This document shows positions 1-64,000 of a stretch of 64,000 bases of DNA, piece after piece. A model generated the notes under the pieces. That model saw nothing but the letters and a program-made list of their open reading frames with translations, made no database searches and was not told the origin of the DNA. The stretch's first letter is position 1. The number at the start of each line of letters is the position of its first letter. Made by a program: the position numbers and the translations under genes. Source of the stretch: Flavobacterium palustre (GTDB lineage: Bacteria > Bacteroidota > Bacteroidia > Flavobacteriales > Flavobacteriaceae); the NCBI RefSeq assembly GCF_014639535.1, contig NZ_BMGA01000007.1, positions 510 through 64,509 on the forward strand, written 5' to 3'.

Positions 1-1090
1 CACAAGTAGCTTTATTTGGTGATGAAATATCCGAAACATCAGTAATGGTCAATGTAAATGAATTAAATCCAATACAATTTGCATTTGCATTACTTACTCC
101 TCGAATATAAATAGTATAACTACCCACAGCCAATAATAATCCATAACTAGAAGGATTTCCTATTGCATTAACACCATTTGTGGCATCTGCCTGAGTTGTA
201 TGGTAAGTTACTGTACTTCCATCGGCAACAGTACCTGTAGTCAGATTAACATTTGACCCTTCACAAGTAGTTTTTGGAGTAGATGAAATATCAGGAACAT
301 CTGTAACGGTCAATGTAAATGAATTAAATCCGATACAATTAGCGTTGGCATTACTTACTCCACGAATGTAAATAGTATAACTACCCGCAGCCAATAATGA
401 CCCATAACTAGAAGGATTTCCTATTGCATTAACACCATTTGTGGCATCTGCCTGAGTTGTATGGTAACTTACTGTACTTCCATCAGCAACAGTACCTGTA
501 GTCAGATTAACATTTGACCCTTCACAAGTAGTTTTTGGAGTAGATGAAATATCAGGAACATCTGTAACGGTCAATGCAAATGAATTAAATCCGATACAAT
601 TAGCGTTGGCATTACTTACTCCACGAATGTAAATAGTATAACTACCCGCAGCCAATGATGATCCATAACTAGAAGGATTTCCTATTGCATTAACACCATT
701 TGTGGCATCTGCTTGAGTTGTATGATAAGTTACTGTACTTCCATCGGCAACAGTACCTGTAGTCAGATTAACATTTGACCCTTCACAAGTAGTTTTTGGA
801 GTAGATGAAATATCAGGAACATCTGTAACGGTCAATGTAAATAAATTAAATCCGATACAATTAGCGTTGGTATTACTTACTCCACGAATGTAAATAGTAT
901 AACTACCCGCAGCCAATGATGATCCATAACTAGAAGGATTTCCTACTGCATTAACACCATTTGTGGCATCTGCCTGAGTTGTATAGTAAGTTACTGTACT
1001 TCCATCCGCAACTGTTCCTGTGGTCAAATCTACATTCGAACCTTCACAAGTAGTTTTTGGAGTAGATGAAATATCAGGAACGTCAGTTAC
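1..1090. repeat. Tandem 261-bp repeats inside the surface-protein gene
   Basis: The phrase CATTTGACCCTTCACAAG recurs at 250, 511 and 772, and as CATTCGAACCTTCACAAG at 1033, an exact period of 261 bp or 87 codons. The copies differ at only a few positions. A more diverged copy lies at about 1090-1340. The array continues past the left edge. Confidence 0.95.
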
Positions 1091-2788
1091 ATTAACCGTA
1101 AACGAATTGTATCCATAGCAACCCGGATTACCCAATTTTTCACTACGAACATAAATAGTGGTTTCGCCTAATAATGCATTGAACATTGTTGGATCATTTA
1201 TTTTATCACCAACTTCGTAATCATCATCTGTAAAATACTCAATTGTACCGCCACCTTCACTAACAGAAGTTCCTGTAGTGAGATTAACCGGATTATCGGA
1301 TTCGCAAATAGTTTTAGGAGCGACTGTTATTACTGGCGGAGCACCTGTAAATCCAAATAGATAAGGACCTGCAAAGTCTTTCAGCTCACTACCGAAAGCC
1401 CCTTCATTAGGCCCCCCTCCACTACTACGGGTTTTAACCAATAAACTACCCAATAAATTAGAACAAAGATCCTGAGAACCTCTGGCATCTAATCCGAATG
1501 CCGTCAAATTAATACCAATTTCAACAAACTGATAACGTGTGTACATATCAACTGCTGTCGGAGTAGTTCCTTCCCATGTTTCCCATGGTGGTCCTAGTGT
1601 ACGGGAATTTTCATAGGTAGCAAAATCATCATTAACTCTACCCCACATGTCTATCTCATTAACTTTAGGATTAATAGCAGCATAACCGTAATCTCCGGAA
1701 CCTGTTCCTTTTTCGAAAGCTACATTTTTATCCACATTAAAAGGTCTGGGGTCTTTGGTATTATCATAGGCATCAAAAGTAGCCTGGCTCATCCATACCC
1801 TAATTCTAATAGAAGGAACATTTCCCCCATTAATATAGTCTATCGAAATAATGATGGTTCCGGGAATAGCAATAGAGCCATCAGGATTAAAAGTCCAGGC
1901 AGTACGTCCACCATCAGAACCTGTATTCACTATAGCATTTCCAACAAGTTCAGCTCCGGTTCTGAAAAATTCAAAATCGAGATGTTTATTACCATTAGTA
2001 ACCACCAAAGAAGCTCCGGCATAAGCCCATAAAGTTGTAAAAGGTCTTGGATCAAGTCCATTAACATCTGAAAATGGAATTCTGATTCCTTCTCCTCTAA
2101 TGTGCGCATACACGTCAATAATATCATCTTTTTGAGGAACACTTCCGGCGGTTCCTATTGACCAGGTATTTGGATTATCTGAATTCTTATCTCCACTACC
2201 TGCAAAATAAGATGTTTCAGCATTCCCCCCTTTTACATAAGTATCCCTTCCATAAACAGCATCCAGCCAAAGATATCTTCCTGCCCATGTTGCCGGATTA
2301 CCTGGATCATAACCTGCAAGAGGAACTACAGGATAAGGAAATGGATCAGAAGGTGCAAATATTGATTGTCTAAGTTCAAAAGGAGTATTAGTCATTGGAT
2401 TCGGTATAGGATCTGAAGCTGGATTTAAGCCCAACTGGTCGATTACCCCTTTACCGCTTCCGCTCCACAGAGCAGAGTTTAGAAACCAATCGTCAGTTCC
2501 TTCAGCAGGAACCGGAAAAGCTACCGGTGGCACCTCAACATTAAGAAATTGTAATCGGTTAGCATAAACATCTCCATCAATACCAAAATTGGCTTTAACG
2601 GTAGATGACCCAACATCCTGCCCGTAAGAATTAGGCGTAAAACCTAGTACTAAGAACAACAAGGATACATAAAGAAAGAATTTCTTTTTGAATGTATTTA
2701 TCCGATAAAAACCAGAAGAAGCTATTTTTAAAGAATGACAACAGACCTGCCATTCATTCAGCTTCGTTGAAATCGTATTATTTTCCAT
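1..2788 (-). CDS. Large secreted repeat-rich surface protein, C-terminal part outside window
   Basis: An open frame runs without a stop from an ATG at 2788 to the left edge, giving at least 929 codons; it is interrupted by the window edge, not broken. The N-terminus (MENNTISTKLNEW...) is followed by a hydrophobic stretch near residues 43-57 (FFLYVSLLFLVLGF) and then SYGQDVG, consistent with a long signal peptide. About residues 60-480 form a non-repetitive globular region without a motif I recognise. From about residue 485 there are cysteine-containing Ig-like modules: one diverged copy, then four almost identical 87-residue copies containing TTCEGSNVNLTTGT and SYTIYIRGVSNAN. Flavobacterial proteins of this layout usually end in a type IX secretion sorting domain, but that end is outside the window. 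Adhesion or gliding function is only an inference. Confidence 0.75.
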   Translation of the reverse strand, partial: MENNTISTKLNEWQVCCHSLKIASSGFYRINTFKKKFFLYVSLLFLVLGFTPNSYGQDVGSSTVKANFGIDGDVYANRLQFLNVEVPPVAFPVPAEGTDDWFLNSALWSGSGKGVIDQLGLNPASDPIPNPMTNTPFELRQSIFAPSDPFPYPVVPLAGYDPGNPATWAGRYLWLDAVYGRDTYVKGGNAETSYFAGSGDKNSDNPNTWSIGTAGSVPQKDDIIDVYAHIRGEGIRIPFSDVNGLDPRPFTTLWAYAGASLVVTNGNKHLDFEFFRTGAELVGNAIVNTGSDGGRTAWTFNPDGSIAIPGTIIISIDYINGGNVPSIRIRVWMSQATFDAYDNTKDPRPFNVDKNVAFEKGTGSGDYGYAAINPKVNEIDMWGRVNDDFATYENSRTLGPPWETWEGTTPTAVDMYTRYQFVEIGINLTAFGLDARGSQDLCSNLLGSLLVKTRSSGGGPNEGAFGSELKDFAGPYLFGFTGAPPVITVAPKTICESDNPVNLTTGTSVSEGGGTIEYFTDDDYEVGDKINDPTMFNALLGETTIYVRSEKLGNPGCYGYNSFTVNVTDVPDISSTPKTTCEGSNVDLTTGTVADGSTVTYYTTQADATNGVNAVGNPSSYGSSLAAGSYTIYIRGVSNTNANCIGFNLFTLTVTDVPDISSTPKTTCEGSNVNLTTGTVADGSTVTYHTTQADATNGVNAIGNPSSYGSSLAAGSYTIYIRGVSNANANCIGFNSFALTVTDVPDISSTPKTTCEGSNVNLTTGTVADGSTVSYHTTQADATNGVNAIGNPSSYGSLLAAGSYTIYIRGVSNANANCIGFNSFTLTVTDVPDISSTPKTTCEGSNVNLTTGTVADGSTVTYHTTQADATNGVNAIGNPSSYGLLLAVGSYTIYIRGVSNANANCIGFNSFTLTITDVSDISSPNKATC

Positions 2789-3590
2789 GACATAAAGTAT
2801 TTTTATTTCATAAATTACATTAGGTAGGAAACTAAAATTTGGGGAAAACGTATCGAAAAAAAGAATTGCAAAAACACCTGCACGGCAAGACACCATGAAG
2901 TAAATCATCAAACAAAGGATAAATAAACACCCCCTAAATAACCAACAACTATTAAAAAATAGCCTAAATGATTAAAAAGATAAAAAGGTTAAAAGCAACT
3001 GTTTTCAGAATATGGGGTAGAAAACTTGTAAAAAAAACCTTCATAAAAATATGAAGCCCAATCATCAATCTAAGGAATAAATCTCCTCTAATTAACCAAC
3101 AACTATTAAAGAAATAGCCTATAATGATTAAAAAGAAAAAAGGTTAAAAGCAACTGTTTTCAGAATGTGGGGGTAGAAAACTTGTAATAAACACCTTCGT
3201 AAAAAAACACGAAGCCATCAATCAATTAACAGGATAACTAAAAGAATGAAAAACTCAATCTTTTAATATTAACCAACAATGCCAATAAAAAATTATTCTA
3301 AAAATTAACGCAACCTGTAGGTTAAAAATAAGTTTGGGACAACTTAAAAAAAGTAGTTTTTTTTCGAAATAAAACTAAAGAAATAACAAAATAAAATGTC
3401 TAAAATTCTGTTTAGTCTTTCAAAGTTAATTTTTAATAAAAGACCTAAATGTTAAAGAAATCTTAAAATAGACTATCCACCTTTTTTAATCGACAAAAAA
3501 CAAAAAAACAAATAGAAAAGCATTAACAACCAAATACTTGTAGCTAAAAAACTATTAAAAAACACAGCTAAACAACTGTGAATGAAACAC
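2789..3590. other. Long AT-rich gene-free stretch with two imperfect direct repeats
   Basis: No credible coding region is seen in about 800 bp between the surface-protein start and the valS terminator. It holds an imperfect tandem duplication with an offset of about 154 bp: ACCAACAACTATTAAA at 2941 and again at 3095, each followed by a run containing GGTTAAAAGCAACTGTTTTC. A shorter, more diverged third part begins near 3268. It may be the promoter and leader region of the surface-protein gene. No clear TAnnTTTG box is seen; TACGTTTT on the minus strand near 2850 is the closest. Confidence 0.7.
2896..3290. repeat. Imperfect tandem duplication, about 155 bp, 2.5 copies
   Basis: Unit starts can be set at GAAGTAAATCATCAA (2896), GAAGCCCAATCATCAA (3052) and GAAGCCATCAATCAA (3212). 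The first two units share most bases over about 130 bp, including TAGCCTA.ATGATTAAAAAG and GGGGTAGAAAACTTGTAA. The third is truncated. No open frame spans the units. Confidence 0.8.
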
Positions 3591-3630
3591 AAAAAAGCCA
3601 AAATAAAATGAATCTATTTTGGCTTTTTTT
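3591..3630 (-). terminator. Rho-independent terminator of valS
   Basis: The perfect stem AAAAAAGCCAAAATA / TATTTTGGCTTTTTT with a 9-nt loop lies 20 bp beyond the valS stop codon. A/T tracts on both sides would let it work in both directions. Confidence 0.85.
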
Positions 3631-3650
3631 ATAATTAAAAAACTATAATT

Positions 3651-6284
3651 TTATTTCAAACTCAACAGACTTTGTTCCAGAGTTTCAATCTTAGCTAAGG
3701 CATCGGCTTCTTTTTGACGTTCATTAGCAATTACTTTTTCAGGAGCACCAGCCACAAATTTCTCATTCGATAATTTAGCCTGTACTGATTTCAAAAATCC
3801 TTTGATATATACTAACTCTGCATTCAATTTTTCAATCTCTTCCTCGATATTGATATTTCCGGTAATCGGGATAAAATATTCATTTGATTTTACACGGAAA
3901 GACAAAGCTGAATCTACTTTTTCAGAAACATATTCTAAATCACTAACATTTCCTAATTTTGTAATCACAGCATCAAAATAAGTCGCCACTTTATCATTAT
4001 TCATCACCTTCAATTCGATAACATCTTTAAACGGAATGTTTTTGTCTTTTCGAATAGTTCTGATTCCTGAAATCACTTCGGCAGCAAAATCAAAATCCTG
4101 AATTAATTTTGAATCAAATGCTTTTATTTCCGGCCAGATCGAAACAATCAATGCCTCTTCCGGAGTTCTTTCGGCGATATGCTGCCAAATTTCCTCAGTC
4201 AAAAATGGCATGAATGGATGTAATAATTTCAAATTATTCTCCAACATTTCGATAGCTTTATCAAAAGTAACTTTGTCAATCGGTTTTTGGTAAGCTGGTT
4301 TAATCATTTCTAAGAACCACGAACAGAAATCATCCCAAACTAATTTGTAGATTCCCATCAAAGCATCTGAAATTCTGTATTTCTCGAAATTATCTTCAAT
4401 TTCTACAAGTGTTTGCTGCAATTTCGCCTCATACCATTCAATAGCCACTTTTGAAGATTCCGGCTGTGGAATCGTTTCTGAAACTTCCCAACCTTTAATC
4501 AATTTAAAGGCGTTCCAAATTTTATTCGAAAATCCTTTCCCCTGATTACACAACTCTTCGTCAAACATGATATCGTTTCCTGCAGAAGCACTCAACAACA
4601 ATCCTACACGCACACCATCAGCCCCGAATTTATCAATCAAATCCAAAGGATCTGGTGAATTCCCTAAAGATTTAGACATCTTACGACGTTGTTTATCACG
4701 AACCAATCCTGTTAAATATACATTCGTAAATGGTTTTTCGCCTGCGTATTCATAACCCGCAATAATCATTCTCGCTACCCAGAAAAACAAAATATCCGGA
4801 CCTGTTACTAAATCATTCGTTGGATAATAATATTTAAAATCTTCACTTTCCGGATCCATTATTCCGCCAAAAACTGACATTGGCCATAACCAAGATGAAA
4901 ACCAGGTATCTAAAGCGTCAACATCTTGTTTCAAGTCGGAAGCCTGAAGTTGGGAATTCGAAGTTTTTTCTTTAGCTAAAGCCAAAGCATCTTCGATATT
5001 TTCAGCAACCACAAAATCTTCTTTTCCGTCTCCGTAATAATAAGCAGGAATTTGTTGTCCCCACCACAATTGACGGGAGATATTCCAATCACGGATATTA
5101 TTCAACCAATGCGCATAAGTATTATTGAAACGGGAAGGATGTAATTTAATATCACCATCTTCTAAAACCGCTTTGATGGCCGGTTTTACCAACTCTTCCA
5201 TTTTCAGGAACCATTGGTCTGATAATCTTGGTTCGATTACTGCCTTAGTTCTCTCAGAAGTTCCAACTTTATTCAAATGGATTTCGGTCTTCGCCAAAGC
5301 TCCTGTTTCTTCTAATTCTTTTGCAATTTCGGCACGAACCACAAAACGGTCCTTTCCTTGATAATGTAATCCGAAACTGTTTAGCGTAGCATCTTCATTA
5401 AAAATATCAACAATTTCAAGATTGTGCTTTTCGCCCAAAGTTTTATCGTTCATATCGTGTGCAGGAGTTACTTTTAAACATCCGGTTCCAAATTCTACAT
5501 CTACATATTCGTCTTCGATAATTGGAATCACACGTCCACAAATAGGAACAATCGCTTTCTTCCCTTTTAAATGAGTGAAACGCTCATCATTTGGATTAAT
5601 ACAAATTGCCGTATCTCCAAAAATAGTTTCCGGACGTGTTGTAGCAACTGTCAAAAAGTCTTCGCTGCCTTCGATTTTATATTTTAAGAAAAATAATTTT
5701 CCGTTTTGTTCTTCATAAATAACTTCTTCGTCAGAAAGCGTTGTTTTCGCTTCCGGATCCCAGTTTACCATTCGGTAGCCACGATAAATCAACCCTTTAT
5801 TATACAAATCAACAAAAGATTTAATTACTGAAGCCGACATATCAGGATCCATAGTGAATTTAGTACGCTCCCAATCACAAGAAGCTCCCAGTTTTTTAAG
5901 CTGCTCAAGGATTGTTCCACCGTATTTATCAGTCCATTCCCAGGCATGTTTTAAAAACTCCTCACGGGTCAAATCGTTTTTATTGATTCCTTCGGCTTTC
6001 AATTTAGCAACAACCTTAGCTTCGGTAGCAATCGAAGCGTGATCCGTTCCTGGTACCCAGCAGGCATTAAATCCTTTCAAACGCGCTCTACGAATTAAAA
6101 CATCCTGAATAGTATTATTCAACATGTGTCCCATGTGTAACACTCCGGTAACATTTGGCGGTGGAATTACAATGGTATAAGGGGTTCTATGGTCTGGTTC
6201 TGAATGAAAGTAGTTGTTTTCCATCCAGTAATCATACCATTTTTGTTCTATCGTTTTAGCGTCAAATTGTGCAGGAATAGCCAT
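3651..6284 (-). CDS. valS: Valyl-tRNA synthetase
   Basis: This class I aminoacyl-tRNA synthetase charges tRNA-Val in the cytoplasm. The 877-residue length is normal for the family. The HIGH signature is HMGH at residues 50-53 after PPPNVTGVL, and KMSKS lies near residue 535 in [10 protein letters not shown]. An editing (CP1) domain lies between them, the anticodon-binding helical domain follows, and the last 65 residues are a charged, heptad-like arm ([11 protein letters not shown]...KIETLEQSL) typical of ValRS. The gene is monocistronic, with its own -7 box at 6350-6357 and a strong terminator downstream. It faces away from the DUF1573 gene. Confidence 0.98.
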
Positions 6285-6349
6285 AAAAAGTAAGCTTTAA
6301 AAACCAAAATAGCCTTTTGGTCTAATTTTTGTAATTTATAAATCGGGAA

Positions 6350-6357
6350 CAAAAGTA
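6350..6357 (-). promoter_or_regulatory. Probable valS promoter -7 box
   Basis: On the minus strand this reads TACTTTTG, a full match to the Bacteroidota -7 consensus TAnnTTTG, 66 bp before the valS ATG. No clear TTTG -33 element is seen 19-21 bp upstream. Confidence 0.5.
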
Positions 6358-6392
6358 AATAATAATGTACACTATAAAAAGGGAAATAAAAA

Positions 6393-6423
6393 TTTGTGCA
6401 CTAATTAAAACAAAGTATATTTA
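6393..6423 (+). promoter_or_regulatory. Probable promoter of the DUF1573 gene
   Basis: TTTG at 6393-6396 and TATATTTA at 6416-6423 are separated by 19 bp, matching the Bacteroidota pattern TTTG-N19-TAnnTTTG with one mismatch. The ATG follows 20 bp downstream. Confidence 0.6.
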
Positions 6424-6443
6424 CTTTATTAATACCAACAACC

Positions 6444-6833
6444 ATGAAAAAATTAGCCACATTCGTAGTTGTCTTATTATTTAGCAGTATTGGATTTGCT
6501 CAAAAGGGAGCTAAAATAGAATTCAAAGCTAAAAATAACACTATCGATTACGGAACAATTAACAAACAAAATGACAATGGAATTCGTTCATTTGAATACA
6601 CTAATACAGGCGATGCTCCATTGATGATCTACTCGGTTCAATCCACCACCAGCTGTACTGTTTTATCCAAACAAAACGAAACTGTTTTACCCGGAAAATC
6701 AAGTAAAATTGAAATTAAATACAATATGGTTCCCGGACCAATCAGAAAAACAATTACGGTAGAATCCAACGCTATTAATTATGACAATGGAAGGATTCCT
6801 TTAAAAATTAAAGGTGAAGTTACTTCCTTATAA
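6444..6833 (+). CDS. DUF1573 small secreted protein
   Basis: This 129-residue protein has a clear signal peptide (MKKLATFVVVLLFSSIGFAQ, cleavage near residue 19-20). The rest matches the DUF1573 fold common in Bacteroidota: a beta-sandwich with KAKNNTIDYGTI, the segment FEYTNTGDAPLMIYSV, a cysteine in TTSCTV, and LPGKSSKIEIKYN. These domains resemble ASH/MSP immunoglobulin-like modules. No enzyme motif is present and the function is unknown. It has its own promoter and stands alone between valS and the retropepsin gene. Confidence 0.85.
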   Translation: MKKLATFVVVLLFSSIGFAQKGAKIEFKAKNNTIDYGTINKQNDNGIRSFEYTNTGDAPLMIYSVQSTTSCTVLSKQNETVLPGKSSKIEIKYNMVPGPIRKTITVESNAINYDNGRIPLKIKGEVTSL

Positions 6834-6869
6834 TTTATTACAAAAACCCGTTGGGTAGAATTAATTTTC

Positions 6870-6991
6870 GTCAGTTTGAAGGGATTTTGGTTAGAAAATC
6901 ATATAGAGAACAAGATATTTTATTGTTAGAAACGGTTCTCGATATTTTTTACTTCATTTCATTACGTAAAAAAAAAAAAAATCGAACTGAC
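6870..6991. repeat. Intergenic palindromic element with terminal inverted repeats
   Basis: The stretch begins GTCAGTTTGA (6870-6879) and ends TCGAACTGAC (6982-6991), an inverted repeat with 9 of 10 matches. A second nested pair, ATATAGAGAAC and GTTCTCGATAT, lies inside. There is no open frame. It resembles the roughly 100-bp palindromic intergenic repeats I recall from Flavobacterium genomes. A run of 13 A lies inside the right half. Confidence 0.65.
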
Positions 6992-7024
6992 TATTAATAG
7001 TTTCCCCCAGCAGGTCGTAAATAA

Positions 7025-7065
7025 CAAAAATGCTTTTTAGACTAATCTCTAAGAAGCATTTTTTA
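7025..7065 (-). terminator. Terminator of the retropepsin/PDZ gene, probably bidirectional
   Basis: The stem AAAAATGCTTTTTA / TAAGAAGCATTTTTT lies directly beyond the stop of the minus-strand gene. It has A/T tracts on both sides, so it may also end transcription from the DUF1573 gene. Confidence 0.75.
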
Positions 7066-8391
7066 TTATAAAATATTCACTAATTGGAATTTAAAACTCA
7101 TCAAATTTTCTTCTCTCATAACCCTCAATTCAATCCAAATTTCATCTTCCGACCATAAAAGTGAATTGACTTCCTGCAACGAATAATTATAGACTTCTTT
7201 TCCATCCACTGACACCAAAACATCACCTGTTAACAAACCACTTTTGGCAGCATTTGAATTTTCTCTGATATAACCAATTTCATAAACAGGCTTCAATTCC
7301 ATTTTATACTTAAGATTACTAGTGTTTTTTTCTACGTTTCCCCGATCGATTACAATTGAATTATCCTCAACCACAATCAAACGTCTCACCCATTGCACGC
7401 CTGACTGCCACAATTCAATTCCGCTTTTATTGTAATAAAATGAAGATTTATAGGATTTATTTTTCTTCAAAAACAACAGCTGGCGGTCGTAATCAAAAAC
7501 AACCGAAAACCGTCTTAATATTTCTCCACCTAAAGAACCAAGTCTGTCATTAGTCAAACTAATATTTTTTATCGAAATCGAATCAGGAAAAGCCACAATA
7601 GGCAAATCAAATTTAAAATCGGCAATCGAAAACTGAGTTATACGACCTCTTTTTCCCTCGACAACTCCTCCTAAACCATGTCCTAAATAATCATCAAAAT
7701 GTTTTTGAGGAACTTTAATCTTATCAGACACCTTATCAAAGAGCCATATCGCATCGCTATTCCCGGAATCAATAAGCAGTTTTACTAAAACAGCCACAGA
7801 ATCCATCTTCACTAAAGCATTTACATAAGGTTTTCTTCTTTCAATGAGCAATGGAATTTTAGCATATTCTTTTTCCATTTTTTTCTGAAACTTAGAATCA
7901 GCCTTGTAAAACACCACCTCATGATTACGATAATCAATAGCAACCAAATGATTTTTAAAAGCAGAATGCCCAATAATCCCATTTACCGTAACCCCCACAA
8001 AACTGGACAAATCAAAAGACAAATCGGTAATTAAATACAACAAATGATCTCTGGATACCATTTCTCCTATAGTCAAAACATTGCCCGAAGATTTAACTCC
8101 ATCAACTCCGTCATTTTCACCTAAACCTTTGATTTTTATCCTTTCAACATGTTGCAAATGAATCTTTTCAGGATCTTCAAAACCAAATAAAATCGTTTCT
8201 TCAACTCCTGAATCCAATAAAAATAACAGAGATTCTCCGTTAACTTTAATTGGAATAAAAACCAGATTATTAATCACCTGAGCCTTAACCCTGATTCTTT
8301 CCGTTTTGTTACCGACAAATTCAAAGCCCTCCTGTGGAAGAACAGGAATTACAAAACCAAATAAGAAAAAAAAGAGCACTATTTTTTTCAT
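7066..8391 (-). CDS. Exported retropepsin-like aspartyl protease with C-terminal PDZ domain
   Basis: The 441-residue protein starts with a signal peptide (MKKIVLFFFLFGFVIPVLPQ). Two aspartyl-protease-type motifs are visible: LLDSGVEE at about residues 59-66 and LLIDSGNSD at about residue 205. These are the repeated active-site aspartates of a two-lobed clan AA protease. A GGEILRRF segment like those of retropepsin C-lobes follows. About residues 350-440 form a PDZ domain (AAKSGLLTGDVLVSVDGKEV). Families of this layout are frequent in Bacteroidota, and their substrates are mostly unknown. It probably acts in the periplasm. The divergent neighbour is an aminotransferase and no partner is obvious. 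Confidence 0.85.
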   Translation of the reverse strand: MKKIVLFFFLFGFVIPVLPQEGFEFVGNKTERIRVKAQVINNLVFIPIKVNGESLLFLLDSGVEETILFGFEDPEKIHLQHVERIKIKGLGENDGVDGVKSSGNVLTIGEMVSRDHLLYLITDLSFDLSSFVGVTVNGIIGHSAFKNHLVAIDYRNHEVVFYKADSKFQKKMEKEYAKIPLLIERRKPYVNALVKMDSVAVLVKLLIDSGNSDAIWLFDKVSDKIKVPQKHFDDYLGHGLGGVVEGKRGRITQFSIADFKFDLPIVAFPDSISIKNISLTNDRLGSLGGEILRRFSVVFDYDRQLLFLKKNKSYKSSFYYNKSGIELWQSGVQWVRRLIVVEDNSIVIDRGNVEKNTSNLKYKMELKPVYEIGYIRENSNAAKSGLLTGDVLVSVDGKEVYNYSLQEVNSLLWSEDEIWIELRVMREENLMSFKFQLVNIL

Positions 8392-8515
8392 GAATCGCAG
8401 TTTTCATAAAGTTACTAAAAATCCTGCTTTTAAATTCATATATTTTCAAATTGTAAAGCGATAGATAGGCTAGTTCAAAAAAAAAATCGCAAATTTGCAG
8501 CAAATTTTTATTAAG

Positions 8516-9712
8516 ATGCCTGAGATTTCCATAAGAGGCCGAAGAATGCCTGAATCGCCAATTCGAAAATTGGCTCCTTACGCTGACATAGCTAACAAAA
8601 AAGGCTTGAAAGTGTACCATTTAAACATAGGTCAACCCGATATAAAAAGCCCGGAAATAGCCATCCAGGCCATTAAGAATATTAACATGGACATCATCGA
8701 ATATGGTCCATCGGCTGGTTATGAAAGTTATCGAAAAAAATTAGCTCAATTTTACACCAATCAAAATGTAAGAGTTGATTATACCGATATTATGATTACT
8801 ACCGGAGGTTCTGAAGCTTTATTGTTTGCACTGGGAAGCATCATGGATCCGGGAGATGAAGTCATTATTCCGGAACCTTTCTATGCTAATTATCATGCAT
8901 TCTCTGAAGAATCAAGTGCTACAGTAATCCCTGTAAATTCCGATTTTGAAAGTGGTTTTACCCTTCCTTCAATTGAAGCTTTCGAAAAACTAATTACACC
9001 AAAAACTAAGGCAATATTAATTTGTAATCCAAGTAACCCAACTGGAAACTTGTATTCTGAATCAGAAATTCAACAACTTGGCGAATTAGTTAAAAAACAC
9101 GATTTGTTTTTAATTGCTGACGAAGTGTATCGTGAATTTATATACGATGAAAAAGACCGTCATTATTCGGTAATGAATTTGATTGGTCTAGAGCAAAATG
9201 TAATCATGATTGATTCAGTTTCTAAGCGTTACAGCATGTGTGGAGCTAGAATTGGCTGTATGGTGACTAAAAACAAAGAAGTAATTGCAGCTGCAATGAA
9301 ATTTGCACAAGCTCGTTTATGCCCTCCTACAATTGAACAAATTGCCTGTGAAGCAGCTATTGACACGCCTCAAAGTTATTTTGACGAAGTAATCACAGAA
9401 TACAAAGAAAGAAGAGATACTCTAATCGCTGAATTGCATAAAATTGAAGGCGTAAAAGTTACACCTCCTAAAGCAGCTTTCTACTGTATTGCTGAACTTC
9501 CGGTAGACAATACCGAAACTTTTGCACAATGGTTATTGGAAAGTTACAACTTAAACAAAGAAACCGTTATGGTGGCTCCCGCTGCAGGATTTTATTCTAC
9601 TCCGGGAATGGGATTAAAACAAGTGCGTATTGCTTATGTCCTTAACAAAGAAGACTTAATAAAAGCGGTTCATATTTTAAAAGACGCCATTACAACTTAT
9701 AACTCAAAATAA
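8516..9712 (+). CDS. PLP-dependent class I/II aminotransferase
   Basis: This 398-residue fold-type I aminotransferase transfers an amino group between an amino acid and a 2-oxo acid. Visible signatures are GGSEALLFA (phosphate-binding loop), NPSNPTGN, the ADEVYREF aspartate that contacts the pyridine ring, and the PLP lysine near residue 237 in DSVSKRYSMCGARIG. The best family fit is aspartate aminotransferase-like, but the substrate cannot be read from sequence. The frame is open from 8495, but the ATG at 8516 (MPEISIRGRRMPE) is preferred because a CAAATTTG -7-like box at 8490-8497 would put the transcript start after the upstream ATG. It is monocistronic with a strong terminator. Confidence 0.93.
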   Translation: MPEISIRGRRMPESPIRKLAPYADIANKKGLKVYHLNIGQPDIKSPEIAIQAIKNINMDIIEYGPSAGYESYRKKLAQFYTNQNVRVDYTDIMITTGGSEALLFALGSIMDPGDEVIIPEPFYANYHAFSEESSATVIPVNSDFESGFTLPSIEAFEKLITPKTKAILICNPSNPTGNLYSESEIQQLGELVKKHDLFLIADEVYREFIYDEKDRHYSVMNLIGLEQNVIMIDSVSKRYSMCGARIGCMVTKNKEVIAAAMKFAQARLCPPTIEQIACEAAIDTPQSYFDEVITEYKERRDTLIAELHKIEGVKVTPPKAAFYCIAELPVDNTETFAQWLLESYNLNKETVMVAPAAGFYSTPGMGLKQVRIAYVLNKEDLIKAVHILKDAITTYNSK

Positions 9713-9739
9713 GGAATCTCCTCTTATTTTAAAACCAAC

Positions 9740-9780
9740 AATAAAGACAATAACTAATCCGGTTATTGTCTTTATTTTTT
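9740..9780 (+). terminator. Terminator of the aminotransferase gene
   Basis: The stem AATAAAGACAATAAC / GTTATTGTCTTTATT with a 7-nt loop is followed by a T tract, 28 bp after the stop codon. Confidence 0.9.
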
Positions 9781-9868
9781 TAAAACACCTCATCAAAAAA
9801 GATAATTAACTCCCCATAAGAGCTGATTTTTTATCAAAAGCTATAGAAATTCTTTAATTTATATTAAT

Positions 9869-9876
9869 TATCTTTA
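9869..9876 (+). promoter_or_regulatory. Possible folE -7 box
   Basis: TATCTTTA differs from TAnnTTTG at one position and lies 40 bp before the folE ATG. No -33 element is evident. Confidence 0.35.
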
Positions 9877-9916
9877 CAGCCTTAAAAATATACACCCACT
9901 ATAACAGTAGTATTTA

Positions 9917-10588
9917 ATGATACAAAACGAAGAACTGCACGACGAAATCGGAGACAATCACATTAGTTCAAGTGCAAAAAATCCAATGCGAGAAGATGCT
10001 TTTGCAATTTCGGATGATGAAAAAATTAATAAAATAAAAAAAGACGTCGAAAACATTCTTCAAACTCTTGGAATGGACTTAACCGACGACAGTTTAAAAG
10101 GTACACCTAACCGTGTAGCTAAAATGTTTGTAAAGGAAATTTTTGGAGGACTGAATCCAAACAAAAAACCAAAAGCTTCCACCTTTGACAACAACTACAA
10201 ATACGGAGAGATGTTAGTCGAAAAAAACATTATTGTTTATTCTACCTGCGAACATCATTTACTACCAATTATAGGAAGAGCTCACGTAGCTTACATTTCA
10301 AACGGAAGAGTAATTGGTTTATCAAAAATGAACCGAATTGTAGAGTACTATGCTAAAAGACCTCAGGTACAAGAGCGTCTTACTATGCAAATTGTTCAGG
10401 AATTACAAAAAGCTTTAGGAACCGAAGATGTGGCCTGCGTGATTGATGCCAAACATCTTTGTGTGAATTCAAGAGGAATTAGCGATATCGAAAGTAGCAC
10501 CGTTACATCTGAATTTGGCGGAAAATTCAAAGAAGCACAATGCAAAAGAGAATTTTTAGACTATATCAAATTAGAAACCAGATTCTAA
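9917..10588 (+). CDS. folE: GTP cyclohydrolase I
   Basis: The enzyme converts GTP to 7,8-dihydroneopterin triphosphate, the first step of tetrahydrofolate and related pterin synthesis. The 223-residue protein has the family core from about residue 50. The zinc ligands are visible: Cys about 110 and His 113 in STCEHHLLPIIG, and Cys about 181 in KHLCVNSRGI. The substrate-binding segment GLSKMNRIVEYYAKRPQVQE is intact. The first 45 residues are acidic, poorly conserved and probably disordered. cysS follows 57 bp downstream on the same strand. The pterin-related queD lies about 5 kb away on the other strand, so the two are not co-transcribed. Confidence 0.97.
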   Translation: MIQNEELHDEIGDNHISSSAKNPMREDAFAISDDEKINKIKKDVENILQTLGMDLTDDSLKGTPNRVAKMFVKEIFGGLNPNKKPKASTFDNNYKYGEMLVEKNIIVYSTCEHHLLPIIGRAHVAYISNGRVIGLSKMNRIVEYYAKRPQVQERLTMQIVQELQKALGTEDVACVIDAKHLCVNSRGISDIESSTVTSEFGGKFKEAQCKREFLDYIKLETRF

Positions 10589-10645
10589 AACGTCTTATTC
10601 TCTGAATCAAAACCCCTGAATTATATCTTCGATAAAAAATAAAAC

Positions 10646-12124
10646 ATGTTAATTTACAATACTCAAACACTAAAAATATACAATTCACTCTCTGGAGAAA
10701 AAGAAACTTTTGTACCTATAAACGAAGGTAGTATTGGAATGTATGTTTGCGGACCAACAGTTTACAGTAATGTACATCTTGGAAACCTTAGAACTTTCAT
10801 GTCTTTTGACGTGATTTTTAGATATTTCATTCATTTAGGCTACAAAGTAAGATATGTTAGAAACATCACCGATGTAGGTCACATTGTAGATGATGTTGAT
10901 GAAGGAGAAGATAAAATTGCAAAAAAAGCACGTCTGGAGCAGTTAGAACCAATGGAAGTGGTACAGCGTTATACTGTAGATTTTCATGAAATTCTAAAAG
11001 CATTCAACTTTTTACCTCCCAGTATCGAGCCTACAGCAACAGGTCATATTATTGAACAAATTGAAATTATCAAAAAAATAATTGATTCCGGAATTGGTTA
11101 TGCAGCCAACGGATCGGTTTATTTTGATGTGGTGAAGTTCAACCAAACAAACAATTACGGAAAATTAAGCGGGCGCAACATTGAAGATATGCTTGCTAAC
11201 ACCCGAGATCTTGACGGACAATCTGACAAGAGAAACCCTCAGGATTTTGCTTTATGGAAAAGAGCCGAACCACAACACATCATGCGTTGGCCATCTCCAT
11301 GGAGCGATGGTTTTCCTGGCTGGCATTTAGAATGTACTGCCATGAGCACCAAATACCTTGGCAATCATTTTGATATTCATGGAGGCGGAATGGATTTAAA
11401 ATTCCCGCACCACGAATGCGAAATTGCTCAAAACGAAGCCTGCACAGGACAAACTCCGGTGAATTACTGGATGCACGCCAACATGCTTACCTTAAACGGT
11501 AAAAAAATGGCAAAATCCACAGGAAACAACATTCTACCCAGAGAAATCTTAACAGGTGAAAACAGCATTTTAAGCAAAGCTTTCCCGGCTTCAGTAGCAC
11601 GTTTCTTCATGCTACAGGCACATTACAGAAGCATTCTTGATTTTTCTGACGAAGCCATCGTTGCTGCCGAAAAAGGATACAAGAGATTAATGGAAGCTAT
11701 TGATTCGCTAAAGCAAATCAAAGTTAGTCCAAACAGTACTTTGGATATTGCCGGCTGGAAACAACTGTGCTATGATGCCATGAACGACGATTTCAACACT
11801 CCTATTCTAATTGCTCATTTATTTGAAGGCGTTCGCTATATCAATTTACTAAAAGACAACAAAGAAAGCCTTAATACAGCCGATTTAGAATTACTAGCTT
11901 CAACAATGAATGCTTTCGTTTTTGATGTTTTAGGCCTTGAAAATCAAAAAGCAGCCGATAGCAGCAACGACAAATTAGAAGGTACCATCAATATGTTAAT
12001 TGGCATGCGCAACAAAGCACGTGCCGATAAAGATTTTGCCATGTCTGATCACATCAGAGATCAATTGCTTGCATTAGGAATCCAACTAAAAGACAGCAAA
12101 GAAGGAACAAGTTTCAGCATTTAG
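10646..12124 (+). CDS. cysS: Cysteinyl-tRNA synthetase
   Basis: This class I synthetase charges tRNA-Cys. The 492-residue length is normal. The zinc-binding cysteine is Cys35 in MYVCGPTVY, with further ligands near residue 230 ([10 protein letters not shown]) and residue 255 (KFPHHECE). The HIGH motif is HLGN at residues 44-47, and the KMSKS loop is [10 protein letters not shown] near residue 287. The C-terminal helical and anticodon domain ends in [20 protein letters not shown]. It probably shares a transcript with folE upstream and with yidD and lgt downstream, all on the plus strand with gaps of 57-66 bp. Confidence 0.98.
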
Positions 12125-12189
12125 TCTTGAGATTTTATTGAAAATATTTTTTTTATGAATCTCAAAACTATTCGATAAAACCATAAAAA

Positions 12190-12438
12190 ATGTTTTCAAA
12201 AATCATCATATTCCCATTCGTATTATTGGTACGCTTCTACCAGTTGGTTATCTCTCCGCTCATGCCGGCGGCTTGCAGATTTACACCAACCTGTTCAGCC
12301 TATATGATTGAAGCCCTGAAAACTCACGGACTATTTTACGGTGGTTTTTTAGGTATCAAAAGAATTCTTAGCTGCCACCCTTGGGGAAAAAGCGGTTACG
12401 ATCCGGTACCCGAAAAAAAATGCAATCACAAACATTAA
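12190..12438 (+). CDS. yidD: Membrane protein insertion efficiency factor YidD
   Basis: This 82-residue protein has the complete YidD signature. An amphipathic N-terminal helix ([16 protein letters not shown]) is followed by the conserved cysteine-rich core [15 protein letters not shown], then [20 protein letters not shown]. In other bacteria YidD assists YidC in inserting membrane proteins and sits at the inner membrane. Here it lies between cysS and lgt rather than beside yidC or rnpA. All expected residues are present. Confidence 0.97.
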
Positions 12439-12498
12439 CCTTTAATTAGTACTGGTTTTACTTTAAATATTTAATTTTACAATTATAAAACAAAATAC

Positions 12499-13425
12499 AT
12501 GATACACACTTTAAATATCGTATGGAATCCAGCTGAAGGTATCGATTTAGGTTTCTTCGTAATCCGATTTTACAGCCTAATGTTTGTAGTTGCTTTTGGA
12601 TTAGGCTGGTACATCATGAAAAACATTTTCGAACGTGAAAACGAATCTATAGACAAGCTTGACTCTTTATTTGTATGGACTGTTCTTGCCACATTAATTG
12701 GTGCCAGACTAGGACATGTGTTTTTTTACGACTGGGAATATTTTAGAAATCATTTACTCGAAATATTTTTACCATTTAGATTTTCTCCAAAATTTGAATT
12801 CACCGGATTTCAGGGATTAGCCAGTCATGGTGCTGCAATTTCAATAATTATTGCCATGTACTACTACAGTAAAAAAATCTTAAAACGTCCTATACTTTGG
12901 ATTTTAGACCGTGTGGTTATTGCCGTTGCAAGTGGCGCTATTTTTGTTCGATTGGGTAATTTTTTCAATTCGGAAATTGTTGGAAAAGAAACTAATTCTC
13001 CTTTTGGAATAAAATTTATTCAGGATTATTACAGTAAAGCCGATGCGGTTAATGCAACACAAATAGCAAATCCAAAAGAAGCTTTTAACGCTATAGCAAC
13101 CAACCCAAAATTTGCCAATTTACTAGCTCAGGTTCCCGTTAAACATCCAACACAGCTGTACGAAGCTTTTTGTTATGTTTTTGTATTTGCCATATTATTC
13201 TTTTTATACTGGAAAACCGAATCCAGAAAAAAATCAGGATTCTTATTTGGTCTTTTCCTTGTGCTATTATTTTCAGTTCGAATGGTAGTAGAATCAGTAA
13301 AAGAAAGTCAGGGAGGATTTGAGAATGCTTTAGGATTACTTTCTACAGGGCAATGGCTGAGCATCCCATTCATCCTAATTGGTTTTTATTTTATATTTAC
13401 CGCCGAGAAGCCTATTAAAATATAG
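12499..13425 (+). CDS. lgt: Prolipoprotein diacylglyceryl transferase
   Basis: Lgt moves a diacylglyceryl group from phosphatidylglycerol to the lipobox cysteine of prolipoproteins in the inner membrane. The many lipoproteins further along this window depend on that step. The 308-residue protein has about seven hydrophobic segments and the family landmarks: IGARLGHVFFYDW, GLASHGAAISI, RLGNFFNSEIVGKET and HPTQLYEAF. An insertion near residues 180-210 (SKADAVNATQIANPKEAFNA) is typical of Bacteroidota versions. It is the last gene of the plus-strand run and is followed by a terminator. Confidence 0.96.
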   Translation: MIHTLNIVWNPAEGIDLGFFVIRFYSLMFVVAFGLGWYIMKNIFERENESIDKLDSLFVWTVLATLIGARLGHVFFYDWEYFRNHLLEIFLPFRFSPKFEFTGFQGLASHGAAISIIIAMYYYSKKILKRPILWILDRVVIAVASGAIFVRLGNFFNSEIVGKETNSPFGIKFIQDYYSKADAVNATQIANPKEAFNAIATNPKFANLLAQVPVKHPTQLYEAFCYVFVFAILFFLYWKTESRKKSGFLFGLFLVLLFSVRMVVESVKESQGGFENALGLLSTGQWLSIPFILIGFYFIFTAEKPIKI

Positions 13426-13442
13426 CCCTCTTTAAAATACAT

Positions 13443-13478
13443 AAAAAATGCCATCTAGTTTAGACGGCATTTTTTTAT
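13443..13478 (+). terminator. Terminator after lgt
   Basis: The stem AAAAAATGCCATCTA / TAGACGGCATTTTTT, with one mismatch and a 3-5-nt loop, is followed by T residues. Confidence 0.9.
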
Positions 13479-13481
13479 GTT

Positions 13482-13592
13482 AAATTCCAAATTTTAAAAT
13501 TCCAAATTCCAATGATCCAGTATCTATATATTCCTGACTCCACTAAATTGTTTTCTAATTCTTGGAATTTGGAATTTATAAAATTGGAATTT
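13482..13592. repeat. Intergenic inverted repeat built from AAATTCCAA words
   Basis: The left arm at 13482-13512 and the right arm at 13562-13592 are near-perfect reverse complements (two short mismatched spots in 31 bp) with a 49-bp loop. Each arm repeats the words AAATTCCAA and TTGGAATTT. It lies between the lgt terminator and the tRNA terminator and holds no gene. Confidence 0.8.
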
Positions 13593-13599
13593 GTTTTCA

Positions 13600-13636
13600 T
13601 AAAAAAAACCACCTAATATCTTAGATGGTTTTACTT
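13600..13636 (-). terminator. Terminator after the downstream tRNA-Thr
   Basis: On the minus strand AAAACCATCTAAG / TATTAGGTGGTTTT is followed by a T tract, directly after the tRNA 3' end. Confidence 0.8.
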
Positions 13637-13639
13637 AAG

Positions 13640-13713
13640 AGCCGATAGAGGGACTCGAACCCACGACCTGCTGATTACAAATCAGCTGCTCTAGCCAGCT
13701 GAGCTACATCGGC
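13640..13713 (-). tRNA. tRNA-Thr(TGT), copy 1
   Basis: The minus strand reads GCCGATG (acceptor), a D arm with AGCTGGCTAGA, an anticodon arm CTGATT-TGT-AATCAG, a T loop GTTCGAG, and TATCGGC with discriminator T. The anticodon TGT reads Thr ACN codons. No CCA is encoded. The mature sequence is identical to the copy 132 bp away. Confidence 0.97.
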
Positions 13714-13734
13714 CTGTAATAATGTCAAATTCAA

Positions 13735-13767
13735 TAAAAAACCACCTAATTCCTTAAGTGGTTTTAC
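13735..13767 (-). terminator. Hairpin terminator between the two tRNA-Thr genes
   Basis: AAAACCACTTAAGG / CCTTAAGTGG-type pairing, read on the minus strand and followed by a T tract, lies just after the upstream tRNA copy. Confidence 0.7.
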
Positions 13768-13771
13768 TAAG

Positions 13772-13845
13772 AGCCGATAGAGGGACTCGAACCCACGACC
13801 TGCTGATTACAAATCAGCTGCTCTAGCCAGCTGAGCTACATCGGC
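13772..13845 (-). tRNA. tRNA-Thr(TGT), copy 2
   Basis: The 74-nt mature sequence is identical to copy 1, with all cloverleaf arms intact and anticodon TGT. It is the promoter-proximal copy: a full-consensus promoter lies immediately upstream at 13862-13892. Confidence 0.97.
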
Positions 13846-13861
13846 GTCATTATTACGAGTG

Positions 13862-13892
13862 CAAATATACAGCTGAATTTCGTTTTTCCAAA
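13862..13892 (-). promoter_or_regulatory. Consensus promoter of the tRNA-Thr genes
   Basis: On the minus strand TTTG (13892-13889), 19 bp, then TATATTTG (13869-13862) form a perfect Bacteroidota TTTG-N19-TAnnTTTG promoter. The predicted start is near 13855, about 10 bp before the tRNA. Confidence 0.85.
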
Positions 13893-13924
13893 GGAAATCT
13901 GCACTTTTTTTCGCTTTTTACAGA

Positions 13925-14191
13925 CTACAATTCGTTGATTTTAGCAATCAATTGATTTGCAACTTGTTCCAATTCCACATTGATTTGTTTGAAGTGTGCT
14001 TTTTTATTTTCAACATTTTTAGCATTCACTTTTGTAATCAAACTATCAAAAGCAGCAATAGCTTCGTCAATTAAATTATTAGTTTCTTCAGTAGGTTTTC
14101 CTGAAGTTGAAAGTTCAAATAAGTAAACTGCTTCAATAATATCTCCTAAAACGTAGTTGATGTCTTTCTTTAAATTCTTAACGTTTGCCAT
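13925..14191 (-). CDS. Small helical protein of unknown function
   Basis: This 88-residue protein (MANVKNLKKDINYVLGDIIE...) has no signal peptide or membrane segment. It is predicted to be almost wholly helical, with acidic and basic residues in a heptad-like order and a single glycine-proline turn (STSGKPTEETN) near residue 30. I recognise it only as a type of short conserved cytoplasmic protein seen next to housekeeping genes in Flavobacteriia, and no function is known to me. It has its own TACTTTTG -7 box at 14218-14225, so it need not depend on manA transcription. Confidence 0.75.
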   Translation of the reverse strand: MANVKNLKKDINYVLGDIIEAVYLFELSTSGKPTEETNNLIDEAIAAFDSLITKVNAKNVENKKAHFKQINVELEQVANQLIAKINEL

Positions 14192-14217
14192 TTTTATTTA
14201 ATTTTAATTTGCGCTTG

Positions 14218-14225
14218 CAAAAGTA
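14218..14225 (-). promoter_or_regulatory. Probable -7 box of the 88-residue protein gene
   Basis: The minus strand reads TACTTTTG, a full TAnnTTTG match, 26 bp before the ATG at 14191. Confidence 0.5.
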
Positions 14226-14247
14226 CACATAAACTTTTTATTAGCCA

Positions 14248-15216
14248 CTATGAAATGTAAATTTCTAAAATAGAAGCTTTTCCACTCAAAACAAACTCTT
14301 TGATTTCTGCCGGAATCAAAACCGTATCTCCTTTTTTATAACTGTATTTCACATCATTGTAATCCAATTCAAAACTTCCTTCTACACACATATAAACCGT
14401 AAAACTTTCTGCTGATTTTTCTACAGAAATCACTCCATCCAAAGGAACAAAATTGGTTGTAAAATAAGGACAATCTACAACCCCGTTAGATTGATTTACT
14501 TCTTTATCGTATTCTTTATAAGTATCAACCTTATCATAATTAATTGCATCCAATGCCTGATCAATATGCAATTCTCTTCCATTACCCTGAGCATCTACTC
14601 TGTCAAAATCATAAATACGATACGTGATATCAGATGTTTGCTGGATTTCAGCAACCACCAAACCCGCTCCAATTGCATGAACTGTTCCTGTTTCCAGAAA
14701 AAAGACATCTCCCGATTTTACTTTCACATCATCGAGAATAGAAAGCAGACTTTTATTCTTCAGATTCTCAACATATTCATTTGCATTTGACTTTTCTTTA
14801 AAACCTACAATAATACGGGCATCGTCATCAGCCTGCATGATGTACCACATTTCTGTTTTTCCAAAGGAATTATGACGCTCTTTTGCTAAAGCATCATTCG
14901 GATGCACCTGAATTGACAAATCTTCCCGCGCATCTAAATATTTAAAAAGCAACGGAAATTGCTTCCCGAATTTTTGATAAACTGCCGTTCCTAATATTTC
15001 ATTTGGAGCCTCATCAATCACTTCCAACAATGATTTTCCTTTTAATATACCATTGGCAACAATACTTACATCGCCTTCTACGGTTGACAATTCCCAGCTT
15101 TCACCGGTTGTAGTTGATTCGATTGCTTTATTAAGTACGGTTTTTAATTTTTCGCCACCCCAGATTCGCTCTTTTAAAATAGGCTCAAATTGTAATGGAT
15201 ATAGATTTTGTATCAT
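14248..15216 (-). CDS. manA: Class I mannose-6-phosphate isomerase
   Basis: The enzyme interconverts mannose 6-phosphate and fructose 6-phosphate in the cytoplasm. The 322-residue length and layout fit the short bacterial type I PMI. The cupin zinc site is visible in SIQVHPNDALAKE and GKTEMWYIM, with the later motif GTVHAIGAGLVVAEIQQ followed by DITYRIYDFDR, whose arginine is catalytic in the family. The C-terminal cupin half ends with YKKGDTVLIPAEI. A promoter-like pair lies just upstream at 15245-15273. The preceding bcp gene ends 84 bp away. Confidence 0.95.
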   Translation of the reverse strand: MIQNLYPLQFEPILKERIWGGEKLKTVLNKAIESTTTGESWELSTVEGDVSIVANGILKGKSLLEVIDEAPNEILGTAVYQKFGKQFPLLFKYLDAREDLSIQVHPNDALAKERHNSFGKTEMWYIMQADDDARIIVGFKEKSNANEYVENLKNKSLLSILDDVKVKSGDVFFLETGTVHAIGAGLVVAEIQQTSDITYRIYDFDRVDAQGNGRELHIDQALDAINYDKVDTYKEYDKEVNQSNGVVDCPYFTTNFVPLDGVISVEKSAESFTVYMCVEGSFELDYNDVKYSYKKGDTVLIPAEIKEFVLSGKASILEIYIS

Positions 15217-15244
15217 TTTATTTTTTTAATTTTTTATTTGCAAA

Positions 15245-15273
15245 CAAAAATAACCATAGTACATCAGTTTCAA
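15245..15273 (-). promoter_or_regulatory. Probable manA promoter
   Basis: On the minus strand TTG (15273-15271), 18 bp and TATTTTTG (15252-15245) resemble the Bacteroidota promoter. A 7-bp dyad ATAGTAC/GTACTAT lies in the spacer region. Confidence 0.5.
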
Positions 15274-15300
15274 CAAGTACTATTTAGTCATTTCTATAGA

Positions 15301-15750
15301 TTATTCCGTCAGTTTTTCAATCATTTTCTTAACATGTTTCATTCCCAGCATACTATCAAACACCATCTGTATCATTCCGTATTTATCCACCAGATAAGTA
15401 ACCCTTCCCGGCAACAAACCTAAAAAAGCAGACGGAACTCCAAAAAGTTTCCGAATAGCCTTATCCGGGTCGGATAACAACAAAAAAGGCAAATTGTATT
15501 TTTGGATAAATTGCTGATGCGAATTAACATCATCGGAAGAAATTCCAATAACCTCAACACCTAAATTGACAAATTCGGCATAATTATCCCGAAAGCCACA
15601 AGCCTGAGCTGTACATTGAGGGGTATCATCTTTTGGATAAAAATAAATAATAACGGCTTTTTTGCCAATTATTGAGTTACTTTCAAAAACAGCTCCGGTA
15701 GCATCTTGGGCTGTAAATTTCGGAACAATATCTCCTGCTTTCAACGCCAT
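15301..15750 (-). CDS. bcp: Bcp-type peroxiredoxin (thiol peroxidase)
   Basis: The enzyme reduces peroxides using thioredoxin or similar thiols. The 149-residue protein has the AhpC/TSA fold with the peroxidatic Cys in PKDDTPQCTAQACGFRD, near residue 46, and a resolving Cys five residues later, the BCP/PrxQ arrangement. FGVPSAFLGLLPGRVTYLVD is the conserved C-terminal part. Its ATG overlaps the queD stop codon by one base (TAATG), which indicates translational coupling in the idi-queD-bcp transcript. Confidence 0.95.
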   Translation of the reverse strand: MALKAGDIVPKFTAQDATGAVFESNSIIGKKAVIIYFYPKDDTPQCTAQACGFRDNYAEFVNLGVEVIGISSDDVNSHQQFIQKYNLPFLLLSDPDKAIRKLFGVPSAFLGLLPGRVTYLVDKYGMIQMVFDSMLGMKHVKKMIEKLTE

Positions 15751-16160
15751 TATTCGCCTTTATAAGTTACAAAATTACGAGGCGTTTCATAAAGCGTCAC
15801 TTCTAAATCAAACTCAGATGCAATATGCTTTCTGATTTTATTCCAAATTACCACTGCAATATTCTCGGCTGTTGGATTTAGATTTTCGAATTCAGCCACA
15901 TCTAAATTCAAATTTTTATGATCAAAATCGTCTTCCACCTCTTTTTTTATAATATCAGCCAAAATTTTAGCATCCATTACAAAACCCGTTTCGGGATCAA
16001 TAGCACCGGTAACACTAACGATTAATTCATAATTATGCCCATGAAAATTAGGATTATTGCACTTGCCAAAAACGGCATCATTTTGTTCAAAAGTCCAATC
16101 TTTGCGATACAATCGATGAGCTGCATTAAAATGTGCTTTTCTGCTTATTGTTACTCTCAT
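15750..16160 (-). CDS. queD: 6-carboxy-tetrahydropterin synthase (QueD/PTPS family)
   Basis: QueD makes 6-carboxy-5,6,7,8-tetrahydropterin from dihydroneopterin triphosphate in queuosine precursor synthesis. The 136-residue protein has the three zinc histidines in FNAAHRL and NFHGHNYEL and the catalytic Cys in VFGKCNNPN. A pterin-anchoring Glu lies in LYETPRN. The upstream idi gene ends 13 bp before its ATG and bcp overlaps its stop, so it is the middle gene of a three-gene operon. A sepiapterin- or biopterin-related PTPS role is a less likely alternative. Confidence 0.93.
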   Translation of the reverse strand: MRVTISRKAHFNAAHRLYRKDWTFEQNDAVFGKCNNPNFHGHNYELIVSVTGAIDPETGFVMDAKILADIIKKEVEDDFDHKNLNLDVAEFENLNPTAENIAVVIWNKIRKHIASEFDLEVTLYETPRNFVTYKGE

Positions 16161-16173
16161 GATGCAATTACTT

Positions 16174-16701
16174 TTAAAGTTTATGCGCTTCTAAATAATG
16201 ATAAAATTCGTCAAAAATAATCCTGAACCACACTGTATAAGCTTCCGGATTAATCAAAATATCCTCTTTTACCGCATCAATTCCCATCCATTTCCATGAT
16301 TCCACTTCATCCGGATTGATTATGGGGCTTTCGTTATAATATCCAATCATTACATGATCCAGTTCGTGCTCAGTCAAACCATTATCAAAAGGTGCTTTGT
16401 ATATAAAATGAAACAACTCTTTCAAATCTGTCTGAAATCCCATTTCCTCCATCAGTCTTCTGTTTCCTGCCTGAATATTTGACTCACCTTCACGCTGGTG
16501 ACTACAACAAGTATTAGTCCACAACATTGGGGAATGGTATTTATGATGTGCGCGTTGTTGCAACATCAATTCATTTTTATTGTTTAATACAAAAACCGAA
16601 AAAGCACGGTGTAATACCGCTTTTTCATGAGCTTCTAATTTTGGCATTAGCCCTATTTGCTCATCATTTTCATTAACCAGTATTACGTTTTCTTCTGTCA
16701 T
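16174..16701 (-). CDS. idi: Type 1 isopentenyl-diphosphate isomerase
   Basis: Idi interconverts isopentenyl and dimethylallyl diphosphate for isoprenoid synthesis. The 175-residue protein is a Nudix-fold type 1 IDI. The catalytic Cys lies in TNTCCSHQREGE, the Nudix-like helix in RRLMEEMGF, and the catalytic Glu in TEHELDHVMIG. Metal-binding histidines are seen in VLHRAFSVFV and CCSHQ. A TATTTTTG -7 box precedes it (16719-16726). It is the first gene of idi-queD-bcp, whose members share no obvious pathway. Confidence 0.96.
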   Translation of the reverse strand: MTEENVILVNENDEQIGLMPKLEAHEKAVLHRAFSVFVLNNKNELMLQQRAHHKYHSPMLWTNTCCSHQREGESNIQAGNRRLMEEMGFQTDLKELFHFIYKAPFDNGLTEHELDHVMIGYYNESPIINPDEVESWKWMGIDAVKEDILINPEAYTVWFRIIFDEFYHYLEAHKL

Positions 16702-16836
16702 ATTTTTTTATAGCCTGACAAAAATACAAAAAAGATAAGGAAAGATGCCCGCTTTAACGTTCTGTTTCGAATTATATACCCAAAACTCCAATTTGAATAA
16801 AAACTCAAAAAAACATGAACTCAATTCAACAGAGGA

Positions 16837-16870
16837 CTGATTGGTCATAAAAAACCAATCAGGTTATTTT
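16837..16870 (+). terminator. Orphan terminator-like hairpin
   Basis: The perfect 9-bp stem CTGATTGGT / ACCAATCAG with an 8-nt loop is followed by GTTATTTTT on the plus strand. No plus-strand gene precedes it: idi and msrB diverge here. Confidence 0.5.
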
Positions 16871-16950
16871 TCCGTAAATAAAAACATCAAACAATTTATA
16901 AATAGCTGTTAAAATGCAAATTAAGTAAAATTAAAACCTTATTTGAATCC

Positions 16951-16958
16951 TATCTTTG
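16951..16958 (+). promoter_or_regulatory. Probable msrB -7 box
   Basis: TATCTTTG is a full match to TAnnTTTG, 52 bp before the msrB ATG. A -33 TTTG is not evident at the usual distance. Confidence 0.55.
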
Positions 16959-17010
16959 TAGAAGATTACTTTAGTAAAGAAAGCTATCAACGTCTAAAAA
17001 ATAATCTAAA

Positions 17011-17562
17011 ATGAAAACAAATCCTTTTATTAACTTGCTCTTTTTATTGCCTTTATTCATTTTTACGGCTTGCGGACAAACCAAACCCTCTCCGGAATAT
17101 CAAAAACACACAACAACAAATACTATTAACAAACCCGAAAATCCCTATTATTCCAATACAGATACCACAAAACTAAAACTAAGTGATGCCGAGTGGAAAA
17201 AGGTACTCCCGGAAGATGTTTATCTGGTAATGCGACATGCTGAAACCGAAACCGCTTTTACCGGAAAATATTGGAACACCGATGAAAAAGGAACTTATTA
17301 TTGTGCTGCCTGCGGCAATCTGTTATTCCGATCAACTGCTAAATTTTCAAGTAGCTGCGGATGGCCAAGCTTTTTTGAACAGGAAAACAAAAAAAGCATT
17401 GTATTTAAAAATGACTTCTCCTATAACATGGAACGCATTGAAGCACTTTGCGGCAGATGTGACGGACATTTAGGCCATCTATTTGATGATGGTCCTGCCC
17501 CAACAGGTAAAAGATATTGCATGAATTCTATTGCGCTCGATTTTGTCCCTGACAACAAATAA
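17011..17562 (+). CDS. msrB: Exported lipoprotein methionine-R-sulfoxide reductase
   Basis: MsrB reduces methionine R-sulfoxide in proteins. Residues 1-21 are a lipoprotein signal peptide with lipobox FTAC and Cys at residue 21. The following GQTK has no acidic export signal, so periplasmic anchoring is likely. The SelR domain is complete: zinc cysteines CAAC (about 98 and 101) and CGRC (about 147 and 150), the core CGWPSFFEQ, and the catalytic Cys near residue 170 in GKRYCMNS. msrA follows 19 bp downstream on the same strand, which would give an envelope repair pair for both sulfoxide epimers. Confidence 0.95.
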   Translation: MKTNPFINLLFLLPLFIFTACGQTKPSPEYQKHTTTNTINKPENPYYSNTDTTKLKLSDAEWKKVLPEDVYLVMRHAETETAFTGKYWNTDEKGTYYCAACGNLLFRSTAKFSSSCGWPSFFEQENKKSIVFKNDFSYNMERIEALCGRCDGHLGHLFDDGPAPTGKRYCMNSIALDFVPDNK

Positions 17563-17581
17563 CCTTATCAATCCAAACAAT

Positions 17582-18196
17582 ATGAAAAAGTCATTTCTAA
17601 TAATACTGCTGCTTTCATTAAGCATGATGGGACAAAACAATCCTCAAAAAAGCAATTCCAATCTGGAAACCATAACACTTGGCGGTGGTTGTTATTGGTG
17701 TATTGAAGCTATTTTCGAAAATCTTGTTGGTGTAAAAAAAGTAGTTTCGGGATTTTCAGGAGGGAAAACAGTAAATCCCAGTTACGAAGAAGTTTGTAGC
17801 GGAAAAACAGGACATGCCGAAGTAGTCCAAATTACGTTTGACAATACTATTACAAGCGTAGAAGAAATTTTAAAAGTCTTCTTTACCGTTCACGATCCAA
17901 CAACCCTAAATCGTCAGGGTGCTGATGTAGGTACGCAATACCGTTCAGTAATTTTTTACAGAAATGAAACCCAAAGAAAAACAGCTCAGGAAATCATTAA
18001 TGATTTAAACAAAGCCAAAGCCTACAATAATCCTGTTGTGACCATTGTAGCAGCTTTCAAAAATTTCTATGAAGCAGAAGACTATCATCAGGATTACTAT
18101 GAATACAACCAAAACAAACCCTACTGTCGATTGGTAATCCAACCCAAACTGGAGAAATTTGAAAAAGTATTCAAAAACAGGTTAAAAAAGAAATAA
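17582..18196 (+). CDS. msrA: Exported methionine-S-sulfoxide reductase
   Basis: MsrA reduces methionine S-sulfoxide. From the ATG at 17582 the protein has 204 residues with signal peptide MKKSFLIILLLSLSMMGQ. The catalytic motif GGGCYWCIEAIF has the nucleophilic Cys near residue 36; most members have GCFWC, so Phe to Tyr is a mild variant. VVSGFSGG, GHAEVVQ and GADVGTQYRS are the other family landmarks. The frame is open from 17531, overlapping msrB, but only the 17582 start gives a signal peptide. No inner-membrane electron donor such as MsrQ or CcdA lies beside it. Confidence 0.95.
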   Translation: MKKSFLIILLLSLSMMGQNNPQKSNSNLETITLGGGCYWCIEAIFENLVGVKKVVSGFSGGKTVNPSYEEVCSGKTGHAEVVQITFDNTITSVEEILKVFFTVHDPTTLNRQGADVGTQYRSVIFYRNETQRKTAQEIINDLNKAKAYNNPVVTIVAAFKNFYEAEDYHQDYYEYNQNKPYCRLVIQPKLEKFEKVFKNRLKKK

Positions 18197-18403
18197 TACC
18201 GATTGTGTGCTATATAATTTGATAAAAAGCCTTAAATAAAAAAATCGATACTTCAACCTCAAATTGGCGATTTTTAGTTTTATTTTTTAAATGTGTAAAG
18301 AAAACCAAATCGCTATTACCTAATAAACAATCCATTAGAAAAAGACAACAAAATTTCACAGACTATACCTTCTTCTGCCATTAGTTTTTTTCCAAAATAA
18401 GAG

Positions 18404-18411
18404 TATATTTG
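18404..18411 (+). promoter_or_regulatory. tRNA-Trp promoter -7 box
   Basis: TATATTTG is a full consensus match 40 bp before the tRNA-Trp 5' end. The -33 position carries only TTAG. Confidence 0.6.
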
Positions 18412-18450
18412 CGCCCACAAAGCAGTTCACTGCTATCCTTATTAAAAACT

Positions 18451-18521
18451 ACGGGCGTAGTTCAAGGGTAGAATAGCGGTCTCCAAAACCGTTGATGGGG
18501 GTTCGAATCCCTCCGCCCGTG
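18451..18521 (+). tRNA. tRNA-Trp(CCA)
   Basis: The acceptor pair ACGGGCG / CGCCCGT is perfect. The anticodon arm CGGTCT-CCA-AAACCG gives anticodon CCA, the T loop is GTTCGAA, and the discriminator is G as expected for tRNA-Trp. It is 71 nt long and the 3' CCA is not fully encoded. Confidence 0.97.
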
Positions 18522-18522
18522 C

Positions 18523-18568
18523 AAAAAAACAAAGCCGCAAGAATCTCATCTTGCGGCTTTGTTTTTTT
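18523..18568 (+). terminator. Strong bidirectional terminator between tRNA-Trp and the esterase gene
   Basis: The stem AACAAAGCCGCAAGA / TCTTGCGGCTTTGTT with a short loop is flanked by A and T tracts. It lies exactly between the tRNA 3' end and the stop codon of the convergent esterase gene. Confidence 0.95.
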
Positions 18569-19565
18569 ATTTCTTAAAAACTTTTTTCAAAAAAGCATCG
18601 ATATACCCAATTGTAGGTTCAAACCAGGGATTGTACAAACAAAAAGAATGGGGTGAATTTTCAAATTCATGTACTTCCGAATAAATATTGTTTGCGTCCA
18701 AAATCTTTCTAAAATCATCACGTCCGGCGTGCATTCGGGCTACCGAACTGTTGATAAAAATAAACGGCGGAGTCTTAGCACTAACATAACTCAACGGTGA
18801 AGCGGCTTCCCAAAGTTTCGGATTGTCTTTTTTTGAATAGCCAAACCAATAAGTTGCTGCCGAAATCTTTTTGCTGTCATCGCCTTCACCTCCTTCGGGA
18901 TGCACAAAAGATAAGGTTCCGTCAATATCGAGTACCGCATTAACCTGAGATTGCGAATCGGAATTGGTTACTACACCTTCAAACAGCGGCATATTCGCTG
19001 TTGTTCCCATAAAAGCTGCTAATTCGCCGCCTGCAGAAAATCCCAGGGTCACAATTTGGTCAGGATTCACATTGTATTTTGCTGCATTTTTTCGAACCCA
19101 ACGTATTGATGCTTTCACATCATAAACCGCTGCCGGAAAAAGCGCCTCGGTTGACAAACGGTACTCGGGTGTAAAACACACATAGCCCAAAGAAGCCAGT
19201 TTTTGTGCCATCGGATGATGTTGTTGTCTGTTTCCCGAACGCCAGCCACCACCGTGGATAATGATAATCGCCGTTTGTTTTCGCTGCACATTTTTATCAA
19301 AAAAAACGTCCAGTTTCATCTTGCGTTTGCCATAACTACAATACTCAACATCGTTCTTTTGCTTTACATTTTCAAAGTGCATTTCTGGAACCATTGTAGC
19401 CTTAGGAAAGTATTTTAGCGTTTTTTTAAAATCAGCTTTGGTGTTGTAGGATGTATCCCTAACATTGGTCAATCCTTTTAAATATTGTGCATTCAGATTT
19501 TGGAAAGAAAAAATTCCTAAAAACACTAAACTTATACTTTTAATACAACACTTTATTTTTCCCAT
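18567..19565 (-). CDS. Secreted alpha/beta-hydrolase esterase (acetylesterase-like)
   Basis: This 332-residue protein has a signal peptide (about residues 1-26, ending LNAQ). The fold carries the oxyanion motif HGGGW near residue 104, the nucleophile elbow GFSAGGELAA with Ser near 174, and a C-terminal His in the SPHSFCLYN segment. It resembles the BD-FAE/acetylxylan-esterase type of carbohydrate esterase. As the last gene of a pectin region it may remove acetyl groups from pectin, but the ester it cleaves cannot be told from sequence. A terminator-like hairpin (19600-19661) separates it from the PL9 gene, so it is read through or expressed separately. Confidence 0.85.
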   Translation of the reverse strand: MGKIKCCIKSISLVFLGIFSFQNLNAQYLKGLTNVRDTSYNTKADFKKTLKYFPKATMVPEMHFENVKQKNDVEYCSYGKRKMKLDVFFDKNVQRKQTAIIIIHGGGWRSGNRQQHHPMAQKLASLGYVCFTPEYRLSTEALFPAAVYDVKASIRWVRKNAAKYNVNPDQIVTLGFSAGGELAAFMGTTANMPLFEGVVTNSDSQSQVNAVLDIDGTLSFVHPEGGEGDDSKKISAATYWFGYSKKDNPKLWEAASPLSYVSAKTPPFIFINSSVARMHAGRDDFRKILDANNIYSEVHEFENSPHSFCLYNPWFEPTIGYIDAFLKKVFKK

Positions 19566-19599
19566 TTTGTCTTTTTATTTATTAATCAAAGGGATGAAA

Positions 19600-19661
19600 T
19601 TAAAAAAACTATTCCTAAAAACGCCACTACTTTTACAATAATTGCCTTTTTAGGAATAGTT
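19600..19661 (-). terminator. Terminator after the PL9 gene
   Basis: The perfect 15-bp arms AACTATTCCTAAAAA / TTTTTAGGAATAGTT (19607-19621 and 19647-19661), with T residues following on the minus strand, lie 21 bp after the PL9 stop. They mark the probable end of the susC-to-PL9 transcript. Confidence 0.8.
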
Positions 19662-19681
19662 CAAACTTTATTTAGAAATAA

Positions 19682-21151
19682 TTATTTTAACTCAAATGCA
19701 CCTAAATCGGGAGCTGTACCAAGATAAGGAATCCCTTCGATTACAATCCCTTTATCTATTAGGTCAGACGTAGTTTTTAGTTTCATAAAAGTCACATCCG
19801 GCAGACTCCCATCAGCTTTTCGAGCCTGAATCAACTGGCTGATATCTGTACTTTCAAAATCGGCAGCATCAGTAACCAAACCGTTTAACCAACCATTATT
19901 AGTAACATCAAGGACATCAGCTTTTACACTTCCGTAAGCTCCGATGGCGCATGAATTTTTCAAAGTTAATTTTGCTAACGGATTGGTCGAACTAAAATTG
20001 TAATTATTTCCATTACTATAAGCAGCACAATTGTAAATTTCAACATTGCCACGGTTACTGTTGTGATCAAAACCATCGGTTACATTTCCTGCAGCAATAC
20101 AGTTTTTATAAATTCCGTTATGTTTTAATAATTTATCATCACTACCTCCAGTCTTGAAACCGTTTCCATCACCTGCTCCTTTAGTATCATTTTTAAGATA
20201 GCCGTTTTTAACAGCCCAGCAATTGGTATAAGTTGTCGTAACATTATCCGTTCCTCTTAAATAGCCATCCCAGCCGTCATCAAGATTTTGCCAGGCTCTG
20301 CAACCAATAAATTTATTTCCTGTACCAACATTTAATTTACAGGCAAATCCATCGGCATTTTCCAAAGTAGAATCGGCATTAAAATAAGAATCACAATTTA
20401 GGATTATATTATTTGAAGCCCCGCTGTCAATTTGCAAACCCGAATCAGAACATTCTGAAAACGAACAAAATTCTATCGTATTATTACTTCCTTTGACCTG
20501 CATTCCATTATCTCCCGCTTTATAGATATCAATCGCTTTGATATGAATATAATTTCCGGCAACAACAATTCCCTGATTAGATGAATTTTCAGACATGGAC
20601 GAAAAATCAAGTTTGGCTCTGGCACCATCCATTTGACCTAAAATAGTGATTTCATTACCCGAAGTTCCCGAAGTGCTTAAGGTAATTTTAGCATTCATAA
20701 CATAAGTTCCTCCAGTAAGAAAAACGGTTTCTCCGGCCTTAACTTTAGACAAAGCAGTTAGTAATTCTGTAGCATTGGAAACGGTATAAGTATATGTTGG
20801 CGAAGTAGTAAAAGACGAAATTATTATCGTTTTTGTGGCTTTAATTATATTTTTATCCGATGCTGTTGCGGTTATCGTTACAGTTCCGTTTTTAAGAGCC
20901 GTTACCAAACCTGTAGAAGAAACCGTGGCAATACTAGAATCAGATGAAGTCCATGAGAGAATTTTATTAGTTGCATCAGAGGGCAAAACTGTAGCCGAAA
21001 GCTGCGTTGCAGTTCCTGTAGTAATATCTGAACCTGAAACACTAATTGAAGTAACATACACTATATCTGTGTTACTATCAGAAGCTTTCACATCATCTTT
21101 GGAACAAGAAAGAAGTGAAAACAAAAAGATTATATTGAAAATATATTTCAT
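19682..21151 (-). CDS. PL9 pectate lyase lipoprotein with N-terminal BIG2 domain
   Basis: The 489-residue protein begins with a lipoprotein signal (LFSLLSCSKDD). CSKDD matches the Bacteroidota surface-export signal, so it is probably on the cell surface. Residues about 30-110 form a BIG2 Ig-like domain (SATVLPSDATNKILSWTSSD). The rest is a right-handed beta-helix: SNNTIEFCSFSECSDSGLQI, then NADGFACKLNVGTGN, CRAWQNLDDGWDGY and GNGFKTGG. The NADGFA-K and DDGWD motifs are those of polysaccharide lyase family 9; the lysine in ACKL is the likely catalytic base by analogy with Pel9A. It cleaves polygalacturonate by beta-elimination, giving 4,5-unsaturated products. It is the last gene of the susC unit. 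Confidence 0.9.
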   Translation of the reverse strand: MKYIFNIIFLFSLLSCSKDDVKASDSNTDIVYVTSISVSGSDITTGTATQLSATVLPSDATNKILSWTSSDSSIATVSSTGLVTALKNGTVTITATASDKNIIKATKTIIISSFTTSPTYTYTVSNATELLTALSKVKAGETVFLTGGTYVMNAKITLSTSGTSGNEITILGQMDGARAKLDFSSMSENSSNQGIVVAGNYIHIKAIDIYKAGDNGMQVKGSNNTIEFCSFSECSDSGLQIDSGASNNIILNCDSYFNADSTLENADGFACKLNVGTGNKFIGCRAWQNLDDGWDGYLRGTDNVTTTYTNCWAVKNGYLKNDTKGAGDGNGFKTGGSDDKLLKHNGIYKNCIAAGNVTDGFDHNSNRGNVEIYNCAAYSNGNNYNFSSTNPLAKLTLKNSCAIGAYGSVKADVLDVTNNGWLNGLVTDAADFESTDISQLIQARKADGSLPDVTFMKLKTTSDLIDKGIVIEGIPYLGTAPDLGAFELK

Positions 21152-21222
21152 TTTTATTAAATTTTAAATGCATCAAAATTGTTAGCATTATTAAAACACA
21201 AAGTATAATTGAATTAAAAAAA

Positions 21223-22245
21223 TTATAACATTGGAATCCAATCTTTAAAGATTGTATTAAGCGAATATTGATTTGTAACTTGTTCCAATGTTAATGTGTG
21301 TGACCAACTTACACGAGAAATTGTGTTTGCTCCCGGGCCAGTCGATAAATATTCTGCATAAAAAGTGGTAGCTTCTGCCTCTGGCTTACTCCAATTATGC
21401 CAACCTTCAGGTTTTATGTGTGCAGCCATTTCGCATTTAATAAATACTGTTTTGGCATAATTCCTCCAAGGACGTCCTAAATAATAACTGCTATTTCCTG
21501 AATTTGTAGTCAATCTACAATTCAGAAACACAAGTCCATACAGATTTTTTTCATCTGTGCTTGCAGCTGTAATATAAACACCTCCCTGCTTAGCAAAAAT
21601 TTCACACTGATCAAAAACAGCCGTTGAAGCTCCAAAAATAAAATCGGTTGTCCCTTCGATATAACAATTTTTATAGTACTGCCTGCTTGTTATACTACGC
21701 GGGTATAGTGTATCCTGAAAGCCTAGAAACTTACAATTATCAAAAATTATTTTATCTCCATCTATCCTAACAGCTACCGCCTGACCAACCGGTCCGGACG
21801 AATTTTCGAAAGTAATATTTTGAGCTTTAAAATTATCTCCTGTCACAATAAAGCTGGCGGAACCGGATGTTCCAATATCCATCCCTTCACCATTTTTTTT
21901 AGAAGCATAATCATCATAAGTAAGAATTACATTCTCTTTACTTTCACCTATCAAACTAATGTTGTTTTTATTTAAAGGCACTTCTAATTTTTCTTTATAA
22001 GTCCCGTTTTTGACAAAAATTTTAGTTTCTGTTTTTTTCAAAAAAGTAACTGAATTAAGTGCTTCCTGAACAGTAGTAAAATCTCCAGTACCTTTAGAAT
22101 CTACAACAATATCATAGCTTACAACTTCTTCCTTTGGAGTTTCCTCAATTTGAGTTTCTTTTGGTTCATCGTTTGAAGAACAGCTTAGAAATAAAACAGA
22201 AGCTATTAAAAAATTTAAAATCATTATTTTATTTTTATTTATCAT
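21223..22245 (-). CDS. CE8 pectin methylesterase lipoprotein
   Basis: Pectinesterase removes methyl groups from homogalacturonan so that lyases and polygalacturonases can act. The 340-residue protein has a lipobox FLSCSSNDE, with acidic residues after the Cys suggesting surface display. CE8 motifs are all present: GPVGQAVAVRIDGD, the catalytic Asp in GFQDTLYPR, the nucleophilic Asp near residue 201 in TTDFIFGAST, and LGRPWRNYAKT with the conserved Arg and Trp. It lies 15 bp downstream of the PL10 gene. The C-terminal domain of the fusion gene at 35330-37369 is a paralogue. Confidence 0.95.
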   Translation of the reverse strand: MINKNKIMILNFLIASVLFLSCSSNDEPKETQIEETPKEEVVSYDIVVDSKGTGDFTTVQEALNSVTFLKKTETKIFVKNGTYKEKLEVPLNKNNISLIGESKENVILTYDDYASKKNGEGMDIGTSGSASFIVTGDNFKAQNITFENSSGPVGQAVAVRIDGDKIIFDNCKFLGFQDTLYPRSITSRQYYKNCYIEGTTDFIFGASTAVFDQCEIFAKQGGVYITAASTDEKNLYGLVFLNCRLTTNSGNSSYYLGRPWRNYAKTVFIKCEMAAHIKPEGWHNWSKPEAEATTFYAEYLSTGPGANTISRVSWSHTLTLEQVTNQYSLNTIFKDWIPML

Positions 22246-22260
22246 TAGTACTCTTTTTAA

Positions 22261-23820
22261 TTACAACCCATGCTTTACTTTCCAGTTACTATATTCTGAC
22301 CCAATTAAGGAATTAGGCCAATTTCCATACCATGAATAATTTACTCTTCTTTCGTTCTCAATTTCAGCTAAAGTTGCTTTTGGAATTCCGTCACGACCGC
22401 AAAACATTGGTAAATTGTTCGTTAAATCATAAAATCTCGCCCATAGAATGTTCCCCGGAGAAGAAACTACAATAACGTCTTGACCTGTTGGTTGAGAAGC
22501 ATCAGTTATTTTTTGTGTAGCAATGCCGGTAAGTTTGGCTCCATTAAACCAATCGACAGCATCTTTTACAGCCTGTTTCACTGCAGCTGAGGGTTGTTCT
22601 ACCAACATCAAAACACGAACTATACCTACTGATTCTGAACCACTAAAAGATGGTAATTCATAAGATCTGGCCAGAGCAGGTTGTAAAGTCACCTCGTCAT
22701 GTTGTGCACACCAAACTGTTTTCTTGCCTTTATAAGTAATCTGTGTTTGTAATATAATATCAATTCCTTTATTAAATGCTGTTGTTGCTTTGTCTTTATA
22801 AACAGGATTTATCAATTCTAAATTATTTTTCCCTTTTATAATATCCCACATCAAATTCATCACATTCGCAATAGCATTATCATTATAGGTTATCTGATGC
22901 CTGTAACCACTTTTATCAGGATAGTATTGAGGCCAGCCACCATTAGCATATTGTGCTAAAAACAGCCAATCAATCGCTTTTTCTGCAGCAGCCAAATAAT
23001 TAGGATTATTAGTTGTTTTATAGTCAGCAAGTAACCATCTCAATTCAGTTACTACATGACCATTATCAATCGTTGTATCTGTATTGTTTTTTGAAGCCAA
23101 AGCAGCCGCTTTTTGTTGATCAGTTTGTGCCAGATTGTAATCATTTAAATCCGGAACAGCTTTCCCCCATCCACCATTATTTCTTTGCCATAACAATATA
23201 CTTTCGGCTCTTACAGTTGTAGCGTAAACTGTAGTAACTCCGGAAATAGCAACTTGAATTTGGGCGCTTTTCCCGCTTCCATCATTACTGTTAGCCGTTA
23301 CAGTAACTGTACCATTAAGCCTTGGGGTTAGCAAACCATCGGCACTAATCGTAGCAATCGCCTGACTTGAAATTGTCCAATTCAAAGTTTTGTTAGACGC
23401 ATTGGCTGGCAGGATTTGAGTTGTTAATTGCAATGGTTGACCATTCGTTATATTTGCTCCAGTGATAGCTATACTTTGTATAAATACTGTAGGACCTGTA
23501 ATTCCTGAAACGGTATAAGTCTTGTCTCCTTTAGTCCCGGAACCGTCTTTAGCTGTGGCCGTTACTTTTACCGTTCCGTTTTTTAGTCCTGTTAAAAGTC
23601 CCGTTTCGGTAATTACAGCTATTGTAGGGTCGGAAATACTCCACGTTATTTCCTTATTAGTCGCATCGCCAGGAAGAACAGTCACTGTTAGTTGTTTAGG
23701 CGTACTTGTTAATGTGTTATCTCCATTAATTACTATTGTTTTCACTTCTGTTTGCCCTAAATCATCTTTGGAACAAGAAATAAACAAAGCCACACAAATT
23801 AAAATTATTATTTTTTTCAT
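22261..23820 (-). CDS. PL10 pectate lyase lipoprotein with two BIG2 domains
   Basis: From the ATG at 23820 the protein has 519 residues. The frame is open to 23877, but only the inner start gives a proper lipoprotein signal (MKKIIILICVALFISCSKDD). CSKDD again points to the cell surface. Two BIG2 Ig-like domains (about 20-110 and 115-195) precede a PL10 catalytic domain: SILLWQRNNGGWGKAVPDL, AQYANGGWPQYYPDKSGY, HQITYNDNAIANVM, CAQHDEVTLQPALARSYELPSFSG. PL10 enzymes are calcium-dependent pectate lyases with an alpha/alpha-toroid fold. It follows a hairpin at 23852-23882 that may separate it from the susCD genes on the transcript. Confidence 0.93.
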   Translation of the reverse strand: MKKIIILICVALFISCSKDDLGQTEVKTIVINGDNTLTSTPKQLTVTVLPGDATNKEITWSISDPTIAVITETGLLTGLKNGTVKVTATAKDGSGTKGDKTYTVSGITGPTVFIQSIAITGANITNGQPLQLTTQILPANASNKTLNWTISSQAIATISADGLLTPRLNGTVTVTANSNDGSGKSAQIQVAISGVTTVYATTVRAESILLWQRNNGGWGKAVPDLNDYNLAQTDQQKAAALASKNNTDTTIDNGHVVTELRWLLADYKTTNNPNYLAAAEKAIDWLFLAQYANGGWPQYYPDKSGYRHQITYNDNAIANVMNLMWDIIKGKNNLELINPVYKDKATTAFNKGIDIILQTQITYKGKKTVWCAQHDEVTLQPALARSYELPSFSGSESVGIVRVLMLVEQPSAAVKQAVKDAVDWFNGAKLTGIATQKITDASQPTGQDVIVVSSPGNILWARFYDLTNNLPMFCGRDGIPKATLAEIENERRVNYSWYGNWPNSLIGSEYSNWKVKHGL

Positions 23821-23851
23821 TTTCTTATTTTGAATTTGGAATATACATAAA

Positions 23852-23882
23852 GAGGCATGCAAAAATGAATTAAGCATGCCTC
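23852..23882 (-). promoter_or_regulatory. Intercistronic hairpin between the DUF4957 and PL10 genes
   Basis: The perfect 9-bp stem GAGGCATGC / GCATGCCTC with a 13-nt loop is followed by only three T on the minus strand. It could be a weak terminator or an mRNA-stabilising hairpin that lowers lyase expression relative to susC and susD. Confidence 0.6.
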
Positions 23883-23975
23883 AATAAAAAAACTAAAAAC
23901 TAATTATTATTGTATTTGAATCTTAGTCAGTTTTTTTTTTTACTCTGTTAGTTAGATAAAGAGTAATAAAAACAA

Positions 23976-25643
23976 TTACAATTTCAATCTCCACCTAGGA
24001 TCACCGGCAGTAATTCTACCAACAAAAGATTTATCTTTAAAATTGAAATTATTAGTTTGCGGATCAACCCATAAATCATTTTGACCTTTAGAATATGTTT
24101 TAGGAGTTAAATTTGGAATTTCGTTACTCCAAGTTATATCAGATGTAGTATAACAGTTTCCTACATCAAAACTAGTGCTTGCTAAACCACCATTAATTCC
24201 TGTACTTGTCCAAGTGGTAGCTGCTCCTGTTTCGTCCCAAGCATGACCAAAAATAGAATTTTTAATAGAAATACCATTGGTTACATTATTATTACCAGTA
24301 CCTCCATTGTAACGAAAATAAGTAGTAACATTAGCAAAAGTACATCCTTCAATTTGAATAGATTCTGAATTATTCCTAGATGCTATTAACAATGGGATTT
24401 TATTAAATGTACTGTTTGTTAATTTTATATTTTTAACGTTTGCAGTAGCAGGCGTTCCTGGATTTGTATCACAAGTTAAAAGTCCATAATTAGCACTAGT
24501 AGCACCAATACTATCTACTACCGAATTTTTAATTTCATAAGTATTGATACTAGTATTTGTACCTCTTAACCTAACTATACCTCTAACAGTTCCTATTTTA
24601 CAATTATCGAATGTTAATTCATTTATGATTGTATTATTCTGGTTAGGATTAAAAACGTAATTTGCTGCATAATTTTTACCCCTGATTTCCAAATCTATAA
24701 AACGAATATGGTTAATATTGGTATTTGGCGCAATAAACATATTACCATCTTTATATAATTTTGCTTTTTTCTCTCCAAAACCATAAGCCGCCCTGATAGT
24801 AACTGATTTATTGAAGGCATAAGAAGGCATGTCATAAGTCATCCCTCTTTTTACTAATATAGTTGCACCCTCTGGAGCAATTGCCAGAGCATTATCTATA
24901 GCAGAAGGACTTGTATCAGCTCTAATATCTATTACTCCCGGACCATTTGGATCAATATCTGCTACTCGAGTAGTATAATCTACCCACCCTCTTAATGTAG
25001 TTCCACTGTAAATAGCTATTTGATATTTAGTATCAGGTAACAATCCATATACAAAAGATTCACCTGCTAATTGTTCATTAGCTGTTACTACGGTTTCAGG
25101 GAATAAAGGTGTTTTCAGTTTTAAATCATCACCAGCAAAAACTTTCATACTAGTTACCGCATCGCCTGCCACTGTCCAGGTAACTCTAGCCGCAATATCT
25201 GTAACATCATAAGTAGCAGGAATATTTAAGATTGTTGGAAAACGTTCTGTTTGTACATTTCCTAAATCAGATATTTTACTATCATATTGAGGATCATCAG
25301 CATGAGCTGTAGCTCTAATTTGATACAAAGTATTCCAAAACAAACCTTCTCCTATAAGTTCTTCGTTAATCTTAACATAATTTGTATCTGTTTTTATCGT
25401 ATAATCTATGGTTTTAAAAGTATCTCTACTAACTTCTAGAGTGTAGCCTATTGCTGCTTTTAATTTCCCCATATTTACAATTATCACATTCCCCTCTGCA
25501 GTTAAATTTTCTGAAAGAACAGGACGAAACAATCGGGTTTTTTCAAATACCTGTTCGTCTGCCTGACAGGCGTTAAACAGTATAACACTTAAACATAAAA
25601 ACAATACTGTTTTTATGTTCAAAATATTTTTTATATTTTTCAT
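23976..25643 (-). CDS. DUF4957/DUF5123-type surface lipoprotein of pectin loci
   Basis: The 555-residue protein has lipobox FNACQADEQ, with acidic residues after the Cys. Residues about 35-135 and 140-230 look like two fibronectin-III or Ig-like domains (LSENLTAEGNVIIVNMGKL; TWTVAGDAVTSMKVFAGDD). About 245-555 form a right-handed beta-helix with repeated N-rich turns (NINHIRFIDLEIRGKN; NINTYEIKNSVVDSIG), the arrangement of DUF4957 plus DUF5123 proteins. No lyase catalytic motif is recognised. Its place directly after susD, where SusE/SusF-like binding proteins usually sit, suggests a pectin-binding or non-classical pectin-active surface protein. Confidence 0.75.
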   Translation of the reverse strand: MKNIKNILNIKTVLFLCLSVILFNACQADEQVFEKTRLFRPVLSENLTAEGNVIIVNMGKLKAAIGYTLEVSRDTFKTIDYTIKTDTNYVKINEELIGEGLFWNTLYQIRATAHADDPQYDSKISDLGNVQTERFPTILNIPATYDVTDIAARVTWTVAGDAVTSMKVFAGDDLKLKTPLFPETVVTANEQLAGESFVYGLLPDTKYQIAIYSGTTLRGWVDYTTRVADIDPNGPGVIDIRADTSPSAIDNALAIAPEGATILVKRGMTYDMPSYAFNKSVTIRAAYGFGEKKAKLYKDGNMFIAPNTNINHIRFIDLEIRGKNYAANYVFNPNQNNTIINELTFDNCKIGTVRGIVRLRGTNTSINTYEIKNSVVDSIGATSANYGLLTCDTNPGTPATANVKNIKLTNSTFNKIPLLIASRNNSESIQIEGCTFANVTTYFRYNGGTGNNNVTNGISIKNSIFGHAWDETGAATTWTSTGINGGLASTSFDVGNCYTTSDITWSNEIPNLTPKTYSKGQNDLWVDPQTNNFNFKDKSFVGRITAGDPRWRLKL

Positions 25644-25663
25644 CTCTATTATTTTATAACTTG

Positions 25664-27478
25664 TTATTGAAAATTGTAACCATCATTTTTGAGTGTACCC
25701 TGACTATTTTGAATAGCAGTTGTCGGAATTGGAAATATATACCTCGCAACACCAGGCTTTGGACCTGTTAAGTAATAATTAGCATAGTCTTTAGTAATCC
25801 ACTCTTGATATGTTGTAGTATTACTGTGCAATTGCAGTAAAAACGACTGTCTTTTCCAGGTATCATCCGGGGCAGCAGTAACTTTAGAATCAGGATTAAA
25901 AACAATAAAGTTACCTTTATCATCTAATTTCCAATAAATATAATCAGGACCAGTGCCAACGCCATTAAAAGCATCATCCGCTAATTGTTTCAACCCATCT
26001 ACTGTTTCTTTTACTTTATCGGAATAAATACCCCAACGAATCAACTCATATTTTCGGATCATTTCGCCACCAAATTCCCATCCACGTTCGTCAACTATAG
26101 CATCAAAAAATGCAGCTTTGGATGTGGATACCTGAGCAACATATCCATCAACTTTTGTTATCCAATCCGTTGAATCAAATGCTCTTTGACGTACTCTTTT
26201 AAGTGCATTTTGAGCATCAACTGTAGGACCATTTAGTTCATTTTCAGCTTCAGCATACATCAGTAAAACATCGGCATAACGCATCATAGGCCAGTTAATA
26301 CCTGTACCTTTGGCTGAAAGCTTTCCTGGAGGAGTATCTAAAAAATGTCTACTCCATTTTCCTTGAGCAATATTATTCACATTCGAAATAAATTCAGGAA
26401 CAAAATCAGTATTAATTTTATACAAAGCACAAGTAACATCTCTACGTTTGTCTTTACTGTCAAAAGACAAATAGTAAGTAACTGGAATCCCCATATAATT
26501 ATTTCCGGAACCATAATCGTGTTTAGCAGTAGCTCCTCCATCAACTGTAATTCCAATATTCCACGCTACATCTCCACTCCCCTTAGCGAAAGGAACCTCC
26601 CATAAAATTTCTTGATTTAAAGGAGTCAAGAACTTACACTGATTCATGAAAATTTGTCTAAAATCTGTTGGTAAAGGTCTATCCTTTAGAGTTATTAATT
26701 TACCCGCATATTCTTTAGCAATTTGATAATAATCAAGATAATCACTGTCTCTTGCCATTGTTAATTGAGGTGTTAAATAATACCCTCCTCTTTGTAGTGA
26801 TAATCTCGCAATCATTCCTAAGGCATATTCACGATTAATTTGTTCAATCCCAAAAGGTAATTGATCAGCCCACTGCATTTTTTCTTCAATATCAATAATG
26901 TTTTGTATCTCTTGGCTTAAGATTTCATTTCTGGGAGATTTCGGCACAAAAAAGTTTTGTCCGGCTACAGGTGCCTGAGTTATGTAAGGAACATCACCAA
27001 AATAATAGGCTAGCATACTGTACCAATATGCTCTAATAACATAACATTCACCTAATAACTGATTAAAAGTAGTTTTAACACTCGCATCCGTTGATTCTAA
27101 ATTTCCACTGGCTTTTATCCCCTCTATTGCTATATTGGCATCTCTAATGGCTCTGTATGCATAAGTCCACACTATATTCAAATCACCATTACTATCTAAA
27201 GCATCCAGATTCCATATCTGATATCTGTCTGCTGTAGTTTGCCAACCTGACTGTCTCTCTATATCTGTATTTCCGCACATATTATTAGACAATCTTGATC
27301 TAAAAGCATCTTGCTGAAAATAAGAATACACTGCATTTACCCCCTTTCTGGCATCATCAACATTAGAATAAATGTATTTATTATCAAACGTAGAGATTGA
27401 ATCTGGATTTAAAAAGTCTTTATCACAAGAGGTTAAAAGCAAAATTGCTAGAATAACCATTATATAATTTGTTTTCAT
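25664..27478 (-). CDS. SusD/RagB-family glycan-binding lipoprotein
   Basis: SusD-like lipoproteins bind oligosaccharides on the outer surface and form a lid over their SusC partner. The 604-residue protein has lipobox LLTSCDKDFLNPD. TPR-like SusD landmarks include NVDDARKGVNAVYSYF, YRAIRDANIAIEGI, LGECYVIRAYWYSMLAYYFGDVPY and MMRYADVLLMYAEAENEL; the last is a hallmark of the family. The C-terminus ends in FPIPTTAIQNSQGTLKNDGY, also typical. It lies 24 bp downstream of susC. The substrate is inferred from the PL9, PL10 and CE8 genes that follow. Confidence 0.95.
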   Translation of the reverse strand: MKTNYIMVILAILLLTSCDKDFLNPDSISTFDNKYIYSNVDDARKGVNAVYSYFQQDAFRSRLSNNMCGNTDIERQSGWQTTADRYQIWNLDALDSNGDLNIVWTYAYRAIRDANIAIEGIKASGNLESTDASVKTTFNQLLGECYVIRAYWYSMLAYYFGDVPYITQAPVAGQNFFVPKSPRNEILSQEIQNIIDIEEKMQWADQLPFGIEQINREYALGMIARLSLQRGGYYLTPQLTMARDSDYLDYYQIAKEYAGKLITLKDRPLPTDFRQIFMNQCKFLTPLNQEILWEVPFAKGSGDVAWNIGITVDGGATAKHDYGSGNNYMGIPVTYYLSFDSKDKRRDVTCALYKINTDFVPEFISNVNNIAQGKWSRHFLDTPPGKLSAKGTGINWPMMRYADVLLMYAEAENELNGPTVDAQNALKRVRQRAFDSTDWITKVDGYVAQVSTSKAAFFDAIVDERGWEFGGEMIRKYELIRWGIYSDKVKETVDGLKQLADDAFNGVGTGPDYIYWKLDDKGNFIVFNPDSKVTAAPDDTWKRQSFLLQLHSNTTTYQEWITKDYANYYLTGPKPGVARYIFPIPTTAIQNSQGTLKNDGYNFQ

Positions 27479-27502
27479 ATCTAAAAAAATTTAGTTTTCA
27501 TT

Positions 27503-30500
27503 TTAAAATGTTGCGTTTAATCCAAAGGTGTACGAACGGCTTTTTGGAAAAGAAGAATAATCAACACCAGGTGTTAATGGATCTCTCGTTTGTGAATTCA
27601 CATCTGGATCATATCCTGAATACTTGGTCCATATATGCAAATTTCTACCTGTTGCATAAATTCTAAATTGAGATAAACCTACTTTAGATATTATTTTTTT
27701 GGGCAAACTATAGCCTAATGTTACATTATTTAGTCTAAGGAAAGAACCATCTTCAATAGCAAAATCACTAATAAGTGCCTGAGCCACTCCAAAACTACTA
27801 TGTGACCACATTGTTTTTCCTTCATTCATTTCTGCTAATTGCCCTAAATCTGTAACTATACCTCCGGGAGTACCTGTATATTGACCATCAACATCAACAT
27901 AAGTAAATCGCTTATCAGAACTCATCGATGTCAATAAATTACCATAAGTAATTCTTCTAAATTGGTTGTATTGGATTTTCCCTGTATTATACACTTCGTT
28001 ACCTACTTGATAATCAAAAAATGTAGATAAATCAAATCCTTTGTAGCTTACATTAAAACCAAAACCTCCCTGAAAATCTGGCGTTGCATTTCCTAAAACT
28101 TTTCTATCGTCATCATTAATAACTCCATCATTATTTAAATCCTTTATTTTCAAGAAACCTGGTCTGATATTAGCATTACCTACCAGTGCTCCGCTGTTTG
28201 GAACGCCATCTTTTAAAACATATCTGGCAGTTGTTGAATTATAGCTATCGAAATCGTCAACAGAATAAAAACCATCTGTAACAAACCCATAAAAATCTCC
28301 TACTTTACCACCCAATTGTAAATAAAAATCATTAACATTCTTTAAATCAGTACTTGCCCAGTTAGATCTAGCAAACAAATCTGAAGTTCCATCTAATTTA
28401 TCAATCCTAAACTCATTTCTACCAATATTAGCGTTCACTGAAAGATTAAAATCCTTTGAATCTACAACCACACTAGACAAAGCAAGTTCAAAACCTCTAT
28501 TTGAAGTACTTCCTACATTATTGAATTGCTTATCAAATCCAGTATTATTTGGTATTGCAGATTGATAAAGTAAATCTCTCGTTTCATTATTGTAATAATC
28601 AAAACTTCCACTTAACTTATTTCTAAAAAAAGCGAAATCCAAACCAATATTATTTGTAGCTGTACTCTCCCATTTTATATTAGGATTATATAAAACACTA
28701 CTTGAAGGTGTATAATAAAGATTATCAACATTTCCAAAACCTGGTCCTCTTAATGTTGTTCCGTTAAAAAGGAATTGTGATGCCTCAGTAGATACTCCAT
28801 CATTTCCTGTTTGACCATAACTTACTCTTAATTTCAAATCATCAATAAAATCTGCTTTATCCAAAAAACTTTCTTTGTTTATTTTCCAAGCAAATGCTAA
28901 AGCAGGAAAAATCCCTAAATTATTTTTCCCTCTAAACTTACTAGATTGATCAGCTCTGGCTGTAAGCGTCCAAATATATCTTTCCTTTAATTGGAAATCA
29001 AATCGACCAAAATAGGACTTTCTATTAAAAGGAGTATTCTCACCTCCATCAATTCTATCTACTCTTCCAAATTGCATATTTGCAAATAATTCCTGAGGAG
29101 TAATCGTTACCCTGTAATCTTCACCCCTTAAAAAATTAAACTTCCCTTTTAGCGATGATATATCTTGACCAATCAAAACATCTAATTTTATACCATCCCA
29201 TTTCTTTCTATAGTTAATAGTATTAACTAAACGATAAGAATTACTTTCAGTAATTGTTCTCTCTCCTAATGGTAAATTTCCTCCATTATTATAAGATTCA
29301 CCAGTTAATGGACCGTAAAATCTTAATTGTTCAGAATAATCTCTGGATGTTGTAAGAGTTGATTTAACATCTAAATCTTTAAAAACGGACCATGTTAATC
29401 CTGCCGAAAATACATATTGGTTATTCGTTCTTTTTCTCCAATCCTGTTTTACTAACTCGGTAGGAGATATCAATGTTTGAATAAATTGCTGATAGTCATC
29501 ATCAGAGCTAACCTGAGTTGGATCAAATTCTAGTTCATCTGCAATACCATTGACTGGTCTTGTTTGAACAGCATCCTTAATGTTTAACTGTGCATTTGTT
29601 GAAGTTCCTGCCCCATCAATAACTGTATTGGTAATTCTTGCTGTAAAATCTGCTTTAAGATTTTTAAAAATCTCTTGATTCAATTTGAAGTTAATGGCTG
29701 TTCTGTCATAAGCTGAGCCAGTCAACAATCCTTCCTCATTATTGTTGGTCAAACTTAAATTTATTTTTGTCATCTCATTTCCTCCTCCAATACTTAAGTT
29801 ATGCGATTGAGAAAGTCTTGATCCTCCAAACAATTCATCTTGCCAATCAGTTGGCTTCTTTTGTTTATACAATTCTAAGTCATCATATTTTCCAAAAAAC
29901 TTTTCAAAATTTTGCAATTGGGTAGTCCCTAATAAAGCAGCATATTCATAATTAGCCAGAGCAAATTCATACGGGCTTAAAACATCATACTTCCTGTCTT
30001 TCGGTAATTGATTAAATTGAAAAAAATTGTTATATGACACTGTAACTCTTCCTGCCACAGGATTTTTAGTTGTAACAACAATTACACCATTAGAACCTTG
30101 TGACCCATAAATTGCGGTAGCTGCAGCATCTTTTAAAACATCTATACTTGCAATATCATTTACCGGAATATTATCAATACTTCCTACTATAAGTCCGTCC
30201 ACAATAAATAATGGATCATTATTTTGTGAAATAGAAGTTCCTCCTCTCACACGAATTCTGATACTTGCTCCTGGCTCACCATCAGCTGAAGTTACATTCA
30301 CCCCTGGCAATCTTCCTTTTAATGCCTCAGCAGCACTCGATACCGGAATTTTAGACAGTTCTTTACTGGTTATAGTCGCTGTGGCACCAGTCATATCGGC
30401 TTTTTTTACCTTTCCAAATCCATAGTTAACAACAACCTCATTTAGTTCATTAACATCGATTTTCATTGTTACATTGATAACAGACCTATTTTTAATCTCA

Positions 30501-31096
30501 ACCACTTGATCTTTATAACCAACATAAGAAAACACCAAAAATCCATTTGGATCAACTGCATTAAATTTAAATTTACCATCCATATCTGTACTTGTTGATA
30601 TAGATTTACCTTTAACAGCTACACTCAAACCAGGCATGGGCATATTGTTCTCATCCATTACTACTCCTGAAACCTGAATAGTTCCCTGATCATCTACTGC
30701 TTTTACTACAGTAGTTGCCAGAGAAACTGTTGGTTCTTTTTTCTTCACCAACAATATCTGTCGATCATTTATGGTATAAGAAATATCAGTTCCTTTAAAA
30801 ACTTTGTCCAGTATTTCAACTATTTTCTTTTTCTCAACATTAACCGAAACCTTTCTGTCCAAATCAATCAAACTGCTTTCAAATAAAAACCGATATTCTG
30901 AAACAGACTCAATTTTATTAAACAACTGCTCAACAGTAGTATTGTTTACATTTAATGTCAACTTTGTATTTTGCGAATAGGTACTGGCCTGGATTCTCAC
31001 CAAAGACAATATCAATAATAGCGTGGTTAGTTTCATCTTTAGACTAATTTTAGGCAAATACGGACTAAGCCATTTCCCTTTAATTATTTTTTTCAT
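27503..31096 (-). CDS. SusC-family TonB-dependent transporter with N-terminal STN signalling domain
   Basis: This 1197-residue outer-membrane protein imports glycan fragments. After a long signal peptide (about residues 1-42) comes an STN domain (about 45-115, TLNVNNTTVEQLFNKIES...ISYTINDRQILLV), the part that contacts a FecR anti-sigma factor. A carboxypeptidase-regulatory-like beta-sandwich follows (about 135-215, VSGVVMDENNMPMPGLSVAV), then the plug (about 235-345, PVSSAAEALKGRLPGVNV; PLFIVDGLIVG) and the 22-strand barrel ending in a terminal Phe (YTFGLNATF). The STN domain, with fecR and sigma genes directly upstream, indicates trans-envelope sigma control. No TAnnTTTG box is evident in its 170-bp upstream region, consistent with a dedicated sigma factor. 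Confidence 0.96.
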   Translation of the reverse strand: MKKIIKGKWLSPYLPKISLKMKLTTLLLILSLVRIQASTYSQNTKLTLNVNNTTVEQLFNKIESVSEYRFLFESSLIDLDRKVSVNVEKKKIVEILDKVFKGTDISYTINDRQILLVKKKEPTVSLATTVVKAVDDQGTIQVSGVVMDENNMPMPGLSVAVKGKSISTSTDMDGKFKFNAVDPNGFLVFSYVGYKDQVVEIKNRSVINVTMKIDVNELNEVVVNYGFGKVKKADMTGATATITSKELSKIPVSSAAEALKGRLPGVNVTSADGEPGASIRIRVRGGTSISQNNDPLFIVDGLIVGSIDNIPVNDIASIDVLKDAAATAIYGSQGSNGVIVVTTKNPVAGRVTVSYNNFFQFNQLPKDRKYDVLSPYEFALANYEYAALLGTTQLQNFEKFFGKYDDLELYKQKKPTDWQDELFGGSRLSQSHNLSIGGGNEMTKINLSLTNNNEEGLLTGSAYDRTAINFKLNQEIFKNLKADFTARITNTVIDGAGTSTNAQLNIKDAVQTRPVNGIADELEFDPTQVSSDDDYQQFIQTLISPTELVKQDWRKRTNNQYVFSAGLTWSVFKDLDVKSTLTTSRDYSEQLRFYGPLTGESYNNGGNLPLGERTITESNSYRLVNTINYRKKWDGIKLDVLIGQDISSLKGKFNFLRGEDYRVTITPQELFANMQFGRVDRIDGGENTPFNRKSYFGRFDFQLKERYIWTLTARADQSSKFRGKNNLGIFPALAFAWKINKESFLDKADFIDDLKLRVSYGQTGNDGVSTEASQFLFNGTTLRGPGFGNVDNLYYTPSSSVLYNPNIKWESTATNNIGLDFAFFRNKLSGSFDYYNNETRDLLYQSAIPNNTGFDKQFNNVGSTSNRGFELALSSVVVDSKDFNLSVNANIGRNEFRIDKLDGTSDLFARSNWASTDLKNVNDFYLQLGGKVGDFYGFVTDGFYSVDDFDSYNSTTARYVLKDGVPNSGALVGNANIRPGFLKIKDLNNDGVINDDDRKVLGNATPDFQGGFGFNVSYKGFDLSTFFDYQVGNEVYNTGKIQYNQFRRITYGNLLTSMSSDKRFTYVDVDGQYTGTPGGIVTDLGQLAEMNEGKTMWSHSSFGVAQALISDFAIEDGSFLRLNNVTLGYSLPKKIISKVGLSQFRIYATGRNLHIWTKYSGYDPDVNSQTRDPLTPGVDYSSFPKSRSYTFGLNATF

Positions 31097-31267
31097 AATT
31101 TTGGATGGGTTTTAAATGATTTTAATTTCGATACGTCGTTTGAAACACATTACTAAATCGGGAAATACTGGTACTATTTTCCGATTTTTTTTCATGAGTT
31201 TCTTCTTTCCTTTAAAAAATTACACTCTTATTTCATTAATTAGCTTTTTAGTTTGTTAGTAAATTAG
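31097..31267 (-). promoter_or_regulatory. susC upstream region with dyad, no housekeeping -7 box
   Basis: The region between fecR and susC has an interrupted dyad on the minus strand, AAATCGGAAAATA / TATTTCCCGATTT with a short loop, at about 31155-31187. No TAnnTTTG is seen. This would suit an ECF-sigma promoter, but the exact site cannot be assigned from one sequence. Confidence 0.4.
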
Positions 31268-32407
31268 TTAGTTTATCGTTATGGTTTTACCTTCTTTTTT
31301 AAAAGTAAAATCTTGAATTTTGCTCATTGTTGCTAATACTGTTTCTATACTTTCTATATTTTTATTGAAACTGGCATTGAATTTTTTGTCTAAAAGTTCT
31401 TTTTTGTTGTTTTCAATTGTAACATTATAAGTACGTTCTAATCTTATAATAATGTCTCTAAATGACGCTTTTCTAAAAACAAGTTCTCCAGTCATCCATT
31501 CTGTATAGATTCGGGTATCCACTTTTTCAACTGCTATACCGCTTTTTTGAGTATTCCAGGTTCCTTTTTCTCCGGGAACAAGCATTTCTTTAATATTTGG
31601 CTCAGAAGCACTGGACAAACTAACCGACCCTTCGATTAAAACCGTATTAATATCAGTCTCTTCCTTGTATGAACTCACATTGAATTTTGTCCCTAAAACC
31701 TTTACATCAATTCCTCTTGTTTTCACGATGAAAGGATGTTTTTTATCCTTAGTAACATCAAAAAAAGCTTCACCTTCCAGTACAACTTCTCTATTGTGTC
31801 CTTTTATAAACTGAACCGGGTATTTTAATGAAGAACCGGCATTCATATTCACCACCGTACCGTCTGACAAAGTAATCACAAAGGTTTTTCCATAAGGAAT
31901 TTTGATTTGGTTGTAAACCAATTTATCCATTGAACGATTTGAACTGTAACTAATTTGATTTTCTTTTTGAGAAGCTACAACTTCCCCATTTTTCTTTATT
32001 ATCTGCTGATCGCCATTAGGGCTTAAAATCTGAATGTCGCCGTTTTCTAACACTAATTGGATGGCATCATCAGGAATTACAATTTGATTGGGTTTATCTG
32101 TTTTATTTTGAAAAACATAAACCAAACCCAATAAACAGACAAAAACTGCCGCATATTGAAAAACAGCTCTCCAATTAATTACAACGGACTTTTTTCTGAA
32201 TTCCATTTTTTCTTTTAATTCTTCCCAGGATTTTTGAGCATCCAAAGATTCTACATAACGCAATGCTTCTTCCAGCATGCCATTAGCCTGAAGTTCTTTT
32301 ATTAATTCTTGCTCTTCCTGAGGCAACAAAGCGATTTTAGAATCATCAACACTTCCATTACTTACTATTTCCCTAAGGACATTTATCAAATTCGGGTTGG
32401 AATCCAT
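31268..32407 (-). CDS. FecR-family anti-sigma factor
   Basis: FecR proteins hold an ECF sigma factor inactive until a ligand-loaded SusC/FecA receptor signals across the periplasm. The 379-residue protein has a cytoplasmic part of about 78 residues, one transmembrane helix at about 80-98 (VFQYAAVFVCLLGLVYVF), and a periplasmic FecR domain with IPYGKTFVITLSDGTVVNMN, GEAFFDVTKDKKHPFIV and VLGTKFNVSSY. The C-terminal STN-binding domain follows (WMTGELVFRKASFRDIIIRLE). It lies between the divergent sigma gene and susC, in the usual order. Confidence 0.95.
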   Translation of the reverse strand: MDSNPNLINVLREIVSNGSVDDSKIALLPQEEQELIKELQANGMLEEALRYVESLDAQKSWEELKEKMEFRKKSVVINWRAVFQYAAVFVCLLGLVYVFQNKTDKPNQIVIPDDAIQLVLENGDIQILSPNGDQQIIKKNGEVVASQKENQISYSSNRSMDKLVYNQIKIPYGKTFVITLSDGTVVNMNAGSSLKYPVQFIKGHNREVVLEGEAFFDVTKDKKHPFIVKTRGIDVKVLGTKFNVSSYKEETDINTVLIEGSVSLSSASEPNIKEMLVPGEKGTWNTQKSGIAVEKVDTRIYTEWMTGELVFRKASFRDIIIRLERTYNVTIENNKKELLDKKFNASFNKNIESIETVLATMSKIQDFTFKKEGKTITIN

Positions 32408-32522
32408 TGTATTTATCTTGTATGTTAAAGTTATGTTATGAAAAAAGTTTTTTAGGGTGACAGCTTTAATAAAAAATTTTATTTATTTTTACATATAACA
32501 AAAAAAAACTAAGTTTTTATTC

Positions 32523-32550
32523 TATATTTGACACAATGTAATCCATTACA
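32523..32550 (+). promoter_or_regulatory. ECF sigma gene promoter with LacI-type operator
   Basis: TATATTTG at 32523-32530 is a full -7 match. Six bases later TGTAATCCATTACA (32537-32550) is a 14-bp palindrome differing at one central base from the operators at 43271, 52749 and 54493. It would cover the transcript start (about 32537). The ATG is at 32574. Confidence 0.75.
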
Positions 32551-32573
32551 AAACAAATAATCTCTATTTATAA

Positions 32574-33116
32574 ATGTCATTTCACAAAGATTTAAAAATA
32601 TTTGAAGACTTGTACAAAGAGCATTTCGCCTATCTTTCTTTAGTTTCTTTTAACATAACTAAGGATAAAGACATGGCGAAAGATGTGGTACAGGACTTTT
32701 TTATTTATCTATGGGAAAAAGAAGAAGCAGTCAATTTCACTATTTCATTTAAAGCTTATGCCGCAAGAGCGGTGAAAAATTTGAGTCTACAATATTTAGA
32801 AAAACACAAAACAGTTAGTTTAGAAGACAACAAAAAAAATATCCTTCCTAAAATGGAAGAACAAGTTATTTTTGAAAAAGCAGAAGAAAACAAAAAATCT
32901 AAAATTTTCACTTTGGTGGATAAAATCCCGCAGGCCAGAAGAGAAATTTTCATATCGCATATTGTAGAAGGACACAGCTATGCAGAAATTGCAGAAATGT
33001 ACAACATATCAGTCAATACGGTAAAAACACAAATGAAAAGAGCTTATGCTTTTTTAAGAGAGTTTGAAAACAGCAGTACCTTATCTGCAATACTGTATTT
33101 CCTTTTCAAAAATTAA
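32574..33116 (+). CDS. ECF-type RNA polymerase sigma factor (FecI-like)
   Basis: The 180-residue protein has sigma region 2 (about 10-75, LYKEHFAYLSLVSFNITKD; MAKDVVQDFFIYLWE) and region 4 (about 120-170, PQARREIFISHIVEGHSYAE followed by NISVNTVKTQMKRAYAFL), joined by a short linker. A hydrophobic tail ends in AILYFLFKN. It is divergent from fecR and with it should control the STN-bearing susC. The promoter carries a LacI-type operator, which sets this pair apart from ordinary constitutively expressed fecI genes and suggests that sigma supply itself is substrate-induced. Confidence 0.95.
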   Translation: MSFHKDLKIFEDLYKEHFAYLSLVSFNITKDKDMAKDVVQDFFIYLWEKEEAVNFTISFKAYAARAVKNLSLQYLEKHKTVSLEDNKKNILPKMEEQVIFEKAEENKKSKIFTLVDKIPQARREIFISHIVEGHSYAEIAEMYNISVNTVKTQMKRAYAFLREFENSSTLSAILYFLFKN

Positions 33117-33136
33117 TTCATTTTACTTTTTTATAA

Positions 33137-33190
33137 AATCAGAGCGAAGTTAAGGATTACTAATTCCTCAACTTCGCTCTGATTGCTTTT
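33137..33190. terminator. Strong bidirectional terminator between sigma gene and GH28
   Basis: The arms AATCAGAGCGAAGTTAAGGA and TTCCTCAACTTCGCTCTGAT pair over about 20 bp with one mismatch. They lie between the convergent sigma gene stop (33116) and GH28 stop (33224). Confidence 0.9.
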
Positions 33191-33223
33191 TGAAATAAGC
33201 CGCAAACTATTTATGATACAAAA

Positions 33224-34585
33224 TTATTTTACGGCACTTGGCACACCTATTTTGTCGCCAATTATAATTTCGTTTACGCTTATATTTTGAGTATTCGTTA
33301 AAGTCATTCCGTTTTTGGCCGATTTTACAGTAATTCTATCCAAAACTACATTCTCCACTTTCTTTTCCGGAAAACCTTCAATAACAATAGCAGTATTCGA
33401 AGCCGCTTCACAACTAACATTAGAAATCAAAATATCTGATATTTTAGAAGGATACAATCCGCCTCCTTCTCCATGATAATTTGCGGTCATATAAATACAA
33501 TCTTCCACTTTTCCGAAGGTGATATTAGAAAAATGCAAGTCTTTAACATAACCTCCTCTATCGGAATTAGTTTTGATATAAATCCCCCTTTTCAAATAAC
33601 CTCTGGCTTTACAATTATCTACATATACATTACGAACTCCGGCCGACATTTCGCTACCAATTACCACAGCATGCAAACCTTTGAATTCGCAATTTCTAAT
33701 AACAATATTTTCCGAAGGACTATTCGAATTATCTCGTCCTTCATTATCACGCCCTGCCTTGATAGCCACATTATCGTCGCCATTATCAAACTGGATTTTC
33801 TCAATTAAAATATCACTCGAATACTCGGGATCAATTCCGTCGTTATTATTATTCTGCGCATCGTATTTTAATCCGCGAAGGGTAATACTTCTGGATTTTA
33901 ACAAATGCACACACCAAAACGGAGAATCTTCTATTTTTACATCTTCGATTAGAATATTTTTAGAATTGACAAATTGAATCAGCTGCGGTCTTAAATAATG
34001 TCCTTCACCAAAAACACGCTCTTTTACAGGAACATTTTTATGATTCATCTCCCTGCTTAGCATTTTGTCCTTTTCTTCCAGCGGCTTCCATTTTATCCAG
34101 GTATTTTTAGCTTCGCCGTCAATAATTCCGCTTCCTGTAATAGCAACATTCTCTACGTTATTTCCATAAATCAACGGACTATAATTGTACAACATAGTTC
34201 CCTCCCAACTGGTTAATACCAATGGATAATCTTTCGGATTGGAGCCAAAACGAATCTTTGCTCCTGCTTCGAGATGTAATTTTACATTGCTCACAAAATG
34301 TATCGGTCCGTTAATAGTATAAACACCTTTAGGAACAATAATCGTTCCGCCCTGTTTTTTTAAACAGGCTTTCATTGCCTTATCAAAAGCCGGTTTACAA
34401 TTCGTCACCGAATCTCCTTTAGCACCAAATTTAGTAATCAAAAATTTAGCGGCAGGAATTGTTGGCAACTGAATACTATTGACAATTTTTTCTATTTCAA
34501 CAGCGGTTTTTTTAGGAGCTGTTTGTGCCAAAAGCATATTGAAAGATGCCAAAATCGCGACGAAATAAAAAGTAAAGTTTTTCAT
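33224..34585 (-). CDS. GH28 polygalacturonase-family glycosidase
   Basis: This 453-residue secreted beta-helix protein has a signal peptide ending LLAQ near residue 21. GH28 catalytic aspartates are visible in NNDGIDPEYS (about 249) and NGDDNVAIKAGRD (about 270). The conserved His occurs as GLHAVVIGSEMS (about 303) rather than the usual GHG, and the substrate-binding Arg/Lys pair lies in KRGIYIKTNSDRGG (about 332). It hydrolyses galacturonan or rhamnogalacturonan links; an exo-acting periplasmic role is plausible. It is the last gene of the unit GH43/PL10-CE8/CE12/GH28, 10 bp after the CE12 gene, with a strong terminator after it. Confidence 0.92.
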   Translation of the reverse strand: MKNFTFYFVAILASFNMLLAQTAPKKTAVEIEKIVNSIQLPTIPAAKFLITKFGAKGDSVTNCKPAFDKAMKACLKKQGGTIIVPKGVYTINGPIHFVSNVKLHLEAGAKIRFGSNPKDYPLVLTSWEGTMLYNYSPLIYGNNVENVAITGSGIIDGEAKNTWIKWKPLEEKDKMLSREMNHKNVPVKERVFGEGHYLRPQLIQFVNSKNILIEDVKIEDSPFWCVHLLKSRSITLRGLKYDAQNNNNDGIDPEYSSDILIEKIQFDNGDDNVAIKAGRDNEGRDNSNSPSENIVIRNCEFKGLHAVVIGSEMSAGVRNVYVDNCKARGYLKRGIYIKTNSDRGGYVKDLHFSNITFGKVEDCIYMTANYHGEGGGLYPSKISDILISNVSCEAASNTAIVIEGFPEKKVENVVLDRITVKSAKNGMTLTNTQNISVNEIIIGDKIGVPSAVK

Positions 34586-34595
34586 GCTATTCAGT

Positions 34596-35333
34596 TTACT
34601 TAAGGTGTTTTTTCAAATCCAAATCGGTCTTTTTTAATTCGGCTACAACTAATTTAGCGATTTCAGTAGCACCTAACAAGGATAAGTGCGTATCATCATG
34701 CTTTTCGGTTTTATAAAAATCACTTTCTCCTGCATTAAAGTGCAAATGGAGCTTTTTAGAACCTTCAACTCCATAGGATTCCTCCAGTAACTCTGTTAAA
34801 TATTGCAAATCAATAAACGGAACTTTATAATCCGTAGCCACTAATCTGGTTTCCAATGGATACAAACCGTGCGTATCTACTAAAGTTCCTTGTTCATTAA
34901 AATTTCTTCTTACAATAGAAGAAAATAAAACCGGAGTTGCCCCTTTAGCACGCGCTTCGGTCACAAATCGGATTAAATTTTGGCGATAAGCCGTGCGCGG
35001 ATTAGTATAAACACTAGGTTTATTCTCTTTTTGGTCATTATGCCCAAATTGGATAAAAACATAATCACCTTTTTTCAAAGTTTTTAAAATTGAATCCCAA
35101 CGCTTTTCATTAATAAAACTGCGGGTGCTGCGCCCATTTTGTGCTCTGTTATCAACCACAACAGAATTATCAAAAAATTGCTGTAAAACCTGAGCCCATC
35201 CGTGTTCAGGGTTTTGTGTCGGATTGGATTTATTAGCCATTGTAGAATCACCAATGGTGTAAACCGTTGTTTTTTGCGCAAAACAACTTGTCGCTAGAAG
35301 CAAAAAAAGGAATAATTTAATTCTCATAATCAT
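34596..35333 (-). CDS. SGNH-family rhamnogalacturonan acetylesterase-like protein (CE12 type)
   Basis: The 245-residue exported protein has a signal peptide ending SCFAQ and the four SGNH blocks: GDSTMAN (about 27), NGRSTRSF, FGHNDQKEN (about 97) and the Asp/His pair in DDTHLSLLG (about 214). The GDST and FGHND pattern is that of CE12 rhamnogalacturonan/pectin acetylesterases. It removes acetyl esters that block pectin-cleaving enzymes. Its start overlaps the stop of the PL10-CE8 gene (ATGA), indicating coupled translation. Met3 is a second possible start. Confidence 0.92.
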   Translation of the reverse strand: MIMRIKLFLFLLLATSCFAQKTTVYTIGDSTMANKSNPTQNPEHGWAQVLQQFFDNSVVVDNRAQNGRSTRSFINEKRWDSILKTLKKGDYVFIQFGHNDQKENKPSVYTNPRTAYRQNLIRFVTEARAKGATPVLFSSIVRRNFNEQGTLVDTHGLYPLETRLVATDYKVPFIDLQYLTELLEESYGVEGSKKLHLHFNAGESDFYKTEKHDDTHLSLLGATEIAKLVVAELKKTDLDLKKHLK

Positions 35334-37369
35334 TTAAAATTTGAATACCAATTACTATTTAATTTCGATTTTGAATCGCCCAGAATTTTTTCTAATGTAT
35401 AATCTTTCGCCTGAGCTTTTGTTAATTGATGTGACCAGGCAGCTCTTTCTTTCGGTTGAAATCCCGGTCCAGAACAATTGTATTCAGCATAAAAAGAAGC
35501 TTTTTCGGCATCAGCTTTAGACCAGTTATTCCAACCTTCTTTTCGAATGTGTTTCCCCATTTCGCAATTAAAAAAAACTGTTTTTGCATGAATACGCCAA
35601 GGACGTCCCAGATAAACTTCTGTAGCTTTTTCATCGGCAGTCAATTTGCAATTCATAAAAACAAAACCATACTTAGAGCCTTCAGGCGTAGAAGCTGCCG
35701 TTAGATAAGCATTACTTTTAGCATGAATATCGCAATTTTCAAATACTGCTGTGGCGCTACCAAAAATAAAATCCACCGTCCCTTCGATAAAACAATCCTT
35801 AAAATATTGCTTAAATCCTTCTCCAGAAGTATATAATGTATCCTGATTTCCTAAAATAACGCAATTTGAAACCACTACTCTATCAGCCACTACAGACAAA
35901 GCAATTGCCTGCCCAACAGCACCGGCTGTATTTTGAATGGTGAAATTTGCTGCCTTAAAATCATTTCCTTCAACTAAAACTGTTGGTGTCAAAAAAGTAC
36001 TATTGCGACCTAAATTGATTTTTCCAAAATAATCATCAAAAGTAATTATCGTTTTTTCTTTGCTTTCGCCAATTAAAGAAATCTTTGTGTTCCATTCCGG
36101 AATTCTCACTTTTTCATGATAAATACCATTCTTAATTGTAATCAAAACTCTTTTGTATGGAAATGAAGGCGAATTGTATATCGCTTCCTGAATACTGGTA
36201 TAATCTCCACTACCATCAAGAGCTACAACAATGTTGTATTCGTCCTGAGGCTTTTTTACTGTTTTCTTTTCCGATAATTTCAGTTCAGTTGAAAGTTTTT
36301 TTTTCCACTTCTCGTAGCCTTTCAACACTTCTTTAGGTTCATTGGTGTACCAGGAATAACCATTTCTTCTTTCAGCACCAATTTCAGCTAAATCATATTT
36401 CTTAATTCCGTCACGATCACAAAAGAAAGGTCTGTTATCATCTAATTCCATAAAACGAGCCCAAAGTGGAAGTGCAGTAGCATCAGGAATCATTTTCTTA
36501 TCAACTATTTTTCCGTCTTTTATAATGCGTTCTTCTCTCAATCCTGTAATTTTAACCTTTTCAAACCAGGCAACCGCAGCCTCAACCGCAGCAATTACTT
36601 CTTTTGATGGATTATCAATCGACATTAATAACAAAACAATCTTAGCCGATTCTTTTCCACTTAATGATGGTAATTCATAAGCACGTGCTTTAGCAGGCAA
36701 CAAAGTAGTTTCGTCATGCTGCGCACACCATGCAGTCAAAATACCGTTTTGTTTGTACTGACTTTTAACAATACAATCAATTCCTTTATCAAAAGCTATT
36801 TTACATTTTTCAACTATTTCATCCGATGGTTTTATCGAATAAAAATCCGTTTTATCTTTAATCTCTTTCAGAATCTCAAGAATTCGAACCATCGAATCAT
36901 CATTATAGGTAATATGGGTGTAATAGCCTTTTTTCAAAGGATAAAATTGCGGCCAGCCACCATTGTCATATTGCGCTTGTAACAAATAATCCAACCCGGC
37001 TAGAAAGGCTTTTTTATAACTCTCATCCGGTTGTTGTTTATAAATTTTAGAAAGAAAAAGCATTTCCTGAGAAGTAGCACTGTTATCGGTTGTACAACCT
37101 TCAGTTGAGCTTTTAAGAGCCAATAATTCTTTCTTTTGCGCATCCGAAAGCGGTTTTTGCATTTGGATATTTTTTGGCCACCCGCCAATATTGCGTTGGT
37201 ACAACAATACATTTTCGGCAACTGCTTTTGCTTCTTTTGAGGCAAACCAATTCTCGTCTTTCATTTCAGTAATACTTTTCCATGATTTATCAAGCAGCTG
37301 AGCCTGAGAATTCATTGCAAATACACTGCATAAAAAAAGCGTAAGTATAATTTTAAATCTATTCATCAT
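35330..37369 (-). CDS. Bifunctional PL10 pectate lyase - CE8 pectin methylesterase fusion
   Basis: The 679-residue protein carries a signal peptide (about 1-23), a PL10 lyase domain (about 25-360: LLYQRNIGGWPKNIQMQKPL, AQYDNGGWPQFYPLKKGYY, HITYNDDSMVRIL, CAQHDETTLLPAKARAYELP) and a CE8 domain (about 378-679: GAVGQAIALSVVADR, GNQDTLYTSGEG, TVDFIFGSATA, LGRPWRIHAKT). A lysine-rich linker (KLSEKKTVKKPQDEYN) joins them. Demethylation and beta-elimination are thus combined in one chain. No lipobox is seen, so it is probably periplasmic, unlike the separate surface PL10 and CE8 lipoproteins at 21223-23820. It starts 3 bp after the GH43 stop. Confidence 0.95.
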   Translation of the reverse strand: MMNRFKIILTLFLCSVFAMNSQAQLLDKSWKSITEMKDENWFASKEAKAVAENVLLYQRNIGGWPKNIQMQKPLSDAQKKELLALKSSTEGCTTDNSATSQEMLFLSKIYKQQPDESYKKAFLAGLDYLLQAQYDNGGWPQFYPLKKGYYTHITYNDDSMVRILEILKEIKDKTDFYSIKPSDEIVEKCKIAFDKGIDCIVKSQYKQNGILTAWCAQHDETTLLPAKARAYELPSLSGKESAKIVLLLMSIDNPSKEVIAAVEAAVAWFEKVKITGLREERIIKDGKIVDKKMIPDATALPLWARFMELDDNRPFFCDRDGIKKYDLAEIGAERRNGYSWYTNEPKEVLKGYEKWKKKLSTELKLSEKKTVKKPQDEYNIVVALDGSGDYTSIQEAIYNSPSFPYKRVLITIKNGIYHEKVRIPEWNTKISLIGESKEKTIITFDDYFGKINLGRNSTFLTPTVLVEGNDFKAANFTIQNTAGAVGQAIALSVVADRVVVSNCVILGNQDTLYTSGEGFKQYFKDCFIEGTVDFIFGSATAVFENCDIHAKSNAYLTAASTPEGSKYGFVFMNCKLTADEKATEVYLGRPWRIHAKTVFFNCEMGKHIRKEGWNNWSKADAEKASFYAEYNCSGPGFQPKERAAWSHQLTKAQAKDYTLEKILGDSKSKLNSNWYSNFK

Positions 37370-37372
37370 AAT

Positions 37373-38998
37373 CTATTTTGTAAATCTAAACCAATCAATT
37401 GCTACACTTCCGGCATCGTTTATTTTGCCTTCTCTAAGCGCTGTTAAACCAATTTTAGCTCCAATCCATTTTCCTTCACGGGATTTAAAATCCTCACCTA
37501 AAGGCTGAAAAATTTTACCATCTGTACTGTAAAAGAAACTGCAAATTCCACCCGCTTTTACCTTAGTTTGTAAATAAAAAGTGTTTTTAGTTAACTTAAC
37601 CGCTGCTGATTCTTTCTCCATCCCTTTTTTATCAGCATTTTTACAAGTTACCTGAGAAATAAACAATTCGCCATTTTGCTGTTTTACTTTTAGCATACTA
37701 TAATCCAATCCCATAATCACTAAAGCAATACTTTCTCCGTCAAAGCGGGCATTGAAAGTCATTTTAGTAGTAGCCGTAAATTCGTTAGCCGGGAATTTTT
37801 GTGCTAAAATATTAGGAACATCAAATAAGTTAACTGCTTTTTCAGGCATTGGACGACAAAATAAATTATAGAATCCCATTGATGTTGGCATTCCCCAATA
37901 CACCTGATAATTAGCATGCCATTGCCATTGCAGACCTAATTTGGTCGAATCAAATTCATCCGAATCTGGCGGAGTCATTATTGGATAGGTTTTTCCAATA
38001 TTTGGTTTTTTATAGGTCAAAACAGGTTCGCCTTTTCCGTCTTTGTCTTTATCAATTCCTATCACCGGCCAATCGTTAATCCATTTCATAGGCTGCAAAT
38101 GCACAATTCTACCATAAGCACCTTTGTCCTGAAAATGAAAAAACCAATCTTCACCTGATGGCGTATCCACCCAAGCTCCTTGATGAGGGCCATTAATAGG
38201 TGTATTGCCCTGATCGATTACTTTTCGTTTTTCATAAGGTCCAAAAACATTTTTGGAACGCATAACAGTTTGCCATCCGGTAGGAACTCCGCCTGCAGGC
38301 GCAAAAATATAGTAGTAACCATTGCGTTTGTAAAACTTTGGTCCTTCAACAGTTGCTTCGTCAAAATGACCGTCAAGAACCATAACCGCATCATCATTAG
38401 CAATTGTTCCTTCCGAATTCATAGAACAAACAGCTAATAAACTTTTTGCTCCGGCACGACTTCCTGCAAAAGCAAATCCTAAATAAGCTTTTCCATCATC
38501 ATCCCATAAAGGTGCAGGATCAATCAGTCCTACTCCCGATTTTACTAATATTGGTTCAGACCAGAGTCCTTTAGGATCTTTAGTTTTAATCATATAAATT
38601 CCGTAATCAGGATCTGGGTAATAAATATAAAACTCCTCATTGTGGTAACGAATACAAGGCGCCCAAACTCCGTTTCCGTGTTGTGGCTTGTCAAAAACAT
38701 CAAAAGGGGGTTGTTTTGGGAGTGCATAATTCACTAATTCCCAATTCACCAAATCCTTAGAATGCAAAATAGGCAATCCCGGAATACAGTTAAAAGAAGA
38801 AGCCGTCATATAATAATCCTCCCCCACACGAATCGCATCCGGATCAGAATAATCGGCATGTAAAATGGGATTTTTATAAGTTCCGTCGCCATTATCGGCC
38901 ACCCAAACTTTAGAGATTTCATTTGTTTTTTGAGCAACAATTAGTTGGCTCGACAGCATAACTAATCCTACTGCAACTGCATTATTTAGAAACTTCAT
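37373..38998 (-). CDS. GH43-family glycosidase with C-terminal beta-sandwich
   Basis: The 541-residue protein has a signal peptide ending LIVAQ. The five-bladed propeller shows GH43 catalytic residues: Asp near 51 in ILHADYSDPDAIR, the pKa-modulating Asp in DPAPLWDDDGKAYLG (about 160), and Glu near 217 in EATVEGPKFYKRNGYYY. About residues 330-541 form a concanavalin A-like domain (LGLQWQWHANYQ; AIDWFRFTK), as in GH43 beta-xylosidases and related enzymes. In a pectin locus it may trim xylose, arabinose or galactose side chains; the sugar cannot be assigned. It is the first gene of its unit. Confidence 0.92.
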   Translation of the reverse strand: MKFLNNAVAVGLVMLSSQLIVAQKTNEISKVWVADNGDGTYKNPILHADYSDPDAIRVGEDYYMTASSFNCIPGLPILHSKDLVNWELVNYALPKQPPFDVFDKPQHGNGVWAPCIRYHNEEFYIYYPDPDYGIYMIKTKDPKGLWSEPILVKSGVGLIDPAPLWDDDGKAYLGFAFAGSRAGAKSLLAVCSMNSEGTIANDDAVMVLDGHFDEATVEGPKFYKRNGYYYIFAPAGGVPTGWQTVMRSKNVFGPYEKRKVIDQGNTPINGPHQGAWVDTPSGEDWFFHFQDKGAYGRIVHLQPMKWINDWPVIGIDKDKDGKGEPVLTYKKPNIGKTYPIMTPPDSDEFDSTKLGLQWQWHANYQVYWGMPTSMGFYNLFCRPMPEKAVNLFDVPNILAQKFPANEFTATTKMTFNARFDGESIALVIMGLDYSMLKVKQQNGELFISQVTCKNADKKGMEKESAAVKLTKNTFYLQTKVKAGGICSFFYSTDGKIFQPLGEDFKSREGKWIGAKIGLTALREGKINDAGSVAIDWFRFTK

Positions 38999-39126
38999 AG
39001 AAGAAAATTAAACGTTAAGTAATCTCAATTTTAAACCATATAAGTCACATAAGTTTTAATCAGAAGCTTATTTGACTTATAACTTAAGTGTTTAAAATCA
39101 AGCTCATATAAGTAAGCAAAAAACAT
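38999..39126 (-). promoter_or_regulatory. Promoter region of the GH43 unit
   Basis: About 130 AT-rich bp with repeated CATATAAGT and TTTTAATC/TTTAAAATC words. No full TAnnTTTG is found. A half-site GTAATC at 39019-39024 resembles half of the LacI operator, but the other half is absent. Confidence 0.35.
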
Positions 39127-39188
39127 TAAAAAAAACCATTAAGAAATTAAGAGACATCAAGTCTATATTTTCTTAATTTCTTAATGGT
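39127..39188 (-). terminator. Terminator of the GH28-GH105-GH105 unit
   Basis: The perfect 18-bp arms ACCATTAAGAAATTAAGA / TCTTAATTTCTTAATGGT enclose an 18-nt loop and are followed by eight T on the minus strand, 26 bp after the GH105 stop. Confidence 0.92.
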
Positions 39189-39214
39189 AAAATTTTATTT
39201 TTTATAATTTGAAA

Positions 39215-40438
39215 TTATCGGTTTAATTCGATTGCAGCTAAAATAAATGGTCCTGTAGCTTTAGGATCATTATCTTTCTTTTTCTCATTAACATAATATT
39301 CATAAGAACCATCTCTGTATGGATTCCCTCCTAAACCTGCTACCTGACAACATTGAGTTAACGTAATTCCACCATCGGCATCAACTCTGATTAATTTAGT
39401 AGTTAATCCATCAAAAGCGAAATTAGCCACTTTTTTAAATTTAGCCGGTAAATAACCTTTGTTTACTCCTTTTGCTAAAGCATAAGCAAACATAGACGAA
39501 CCTGAAGCTTCCAGATAATTTCCTTCTCTACCCGCCATATCCGTTACCTGATACCACAATCCTGTTTTTTTATCCTGTACTTTTTCTAAAGCAACAGCCA
39601 ATTCGTTCAAATAACCTACTAATTCTTTTTGTTTTGGATGCTCTTTTGGGAAATTATCCAAAACATCAACTAATGCCATTGCATACCAACCTAAAGCACG
39701 AGACCAGAAATTAGGTGATTTTCCAGTTACTTTATCTGCCCAAGGCATTTTTCTGCTTTCGTCCCAAGCGTGGTATAACAATCCTGTTTTAGGATCTTTG
39801 TCGTTTTTCTCCAGTAATTCAAACTGTTTAGCAACATCATCTAATTTTTTTCCATTTTCAAACTTCGTAGTATATTGAGCGTAGAATGGTTGTCCCATGT
39901 ACAACCCGTCTAACCACATTTGATTAGGATAAATTTGTTTGTGCCAAAATCCTCCACTTGCCGTTCTTGGTTGATTATCCAATTGTTTTCTGATGGTTTG
40001 CATAGCAACTAAATACTTATTCTCTTTTGTTCTGTCGTAAATATCAAACAAAATATTAGCCGCTACCACCATATCAATATTGTACTTATCCATTTCATAA
40101 GTAGCAATTTTACCATTTTCGTCAATTAAAGCATCTGCGTATCCTTTTACATACTCATAATACTTTTCATCTTTGGTTTTTTTGTACAATTCCTCAATAG
40201 AACTGGCAACTAAACCATGAACATAATCCCATTTTGCAGTGGTTCTGTCATCGATTTGAAAAGCTTTTGGATGACGCATCATTAGCGTCAAAGCCATTTT
40301 TTCTGACCATTTTAGTTTTGAAGATGTCAAATCCTTTGCTGCCGAAGTTGCATTTGACTGCGATTTACAACTTGTAAATCCTAATGCACCTATTAAAATA
40401 AACGTAAATAAAAATTGTTTTGCTCTCATTAATTTCAT
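39215..40438 (-). CDS. GH105 unsaturated galacturonyl/rhamnogalacturonyl hydrolase lipoprotein, copy A
   Basis: GH105 enzymes remove the 4,5-unsaturated uronic acid left by pectate lyases from the non-reducing end. The 407-residue protein has lipobox GFTSCKSQS; with no acidic residues after the Cys, periplasmic location is likely. The alpha/alpha-barrel shows HKQIYPNQMWLDGLYMGQPF, with the catalytic Asp near residue 176, plus YHAWDESRKMPWADK and RALGWYAMALVD. It ends in GSYEYYVNEKKKDNDPKATG. A paralogue with about the same motifs lies 26 bp upstream. Confidence 0.95.
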   Translation of the reverse strand: MKLMRAKQFLFTFILIGALGFTSCKSQSNATSAAKDLTSSKLKWSEKMALTLMMRHPKAFQIDDRTTAKWDYVHGLVASSIEELYKKTKDEKYYEYVKGYADALIDENGKIATYEMDKYNIDMVVAANILFDIYDRTKENKYLVAMQTIRKQLDNQPRTASGGFWHKQIYPNQMWLDGLYMGQPFYAQYTTKFENGKKLDDVAKQFELLEKNDKDPKTGLLYHAWDESRKMPWADKVTGKSPNFWSRALGWYAMALVDVLDNFPKEHPKQKELVGYLNELAVALEKVQDKKTGLWYQVTDMAGREGNYLEASGSSMFAYALAKGVNKGYLPAKFKKVANFAFDGLTTKLIRVDADGGITLTQCCQVAGLGGNPYRDGSYEYYVNEKKKDNDPKATGPFILAAIELNR

Positions 40439-40464
40439 CTTGTTATGTTTAATTTATTGTTTTA

Positions 40465-41700
40465 TTATTTATCTAATTCGATTGCTGCCAATAAAAAAGC
40501 ACCCAATCCGTGTGAATTGTCCACTTTAATTTTTTCACTCATATAATATTCAAATGAACCGTCTCTGTATGGATTCCCGCCTAAACCTGCACTTGCACAT
40601 ACTTGTGTGATATGTATTTCGCCATTGCTGTCCACTTTTATCAGTTTTGATGTCAAACCATTAAAACCTTTATTCGCCACTTTATTCATTGATGAAGGCA
40701 AATAGCCTTTTTTCACTCCTTTGGCGATAGCGTAAACTAACATTGATGAGCCCGAAGCTTCTAAATAATTCCCTGCTCTCTTTGGTAAATTGGGCACTTG
40801 ATACCATAATCCCGAAGCATCCTGATATTTACTAACGCCATCGGCTAATTCATTCAAATAAGAAACTAATTGCTTTTGTTTTGGGTGGTCTTTTGGAAAA
40901 TAATCCAACACATCTACCAAAGCCATTCCATACCAACCCAAAGCTCTTAACCAAATATGTGGAGCTGTCCCCGTTTCTTTATTTGCCCAGGGCATTTTTT
41001 TACTTTCATCCCAGGCATGAAAAAACAATCCTGTTGTTTTATCGTAAGCATGATGGCGAAGCAACTCAAATTGATGCACCACATCATCTAATTTTTCACC
41101 CTTTTCAAACTCAACAGTATATCTTGCATAAAATGGCTGTCCCATATACAAACCGTCTAACCACATTTGATTAGGATAAATTGCTTTATGCCAAAATCCG
41201 CCGGAGACTGTTCTGGGATAATCAACAAACTGGTTTCGCAATGTTTGCAAAGCCTTTAAATACTTCTGATTTTGTGTTTTATTATAAAGTCCAAAAAGAA
41301 TTTTTCCGGCATTTATAAAATCAATATTATGATCCTTCGGATTAAAATTTGCAAAAGATCCTGTACTGTCAATTAATGTATCGGCATAGTCTCTTATGTA
41401 AGTAAAATATTTCGGGTCTTTTGTTTTAGCATACAACTTTTCGTAAGCAGTTAAAATCATACCAATCTTATAATCCCATTTCGGTTTTTCATGATTATCA
41501 ATCTGCCAGGCTTTAGGATGACGTTTCATAATTGACAATGCCATTCTTTCTGACCATTTTAGCTTATCAGAAATTAATTGCTCTTGTTTATTTACAGCAG
41601 CTGCTTTTGTTTTCTCAATTGGTTTACAACATAAAAACAAAATGCAAATGGTAAATATCCCAAAACCCGAATACACAAACAAAGAAAGTTTTTTCATCAT
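40465..41700 (-). CDS. GH105 unsaturated galacturonyl/rhamnogalacturonyl hydrolase lipoprotein, copy B
   Basis: From ATG 41700 the protein has 411 residues and a lipoprotein signal ending LFLCCKPIEK; the frame is open to 41721 (MFTIKYS...), but the inner Met-Met-Lys-Lys start fits a signal peptide better. Catalytic features match copy A: HKAIYPNQMWLDGLYMGQPF, HAWDESKKMPWANK and RALGWYGMALVD. Differences are concentrated in the N-terminal half (SFANFNPKDHNIDFINAGK against IATYEMDKYNIDMVVAANI). The pair may divide unsaturated galacturonyl-galacturonate and galacturonyl-rhamnose substrates. The GH28 gene ends 70 bp upstream. Confidence 0.94.
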   Translation of the reverse strand: MMKKLSLFVYSGFGIFTICILFLCCKPIEKTKAAAVNKQEQLISDKLKWSERMALSIMKRHPKAWQIDNHEKPKWDYKIGMILTAYEKLYAKTKDPKYFTYIRDYADTLIDSTGSFANFNPKDHNIDFINAGKILFGLYNKTQNQKYLKALQTLRNQFVDYPRTVSGGFWHKAIYPNQMWLDGLYMGQPFYARYTVEFEKGEKLDDVVHQFELLRHHAYDKTTGLFFHAWDESKKMPWANKETGTAPHIWLRALGWYGMALVDVLDYFPKDHPKQKQLVSYLNELADGVSKYQDASGLWYQVPNLPKRAGNYLEASGSSMLVYAIAKGVKKGYLPSSMNKVANKGFNGLTSKLIKVDSNGEIHITQVCASAGLGGNPYRDGSFEYYMSEKIKVDNSHGLGAFLLAAIELDK

Positions 41701-41770
41701 ACTATATTTTATTGTGAACATTCAATTCTTCTAAACCATCTGTGGTCAACAGCCAATCCTCATTTCATAA

Positions 41771-43201
41771 TTATTGGGGACTTTCTACTTTTTGACCGTT
41801 GATAAACGTATTTACAAATTGGATATTTTTTACATTTTCGATTGAATAAGCCTCTCCAACTTTATCGATAGTTACATTTTTCAACAACACGTTTTCAATA
41901 GGCAGTTCTTTATAACCCTGAGCTAAGACTCCGTATTTTCCGCCATTCTTAACTTTTACATTTTCCAGAATTACATTTTTGACCTGAGGAATATAATTAC
42001 CTGTTTGATTTCCGTACACATTATAAAACATATTGATTCTCAAAACAGCTTCTTTTACCTGACCTACTTTGATATTTCTGACAAAAACATTTTCTACAAT
42101 TCCTCCTCTTCTGGAATTGGATTTGATACGAATGGCTCTGTCTAAATTAGGACTATCCATAGCGCAATTTTCAACAAAAACATTTTTAATTCCGCCCGTC
42201 ATTTCACTTCCCATCACCACTCCGCCATGACCATCAAGCATTTTACAATTTTGAACAATAATGTTTTCGCTTTTCATCGCTACGCGTCTTCCATCACCAT
42301 CTTTACCCGCTTTTATAGCTATACAATCATCACCGGTATTAAATGTACAATTTTTAATGATTACATTTTTAGAATATTCCGGATCACAACCGTCATTATT
42401 TGGCCCATGACTTTCCACAGTTACACCGTCAACCGTTACATTAGTGGATTTCATTGGATGAATTACCCAAAATGGCGCATTGATAATTTTTACGTCTTTA
42501 ACTAAAGCATCGGTACATTCAAAAAACTCAATAAAATTGGGTCTTAAATAAGAGCCCTCTCCATAAATTCTTTGTTCTACCGGAACATTTTGCTCTCCGG
42601 ATTCTACTAAACGAACCCGGTTTTGAGGATCATTTTGATTACCCCTCCCTTCAATCCATCCATATTGTTTTGCTCCGCACCAGTACCACCAATTGTCATT
42701 ATCAGCCTGACCATTCAAAACACCTTTTCCGGTAACAGCTACCTTCTTTTTATTATAAGCATAAATTAAGGGGGAATGATTCATACATTCTGTTCCTTCA
42801 AAAGTAGTTTTCACCAAAGGATAATCAGAAGATTTTGTACTAAACAAAATTTCAGCTCCGTCTTCCAAATGAAGATTTACATTATTATCCAAATGAATGG
42901 GTCCGGTTAAAAATTTACCCGCTGGAACAACTACCTTACCTCCTCCATTTTTAGTACAGGCTGCAATTGCTTTTTTGAAAGCTTCCGAATTATTAATTAC
43001 TCCTCCACTTTTTGCGCCATAATCTACAATACTATATGTTTTATTTGCAAAAACAGGAGCAACTACTGCTTTCTCAATTTGTTGTTTTACTTTCCAAGGA
43101 TTTGCTAAAATTGCATTCGCTCCTTTTTGGGCTGAACAATTAGTCAAAAAAGTCAAAACCATAGAGCAGCAAATAAGGGGACTATAAAATCTATTCATCA
43201 T
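41771..43201 (-). CDS. GH28 polygalacturonase-family glycosidase, first gene of the GH105 unit
   Basis: This 476-residue beta-helix protein has an N-terminal signal (MMNRFYSPLICCSMVLTFLTNCSAQ), where LTNC could also be a lipobox. GH28 residues are complete: NNDGCDPEYS (about 268), TGDDCIAIKAGKDGDGR (about 290), the canonical GHG in LDGHGGVVMGSEMTGG (about 325) and RAIRIKSNSRRGG (about 357). An insertion WWYWCGAKQYGWIEGRGNQN near residue 170 is shared with exo-acting members of the family as I know them. The promoter carries a TAGATTTG box abutting a perfect LacI-type operator. Confidence 0.94.
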   Translation of the reverse strand: MMNRFYSPLICCSMVLTFLTNCSAQKGANAILANPWKVKQQIEKAVVAPVFANKTYSIVDYGAKSGGVINNSEAFKKAIAACTKNGGGKVVVPAGKFLTGPIHLDNNVNLHLEDGAEILFSTKSSDYPLVKTTFEGTECMNHSPLIYAYNKKKVAVTGKGVLNGQADNDNWWYWCGAKQYGWIEGRGNQNDPQNRVRLVESGEQNVPVEQRIYGEGSYLRPNFIEFFECTDALVKDVKIINAPFWVIHPMKSTNVTVDGVTVESHGPNNDGCDPEYSKNVIIKNCTFNTGDDCIAIKAGKDGDGRRVAMKSENIIVQNCKMLDGHGGVVMGSEMTGGIKNVFVENCAMDSPNLDRAIRIKSNSRRGGIVENVFVRNIKVGQVKEAVLRINMFYNVYGNQTGNYIPQVKNVILENVKVKNGGKYGVLAQGYKELPIENVLLKNVTIDKVGEAYSIENVKNIQFVNTFINGQKVESPQ

Positions 43202-43534
43202 GGATTAAAAAATTAAAGAAGTTTAAATTGAGATTCAAAAATCATTTCGACTAAAAAAGAACCGATTTCATGTAATCGATTACACAAATCTATAGTTATT
43301 TTTTTATTTAAACTATAAAAATCATCAAAAAAAACAGATTTATACAAAAAAAAGAAGAATTATTTTAGTTTATAAAAAAATAAGCTTTTAATTCGCAAAA
43401 TACTATAAAACCGTATTTTAGATAAAAAACAAAGGCAAAAACCTTAATTTGATTTTAAAATGGTATCAATATCGACACCAAACCAATAATTATATAAAAA
43501 AATATAGTATTTTTACCGAGATAGACGAATTATA
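43202..43534. other. Divergent regulatory region between GH28 and the LacI gene
   Basis: The 333 bp contain the minus-strand GH28 promoter with its operator (43271-43292), a plus-strand TATTTTTA -7-like box at 43508-43515 before the LacI gene, and a TGGTATCAATATCGACACCA near-dyad at 43461-43480. The rest is AT-rich with no open frame. Confidence 0.6.
43271..43292 (-). promoter_or_regulatory. LacI-type operator and -7 box of the GH28-GH105 unit
   Basis: The plus strand reads the perfect 14-bp palindrome TGTAATCGATTACA (43271-43284). On the minus strand the -7 box TAGATTTG (43292-43285) abuts it directly, so the operator covers the transcript start, about 70-85 bp before the GH28 ATG. Confidence 0.85.
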
Positions 43535-44560
43535 ATGAGTGGAAAAACAACAATTTATGACATTGCCAAAGCGCTAAATATTACTGCTGCAACCGTTTCG
43601 AGAGCCTTGAATAATAACCCAAAAATTAGTCAAAGTACCCGAAAATTAGTCCTTGAAACGGCTAATAAAATGAATTACAAGCAAAACAAATTAGCATTAG
43701 CATTAAGAAGTGGAAAAAGTAACAATGTAGGCGTTATTGTACCGCGTATTAATACTAATTTTTTCGCATCGGTAATCCGAGGTATCGAAGAAGGCTTACA
43801 TCCAGAAGGCTATCAGGTTATTATTTGCCAAACTCATGAAGACGAAAGTCGGGAAATTGAAAATGTCAACACCTTATTAAACGCTCAGGTTGATGGTATT
43901 TTTATGTCTATATCTAATCTTCCAAAAGAAGACAATCATTACATAGAACGTGTTATTCAGAAAAACATTCCTTTAATCTTTTTTGACCGAAAAAAAGAAA
44001 TGAAGAATGTGAGTTCGGTAACTATTGACGATTATCTGGCCTCTTACCAAACTACCCAACACCTTATAGAACAAGGTTGCAAAAAGATAGCTTATTTCTC
44101 TGGAGACCGTTCGTTAGAAATCTACGAAGACCGCTACAGAGGTTACGAAAAAGCCTTACTTGATAATAATATCCCAATTAACCCGGATTATATTATTTCT
44201 ATAAAAAGTAATGTTACCGAAGGAAGAGATGCTGTAGAAAAATTATTAGCCTTGGAAAATCCGCCAAATGCTATTTTTTCTACCAGTGATTTTGCTGCCT
44301 TAGGAGCCATTCAAAGATTAAAAGAACACGGCATCAAAATCCCGGAAGATTTTTGTGTTTTTGGTTTTGGAAACGAACCTTTTACCAAATTCATGGAATT
44401 GTCCATCTCTACCGTTGACCAATCCCCTTTAGAAATGGGAAAAATGGCTGCTCAGGTATTTTTGGAAAAAATCAACAACAGCGACAACAAAAAATCAGAA
44501 AACAAAGTGGTTTTAATGCCTAAATTGTTGATTAGACAATCTTCAACCAGAATTGCATAA
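43535..44560 (+). CDS. LacI-family transcriptional regulator of the pectin/uronate genes
   Basis: The 341-residue protein has the LacI helix-turn-helix (about 5-25, YDIAKALNITAATVSRALN), the hinge (about 50-60, NKLALALRSGKSN) and a periplasmic-binding-protein-like effector domain with VGVIVPRINTNFFASVIRGI, DGIFMSISN and the C-terminal STVDQSPLEMGKMAAQVF. It stands alone on the plus strand between the GH28-GH105 unit and the uronate operon. Palindromes TGTAATCGATTACA at three nearby promoters and one near the sigma gene are the natural candidates for its binding sites. The effector (KDG, a galacturonide or another intermediate) cannot be read from sequence. Confidence 0.95.
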   Translation: MSGKTTIYDIAKALNITAATVSRALNNNPKISQSTRKLVLETANKMNYKQNKLALALRSGKSNNVGVIVPRINTNFFASVIRGIEEGLHPEGYQVIICQTHEDESREIENVNTLLNAQVDGIFMSISNLPKEDNHYIERVIQKNIPLIFFDRKKEMKNVSSVTIDDYLASYQTTQHLIEQGCKKIAYFSGDRSLEIYEDRYRGYEKALLDNNIPINPDYIISIKSNVTEGRDAVEKLLALENPPNAIFSTSDFAALGAIQRLKEHGIKIPEDFCVFGFGNEPFTKFMELSISTVDQSPLEMGKMAAQVFLEKINNSDNKKSENKVVLMPKLLIRQSSTRIA

Positions 44561-44572
44561 AAAATAAAATTT

Positions 44573-44630
44573 TACCACAGATTTGCAGATTTAATTTTAT
44601 AATCTGTGAATCTGCGGTATTTTTTTTAAG
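44573..44630 (+). terminator. Terminator of the LacI gene
   Basis: The arms TACCACAGATTTGCAGATT and AATCTGTGAATCTGCGGTA pair with a few mismatches and are followed by a T tract. Confidence 0.8.
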
Positions 44631-44663
44631 TCTAAAATGAAATAAACTCCCATTTGAAACCAA

Positions 44664-44705
44664 TAAAAAAAGGGAGGCGTTTTAAAAAAACAACCTCCCT
44701 TTTTA
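44664..44705 (-). terminator. Terminator of the kdu/uxa operon
   Basis: AAAAAAGGGAGG / CCTCCCTTTTT arms with a 16-nt loop lie 28 bp after the uxaA stop, with T residues on the minus strand. Confidence 0.85.
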
Positions 44706-44732
44706 ACTAAAAACAAAATCTAAAAACAATCT

Positions 44733-46349
44733 TTATAGCGATACTCCACGTTTCCAAGGAATAAAGTCATTTTGGTTTAAAATCGCAGCCTTGGTTTTTA
44801 CTTCACCACTAGCTACTTTAATAATAAACTCTAACATTTCATCAGCTGTTTCTTCAATCGATTTGTCACCTGTGATAATTTCACCAGTGTTGAAATCGAT
44901 AATATCAGACATTTTTTGAGCTAATTGCGTGTTAGATGATACTTTTACAACCGGAGCAATTGGATTTCCTGTTGGAGTTCCCAAACCTGTTGTAAACAAT
45001 ACCATATTAGCACCTGAACCTACCATTGCAGTTGTACACTCAACGTCATTTCCTGGAGTACATAACAAAGTAAAACCTGGTTCGTTGATATACTCGCCGT
45101 AATCGTAAACACCTACGATTGGTGAAGTACCACCTTTTTTAGAAGCACCTGCTGATTTCATTGCATCAGTAATCAAACCGTCTTTGATGTTACCCGGAGA
45201 AGGATTCATATCAAATCCTGATCCTGCATCAACAACCGTTTTCTCATACCATTTCATCAAATCTAAGAAACGTTGTCCGTCTTTATCATCTATACAACGG
45301 TTTACTAATTCCTGCTCAACTCCACATAATTCAGGGAACTCAGAAAGAATTGTAGTTCCTCCTAATGCAACTAATTTATCAGACAATACTCCTAATGTTG
45401 GGTTTGCCGAAATTCCAGAGAATCCATCAGAACCACCACACTCTAAACCAATTCTTAATTTAGATAATGGCGCTGGTTTTCTTGTAATTTTATTAGCTTC
45501 TTTGATAGCAGCAAAAGAATCTTTCACTACAGTACTCAACATTTCTTCAATAGTTCCGATAGATTGCTGGTCATATATCAAAACAGGCTTGTCACTGTTT
45601 GGATTAATCGCTTTCATAGCATCCTGGAAAATAGAAATTTGAAGGTTTTGACAACCTAAACTCAAAACAGTAGCACCAGCCACGTTTGGATTGTTTACAT
45701 ATCCTGCCAAAAGTTGAGCTAAAGAGTGAGAATCCTGACGAATTCCACCACAACCACCCTGATGCTGGATGAATTTTACTTCAATATTTTCAAACAAATC
45801 AACTTCTGTTGATTTCGCAACTACATCATTAGCTCCTGTTTCAGAATTAACCAAAGAACGAAGTAATAATTGGTAATCGTTTTCTTTTGGTTTTTTCAAT
45901 TCTTTTTCGAAAATTCCTTTTAAGATTTCGATGTTTCTGTTTTCACAGAATACCAATGGGAAAAACAACCAAACATTTTCTGTCCCCACCTGACCATCAG
46001 CTCTGTGGTATCCCATGAAAGTTTTATCCTTCCATTTATCAACATTAGGAACTTCCCAACCAATAGTATCCGTTTTACCGGTTACTTTGGCACTTTCGTG
46101 TTTTACATTGGTAGTAGCAATAACATCACCTTTAGCAATTTTTTGACTTGCTTTACCAACGATTACACCATACATGTAGATTTTGTCACCAACTTCAAAA
46201 TCTTTCATCGCAATCTTATGCTTCATTTTAGTATCCGATAATACTAAAATGTCTTCTCCTTCAAATGCGATTTTTTCTCCAGCAGTCAGATTCACTAACG
46301 CTACAGCCACATTATCCGAAGGGTCTACTTTTATTAATTTCTTTTGCAT
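44733..46349 (-). CDS. uxaA: Altronate dehydratase
   Basis: UxaA dehydrates D-altronate to 2-keto-3-deoxygluconate, the third step of the saturated galacturonate branch. The 538-residue protein has an N-terminal SAF domain (about 1-100, VDPSDNVAVALVNLTAGE; GDKIYMYGVIVGKA) fused to the large C-terminal domain with GYHRADGQVGTENVW, HQGGCGG, GLECGGSDGFSGISANP and TGLGTPTGNPIAPVVK. These conserved Cys, His and Gly motifs are those of the UxaA/GarD family. It is the last gene of the operon, 26 bp after uxaB. Confidence 0.96.
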   Translation of the reverse strand: MQKKLIKVDPSDNVAVALVNLTAGEKIAFEGEDILVLSDTKMKHKIAMKDFEVGDKIYMYGVIVGKASQKIAKGDVIATTNVKHESAKVTGKTDTIGWEVPNVDKWKDKTFMGYHRADGQVGTENVWLFFPLVFCENRNIEILKGIFEKELKKPKENDYQLLLRSLVNSETGANDVVAKSTEVDLFENIEVKFIQHQGGCGGIRQDSHSLAQLLAGYVNNPNVAGATVLSLGCQNLQISIFQDAMKAINPNSDKPVLIYDQQSIGTIEEMLSTVVKDSFAAIKEANKITRKPAPLSKLRIGLECGGSDGFSGISANPTLGVLSDKLVALGGTTILSEFPELCGVEQELVNRCIDDKDGQRFLDLMKWYEKTVVDAGSGFDMNPSPGNIKDGLITDAMKSAGASKKGGTSPIVGVYDYGEYINEPGFTLLCTPGNDVECTTAMVGSGANMVLFTTGLGTPTGNPIAPVVKVSSNTQLAQKMSDIIDFNTGEIITGDKSIEETADEMLEFIIKVASGEVKTKAAILNQNDFIPWKRGVSL

Positions 46350-46375
46350 CTTACTAACTTGATTTTTTTTATTTC

Positions 46376-47830
46376 TTAGTTTTTTTGAGAAAAATTGATA
46401 TACCCCTGCTCGATACCATTGGCTTCAATTTCATTTAATGCAAGCACTAAGGCTTGTGAAAGTCCGTCTACTTTATTTAAATCTTCATCCCAGAAATCTG
46501 TATTAGCTAAAACTGTAGAAACTACTGATTCTAAACTTCCTAATTCCCAAGCTTTTTTGAATGCTTCCACTAACTCAGGAGTATCTTTTACCGGCAAAGC
46601 TTCATTATTCCAAATTCCTTTGTAGAATTGAATTAAACAAGCTAATGAAAAAGTCAAACTAACAGGAAGTGTTTTTGTATTATTATAATAACCCAATAAA
46701 CTTGGTAAAACTCTTACTTTGAATTTTGAGATTGAATTTAAAGCAATATCAGCTAATGCATGCTTAATAAATGGATTTTTGAAACGATCCATCACTTCTT
46801 CAGCATAAGCAGTGATTTCATTTTTATCCATAGGAAGCGTTTCGCTAATTTCACTGATTACGTTATCTACGAAAGGCCCTGTAAAACCTCCATTAACTGT
46901 TTCCATAACTAATTTGTTACCATATAAAAGAGAAACAGGAACCATCGCTGTATGCGCACCATTCAAAATACGAACTTTGATCATCTTGAAAGGACGAATA
47001 TCATCAACAATCTTCACATTCAAATCTGTTTTGTGGAATGGTAATTTTGCTTTCAAATCCTCACCTCCTTCAATAGCCCAAAGGAAAAATGGTTCAGCAG
47101 CAACAATTAAGTTGTCTTGGTAATCCAATTTACTATTGTATTCTTCAATTTCAGCTCTTGGGTATCCAGGAACAATTCTGTCCACCAAAGTACTGTGATA
47201 CGTACAATCTTCTGAAACCCATTTTTTAAATGCAGCGTCTAAATTCCATAAATCGCAATATTGCAAGATACATTTTTTCAAGGCTTCTGAATTATAATCA
47301 ATCAATTCGCAAGGAATGATAGTCACTGCTTTAGAAGCATCTCCATTAAAATGTTTGAATCTTTCGTGTAATAAAAGAGTTAATTTAGCAGGAAATGAAG
47401 CTGGTGGCTGCATATCAGGAGTATCAGTTCCAACGAATTCAATTCCGGCCTCAGTAGTGTTTGAAACAATAAACTGAAGTTCTTCTTCTTTAGCTAATGC
47501 TAAATAATCTGCAAAATCAGTATAAGGATTGATTCCTTTTACAACATTAGTAATTAACTGAATGTCCTGAATTTTTTCTCCTTTTTTGATTCCATTCATA
47601 AACAAGGTATAAAGACCATCCTGCTCATTTATCATGTTTACCATACCACCTGCTAATGGCTGAACCATAGCAATACCAGCATTGAAATCAACTTCATTGT
47701 TTAATCTTTGAAAAGCATAATCAACAAAAGCTCTTAAGAAGTTACCTTCACCAAACTGAACTACTTTTATTGGGTTTAACTTTTCTAACCCTCTGTTTTT
47801 TCTATTTAATTTTTCCATTACTTCTGACAT
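46376..47830 (-). CDS. uxaB: Tagaturonate reductase (altronate oxidoreductase)
   Basis: UxaB reduces D-tagaturonate to D-altronate with NADH. From the ATG at 47830 the protein has 484 residues (MSEVMEKLNRK); the frame is open to a TTG at 47872, which would overlap eda and is not preferred. Mannitol-dehydrogenase-type motifs are KVVQFGEGNFLRAFVDY (NAD-binding start), FIVSNTTEAGIEF, DRIVPGYP, and the catalytic Lys region MIKVRILNGAHTAMVP. The close fit of the NGAHT segment to UxaB supports tagaturonate over fructuronate (UxuB) or mannitol. It follows eda by 19 bp. Confidence 0.94.
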   Translation of the reverse strand: MSEVMEKLNRKNRGLEKLNPIKVVQFGEGNFLRAFVDYAFQRLNNEVDFNAGIAMVQPLAGGMVNMINEQDGLYTLFMNGIKKGEKIQDIQLITNVVKGINPYTDFADYLALAKEEELQFIVSNTTEAGIEFVGTDTPDMQPPASFPAKLTLLLHERFKHFNGDASKAVTIIPCELIDYNSEALKKCILQYCDLWNLDAAFKKWVSEDCTYHSTLVDRIVPGYPRAEIEEYNSKLDYQDNLIVAAEPFFLWAIEGGEDLKAKLPFHKTDLNVKIVDDIRPFKMIKVRILNGAHTAMVPVSLLYGNKLVMETVNGGFTGPFVDNVISEISETLPMDKNEITAYAEEVMDRFKNPFIKHALADIALNSISKFKVRVLPSLLGYYNNTKTLPVSLTFSLACLIQFYKGIWNNEALPVKDTPELVEAFKKAWELGSLESVVSTVLANTDFWDEDLNKVDGLSQALVLALNEIEANGIEQGYINFSQKN

Positions 47831-47849
47831 AATTGCTTCTATTATTTTT

Positions 47850-48521
47850 TTATTTTTTACGTAAATCAGCAATAATTGCTATAGTTTCTTTTACTTTTTG
47901 AGCTAATCCGGCATAATCTTTACTTTGTAAAACGGAAGCCGAAATTAACTGAGAACCAATTCCAACACAGTAAGCTCCTGCATCAAACCATGATTTCAAA
48001 TTATCTCTCTCGGTAGAAACTCCTCCTGTAGGCATGATGTTTGTCCAAGGACAAGGTCCTTTAACCCCTTTTATAAATTGTGGCCCGTAGATTTCTCCAG
48101 GGAACAATTTAACAATCTCACATCCTAATTCTTCAGCTCTGGCAATTTCGCTCAAAGTACCACAACCAGGAGACCACAACACTTTTCTACGGTTACAAGC
48201 TATAGCAATATCTTCTCTAAATACAGGAGTAACAATAAAGTTAGCACCTAATTGCATATACAATGAAGCAGCAGCGGCATCAGTTACCGAACCAACTCCC
48301 ATGATCATTCCAGGTAATTCTTTGATAGCATATTTTGTCAATTCAGCAAAAACTTCGTGAGCGAAATCTCCTCTGGCAGTAAACTCCATCAAACGGGCAC
48401 CACCATCGTAACAAGCTTTCAACACATTCTTACTTAATTCCAGATCATTACTAAAAAACAAAGGAATCATCCCTGTTTCTTTCATTGCAGTTGCAACTTC
48501 TATACGTGTAAATTGAGCCAT
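47850..48521 (-). CDS. eda: 2-keto-3-deoxy-6-phosphogluconate aldolase
   Basis: Eda splits KDPG into pyruvate and glyceraldehyde 3-phosphate, the last step of this pathway. The 223-residue class I aldolase shows the catalytic Glu in LMEFTARGDFAHE, GVGSVTDAAAASLYMQLGAN, and the Schiff-base Lys in AEELGCEIVKLFPGEIYGPQ, followed by MPTGGVS for phosphate binding. Most KDPG aldolases have IVTPVF and KLFPA-type motifs; both are seen here (NFIVTPVFRED). It sits between kdgK (11 bp) and uxaB (19 bp). Confidence 0.96.
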   Translation of the reverse strand: MAQFTRIEVATAMKETGMIPLFFSNDLELSKNVLKACYDGGARLMEFTARGDFAHEVFAELTKYAIKELPGMIMGVGSVTDAAAASLYMQLGANFIVTPVFREDIAIACNRRKVLWSPGCGTLSEIARAEELGCEIVKLFPGEIYGPQFIKGVKGPCPWTNIMPTGGVSTERDNLKSWFDAGAYCVGIGSQLISASVLQSKDYAGLAQKVKETIAIIADLRKK

Positions 48522-48532
48522 TTTATCTTTTT

Positions 48533-49555
48533 TTATCTTGAAACTTTACCTGTGAAATCTCCATCAAGTAATTTTTCAATTTCATTTTTAGTAATTAAAT
48601 TATAATCTCCATAGATGGTGTGTTTTAAACAACAAGCAGCAACCGCAAAGTTCAAAGCTCTTTGTTTATCCAATGGTTCTTCGTTTAAACCATAGATTAA
48701 ACCTCCCATAAAAGCATCACCACTACCTACTCTGTCCACAACCGGAGTAACCTCCTGAACAGCAGCTTTAAACACTTCTTTTCCATCATAAAGGATTCCT
48801 CCAATACGTTGGTGAGAAGCACTTACAGAATAACGTAAAGTAGTTGACATGTATTTTAATTCAGGACAAAGTTTGAACACTTCATTATACAAAGCAGGCA
48901 ATGTATGAACTTCCTGGTAATCAGGATCAACCTTATCTAAACCTAACATAAAGTTAGCAGTATCTATGTCACCTAAGATAATATTACTGTACTTTAACAT
49001 TTCCGGCATCACATCCTTTGGTTGTTTCCCATAATTCCAAAGTTTTGAACGGTAATTCAAATCGGTAGAAATAGTCAAACCTAATTCGTGAGCTACTTTA
49101 ATAGCCTCAAAACAAGCTTCGGCTGCTGTTTCAGAAAGAGCCGGAGTAATTCCGCTCCAGTGAAACCAGGTTGCATCCTTTAAAATTTCTTTCCAGTCAA
49201 ATTCTCCTTTTTTCAAAGTGGACATTGAACTGTTAGCTCTATCGTAAATTACATTACTTGCACGTGTACTGGTTCCTGTTTCAAGGAAATAAATCCCTAA
49301 ACGATCCCCACCTTTCATTACATTTTGACAATCTACATCCAGTTTGCGCATTTCGTGAATAGCACAATTCCCTAATTCATTATTAGGTACTTTAGTAACA
49401 AATTCTGCCTTCATCCCGTAATTTACAAGCGAAACAGCAACATTAAATTCTCCTCCACCATAGGTCGCTTTATACGATTCGGCCTGAGCAAATCTCAAGT
49501 GTCTGTCAGTAGATAAACGCAGTAGAATTTCTCCAAAAGTGACTACTTTTTTCAT
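48533..49555 (-). CDS. kdgK: 2-keto-3-deoxygluconate kinase
   Basis: KdgK phosphorylates KDG to KDPG, where the Kdu and Uxa branches meet. The 340-residue PfkB/ribokinase-family protein has an N-terminal GGGEFNVAVSLVNYGMKAEF and the C-terminal signature VDRVGSGDAFMGGLIYGL, whose Asp is the catalytic base. The length fits KdgK. A 112-bp gap separates it from uxaC and holds a sequence very similar to the MFS-gene promoter with an altered operator (49583-49625), so part of its expression may be independent of the upstream genes. Confidence 0.94.
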   Translation of the reverse strand: MKKVVTFGEILLRLSTDRHLRFAQAESYKATYGGGEFNVAVSLVNYGMKAEFVTKVPNNELGNCAIHEMRKLDVDCQNVMKGGDRLGIYFLETGTSTRASNVIYDRANSSMSTLKKGEFDWKEILKDATWFHWSGITPALSETAAEACFEAIKVAHELGLTISTDLNYRSKLWNYGKQPKDVMPEMLKYSNIILGDIDTANFMLGLDKVDPDYQEVHTLPALYNEVFKLCPELKYMSTTLRYSVSASHQRIGGILYDGKEVFKAAVQEVTPVVDRVGSGDAFMGGLIYGLNEEPLDKQRALNFAVAACCLKHTIYGDYNLITKNEIEKLLDGDFTGKVSR

Positions 49556-49582
49556 ATGTAGTTAATATTTTTTTTCAAAGAA

Positions 49583-49625
49583 GATGTAATCGCCATTCTC
49601 CATTTATATTCTTAATAATTGAATC
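49583..49625 (-). promoter_or_regulatory. Diverged copy of the MFS promoter-operator before kdgK
   Basis: ATTCTTAATAATTGAATC at 49608-49625 matches 17 of 18 bases of 54515-54532 in the MFS promoter, and the operator half TGTAATCG (49585-49592) is kept at nearly the same spacing. The other operator half and the -7 box are changed (ATAAATGG instead of TATATTTG). An ATCGCCAT / ATGGCGAT pair also spans it. Confidence 0.6.
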
Positions 49626-49667
49626 ATGGCGATATCAAATGAAAATTTTTTATAAATTATACTTTAA

Positions 49668-51077
49668 TTATTTAACCGGAAATTTGAAATATTCCTTAGC
49701 ATTACCATAGCTAATATCAGAAACCATTTTTCCAATCCATTCCATTTCAGAAGCAGGTAATTCACCTCTTTTGATTTCGTCTCCTAAAAGGTTACAAAGA
49801 ATACGACGGAAATATTCGTGTCTTGGGAAAGACAAGAAACTTCTTGAATCAGTCAACATTCCCACAAAACAGCTAATCAAACTCATATTAGAAAGAGCGT
49901 TTAATTGTTTTGTCATTCCATCTTTTTGATCTAAGAACCACCATCCTGAACCAAATTGCACTTTTCCTCTAACACTTCCGTCATTAAAGTTACCAATCAT
50001 GGTAGCCATAACTTCGTTGTCAGCAGGATTCAGGTTGTAAATAATAGTTTTAGTCAATTTATCTTTACTATCCAATGCATTTAAGAATGCTGATAATTTT
50101 TGAGCTTGTGGATAATCTCCAATAGAATCCCATCCTGTATCAGGTCCTAAAATACGGTGCATACGCGCATTATTATTTCTCAAAGCTCCTAAGTGAAATT
50201 GTTGAACCCATCCAAATTCATGGTAAGTTTCACATAAAAATACTAAAATAGCACTTTGGAATTTCAAAGCTTCTTCGTTGCTGATAGCCTGGTTTTCTCT
50301 TTTCTTTTTGAAAATAGCAACCACTTCGCTTTCAGTATAATTTTCGAAATAAATTTGGTCTAATCCGTGGTCACAAAGTTGGCAACCATTTGCATTAAAA
50401 TACTCAATTCTGTTTCTTAAAGCCGCTTGTAAATCAGCGTAAGTATTAATAGAAATCGAAGCTTTTTGTCCTAAAACATCAAGATATTCGTTGTATCCGT
50501 CATTAGCAATTAAGATCGCTTTATCAGGTCTGAAAGCTGTACTTACAGTAGTTTTGAAATCGCTTTTAGCTAATTGCTCATGAAAATCCAAACTATCGAT
50601 AGGATCTTCAGTAGTACATACTAATTCAGCATTTACTTTACGCAACAAGTTTCTTGTGCTGTATTCAGCAGAATTTACTTTAGCAGAAGTCTCTTCGTAG
50701 ATTCTTTCAGCTGATTTTTCGTTTAATAAATCAGTAATATCAAAATAACGAGCCAACTCTAAGTGAGTCCAGTGGTACAATGGATTACGCATTGTATAAG
50801 GAACTGTTTTTGCCCAGTTTAAAAATTTATCTTTATCAGAACCATTACCTGTTACAAATTGTTCGTTGATACCTAAAGTACGCATCGCTCTCCATTTGTA
50901 GTGATCTCCTTTAATCCAAACATCAGTAATATTACTAAAGATTTTATCTTCGGCAATAAACTGAGGATTCAGGTGATTGTGGTAATCAATAATCGGTTGG
51001 TTCTTAGAATAATTATGATATAATTCTTCTGCGAATTTATTTTCTAATAAAAAGTTATCGTTGATAAAAGTGCTCAT
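49668..51077 (-). CDS. uxaC: Uronate isomerase (glucuronate/galacturonate isomerase)
   Basis: UxaC converts D-galacturonate to D-tagaturonate and D-glucuronate to D-fructuronate. The 469-residue amidohydrolase-fold protein has the metal-binding YHNHLNPQFIAED, the uronate-binding region LVCTTEDPIDSLDFHEQL, the conserved HLGALRNNNARMHRILGPDTGWDSI and the C-terminal TDSRSFLSFPRHEYFRRILC. All are landmarks of the family. It can take galacturonate from pectin and also glucuronate, which matters because a GH115 alpha-glucuronidase lies 10 kb away. No UxuA/UxuB pair for fructuronate is seen in the window. Confidence 0.97.
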   Translation of the reverse strand: MSTFINDNFLLENKFAEELYHNYSKNQPIIDYHNHLNPQFIAEDKIFSNITDVWIKGDHYKWRAMRTLGINEQFVTGNGSDKDKFLNWAKTVPYTMRNPLYHWTHLELARYFDITDLLNEKSAERIYEETSAKVNSAEYSTRNLLRKVNAELVCTTEDPIDSLDFHEQLAKSDFKTTVSTAFRPDKAILIANDGYNEYLDVLGQKASISINTYADLQAALRNRIEYFNANGCQLCDHGLDQIYFENYTESEVVAIFKKKRENQAISNEEALKFQSAILVFLCETYHEFGWVQQFHLGALRNNNARMHRILGPDTGWDSIGDYPQAQKLSAFLNALDSKDKLTKTIIYNLNPADNEVMATMIGNFNDGSVRGKVQFGSGWWFLDQKDGMTKQLNALSNMSLISCFVGMLTDSRSFLSFPRHEYFRRILCNLLGDEIKRGELPASEMEWIGKMVSDISYGNAKEYFKFPVK

Positions 51078-51095
51078 TATAATTTTCTTAAAATA

Positions 51096-51887
51096 TTAAT
51101 CTTCATTTGATGGTTTACCAATGGTAGCCAAAATTCCACCATCAACATATAAAATGTGACCGTTTACAAAATCACTCGCTTTAGATGACAAAAAGATTGC
51201 CGCTCCTGCTAAATCACCCGGATCACCCCATTTAGCAGCCGGTGTTCTGCTAATGATAAAATCGTTAAACGGATGTCCGTCAACACGAATTGGTTTTGTT
51301 TGTTCCGTAGCAAAATATCCAGGTCCGATTCCGTTGATTTGAACATTATATTTAGCCCATTCTGTAGCCATGTTTTTAGTCAACATTTTCAAACCACCTT
51401 TTGCAGCAGCATAAGCAGAAACGGTATTTCTACCTAATTCACTCATCATAGAGCAAATGTTGATGATTTTTCCAGCTCTTCTTTCAATCATTCCTTTAGC
51501 AACATGCTTAGAAACAATAAACGGACTTACTAAATCAATATCAATTACTTCTCTAAAATCAGCAACTTCCATCTCTAACAATGGAATTCTTTTGATAATT
51601 CCGGCGTTATTGATTAGAATATCGATAGGTCCAACTTCATTTTCAATTTTTGCAACAGCAGCTTTTACTTGCTCCTCTTCTGTTACATTAAATTTATAAC
51701 CAACAGCATTGATTCCTTCGCTTTTTAATTCGGCTACAGCAGCATCAATTTTTTCCTGAGAAGAATTTCCATTAACAACAATAGTTGCTCCCGCCTGACC
51801 TAATCCTTTAGCCATTGCCATACCCAGTCCGTGAGTACTTCCTGTGATAAGTGCAACTTTTCCTTGTATATCAAATAAATTTGTCAT
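51096..51887 (-). CDS. kduD: 2-dehydro-3-deoxy-gluconate 5-dehydrogenase (DKI/KDG reductase)
   Basis: KduD reduces 2,5-diketo-3-deoxygluconate to KDG, completing the branch for unsaturated galacturonate. The 263-residue short-chain dehydrogenase has the cofactor motif TGSTHGLGMAMAKG, NNAGI, the catalytic Ser in INICSMMSELG, YAAAKGG with catalytic Tyr and Lys, and GPGYFATEQT, which distinguishes KduD from general FabG-like enzymes. It starts 4 bp after the kduI stop and uxaC follows 18 bp later. Confidence 0.95.
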   Translation of the reverse strand: MTNLFDIQGKVALITGSTHGLGMAMAKGLGQAGATIVVNGNSSQEKIDAAVAELKSEGINAVGYKFNVTEEEQVKAAVAKIENEVGPIDILINNAGIIKRIPLLEMEVADFREVIDIDLVSPFIVSKHVAKGMIERRAGKIINICSMMSELGRNTVSAYAAAKGGLKMLTKNMATEWAKYNVQINGIGPGYFATEQTKPIRVDGHPFNDFIISRTPAAKWGDPGDLAGAAIFLSSKASDFVNGHILYVDGGILATIGKPSNED

Positions 51888-51891
51888 TTTT

Positions 51892-52731
51892 TTATCTTAA
51901 ATCAGTGATTTTACAAACATCCATATCTCCGTAATCTAAGTTTTCACCTGCCATACCCCAGATAAAAGTATAATTAGATGTTCCTGACCCAGAGTGGATA
52001 GACCAAGGTGGCGAAATAACTGCCTGATGATTGTTCATCCAGATATGTCTTGTTTCTTGTGGCTCACCCATAAAGTGACATACCGCCTGATTTTCAGGAA
52101 TATCTAAGTAAAAATAAACCTCCATACGACGATCGTGAACGTGAGCTGGCATCGTATTCCAAACACTTCCCGGTTTTAACTCAGTCATCCCCATTTGCAA
52201 TTGGCAAGTAGTAACTACACTTCCAATAATCATTTGGTTTACTGTACGATGATTAGCCGTTTCCATTGTACCCAAATGTAATTTATTAGCTTCAGCTAAA
52301 CTAACTTTCACAGTAGGATAAGTCGTGTGAGCCGGAGCAGAATTGATATAAAATTTAGCCGGGTTTTTAGCATCAGCACTTTTGAATATTACTTCTTTAT
52401 TTCCTGCTCCAATATATAAAGCATCTTTAAAACCTAACTCATAAGTTTCTCCTTCAACCACAACAGAACCATTACCTCCAACATTAATGATTCCTAACTC
52501 TCTTCTCTCTAAAAAATAAGGCGCTTTAAGCGGATCAATGGTTTCAAGAGGCAACTCTTTATTTACAGGAACTGCAGAACCTGCAATATAACGGTCGTAG
52601 TGTGAATAAACCAACACTACTTCGTCTTCCTGCATTAAATCATCGATTAAGAATTCTTCTCTTAATTGTTTTGTATCGTATTTTTTTACTGTCTGAGGGC
52701 TGGAAGCGTAACGTGAACTATATTTTGTCAT
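51892..52731 (-). CDS. kduI: 5-keto-4-deoxyuronate isomerase
   Basis: KduI isomerises 5-keto-4-deoxyuronate, the spontaneous product of unsaturated galacturonate released by GH105 enzymes, to 2,5-diketo-3-deoxygluconate. The 279-residue bicupin shows the zinc site [20 protein letters not shown] and the segment [22 protein letters not shown]. The last motif and length are diagnostic for KduI. It is the first gene of the seven-gene operon, and its promoter carries a LacI-type operator. Confidence 0.97.
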
Positions 52732-52748
52732 AATTATTTTGTGTTTAG

Positions 52749-52768
52749 TGTAATCGATTACAAAGGTA
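52749..52768 (-). promoter_or_regulatory. LacI-type operator and -7 box of the kdu/uxa operon
   Basis: The perfect palindrome TGTAATCGATTACA (52749-52762) overlaps by two bases the minus-strand -7 box TACCTTTG (52768-52761). The predicted transcript start lies inside the operator. The kduI ATG is 18 bp downstream of the operator edge. Confidence 0.85.
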
Positions 52769-52827
52769 TAAATTTAATTTATTTTACATCTATATTTATG
52801 AAAACAACTTATCCATAAAAAGTTAAA

Positions 52828-52867
52828 AAAAGAAAAAACTCTCTTGTAATAACACAAGAGAGTTTTA
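52828..52867 (-). terminator. Terminator of the MFS transporter gene
   Basis: AAAACTCTCTTGT / ACAAGAGAGTTTT arms with a 6-nt loop and a T-rich minus-strand tail lie 8 bp after the stop. They separate the transporter from kduI. Confidence 0.9.
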
Positions 52868-52874
52868 ACAAATT

Positions 52875-54320
52875 TTACAAATCAGTTATTGGAGCATATT
52901 TTGGCACTAATGATTTCATTACCGTCCAACCTATCAGATAGCAAACTGCACATATAGAAAAGATAATAAAGTAACCTGCTTCAATACCTTTAAAGCCCAT
53001 AAAAGCCATTTCAGTCTCTTTAGTATAATCAAATAAAACTCCGGAACCTTTATTAATTAAAGTTGATCCCAAACCTCCTGCTAAACCACCAATACCTGTA
53101 ATGGTAGCAATTGCTTTTTTAGGAAACATATCTCCCACAGTAGTAAAAATATTAGCTGACCAGGCCTGGTGAGCCGCCCCTGCAATACCAATGATAATTA
53201 CAGGCAACCAATACGAAATATACCCTAAAGGCTGAGCAACCAAAGCCAACAATGGAAAAAATGCAAAAATCAACATCGCTTTCATCCTTCCTTCATAAGG
53301 ATTCATTCCTTTTTTCTCTACGAAATAAGTTGGCAACCAACCTCCAATGATTGACAATAAAGTAATCATATACAATACAAATAATGGAAAAGCAGCTTCA
53401 GTAGAATCCATATCATAAACAGAACTCAAATAAGCAGGTGTCCAGAACAAGAAAAACCACCACACACCATCAGTCATAAATTTACCAAAAGCAAAAGCCC
53501 AGGTTTGTTTGTATTTAAAACAAGCAGCAAGAGATACTTTATCCGTATTTTCAGGAACATAGCCTTCAATTTTACTATCAGCCAAAACATCTTGTTGTAT
53601 ATATTCTAATTCTGCAGCATTAACTTTTGAATGTCTTTCCGGTTTGTCGTACATGAACATCCAAAATCCCATCCATACAAAACCTAAAGCACCAATAATA
53701 ATAAATGACATTTCCCATCCAAAAGACTTAGCAATAAACGGAATTGTAATTGGTGCAGCCAATGCTCCTACTGTTGCTCCTGCATTAAAAATACTGGTAG
53801 CAAAAGCACGGTCTTTCTTAGGAAAATATTCAGCAGTAGTTTTAATTGCAGCAGGAAAGTTCCCCGCTTCTCCAACCGCCAAAACAAAACGGGCAAAAAT
53901 AAACAAAGTCACACTTACATTGATAACCAAAGCGGTATCACTGATTGTTTCAATAACTTCCTTAGCACCACCAAAACCAACAAACCAATTCCCTGTAATA
54001 ATCCCAGAAGTTGCAATTCCGGCAAAAGCGTGCAAACAAGCTCCTACAGACCAAACTCCAATTGCCCAAAGAAAACCTTTTTTAGTATCCATCCAGTCGA
54101 TAAATCTTCCGGCAAACAATAAAGAAACTGCATAAAAAATGGAGAACAAAGCGGTAATGTTACCGTAATCGTTATTTGTCCAATGAAATTCCGGAGCTAT
54201 AAAATCACTCCAAGTTAAAGAAAGAACCTGTCTGTCTAAGTAATTTATAGTTGTTGCAAAAAACAATAACGAACATATTGTCCAGCGATAGTTTCCAACA
54301 GCTTTGTTTGTTTGGTTCAT
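52875..54320 (-). CDS. exuT: MFS hexuronate transporter (ExuT type)
   Basis: This inner-membrane secondary transporter probably carries galacturonate or glucuronate into the cytoplasm. From the ATG at 54320 it has 481 residues; the frame extends to an upstream TTG at 54326 that is not needed. About twelve hydrophobic segments are seen, with the anion:cation-symporter-type N-terminus INYLDRQVLSLTW, RFVLAVGEAGNFPAAIKTTAEYFPKKDR, and NAGATVGALAAPI. An insertion of about 45 residues after TM6 and PTYFVEKKGMN in the second half are normal for ExuT-like proteins in Bacteroidota. It is a single-gene unit with its own operator-bearing promoter. Confidence 0.92.
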   Translation of the reverse strand: MNQTNKAVGNYRWTICSLLFFATTINYLDRQVLSLTWSDFIAPEFHWTNNDYGNITALFSIFYAVSLLFAGRFIDWMDTKKGFLWAIGVWSVGACLHAFAGIATSGIITGNWFVGFGGAKEVIETISDTALVINVSVTLFIFARFVLAVGEAGNFPAAIKTTAEYFPKKDRAFATSIFNAGATVGALAAPITIPFIAKSFGWEMSFIIIGALGFVWMGFWMFMYDKPERHSKVNAAELEYIQQDVLADSKIEGYVPENTDKVSLAACFKYKQTWAFAFGKFMTDGVWWFFLFWTPAYLSSVYDMDSTEAAFPLFVLYMITLLSIIGGWLPTYFVEKKGMNPYEGRMKAMLIFAFFPLLALVAQPLGYISYWLPVIIIGIAGAAHQAWSANIFTTVGDMFPKKAIATITGIGGLAGGLGSTLINKGSGVLFDYTKETEMAFMGFKGIEAGYFIIFSICAVCYLIGWTVMKSLVPKYAPITDL

Positions 54321-54326
54321 AATCAA

Positions 54327-54762
54327 AAATGTTTATAAATTTAGGTTAATGTTAAATATTCACTTCATTATTATTTTTACCGAAATCGTTTTAGAAAAAG
54401 GCAAAAAAATTAGCGCTATATTAAAAATAAAGCGCAATACATTATTAATCATTCGATTAGCCCGAAAACACATTAAATTGCAATCAAAAAAATGTAATCG
54501 ATTGCACAAATATAATTCTTAATAATCGAATCGCAACTATTTTGTTCAAAATTTTAAAAATCTAACATAAATAAACAATTTTTGTAAAAATTAGACTTTT
54601 AATTTTAACATCCGCTAATTTATGTATTAAATTCTAAAATTAGCCAAGACAATCAGCCAAAATTATACCAAAAGACAATTTTTATTGAATATTAGGTAAA
54701 AACGAAGCTGAATAATAAAATATACAAGAGCTGCCCCGACAAAATTAATTGGTACAAAACAA
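54327..54762. other. Intergenic region upstream of the MFS gene
   Basis: The 436 bp hold the MFS promoter-operator at 54493-54536 and a 5' leader of roughly 170 bp before the MFS ATG. The right part (54540-54760), after the HTCS stop, is AT-rich; no clear terminator hairpin for the HTCS gene or open frame is seen in it. Confidence 0.6.
54493..54536 (-). promoter_or_regulatory. Full-consensus MFS promoter with abutting LacI-type operator
   Basis: On the minus strand TTG (54536-54534), 19 bp, TATATTTG (54514-54507) form a perfect promoter. The operator TGTAATCGATTGCA (plus strand 54493-54506, one mismatch from a perfect palindrome) abuts the -7 box. Confidence 0.88.
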
Positions 54763-57700
54763 TCACTTAATCAATCGGCTTGGAGAATATCCAAACTGCT
54801 TTTTAAAACATCTGCTAAAATACAACGGATCATTAAACCCTACTTTATCAGCCACTTCCGAAACATTATTCACTTTTAATTTTAACAATTGCGCCGCTTT
54901 TTTCAAACGAACAGTTCGTATAAATTCATTAGGGGACAAATCGGTCAATTGCTTAATTTTTCGATACAATTTAGACGAACTCATCCCTAATTCGGCACAC
55001 AGGAAGTTAGCCGTCAATTCGGGGTCGCTGATGTTTTGTTCAATCAAATCGGTAATATTCGAAATCAAATCGATATCTAATTGCGAATGTGTCAATGTAG
55101 AAACATCACTCTCTATTTCACCTGAGAATTTTTGTTTTAACTCTGTGCGGGTTCTGATAATATTGTCTATTCGGGTTTTTAATAAGGATGGCTCAAATGG
55201 TTTGACCATATATTCATCCACACCTAAATTATACCCTTTAATTTTATTTTCGTTTTCGGATAAAGCAGTTAACATTATAAGTGCAGTATGACTAATATCA
55301 TCGTCATTTTTTAAAGCTTCAACAAATTGAAATCCTCCCATAACAGGCATCATGGCATCGACCACACAAAGTGCCGGTTTTATTTTTCTACAAAGATTCA
55401 AACCTTCATCCCCATTTTCGGCCTGATATACCCGATAAAATTCCGATAAATATTGGACAATAAAAAAGCGCAATTCGGCATTGTCTTCAATAACTAAAAC
55501 CGATTGTTTCAGTTCTGTGCTTTGATTGCCTTTCTTTATTTTATCAGGCGATTCATAAGCAACTTCAGCTTCTTTGTATTCAATATCAAAAACTTCGCTC
55601 TTTTTATAACTGCTTTTAGAAACTGGTAATTCCACAGTAAAAACACTTCCCTCCAAAGGAGCACTTTTTAATTTTAATTGTCCCCGATGCACTTCAACCA
55701 GTGAAATTACCAATGATAATCCGATACCCGAACCGGTATTATTCTTTTTACTGCTTTTTACCTGATAAAATCTTGAAAAAATCTTCTTCTGGCTTTCCAG
55801 CGGAATACCTATTCCATTATCACTCACCTCAACAACCAATATTTTTTCTCCCTCTTTTTCTTTTGTACCAATAAACAAATCTACCGTACCATAATTATTG
55901 GTAAATTTCAAGGCATTGGAAAGTAAATTGTACAGTATTTTATGGTATTTATCCACATCAATCCAGGCTTCGAGACTTTCAAGTTCACAGTTAAAATTAA
56001 AATTAATCTCCTTTTCCTGAGCTAATTGTGTAAAGGAATCAAAAACAGTTTGCGTATTAGCTACGAGTTCCGTTTTAGATACTTTTAATTTTAATTCTCC
56101 GGATTGTGCTTTTCTAAAATCTAAAATCTGATTCACCAATAACAACAATCGGCTGGCATTTTTATAAATCAAATGAAGCTTCGTTTTATCATAATCTGAT
56201 ACTTCGTTTTGTTCCAGTAATTGTTTGGCAGGACCTAAAATCAATGTCAACGGAGTCCTTAACTCATGAGAAATATTGGTAAAAAACTGTAGTTTTTCGT
56301 TTGACAAACGTTCATCACTATCTCGCCTTACTCTTTCTAATAAAAGTGCCTGTCTTAGTTTAAGTCGGGATTTAATTTCTTTTCTGATATAATAAGCTGA
56401 TACCGAAAACACTAAAACTAACAACAGAAAAATCTTGGTATTAGTCCAAAAAGGAGATAAGATTGTAATGTTATAAGCTGCTGTTTTACTTCGGATTCCG
56501 TCACTATTACTGGCTCTGATTTTAAAGGTATATTCGCCCGGATTAAGGTTAGTATATTGAATCGTTCTGGCATCGCTGGAAGTTGTAATCCAGTTTTTAT
56601 CAAAACCTTCCAGCATGTACTCAAAACTGTTCAGTCTTTCATTAGTATAAGAAGGTGCCGAAAACTGAATGGAAAAATTACGATTATCATAATTAAGTTC
56701 CACCTGCTTATGGATATTAATATCTTTTGTAAACGGAATTTGTCCGTTAATTTCCAGTCCGGGGAAGACCTCTTCATTTTGAACTTTAAATTCAGTTATG
56801 ATAGGTGCCGGCGCTATTTTATTCTCTTTGATTTTATCTGCCGAAAAATAAATAATACCATTTTTTCCACCTAAAAAAATAGTTGAATTATTCAAACTAT
56901 AAAATCCTTTAGAACTAAATACGTCTAATCTGTTGCCGCTGTCAACATAATAAATATTTATTTTCTTCGATTTTTTCTTATATCTGGCAATACTATTATT
57001 ATTGATATTCAACCACAGATAACCATCATTATCCATTTCTAAATCGGTAATCCATTTTCCTTGAAGTTCCCGAGGTTCTACAACCGGAACAAAATTATCT
57101 TTTTTAACATTATAAAGACCAATACCTTTGACCGTGGCAATCCAGATATCACCATTAACGTCTATCAGAATATCACTCACATGATTAGCCGGCAAACCAA
57201 TGTTCTCCTGTTCTCCTTTGACATAAAGTTTCAGTTTTCGGGTCTTTAAATTATACCTTGCGACCCCGGTTTCGGTGGCAAACCACAAATTTTTAAAACG
57301 ATCTGATTTAATCTTATTAATTTGAAAATCGGGTAACAAAACTCCTTTAGGAACTTTAATTTGCAAAGTTTTTGCATCTAAAATCACAACTCCTTCACCA
57401 AATGAACCTACCACTAAAGTATTTTCATCTGCTGTTAAAAAAGAAATTAGAGGAGAGTTTTTCACCCCAATATCAACCAATCTGGAACTATTGGACTGAT
57501 AATTATAAACCAATATTTTGCCATCCCACAAACCACAGTAAAAAAGCTTTCCATCATGAGAATAAATACTGGCAATATCATTTCTGTTATTGTACAATGG
57601 AACAAATGACTTTTCTTTGGAAACAAAAAGTCCGTTGTATCTTGTGGCAACAATTACCTTTCCGTCATAAGTTTTAGCAAATCCTCTTATACTGGGCTTT

Positions 57701-58791
57701 TGGTTATCATTATACAATGAAATATCCTTATTGATTTTAAACTGATCGCCATAAGGATCATACTTATCTAAACCATCCTCTGTCCCAATCCATAAAACAC
57801 CCGATTTATCAAAATATAAGGAATTCACAATATTCCCAACCAAAGAGTTATCATCAGTCAGTTTAGAAAAATACCGCTGAAACTTACCCGTTGCTACATC
57901 TTCTAATTGGTTACAAACCAAAAGTCCTCCTAAGGTTCCTAACCAATATTTCCCATCGGGAGCCTGAGCTATGGAAATAAAATAAGGTCCTAATTTATTC
58001 CTTAAAACCGCATCTTTAATATAGAGGTTCTCAAATGTATTTTTTGACTTGTTTAACTGATAAAGTCCTTCTCTGGTTCCCACAAAAATATCCGACTTAA
58101 CATCTTCATAAATGAAATTGATATAAGGATTTTTTTGATTCGAATTTGGAATTGATAAACTGTAAGTGGTTACTTTTAAAATCTCTCCCTTGGCTCCCAG
58201 AATAATTTTAGCTACCGAACCTTTGCCAAAACTTCCTACCCAAATATTCCCTTTTTTATCCTGAAAAATTTCTTTGACATATTCAAATCCCTTGATATTT
58301 ATTTTAGAAAACCGTTGTTCTTTAGGGTAAAAAATAGAAAGTCCCTTACTCATTGTACCTACCCAAACTCTTTTAAACTTATCTACATGAACAGCACGTA
58401 TTTCGTCTTCAGGCAAACTATTAGGATTGTTTTTATCATGAAAAAAAGTACTAAAAACATGGGTATCCATTCGATAAAGAGTAAGTCCTTTTCGGGTTCC
58501 TATCCATAAATTATGAGAGGCTTCATCGAGTTCTAATGCAGTAATATCATCATTATAGAGTTTATTCTTCCCTAATTCCGAACTCATATAAGCCTTAAAC
58601 TGATAGCCGTCAAAACGGTTCAACCCAAAAAAAGTCCCCAACCAAATGAAACCATTCTTATCCTGAACAATATGCCTTACCGAATTATAGGAAAGTCCGT
58701 TGCTCTCATTATAATGTTCAAATTTTATATGCTGTCCCAAAACAGGGAGACAAATAAAAAGAATGGAAACTACACCTAATTTAAGTTTCAT
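54763..58791 (-). CDS. Hybrid two-component system sensor/regulator (HTCS)
   Basis: One 1342-residue protein joins sensor, kinase and DNA-binding regulator. From N- to C-terminus: signal peptide (about 1-20), two-component beta-propeller repeats (about 20-680, e.g. LWIGTRKGLTLY, KDGKYWLGTLGG-like), Y_Y_Y domain (about 690-775), transmembrane helix (about 782-802), HisKA with phospho-His near 841 in FFTNISHELRTPLTL, HATPase (DNGIGIPLESQ; SGIGLSLVISLV), receiver with Asp near 1143 in LCVVDAMMPVMGG, and C-terminal AraC helix-turn-helix (KVGFNDPLYFSRCFKKQFGY). The start at ATG 58791 is preferred over a TTG at 58812. It lies 24 bp after the phosphoesterase gene, so it is probably co-transcribed with GH115 rather than with the pectin genes. 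Confidence 0.95.
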   Translation of the reverse strand: MKLKLGVVSILFICLPVLGQHIKFEHYNESNGLSYNSVRHIVQDKNGFIWLGTFFGLNRFDGYQFKAYMSSELGKNKLYNDDITALELDEASHNLWIGTRKGLTLYRMDTHVFSTFFHDKNNPNSLPEDEIRAVHVDKFKRVWVGTMSKGLSIFYPKEQRFSKINIKGFEYVKEIFQDKKGNIWVGSFGKGSVAKIILGAKGEILKVTTYSLSIPNSNQKNPYINFIYEDVKSDIFVGTREGLYQLNKSKNTFENLYIKDAVLRNKLGPYFISIAQAPDGKYWLGTLGGLLVCNQLEDVATGKFQRYFSKLTDDNSLVGNIVNSLYFDKSGVLWIGTEDGLDKYDPYGDQFKINKDISLYNDNQKPSIRGFAKTYDGKVIVATRYNGLFVSKEKSFVPLYNNRNDIASIYSHDGKLFYCGLWDGKILVYNYQSNSSRLVDIGVKNSPLISFLTADENTLVVGSFGEGVVILDAKTLQIKVPKGVLLPDFQINKIKSDRFKNLWFATETGVARYNLKTRKLKLYVKGEQENIGLPANHVSDILIDVNGDIWIATVKGIGLYNVKKDNFVPVVEPRELQGKWITDLEMDNDGYLWLNINNNSIARYKKKSKKINIYYVDSGNRLDVFSSKGFYSLNNSTIFLGGKNGIIYFSADKIKENKIAPAPIITEFKVQNEEVFPGLEINGQIPFTKDINIHKQVELNYDNRNFSIQFSAPSYTNERLNSFEYMLEGFDKNWITTSSDARTIQYTNLNPGEYTFKIRASNSDGIRSKTAAYNITILSPFWTNTKIFLLLVLVFSVSAYYIRKEIKSRLKLRQALLLERVRRDSDERLSNEKLQFFTNISHELRTPLTLILGPAKQLLEQNEVSDYDKTKLHLIYKNASRLLLLVNQILDFRKAQSGELKLKVSKTELVANTQTVFDSFTQLAQEKEINFNFNCELESLEAWIDVDKYHKILYNLLSNALKFTNNYGTVDLFIGTKEKEGEKILVVEVSDNGIGIPLESQKKIFSRFYQVKSSKKNNTGSGIGLSLVISLVEVHRGQLKLKSAPLEGSVFTVELPVSKSSYKKSEVFDIEYKEAEVAYESPDKIKKGNQSTELKQSVLVIEDNAELRFFIVQYLSEFYRVYQAENGDEGLNLCRKIKPALCVVDAMMPVMGGFQFVEALKNDDDISHTALIMLTALSENENKIKGYNLGVDEYMVKPFEPSLLKTRIDNIIRTRTELKQKFSGEIESDVSTLTHSQLDIDLISNITDLIEQNISDPELTANFLCAELGMSSSKLYRKIKQLTDLSPNEFIRTVRLKKAAQLLKLKVNNVSEVADKVGFNDPLYFSRCFKKQFGYSPSRLIK

Positions 58792-58815
58792 AGAAAAATT
58801 AGTTTTGGGCAAAAT

Positions 58816-60651
58816 TTAGTTCTGAATGGTATTTCTTCTCAAATTTATAATAAATTTATCGGATGGAGCCCCATTTAGAAAACTTTTAAAAATAGAGCAA
58901 AATTCATAAAATGAAATTTCACCAGCAGTAGGTTTTTCGTTTTTTTTGTAATAATCAGTATATGAATTGATAATCATTTTATACTGCTGAATTCGGTCTT
59001 TGCCAATGTCTTTCAATGCCAGTTCATCAGCTGAATACATTCGATGAAAATCAAAAATCATATCAAAACCGGTCCAGTTTTCATTCTTATATTTTTCTAT
59101 TTTCGAATGATTTACTTTGGCAAAAACGAATAGATTCTGTGCTTTAGCTTTTAGCATAAAGTCTTTAAATTCCTCTGGCCAATCCTTTTTAAGAAATCGG
59201 GTACGGACTAATTCTTTTAAATGCCAATTGGTGAATTCATGATAATTTTTAGATTCTAAAACACCTTTATCCCAAATATCGGGACTACCCATACTTTTTA
59301 AATAAGCATATTCCTGTTCGTATAAAGGAAATAATGTTTTGAAATTGGGAACTGAATCAATCGTAACCGTTTCGATTTGCATCTTATTTTTATTTTGAAT
59401 TGTCAGGATTTTATATCCCGGAATATAAGCCGCTAATGATGGAATTTGAATATTGAACAAGGTTTTTCCGTTTTCGTATTTTCTAATTCCGGTATCATTC
59501 ATGTGCATGTGTCCGGCAAAATGAAGCTGTACTCCGGCTTCTGCAAAAATTCTCGATACATCTTCAGTTGGAACTCTGTGCAATTGCATTTTATCTTCTC
59601 CAAATAACTTCTTCATCGTCTCTGAAGCATCATCATTAAATTCTACCATTGGATAATGACTAAAAGCGATCAGCGTTTTTCCTTTTTGCTTCGCTTCCTC
59701 AACTAGTTTTTTTGCCCAATTAATTAAATGTTTTTTATGAGTTAAAACCTGGTTGTACCCCACACCCGGACTATTGTAATTTAATGGATTTTCAGGATGC
59801 GTTTTAGCTGCTTCTTTTGGTACATAAACATTGCCATCAATAGCTAATAACCAAACATTATTCTGGGTTTCTATCAAATAACTTAAATCAGGAATTTGAT
59901 TATTATAAGGCGGAATGGCATACGTTCTTTTTTCGAGAGTTGATTGTTCTAAAGCTTTTTCGAAAGAATAATTATCATAATTATAAGTTGTAAACGGAGT
60001 TTCCCAATATAAATCAGTCTTTTGAGGAAAAAAACCAAAATCGCCCAATTCGTTTAAAACTTCGGCGTAACCCATGGTACCAATATCTTTTGTAATCACA
60101 ACAGGAAGTTCATCTGATTTTTTAGGAAGATACATTCCTTTTTTACTGATAATTACTTGCTCTTTCCCTCCTTCTCCAAGAAAATCTGTTTTTCCGGCAT
60201 CCATCAAATAAGGTTTGGCAACATCATGATTTCCTGTGGTAATTATAAATTGGATTCCATGTTTTTCAGAATATAAATTCAGAATCTTTTTTAATCCCCG
60301 AATGTTTATTGGCTGACCATCATCACTAAAATCTCCGGGTAAGACTACGGTTTTTATATTTCTCTTAACCACATCATCGAGAGCTGCCAGAAACGCAAAG
60401 TAATTTTCATTGAATAATCTTGTTGATTCCAGCTGAGATTTCATTGTTCGCAACAAAGTATATTTCCCATCAGCCGGATTTCGAATTCCTTTGTAATCAG
60501 AATCTGAAAATCCTCCATACAAATCAAGCAAATGAACATCAGACAAGAATGCAATTGGTGTACTTTTAACTGTATTTTTCTTGGCAGAAGAGCAAGAAAC
60601 AACAGCAAAAACAATAATTAAACACCCAATTACTTTCTTACAATAATTCAT
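58816..60651 (-). CDS. Periplasmic calcineurin-like metallophosphoesterase lipoprotein
   Basis: The 611-residue protein has lipobox VVSCSSAKK; lysines rather than acidic residues follow, so it probably stays in the periplasm. The two-metal phosphoesterase motifs are all present: LSDVHLLD (about 36), LPGDFSDDGQP (about 100), TTGNHDVAK (about 142), SHYPMVEF (about 335) and FAGHMHMNDTG (about 375). A C-terminal part of about 200 residues (LFPLYEQEYAYLKSMGSP...) has no motif I recognise. The substrate is unknown; its place between GH115 and a PI-PLC-like gene suggests a phosphorylated sugar or inositol. It starts 21 bp after GH115. Confidence 0.9.
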   Translation of the reverse strand: MNYCKKVIGCLIIVFAVVSCSSAKKNTVKSTPIAFLSDVHLLDLYGGFSDSDYKGIRNPADGKYTLLRTMKSQLESTRLFNENYFAFLAALDDVVKRNIKTVVLPGDFSDDGQPINIRGLKKILNLYSEKHGIQFIITTGNHDVAKPYLMDAGKTDFLGEGGKEQVIISKKGMYLPKKSDELPVVITKDIGTMGYAEVLNELGDFGFFPQKTDLYWETPFTTYNYDNYSFEKALEQSTLEKRTYAIPPYNNQIPDLSYLIETQNNVWLLAIDGNVYVPKEAAKTHPENPLNYNSPGVGYNQVLTHKKHLINWAKKLVEEAKQKGKTLIAFSHYPMVEFNDDASETMKKLFGEDKMQLHRVPTEDVSRIFAEAGVQLHFAGHMHMNDTGIRKYENGKTLFNIQIPSLAAYIPGYKILTIQNKNKMQIETVTIDSVPNFKTLFPLYEQEYAYLKSMGSPDIWDKGVLESKNYHEFTNWHLKELVRTRFLKKDWPEEFKDFMLKAKAQNLFVFAKVNHSKIEKYKNENWTGFDMIFDFHRMYSADELALKDIGKDRIQQYKMIINSYTDYYKKNEKPTAGEISFYEFCSIFKSFLNGAPSDKFIINLRRNTIQN

Positions 60652-60672
60652 TCTAAAATATACATTTAAAAT

Positions 60673-63636
60673 TTACATCTTCGTTTCCGGTGGAAAAGCA
60701 TAGGAATCTTTCCAGCCTCCTAAATCAATCAAAATTTGGTCAATCATCACTCCCGGATCGACCATCCAAACTTTCAAAGTGTGCTTTCCAGCCTTATTTA
60801 CAATTTGTTTCGCCGATTTTACAGCAGCATTTTTTAATGTGTTTTGCAACCATTCATCACTGCGCCCAAAAGTCTGAAAATCTAAAATCACAGGATCAGC
60901 ATCATCAATCGCTACAGCACATCTTACTCCTTTTCCTTCATAAAAAGCATGCGTTGGAATCGCCTGCACTTTTACATTGGCCTGACCAAAGTTAAAACTA
61001 TAAAAATCATATTCCATTACCGGGCTGTTACTTTTTATTAATTTTAAATCTACTTCCGAATTGGCTGTTCGAGGCAAAGCCACACTCACTTTTCCGGCAT
61101 AACCAATGCCTTCAAAAGTCTCCCATTTGGCTGCTATACCCTCTTTTCTATTTGAATAATTTACTGCATTGATCGAAACATAACCTTTGTCTTCTATAAA
61201 ACCTTTGTAATTTTCCAAATTAGCAAATTTCGGATTAAAAGCACTCACTCCAATAGTGATTAAAGTATCTTGACTAACAAATTCTAATGCCGAATTCACC
61301 TTATAACTTGGCGGAATTAATTGGTAATCGTGCCCTAATGGCGCTTCTTTTTTGTTTTCTCCCTGCGGAACTTTACTCCAGTCAATACTCACCCAAAGAC
61401 GTTGCTGACTGTTTTCTTTATTATCTAAAGTTCCTTGCTGTTGCGAAATTTTAATCCAATCGGCTTTTGGTTTAGCCTGCCAATTTACCGTTCCCTCACC
61501 TTTCATATAAACATCAATATAATACTGATTCTTCACATAAGCATTAAAAACCGGCAGCACATCAGCATAGGAATTCTCGGTTCTGTGATTGACTTCCATT
61601 TCATAACTTTCTAACGCTAATTTTAATTCTGGCTTCTTTCCTGCAACAGCATTCGTTGACGTAGCCTGATCAAAAACGGGCAAAAAGCGTGGCGACATAC
61701 TCATGATATGCTTCCACTTCCCACCAGCCAATCCGTTATTAAAATATTGGGTTTCTTTTTGAATTCTTTCAAAAGCTGCTGCTGATTTCTTCGCAAAAAA
61801 TGCAGCACTTCCACGACCTTGTTCGGCAACAAATTTATTTTTATACGAATACAACCATTTATGATTTAAACTGGCTGCGCCAATAACTGGATATTCAACC
61901 AATTCGTAAAAAGCATCTTGACGATTCGCCGGAATAGCCGTTTTTAATTTTTCTACAGCATCCATTAATTTTTGGTAAGCATCTATTCTTTTAGAAACCT
62001 CATCACCATAATGGATTTGGGTTAGTGCAGTTGGTTTTGATTTCGTTTCCGGTTCTACCTGATTCCAAGCCATAAACTCAGGACGACGCTGAAAAGCCAA
62101 GTGATAATAATCAAAAAACAAATCAGTTATCGAATTAGCGTTTTGTGTTCCAAATTCTCTCGAAGCCCAGTATTGCATATGCGTTTTTACACTTTGACTT
62201 TTATCAAAAGGGTTCATATTCCAAGCCATATCCAGAAATAATTCGATATTGTATTCATGCGGCTTGATGTCGCCACAATTCAAAATCCATAAATCACGGG
62301 ATTGAAATTCATAGGCTTTGGTCATTTCTTCCCACATCAAAACCGGATTGGTTGAATTCAACCACAAATAATCATGCGGACGTCCCCAATATGAAGTATG
62401 ATAATAAATTCCCGCTCCTCCGGCACGCGTTTGTTCTTTCGGATTACTCAACTGACGAATGTATCCATAATTATCATCCGTCCACACCAGTTGGGCATCA
62501 TCTGGTAGTTTCAGACCTTTTTGGTAATAATCCAAAACCTCTTTATAAGGAATAAATGCCTGCGGAATTTTGTTCGGTTCTTTACCAATTTCTTTTTTCA
62601 AAATAGCTCTTTGATCAGTAATTACCTGTTCTAATAATTTTACCTGAGAATCCGAATCATCTTCGCCCACAATCATTGGAGAATCATGCTCGCCACGCAT
62701 TCCAACCGTGTAAATATTTTCAAAAGGAGCTGTTTCTTTGGCTCTTTTTCTGAAAAAATCTTTAATCACACCTGAATTGGTATCATAACGGTATTCGCCC
62801 ATTGTTTTATGATTCCATTCGGCATTAATGTTACTCAACATCGGTTCAGCGTGCGAAGTTCCAACCACAATGGCATAATCATCGGCAACTTGTTTGTTTT
62901 TTGGAAACGAATAAAAAGCCTTGGTGCTTTTGTGCATGGCTGGCCAAATAGTATTGGCTCTTAAACGCAACAACAATTCAAAAACTTTGGCATAGGTTTT
63001 AGAACCGATATCGCCCGTTTCCGGTTCGAAAGTTTTAGCTGCCCAGGGCTGCAATCCCCAATCTTCATCGTTTAGAAAAATTCCTCTGTATTTCACCGAT
63101 GGTGAACCATAAGTTTGTGTTTGAATATTTAAAACTAAATCCGTTTTTTTGTCTGGCGTAACATCAGCCCACCATTCCCAAGGCGAAACGCCAATCATTC
63201 TTGAAATTTCCAGCAATCCATAAGCCGTTGCTCTTCTGTCAGAACCTACAATAACCAATGCTTTTTTGATGGCTGCTGTTGGATTTTCAATGACTTGAAT
63301 TTTATACGTTTCCCATTTTCCTTTTACATCAGTAATCGAAATTTTTTGTTTCGAAACCAAATTATCAATCCATTTACTTTGGCCAATAGTTCCAGCCATA
63401 ATGGTTATTTCAGCATTATTTTTCGAAACATTTAATCGCTGATTAATAATCGAAAAAACATCATCAGCCAAAATTTTAGCCGCAATATGAACCACTTTGG
63501 GTTCTTTGTCTTCTACTAAAATGCCTGCTTTTTGTTTTTCGGAAACAATGGTAAAATCATTGTTTTGCGCCTTTGTTGCATTAGCAAAAAGAACAATAAA
63601 AACTATGAAAACACTATTAAACTTATTTTTGAACAT
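60673..63636 (-). CDS. GH115 alpha-1,2-glucuronidase-family protein
   Basis: GH115 enzymes release alpha-linked glucuronic or 4-O-methylglucuronic acid; known members act on xylan. From ATG 63636 (MFKNKFNSVFIVFIVLF) the protein has 987 residues and a signal peptide ending TKAQ. The frame extends to a TTG at 63675 that would overlap the upstream gene. Recognisable segments are VIVGSDRRATAYGLLEISR, GVSPWEWWADVTP, KYRGIFLNDEDWGLQPWA, LRANTIWPAMH, TVGMRGEHDSPM and WTDDNYGYIRQLS. The C-terminal beta-sandwich domain (about 760-985) ends in MVDPGVMIDQILIDLGG. No xylanase or other xylan gene is in the window, so a non-xylan substrate should be considered. Confidence 0.95.
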   Translation of the reverse strand: MFKNKFNSVFIVFIVLFANATKAQNNDFTIVSEKQKAGILVEDKEPKVVHIAAKILADDVFSIINQRLNVSKNNAEITIMAGTIGQSKWIDNLVSKQKISITDVKGKWETYKIQVIENPTAAIKKALVIVGSDRRATAYGLLEISRMIGVSPWEWWADVTPDKKTDLVLNIQTQTYGSPSVKYRGIFLNDEDWGLQPWAAKTFEPETGDIGSKTYAKVFELLLRLRANTIWPAMHKSTKAFYSFPKNKQVADDYAIVVGTSHAEPMLSNINAEWNHKTMGEYRYDTNSGVIKDFFRKRAKETAPFENIYTVGMRGEHDSPMIVGEDDSDSQVKLLEQVITDQRAILKKEIGKEPNKIPQAFIPYKEVLDYYQKGLKLPDDAQLVWTDDNYGYIRQLSNPKEQTRAGGAGIYYHTSYWGRPHDYLWLNSTNPVLMWEEMTKAYEFQSRDLWILNCGDIKPHEYNIELFLDMAWNMNPFDKSQSVKTHMQYWASREFGTQNANSITDLFFDYYHLAFQRRPEFMAWNQVEPETKSKPTALTQIHYGDEVSKRIDAYQKLMDAVEKLKTAIPANRQDAFYELVEYPVIGAASLNHKWLYSYKNKFVAEQGRGSAAFFAKKSAAAFERIQKETQYFNNGLAGGKWKHIMSMSPRFLPVFDQATSTNAVAGKKPELKLALESYEMEVNHRTENSYADVLPVFNAYVKNQYYIDVYMKGEGTVNWQAKPKADWIKISQQQGTLDNKENSQQRLWVSIDWSKVPQGENKKEAPLGHDYQLIPPSYKVNSALEFVSQDTLITIGVSAFNPKFANLENYKGFIEDKGYVSINAVNYSNRKEGIAAKWETFEGIGYAGKVSVALPRTANSEVDLKLIKSNSPVMEYDFYSFNFGQANVKVQAIPTHAFYEGKGVRCAVAIDDADPVILDFQTFGRSDEWLQNTLKNAAVKSAKQIVNKAGKHTLKVWMVDPGVMIDQILIDLGGWKDSYAFPPETKM

Positions 63637-63640
63637 GATT

Positions 63641-64000
63641 TTATTTTTTAATTCTTTCGAAACGGTTATTCTCAAAACTCACCTTATAAGATGATTTAAA
63701 AAGCGTGGACGGAATGTAATAATCTGTTGAAATCACTTGTGCTCCCGATGCTTTTGCTTTTTCAAACTTAGTATAATCATTCGCTCTGGCTTCGGTTGTT
63801 CCATCGTCGGCGCGGGTGCGAACCATATAACCTTTGGCTACTAATTCTTTGATATATTTAAAATTTTTAATCGGGTCATTGATTACTCTAAAAGCAGCCT
63901 CAGGATTTCCTTCTTTGCTGTTTACAAACAATACCCTGTTTTTCAAACTGAAATATCCTTCAAGATAGCGATTAATTTTAGTTTGATTTTCATCCAAAAC
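63641..64000 (-). CDS. C-terminal part of a Ca2+-dependent phosphoinositide phospholipase C-like protein
   Basis: The frame is open to the right edge; only about 119 codons are visible and the start is outside the window. The segment NPEAAFRVINDPIKNFKYIK, then KGYMVRTRADDGTTEARAND and KASGAQVISTDYYIPS, matches the C-terminal end of PI-PLC-C1-type proteins such as the Ca2+-dependent enzyme of Streptomyces antibioticus, as I know it. The family cleaves the phosphodiester between inositol phosphate and a lipid. The stop lies 4 bp before the GH115 ATG, indicating one transcript. The catalytic His residues of this family lie in the missing part. Confidence 0.75.
   Translation of the reverse strand, partial: VLDENQTKINRYLEGYFSLKNRVLFVNSKEGNPEAAFRVINDPIKNFKYIKELVAKGYMVRTRADDGTTEARANDYTKFEKAKASGAQVISTDYYIPSTLFKSSYKVSFENNRFERIKK

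What the first reader, a model, noticed from the sequence alone, without database searches (positions are those of the whole stretch)
60673..64000. PI-PLC-like, GH115 alpha-glucuronidase and phosphoesterase unit: possible plant sphingolipid (GIPC) head-group degradation
Seen: a PI-PLC-C1-like gene, a GH115 gene 4 bp later, a periplasmic metallophosphoesterase 21 bp later and an HTCS regulator 24 bp after that. Known: GH115 removes alpha-1,2-linked glucuronic acid and is normally found with xylan genes; plant glycosylinositol phosphorylceramides carry alpha-linked glucuronic acid on inositol phosphate. Inference: PI-PLC releases the glycosyl-inositol phosphate from ceramide, GH115 removes glucuronate, and the phosphatase frees inositol. 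The glucuronate could enter via UxaC nearby. No xylan gene is present in the window. Plant cell-surface lipids would be met together with pectin, which would explain the linkage.
Basis: partly seen in the sequence, partly recalled or inferred. Interest (0 to 1): 0.78.

Follow-up and report, generated by a model that had tools for sequence, protein, structure and literature searches.

The report
Bacterial locus for eating plant sphingolipids
A Flavobacterium carries what looks like a gene kit for taking apart the sugar-inositol heads of major plant membrane sphingolipids, including a likely new type of sugar-cutting enzyme; none of it has been tested in the laboratory.

Summary
Beyond the edge the four genes end a 14-gene minus-strand run: SusC, SusD, GH92, a lyase-like gene (working name HepL), DUF4861, GH28, GH92, GH43, GH89, NagX-like, PI-PLC, GH115, phosphoesterase, HTCS. 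Facing it are myo-inositol oxygenase (MIOX), a symporter, NagB-like and mannonate-oxidoreductase genes. This fits the head group Man or GlcN(Ac)-a1,4-GlcA-a1,2-Ins-P-ceramide. No GH10 xylanase lies on the contig; the GH115 groups with BtGH115A, away from xylan enzymes; PI-PLC keeps both histidines. HepL's model folds like uronate lyases; MIOX lies within 8.1 kb of it in 17 of 32 named loci. Against: GH115 and PI-PLC are each missing from 6 of 14 readable Flavobacterium loci; 10 of 19 HepL genomes searched have no such PI-PLC; nothing was assayed; GlcA on inositol O-2 should block classical PI-PLC chemistry; GH28 and DUF4861 are unexplained. GPI anchors remain a rival. Confidence 0.68, interest 0.8.

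The parts
63641..64000 (-). C-terminal third of the PI-PLC (PF16670, 356 aa, hydrophobic signal-like N-terminus; gene continues to 64711 in continued numbering)
   Evidence: both catalytic-type histidines kept
60673..63675 (-). GH115 alpha-glucuronidase, non-xylan branch (likely ATG start about 63636)
58816..60651 (-). Metallophosphoesterase with lipoprotein-like N-terminus (by eye); predicted inositol-phosphate phosphatase, possibly a phosphodiesterase
   Evidence: metal-site type residues D38, H40, D107, N141, H142, H332, H381, H383 invariant in 25 rows
54763..58812 (-). Hybrid two-component (HTCS) regulator of the locus
   Evidence: homologue next to the phosphoesterase in 7 of 7 relatives
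52875..54326 (-). MFS transporter next to the locus, perhaps for uronates
   Evidence: 2A0114, below its cut-off; kept beside the locus in 7 of 7 relatives
51892..52731 (-). KduI, 5-dehydro-4-deoxy-D-glucuronate isomerase (would fit an unsaturated uronate from a lyase; also serves pectin)
   Evidence: PRK00924 over cut-off; next to the locus in 6 of 7 relatives
51096..51887 (-). Gluconate 5-dehydrogenase / KduD-like SDR
   Evidence: PRK07097 over cut-off
49668..51077 (-). UxaC, glucuronate isomerase: entry point of D-glucuronate
   Evidence: PRK02925 over cut-off; next to the locus in 5 of 7 relatives

Best explanation
The four genes are the far end of a polysaccharide-utilisation-type locus whose substrate is the head group of plant glycosyl inositol phosphorylceramides (GIPC). 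Model, every enzymatic step inferred: SusC/SusD take up the head group; PI-PLC cuts it from ceramide; GH92 removes mannose; the NagX-like membrane protein acetylates glucosamine so that GH89 can remove it as GlcNAc; GH115 removes alpha-1,2-GlcA from inositol, or HepL eliminates the X-1,4-GlcA bond; the phosphoesterase frees inositol; the symporter imports it; MIOX oxidises it to a second D-glucuronate; UxaC and the mannonate-oxidoreductase-like SDR feed both glucuronates into central metabolism; the NagB-like protein handles glucosamine phosphate. HTCS senses an intermediate. Shown here: gene content, conservation, kept catalytic-type residues, GH115 branch, predicted fold of HepL.
For: Gene-to-bond match beyond the edge. 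Head-group structure in print: Man-a1,4-GlcA-a1,2-Ins (title in a reference list), GlcN/GlcNAc as alternative to Man (PMC12201980 passages; PMC9113257 passages), arabinose and galactose also found in the heads. The window's locus and seven other Flavobacterium loci share GH89, NagX-like, GH115, phosphoesterase and HTCS. HepL-MIOX association: 10 of 14 HepL genomes have MIOX against 19 of 381 others, Fisher p 7e-10, not corrected for ancestry; MIOX within 8.1 kb of HepL in 17 of 32 named loci, among them Runella, Ferruginibacter, Terrimonas, Pontibacter, Paraflavisolibacter and Salegentibacter. Salegentibacter lacus has HepL, DUF4861, GH88, phosphoesterase, MIOX, symporter, PI-PLC and GH43 together. 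The HepL model has the fold of uronate lyases, heparinase III first by Z though tied with others. GH115 in the non-xylan branch. PUL-type PI-PLCs form one clade, 100/97, apart from the sibling PI-PLC of the same genus.
Against: No activity or expression data. GH115 is absent from 6 of 14 readable related Flavobacterium loci and PI-PLC from 6 of 14. Of 19 HepL genomes searched, 10 have no PI-PLC of this family: F. panacis and the nine of Pontibacter, Ferruginibacter, Paraflavisolibacter, Spirosoma, Runella and Terrimonas. GlcA on inositol O-2 blocks the cyclic 1,2-phosphate route of classical PI-PLCs (recalled); the escape (O-6 attack, recalled for the Streptomyces enzyme) was not verified. GH88, expected after a lyase, lies near HepL in one locus only. 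The HepL profile did not match heparinase II/III significantly. The NagX-like protein is below its curated cut-offs. GH28 and DUF4861 have no obvious GIPC bond. No ceramide-degrading gene was identified or searched for. HepL in the Spirosoma-type loci has no MIOX on the stretch read.
Confidence: 0.68

Rival explanations
1. The locus takes apart GPI anchors of plant or other eukaryotic surface proteins: PI-PLC releases the anchor, GH92 trims its mannoses, NagX-like plus GH89 remove the glucosamine, the phosphatase and MIOX use the inositol.
For: Same inositol, mannose and glucosamine genes. Bacterial PI-PLCs cut GPI lipids (PMC5773145 passage, about the calcium-independent family). GH115 is missing in 6 of 14 related loci.
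Against: Leaves GH115 (8 of 14 loci), the uronate-lyase fold of HepL, GH88 near HepL in one locus and adjacent uronate genes unexplained. No protease or ethanolamine gene was looked for.
Confidence: 0.12
2. The substrate is an inositol-free uronic polysaccharide or arabinogalactan (heparosan-like, glucuronomannan, AGP) and the inositol and PI-PLC genes are an unrelated neighbour.
For: HepL fold, GH89 and NagX-like would fit GlcN(Ac)-a1,4-GlcA polymers. The nearest GH115 structure, BtGH115A, is reported on arabinogalactan (PMC9063842 passages). GH28 and GH43 are families common in pectin and arabinan loci (use recalled). Arabinogalactan-type galactanases were not searched for.
Against: HepL and MIOX recur together in several genera; PI-PLC, phosphoesterase and GHs share one strand with short gaps in the window's genome.
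Confidence: 0.12
3. The GH115 and its neighbours serve glucuronoxylan, as GH115 usually does.
For: Five of the six solved GH115 chains other than BtGH115A are or are taken to be xylan enzymes (names partly recalled); F. glycines carries a GH43 with a beta-xylosidase C-terminal domain in the locus.
Against: No GH10 on the contig, and two other GH115s of this genome sit beside GH10. Tree and loop motifs place this one outside the xylan branch.
Confidence: 0.03
4. Phosphorus scavenging from inositol phospholipids is the main role and the glycosidases are accessory.
For: PI-PLC with the same phosphoesterase family and SusC/SusD, without these GHs next to it, occurs in seven other loci of the genus.
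Against: Those PI-PLCs form a different clade; MIOX, NagB-like and uronate genes point to carbon use.
Confidence: 0.05

Closest known systems
Botrytis cinerea GIPC phospholipase C, BCIN07g04350 (PMC11496612; abstract, passages and section 10 read)
   Same: Secreted microbial enzyme releasing the glycosyl-inositol phosphate head from plant GIPC.
   Different: Fungal, chosen by its authors as a putative sphingomyelinase, single enzyme, no uptake or catabolic genes; this PI-PLC is of the PF16670 family.
BtGH115A of Bacteroides thetaiotaomicron (PDB 5by3)
   Same: Best PDB match of this GH115, same half of the tree, shares loop motifs NDEDWGL-PW and SYWGRPHD.
   Different: Separate clade; reported on arabinogalactan and not active on xylan-linked GlcA (PMC9063842 passages); its gene neighbourhood was not looked at.
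Heparinase III and other (alpha/alpha) toroid uronate lyases
   Different: 11% identity; no Pfam or NCBIfam match over cut-off; the profile match was not significant; linked to inositol genes.
HGSNAT and NAGLU steps of lysosomal heparan degradation (recalled)
   Same: Transmembrane N-acetylation of terminal glucosamine followed by a GH89 enzyme.
   Different: Bacterial locus with inositol genes; NagX-like protein below curated cut-offs.
Streptomyces (3h4w) and Pseudomonas (5fyo) PI-PLC; organisms recalled
   Same: The only PDB sequence matches with E below 0.01.
   Different: Weak, partial matches (about 30 bits); not known to me to act on GIPC.

Membership tests
Polysaccharide utilisation locus (SusC/SusD type) | SusC-SusD pair, co-directional carbohydrate enzymes, linked regulator | tested here: met
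   SusC and SusD Pfam matches, GH families and HTCS; all on the minus strand
GH115 | Pfam Glyco_hydro_115 over cut-off, with the Asp and Arg site residues discussed in PMC9063842 | tested here: met
   448.9 bits against 27; NDE and MRG..D motifs in 40 of 40 rows; matching the paper's residue numbers to these motifs is mine
Xylan-active GH115 subgroup | Groups with 4c90, 4zmh, 7pug and has NDEAP / MRGDGD / DYVG loop motifs | tested here: not met
   Opposite sides of a 100/100 branch; NDEDWG / MRGEHD / SYWGRPHD instead
Xylan utilisation locus | GH10 endo-xylanase near the GH115 | tested here: not met
   GH10 only on contigs C6 and C8; other xylanase families not searched
PI-PLC-C1 (PF16670) | Full-length profile match and two catalytic-type histidines | tested here: met
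   418.6 bits over positions 1-327 of 329; H38 and H129 in at least 97% of 39 rows, 37 of them different
GIPC-hydrolysing phospholipase | Activity on GIPC | not testable with these tools
   needs an enzyme assay
Uronate lyase of the heparinase III-like fold (HepL) | (alpha/alpha) toroid plus beta-sandwich fold shared with polysaccharide lyases | tested here: met
Heparinase II/III sequence family (PF16889) | Pfam match or significant profile match | tested here: not met
   no Pfam family over cut-off; hhalign probability 0.27% on shallow alignments
Myo-inositol oxygenase | PF05153 over cut-off and His/Asp di-iron ligands | tested here: met
   369.5 bits against 25; H111, H135, D136, H205, H228, D261 in at least 98% of 24 rows; ligand pattern recalled
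NagX glucosamine N-acetyltransferase | NCBIfam NF046061 cut-off of 480 bits | tested here: not met
   160.4 bits over positions 40-369 of 369; a works-like claim only

The most novel reading that the evidence does not exclude
Bacteroidota carry a dedicated, conserved catabolic system for plant sphingolipid head groups: a PUL aimed at a glycolipid rather than a polysaccharide, with a new lyase family (HepL) that splits the sugar-1,4-glucuronosyl-inositol core, a GH115 subgroup for GlcA-inositol, a PI-PLC able to act on 2-O-glycosylated inositol, and MIOX turning the inositol into a second glucuronate.
Probability: 0.5. Interest if true: 0.88.

Novelty: new variant of a known kind. Interest (0 to 1): 0.8.

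Why it matters
GIPCs are predominant glycosphingolipids of plant membranes, bind NLP toxins and bind sodium in salt sensing (abstracts). I found no paper on a bacterial GIPC utilisation locus in the open-licence library (three of these listed only the top of a longer list, and subscription journals are mostly not held). If true, it opens a new nutrient source for bacteria that meet plant matter, gives enzyme tools for plant sphingolipid analysis, assigns a substrate to one branch of the non-xylan GH115s, and predicts a new lyase family testable with one absorbance assay.

Tried and rejected
Xylan locus: rejected on GH10 location, tree and motifs. Pontibacter GH115 row 11, in the non-xylan half, has a GH10 on the same 34-kb stretch, nearer to a second GH115 that is in the xylan half. 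HepL by sequence: Pfam, NCBIfam, PDB profile and hhalign gave nothing significant; only the predicted fold answered. GH88 as regular partner of HepL: 1 locus only. HepL homologues on one Streptomyces and two Subdoligranulum records: no annotation, my ORF caller did badly on them, left out. PI-PLC reaction via O-6: looked for in print without success; stays recalled. DUF4861: no PDB match better than E 0.3. Phosphoesterase structure: never accepted by the busy machine. The GH115 scan of the phylum scored at most two candidates per genome, so its paralogue counts are lower bounds.

Rows left out: two short MAG contigs with this locus (L105, L108) and the non-Flavobacterium HepL loci are not in the 14-locus count. 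The GH115 tree holds 36 genes from stretches I chose by hand out plus four solved chains; genes under 600 aa and the solved chains 7pxq and 6nps are not in it. The HepL alignment has 29 rows: own, 25 of the 32 named loci and three unnamed. The HepL scan of named genomes used one protein and so finds close relatives only.
Full report
OBSERVATION. The window is contig C7:510-64509 of a 3.97-Mb genome in 36 contigs; its named near relatives are Flavobacterium, F. glycines being 92% identical over HepL. PI-PLC runs past the edge to 64711 in continued numbering.

BEYOND THE EDGE. In continued numbering, minus strand: NagX-like 64735-65877, GH89 65880-68114, GH43 68143-69129, GH92 69156-71450, GH28 71535-73112, DUF4861 73289-74137, HepL 74220-76013, GH92 76026-78401, SusD 78755-80374, SusC 80406-83420. 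With PI-PLC, GH115, phosphoesterase and HTCS that makes 14 genes. Plus strand: MIOX 84003-84884, sodium:solute symporter 84918-86498, NagB/PIG-L 86540-88468, SDR 88549-89361 (PRK08277 D-mannonate oxidoreductase, over cut-off). The NagX-like protein scores below both curated cut-offs. On the window side, MFS, KduI, a KduD/gluconate-dehydrogenase-like SDR, UxaC and a KDG-kinase-like gene follow HTCS (the MFS and kinase matches are below their cut-offs). In the seven relatives with this locus, MFS is found in 7, KduI in 6 and UxaC in 5 of the stretches read, some of which end there.

SUBSTRATE LOGIC. Papers give the head group as mannose or GlcN/GlcNAc on GlcA on inositol phosphate: Man-a1,4-GlcA-a1,2-myo-inositol is in a title in the reference list of PMC11496612; GMT1 adds Man and GINT1 adds GlcN/GlcNAc (PMC12201980 passages); arabinose, galactose, glucose and mannose were found in Hex-GIPC heads (PMC9113257 passages). 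Each core bond has a candidate enzyme in the locus: GH92 for Man; NagX-like plus GH89 for GlcN(Ac); GH115 for a1,2-GlcA; HepL as a lyase for the 1,4 bond to GlcA; PI-PLC; phosphoesterase; MIOX for inositol. GH28 and DUF4861 have none. Accessory enzymes differ between species: GH29 in F. glycines (Pfam) and by similarity in F. undicola, F. sufflavum and F. alvei; GH27-like in F. undicola; LacZ-type in G202 (Pfam) and by similarity in G021, G343, G324 and, more weakly, F. panacis. This would fit variable outer sugars.

CONSERVATION. A PI-PLC search of 395 phylum genomes hit 27. I classed 14 Flavobacterium loci that could be read far enough: the window's own and seven named species with a GH115 87-92% identical, plus six of a second type (unnamed G202, G021, G343, G324 of the same genus, F. 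panacis, F. alvei). The phosphoesterase and HTCS are present in 14 of 14. MIOX is present in 12 of 14; in F. undicola and F. alvei the stretch ends before its expected place. GH115 is present in 8 of 14 (first type only). PI-PLC is present in 8 of 14: 6 of 8 in the first type (absent in F. flevense and F. seoulense), 2 of 6 in the second (G202, F. alvei). GH89 is in 8 of 8 of the first type and in G202, G021, G343 and G324 of the second; the stretches of F. panacis and F. alvei do not show it. So the GH115/PI-PLC pair is not the core; SusCD, HepL, GH92, GH89, phosphoesterase, HTCS and MIOX are nearer to one. Searching 19 of the HepL genomes for PI-PLC found it in 9, none outside Flavobacterium except Salegentibacter.

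GH115. A 40-row tree splits by a 100/100 branch into 18 and 22 rows. The 18 hold the solved chains 4c90, 4zmh and 7pug (xylan enzymes; the identity of 4zmh is recalled) and 15 genes, 9 of which have a GH10 on the stretch read (own C6 and C8, G120, G170, G226, G249, G324, G391, Pontibacter row 2). The 22 hold BtGH115A and the eight PUL sequences, the eight as one 100/100 clade. Loop motifs differ in the same way while the NDE and MRG..D residues are kept in 40 of 40. Passages of PMC9063842 say BtGH115A does not act on xylan-linked GlcA and that its reported arabinogalactan activity is puzzling because GlcA there is beta-linked.

PI-PLC. Its only PDB sequence matches with E below 0.01 are 3h4w and 5fyo, both weak. 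H38, N39 and H129 are kept in at least 97% of 39 rows. PUL copies form a clade (10 rows, 8 different, 100/97) separate from the sibling PI-PLC that sits with phosphoesterase and SusCD in seven other loci of the genus. Chemistry: GlcA occupies O-2 of inositol, the nucleophile of classical PI-PLCs (recalled). So either GH115, or HepL plus a hydrolase, acts first, or the enzyme uses O-6; I recall a trans-1,6-cyclic product for the Streptomyces enzyme but could not check it. A fungal sphingomyelinase-like enzyme does cut intact series A GIPC (PMC11496612, section 10), so the phosphoesterase could also be the lipid-cutting enzyme; not tested.

LITERATURE. Eight searches of the open-licence library showed no bacterial GIPC utilisation locus. 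Lists were complete for (0 papers; 13; 13; 4; 7) and partial for (25 of 117; 12 of 260; 12 of 10,574). I read listings and the passages and sections cited, no whole paper.

VERDICT. Main doubt: no enzyme has been assayed, and GPI anchors or an inositol-free glycan cannot be excluded.

Noticed in passing
L053-L060, L061, L064-L065, L070-L071 (G025, G174, G316, G206, G202 second copy, G021, G324): A compact PI-PLC + phosphoesterase + SusC/SusD unit with two small genes of 307 and 174-195 aa recurs in seven loci of the genus; looks like a phospholipid-scavenging system.
   Followed up: partly
L185 and L186: HepL homologues at 26-33% identity occur on a Streptomyces chartreusis linear plasmid and two Subdoligranulum records, so the family reaches beyond Bacteroidota.
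   Followed up: partly
L160 and L162: GH88- and DUF4861-like genes lie a few genes from GH115 genes related to BtGH115A in two genomes of the genus, suggesting DUF4861 works with unsaturated uronate products.
   Followed up: no
G395:C4:182027-184027 (F. glycines): Another GH115-like gene reads with one in-frame stop.
   Followed up: no
G000:C10:93382-94410: The window's genome has one ordinary heparinase II/III-family gene elsewhere, separate from HepL.
   Followed up: no
window 13639-13845: Two tRNA-Thr genes with the same anticodon lie in tandem.
   Followed up: no
window 35330-54326: A pectate lyase, a galacturonidase-like gene (below cut-off), tagaturonate reductase and uronate genes form what looks like a pectin locus directly beside the GIPC-type locus.
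   Followed up: partly
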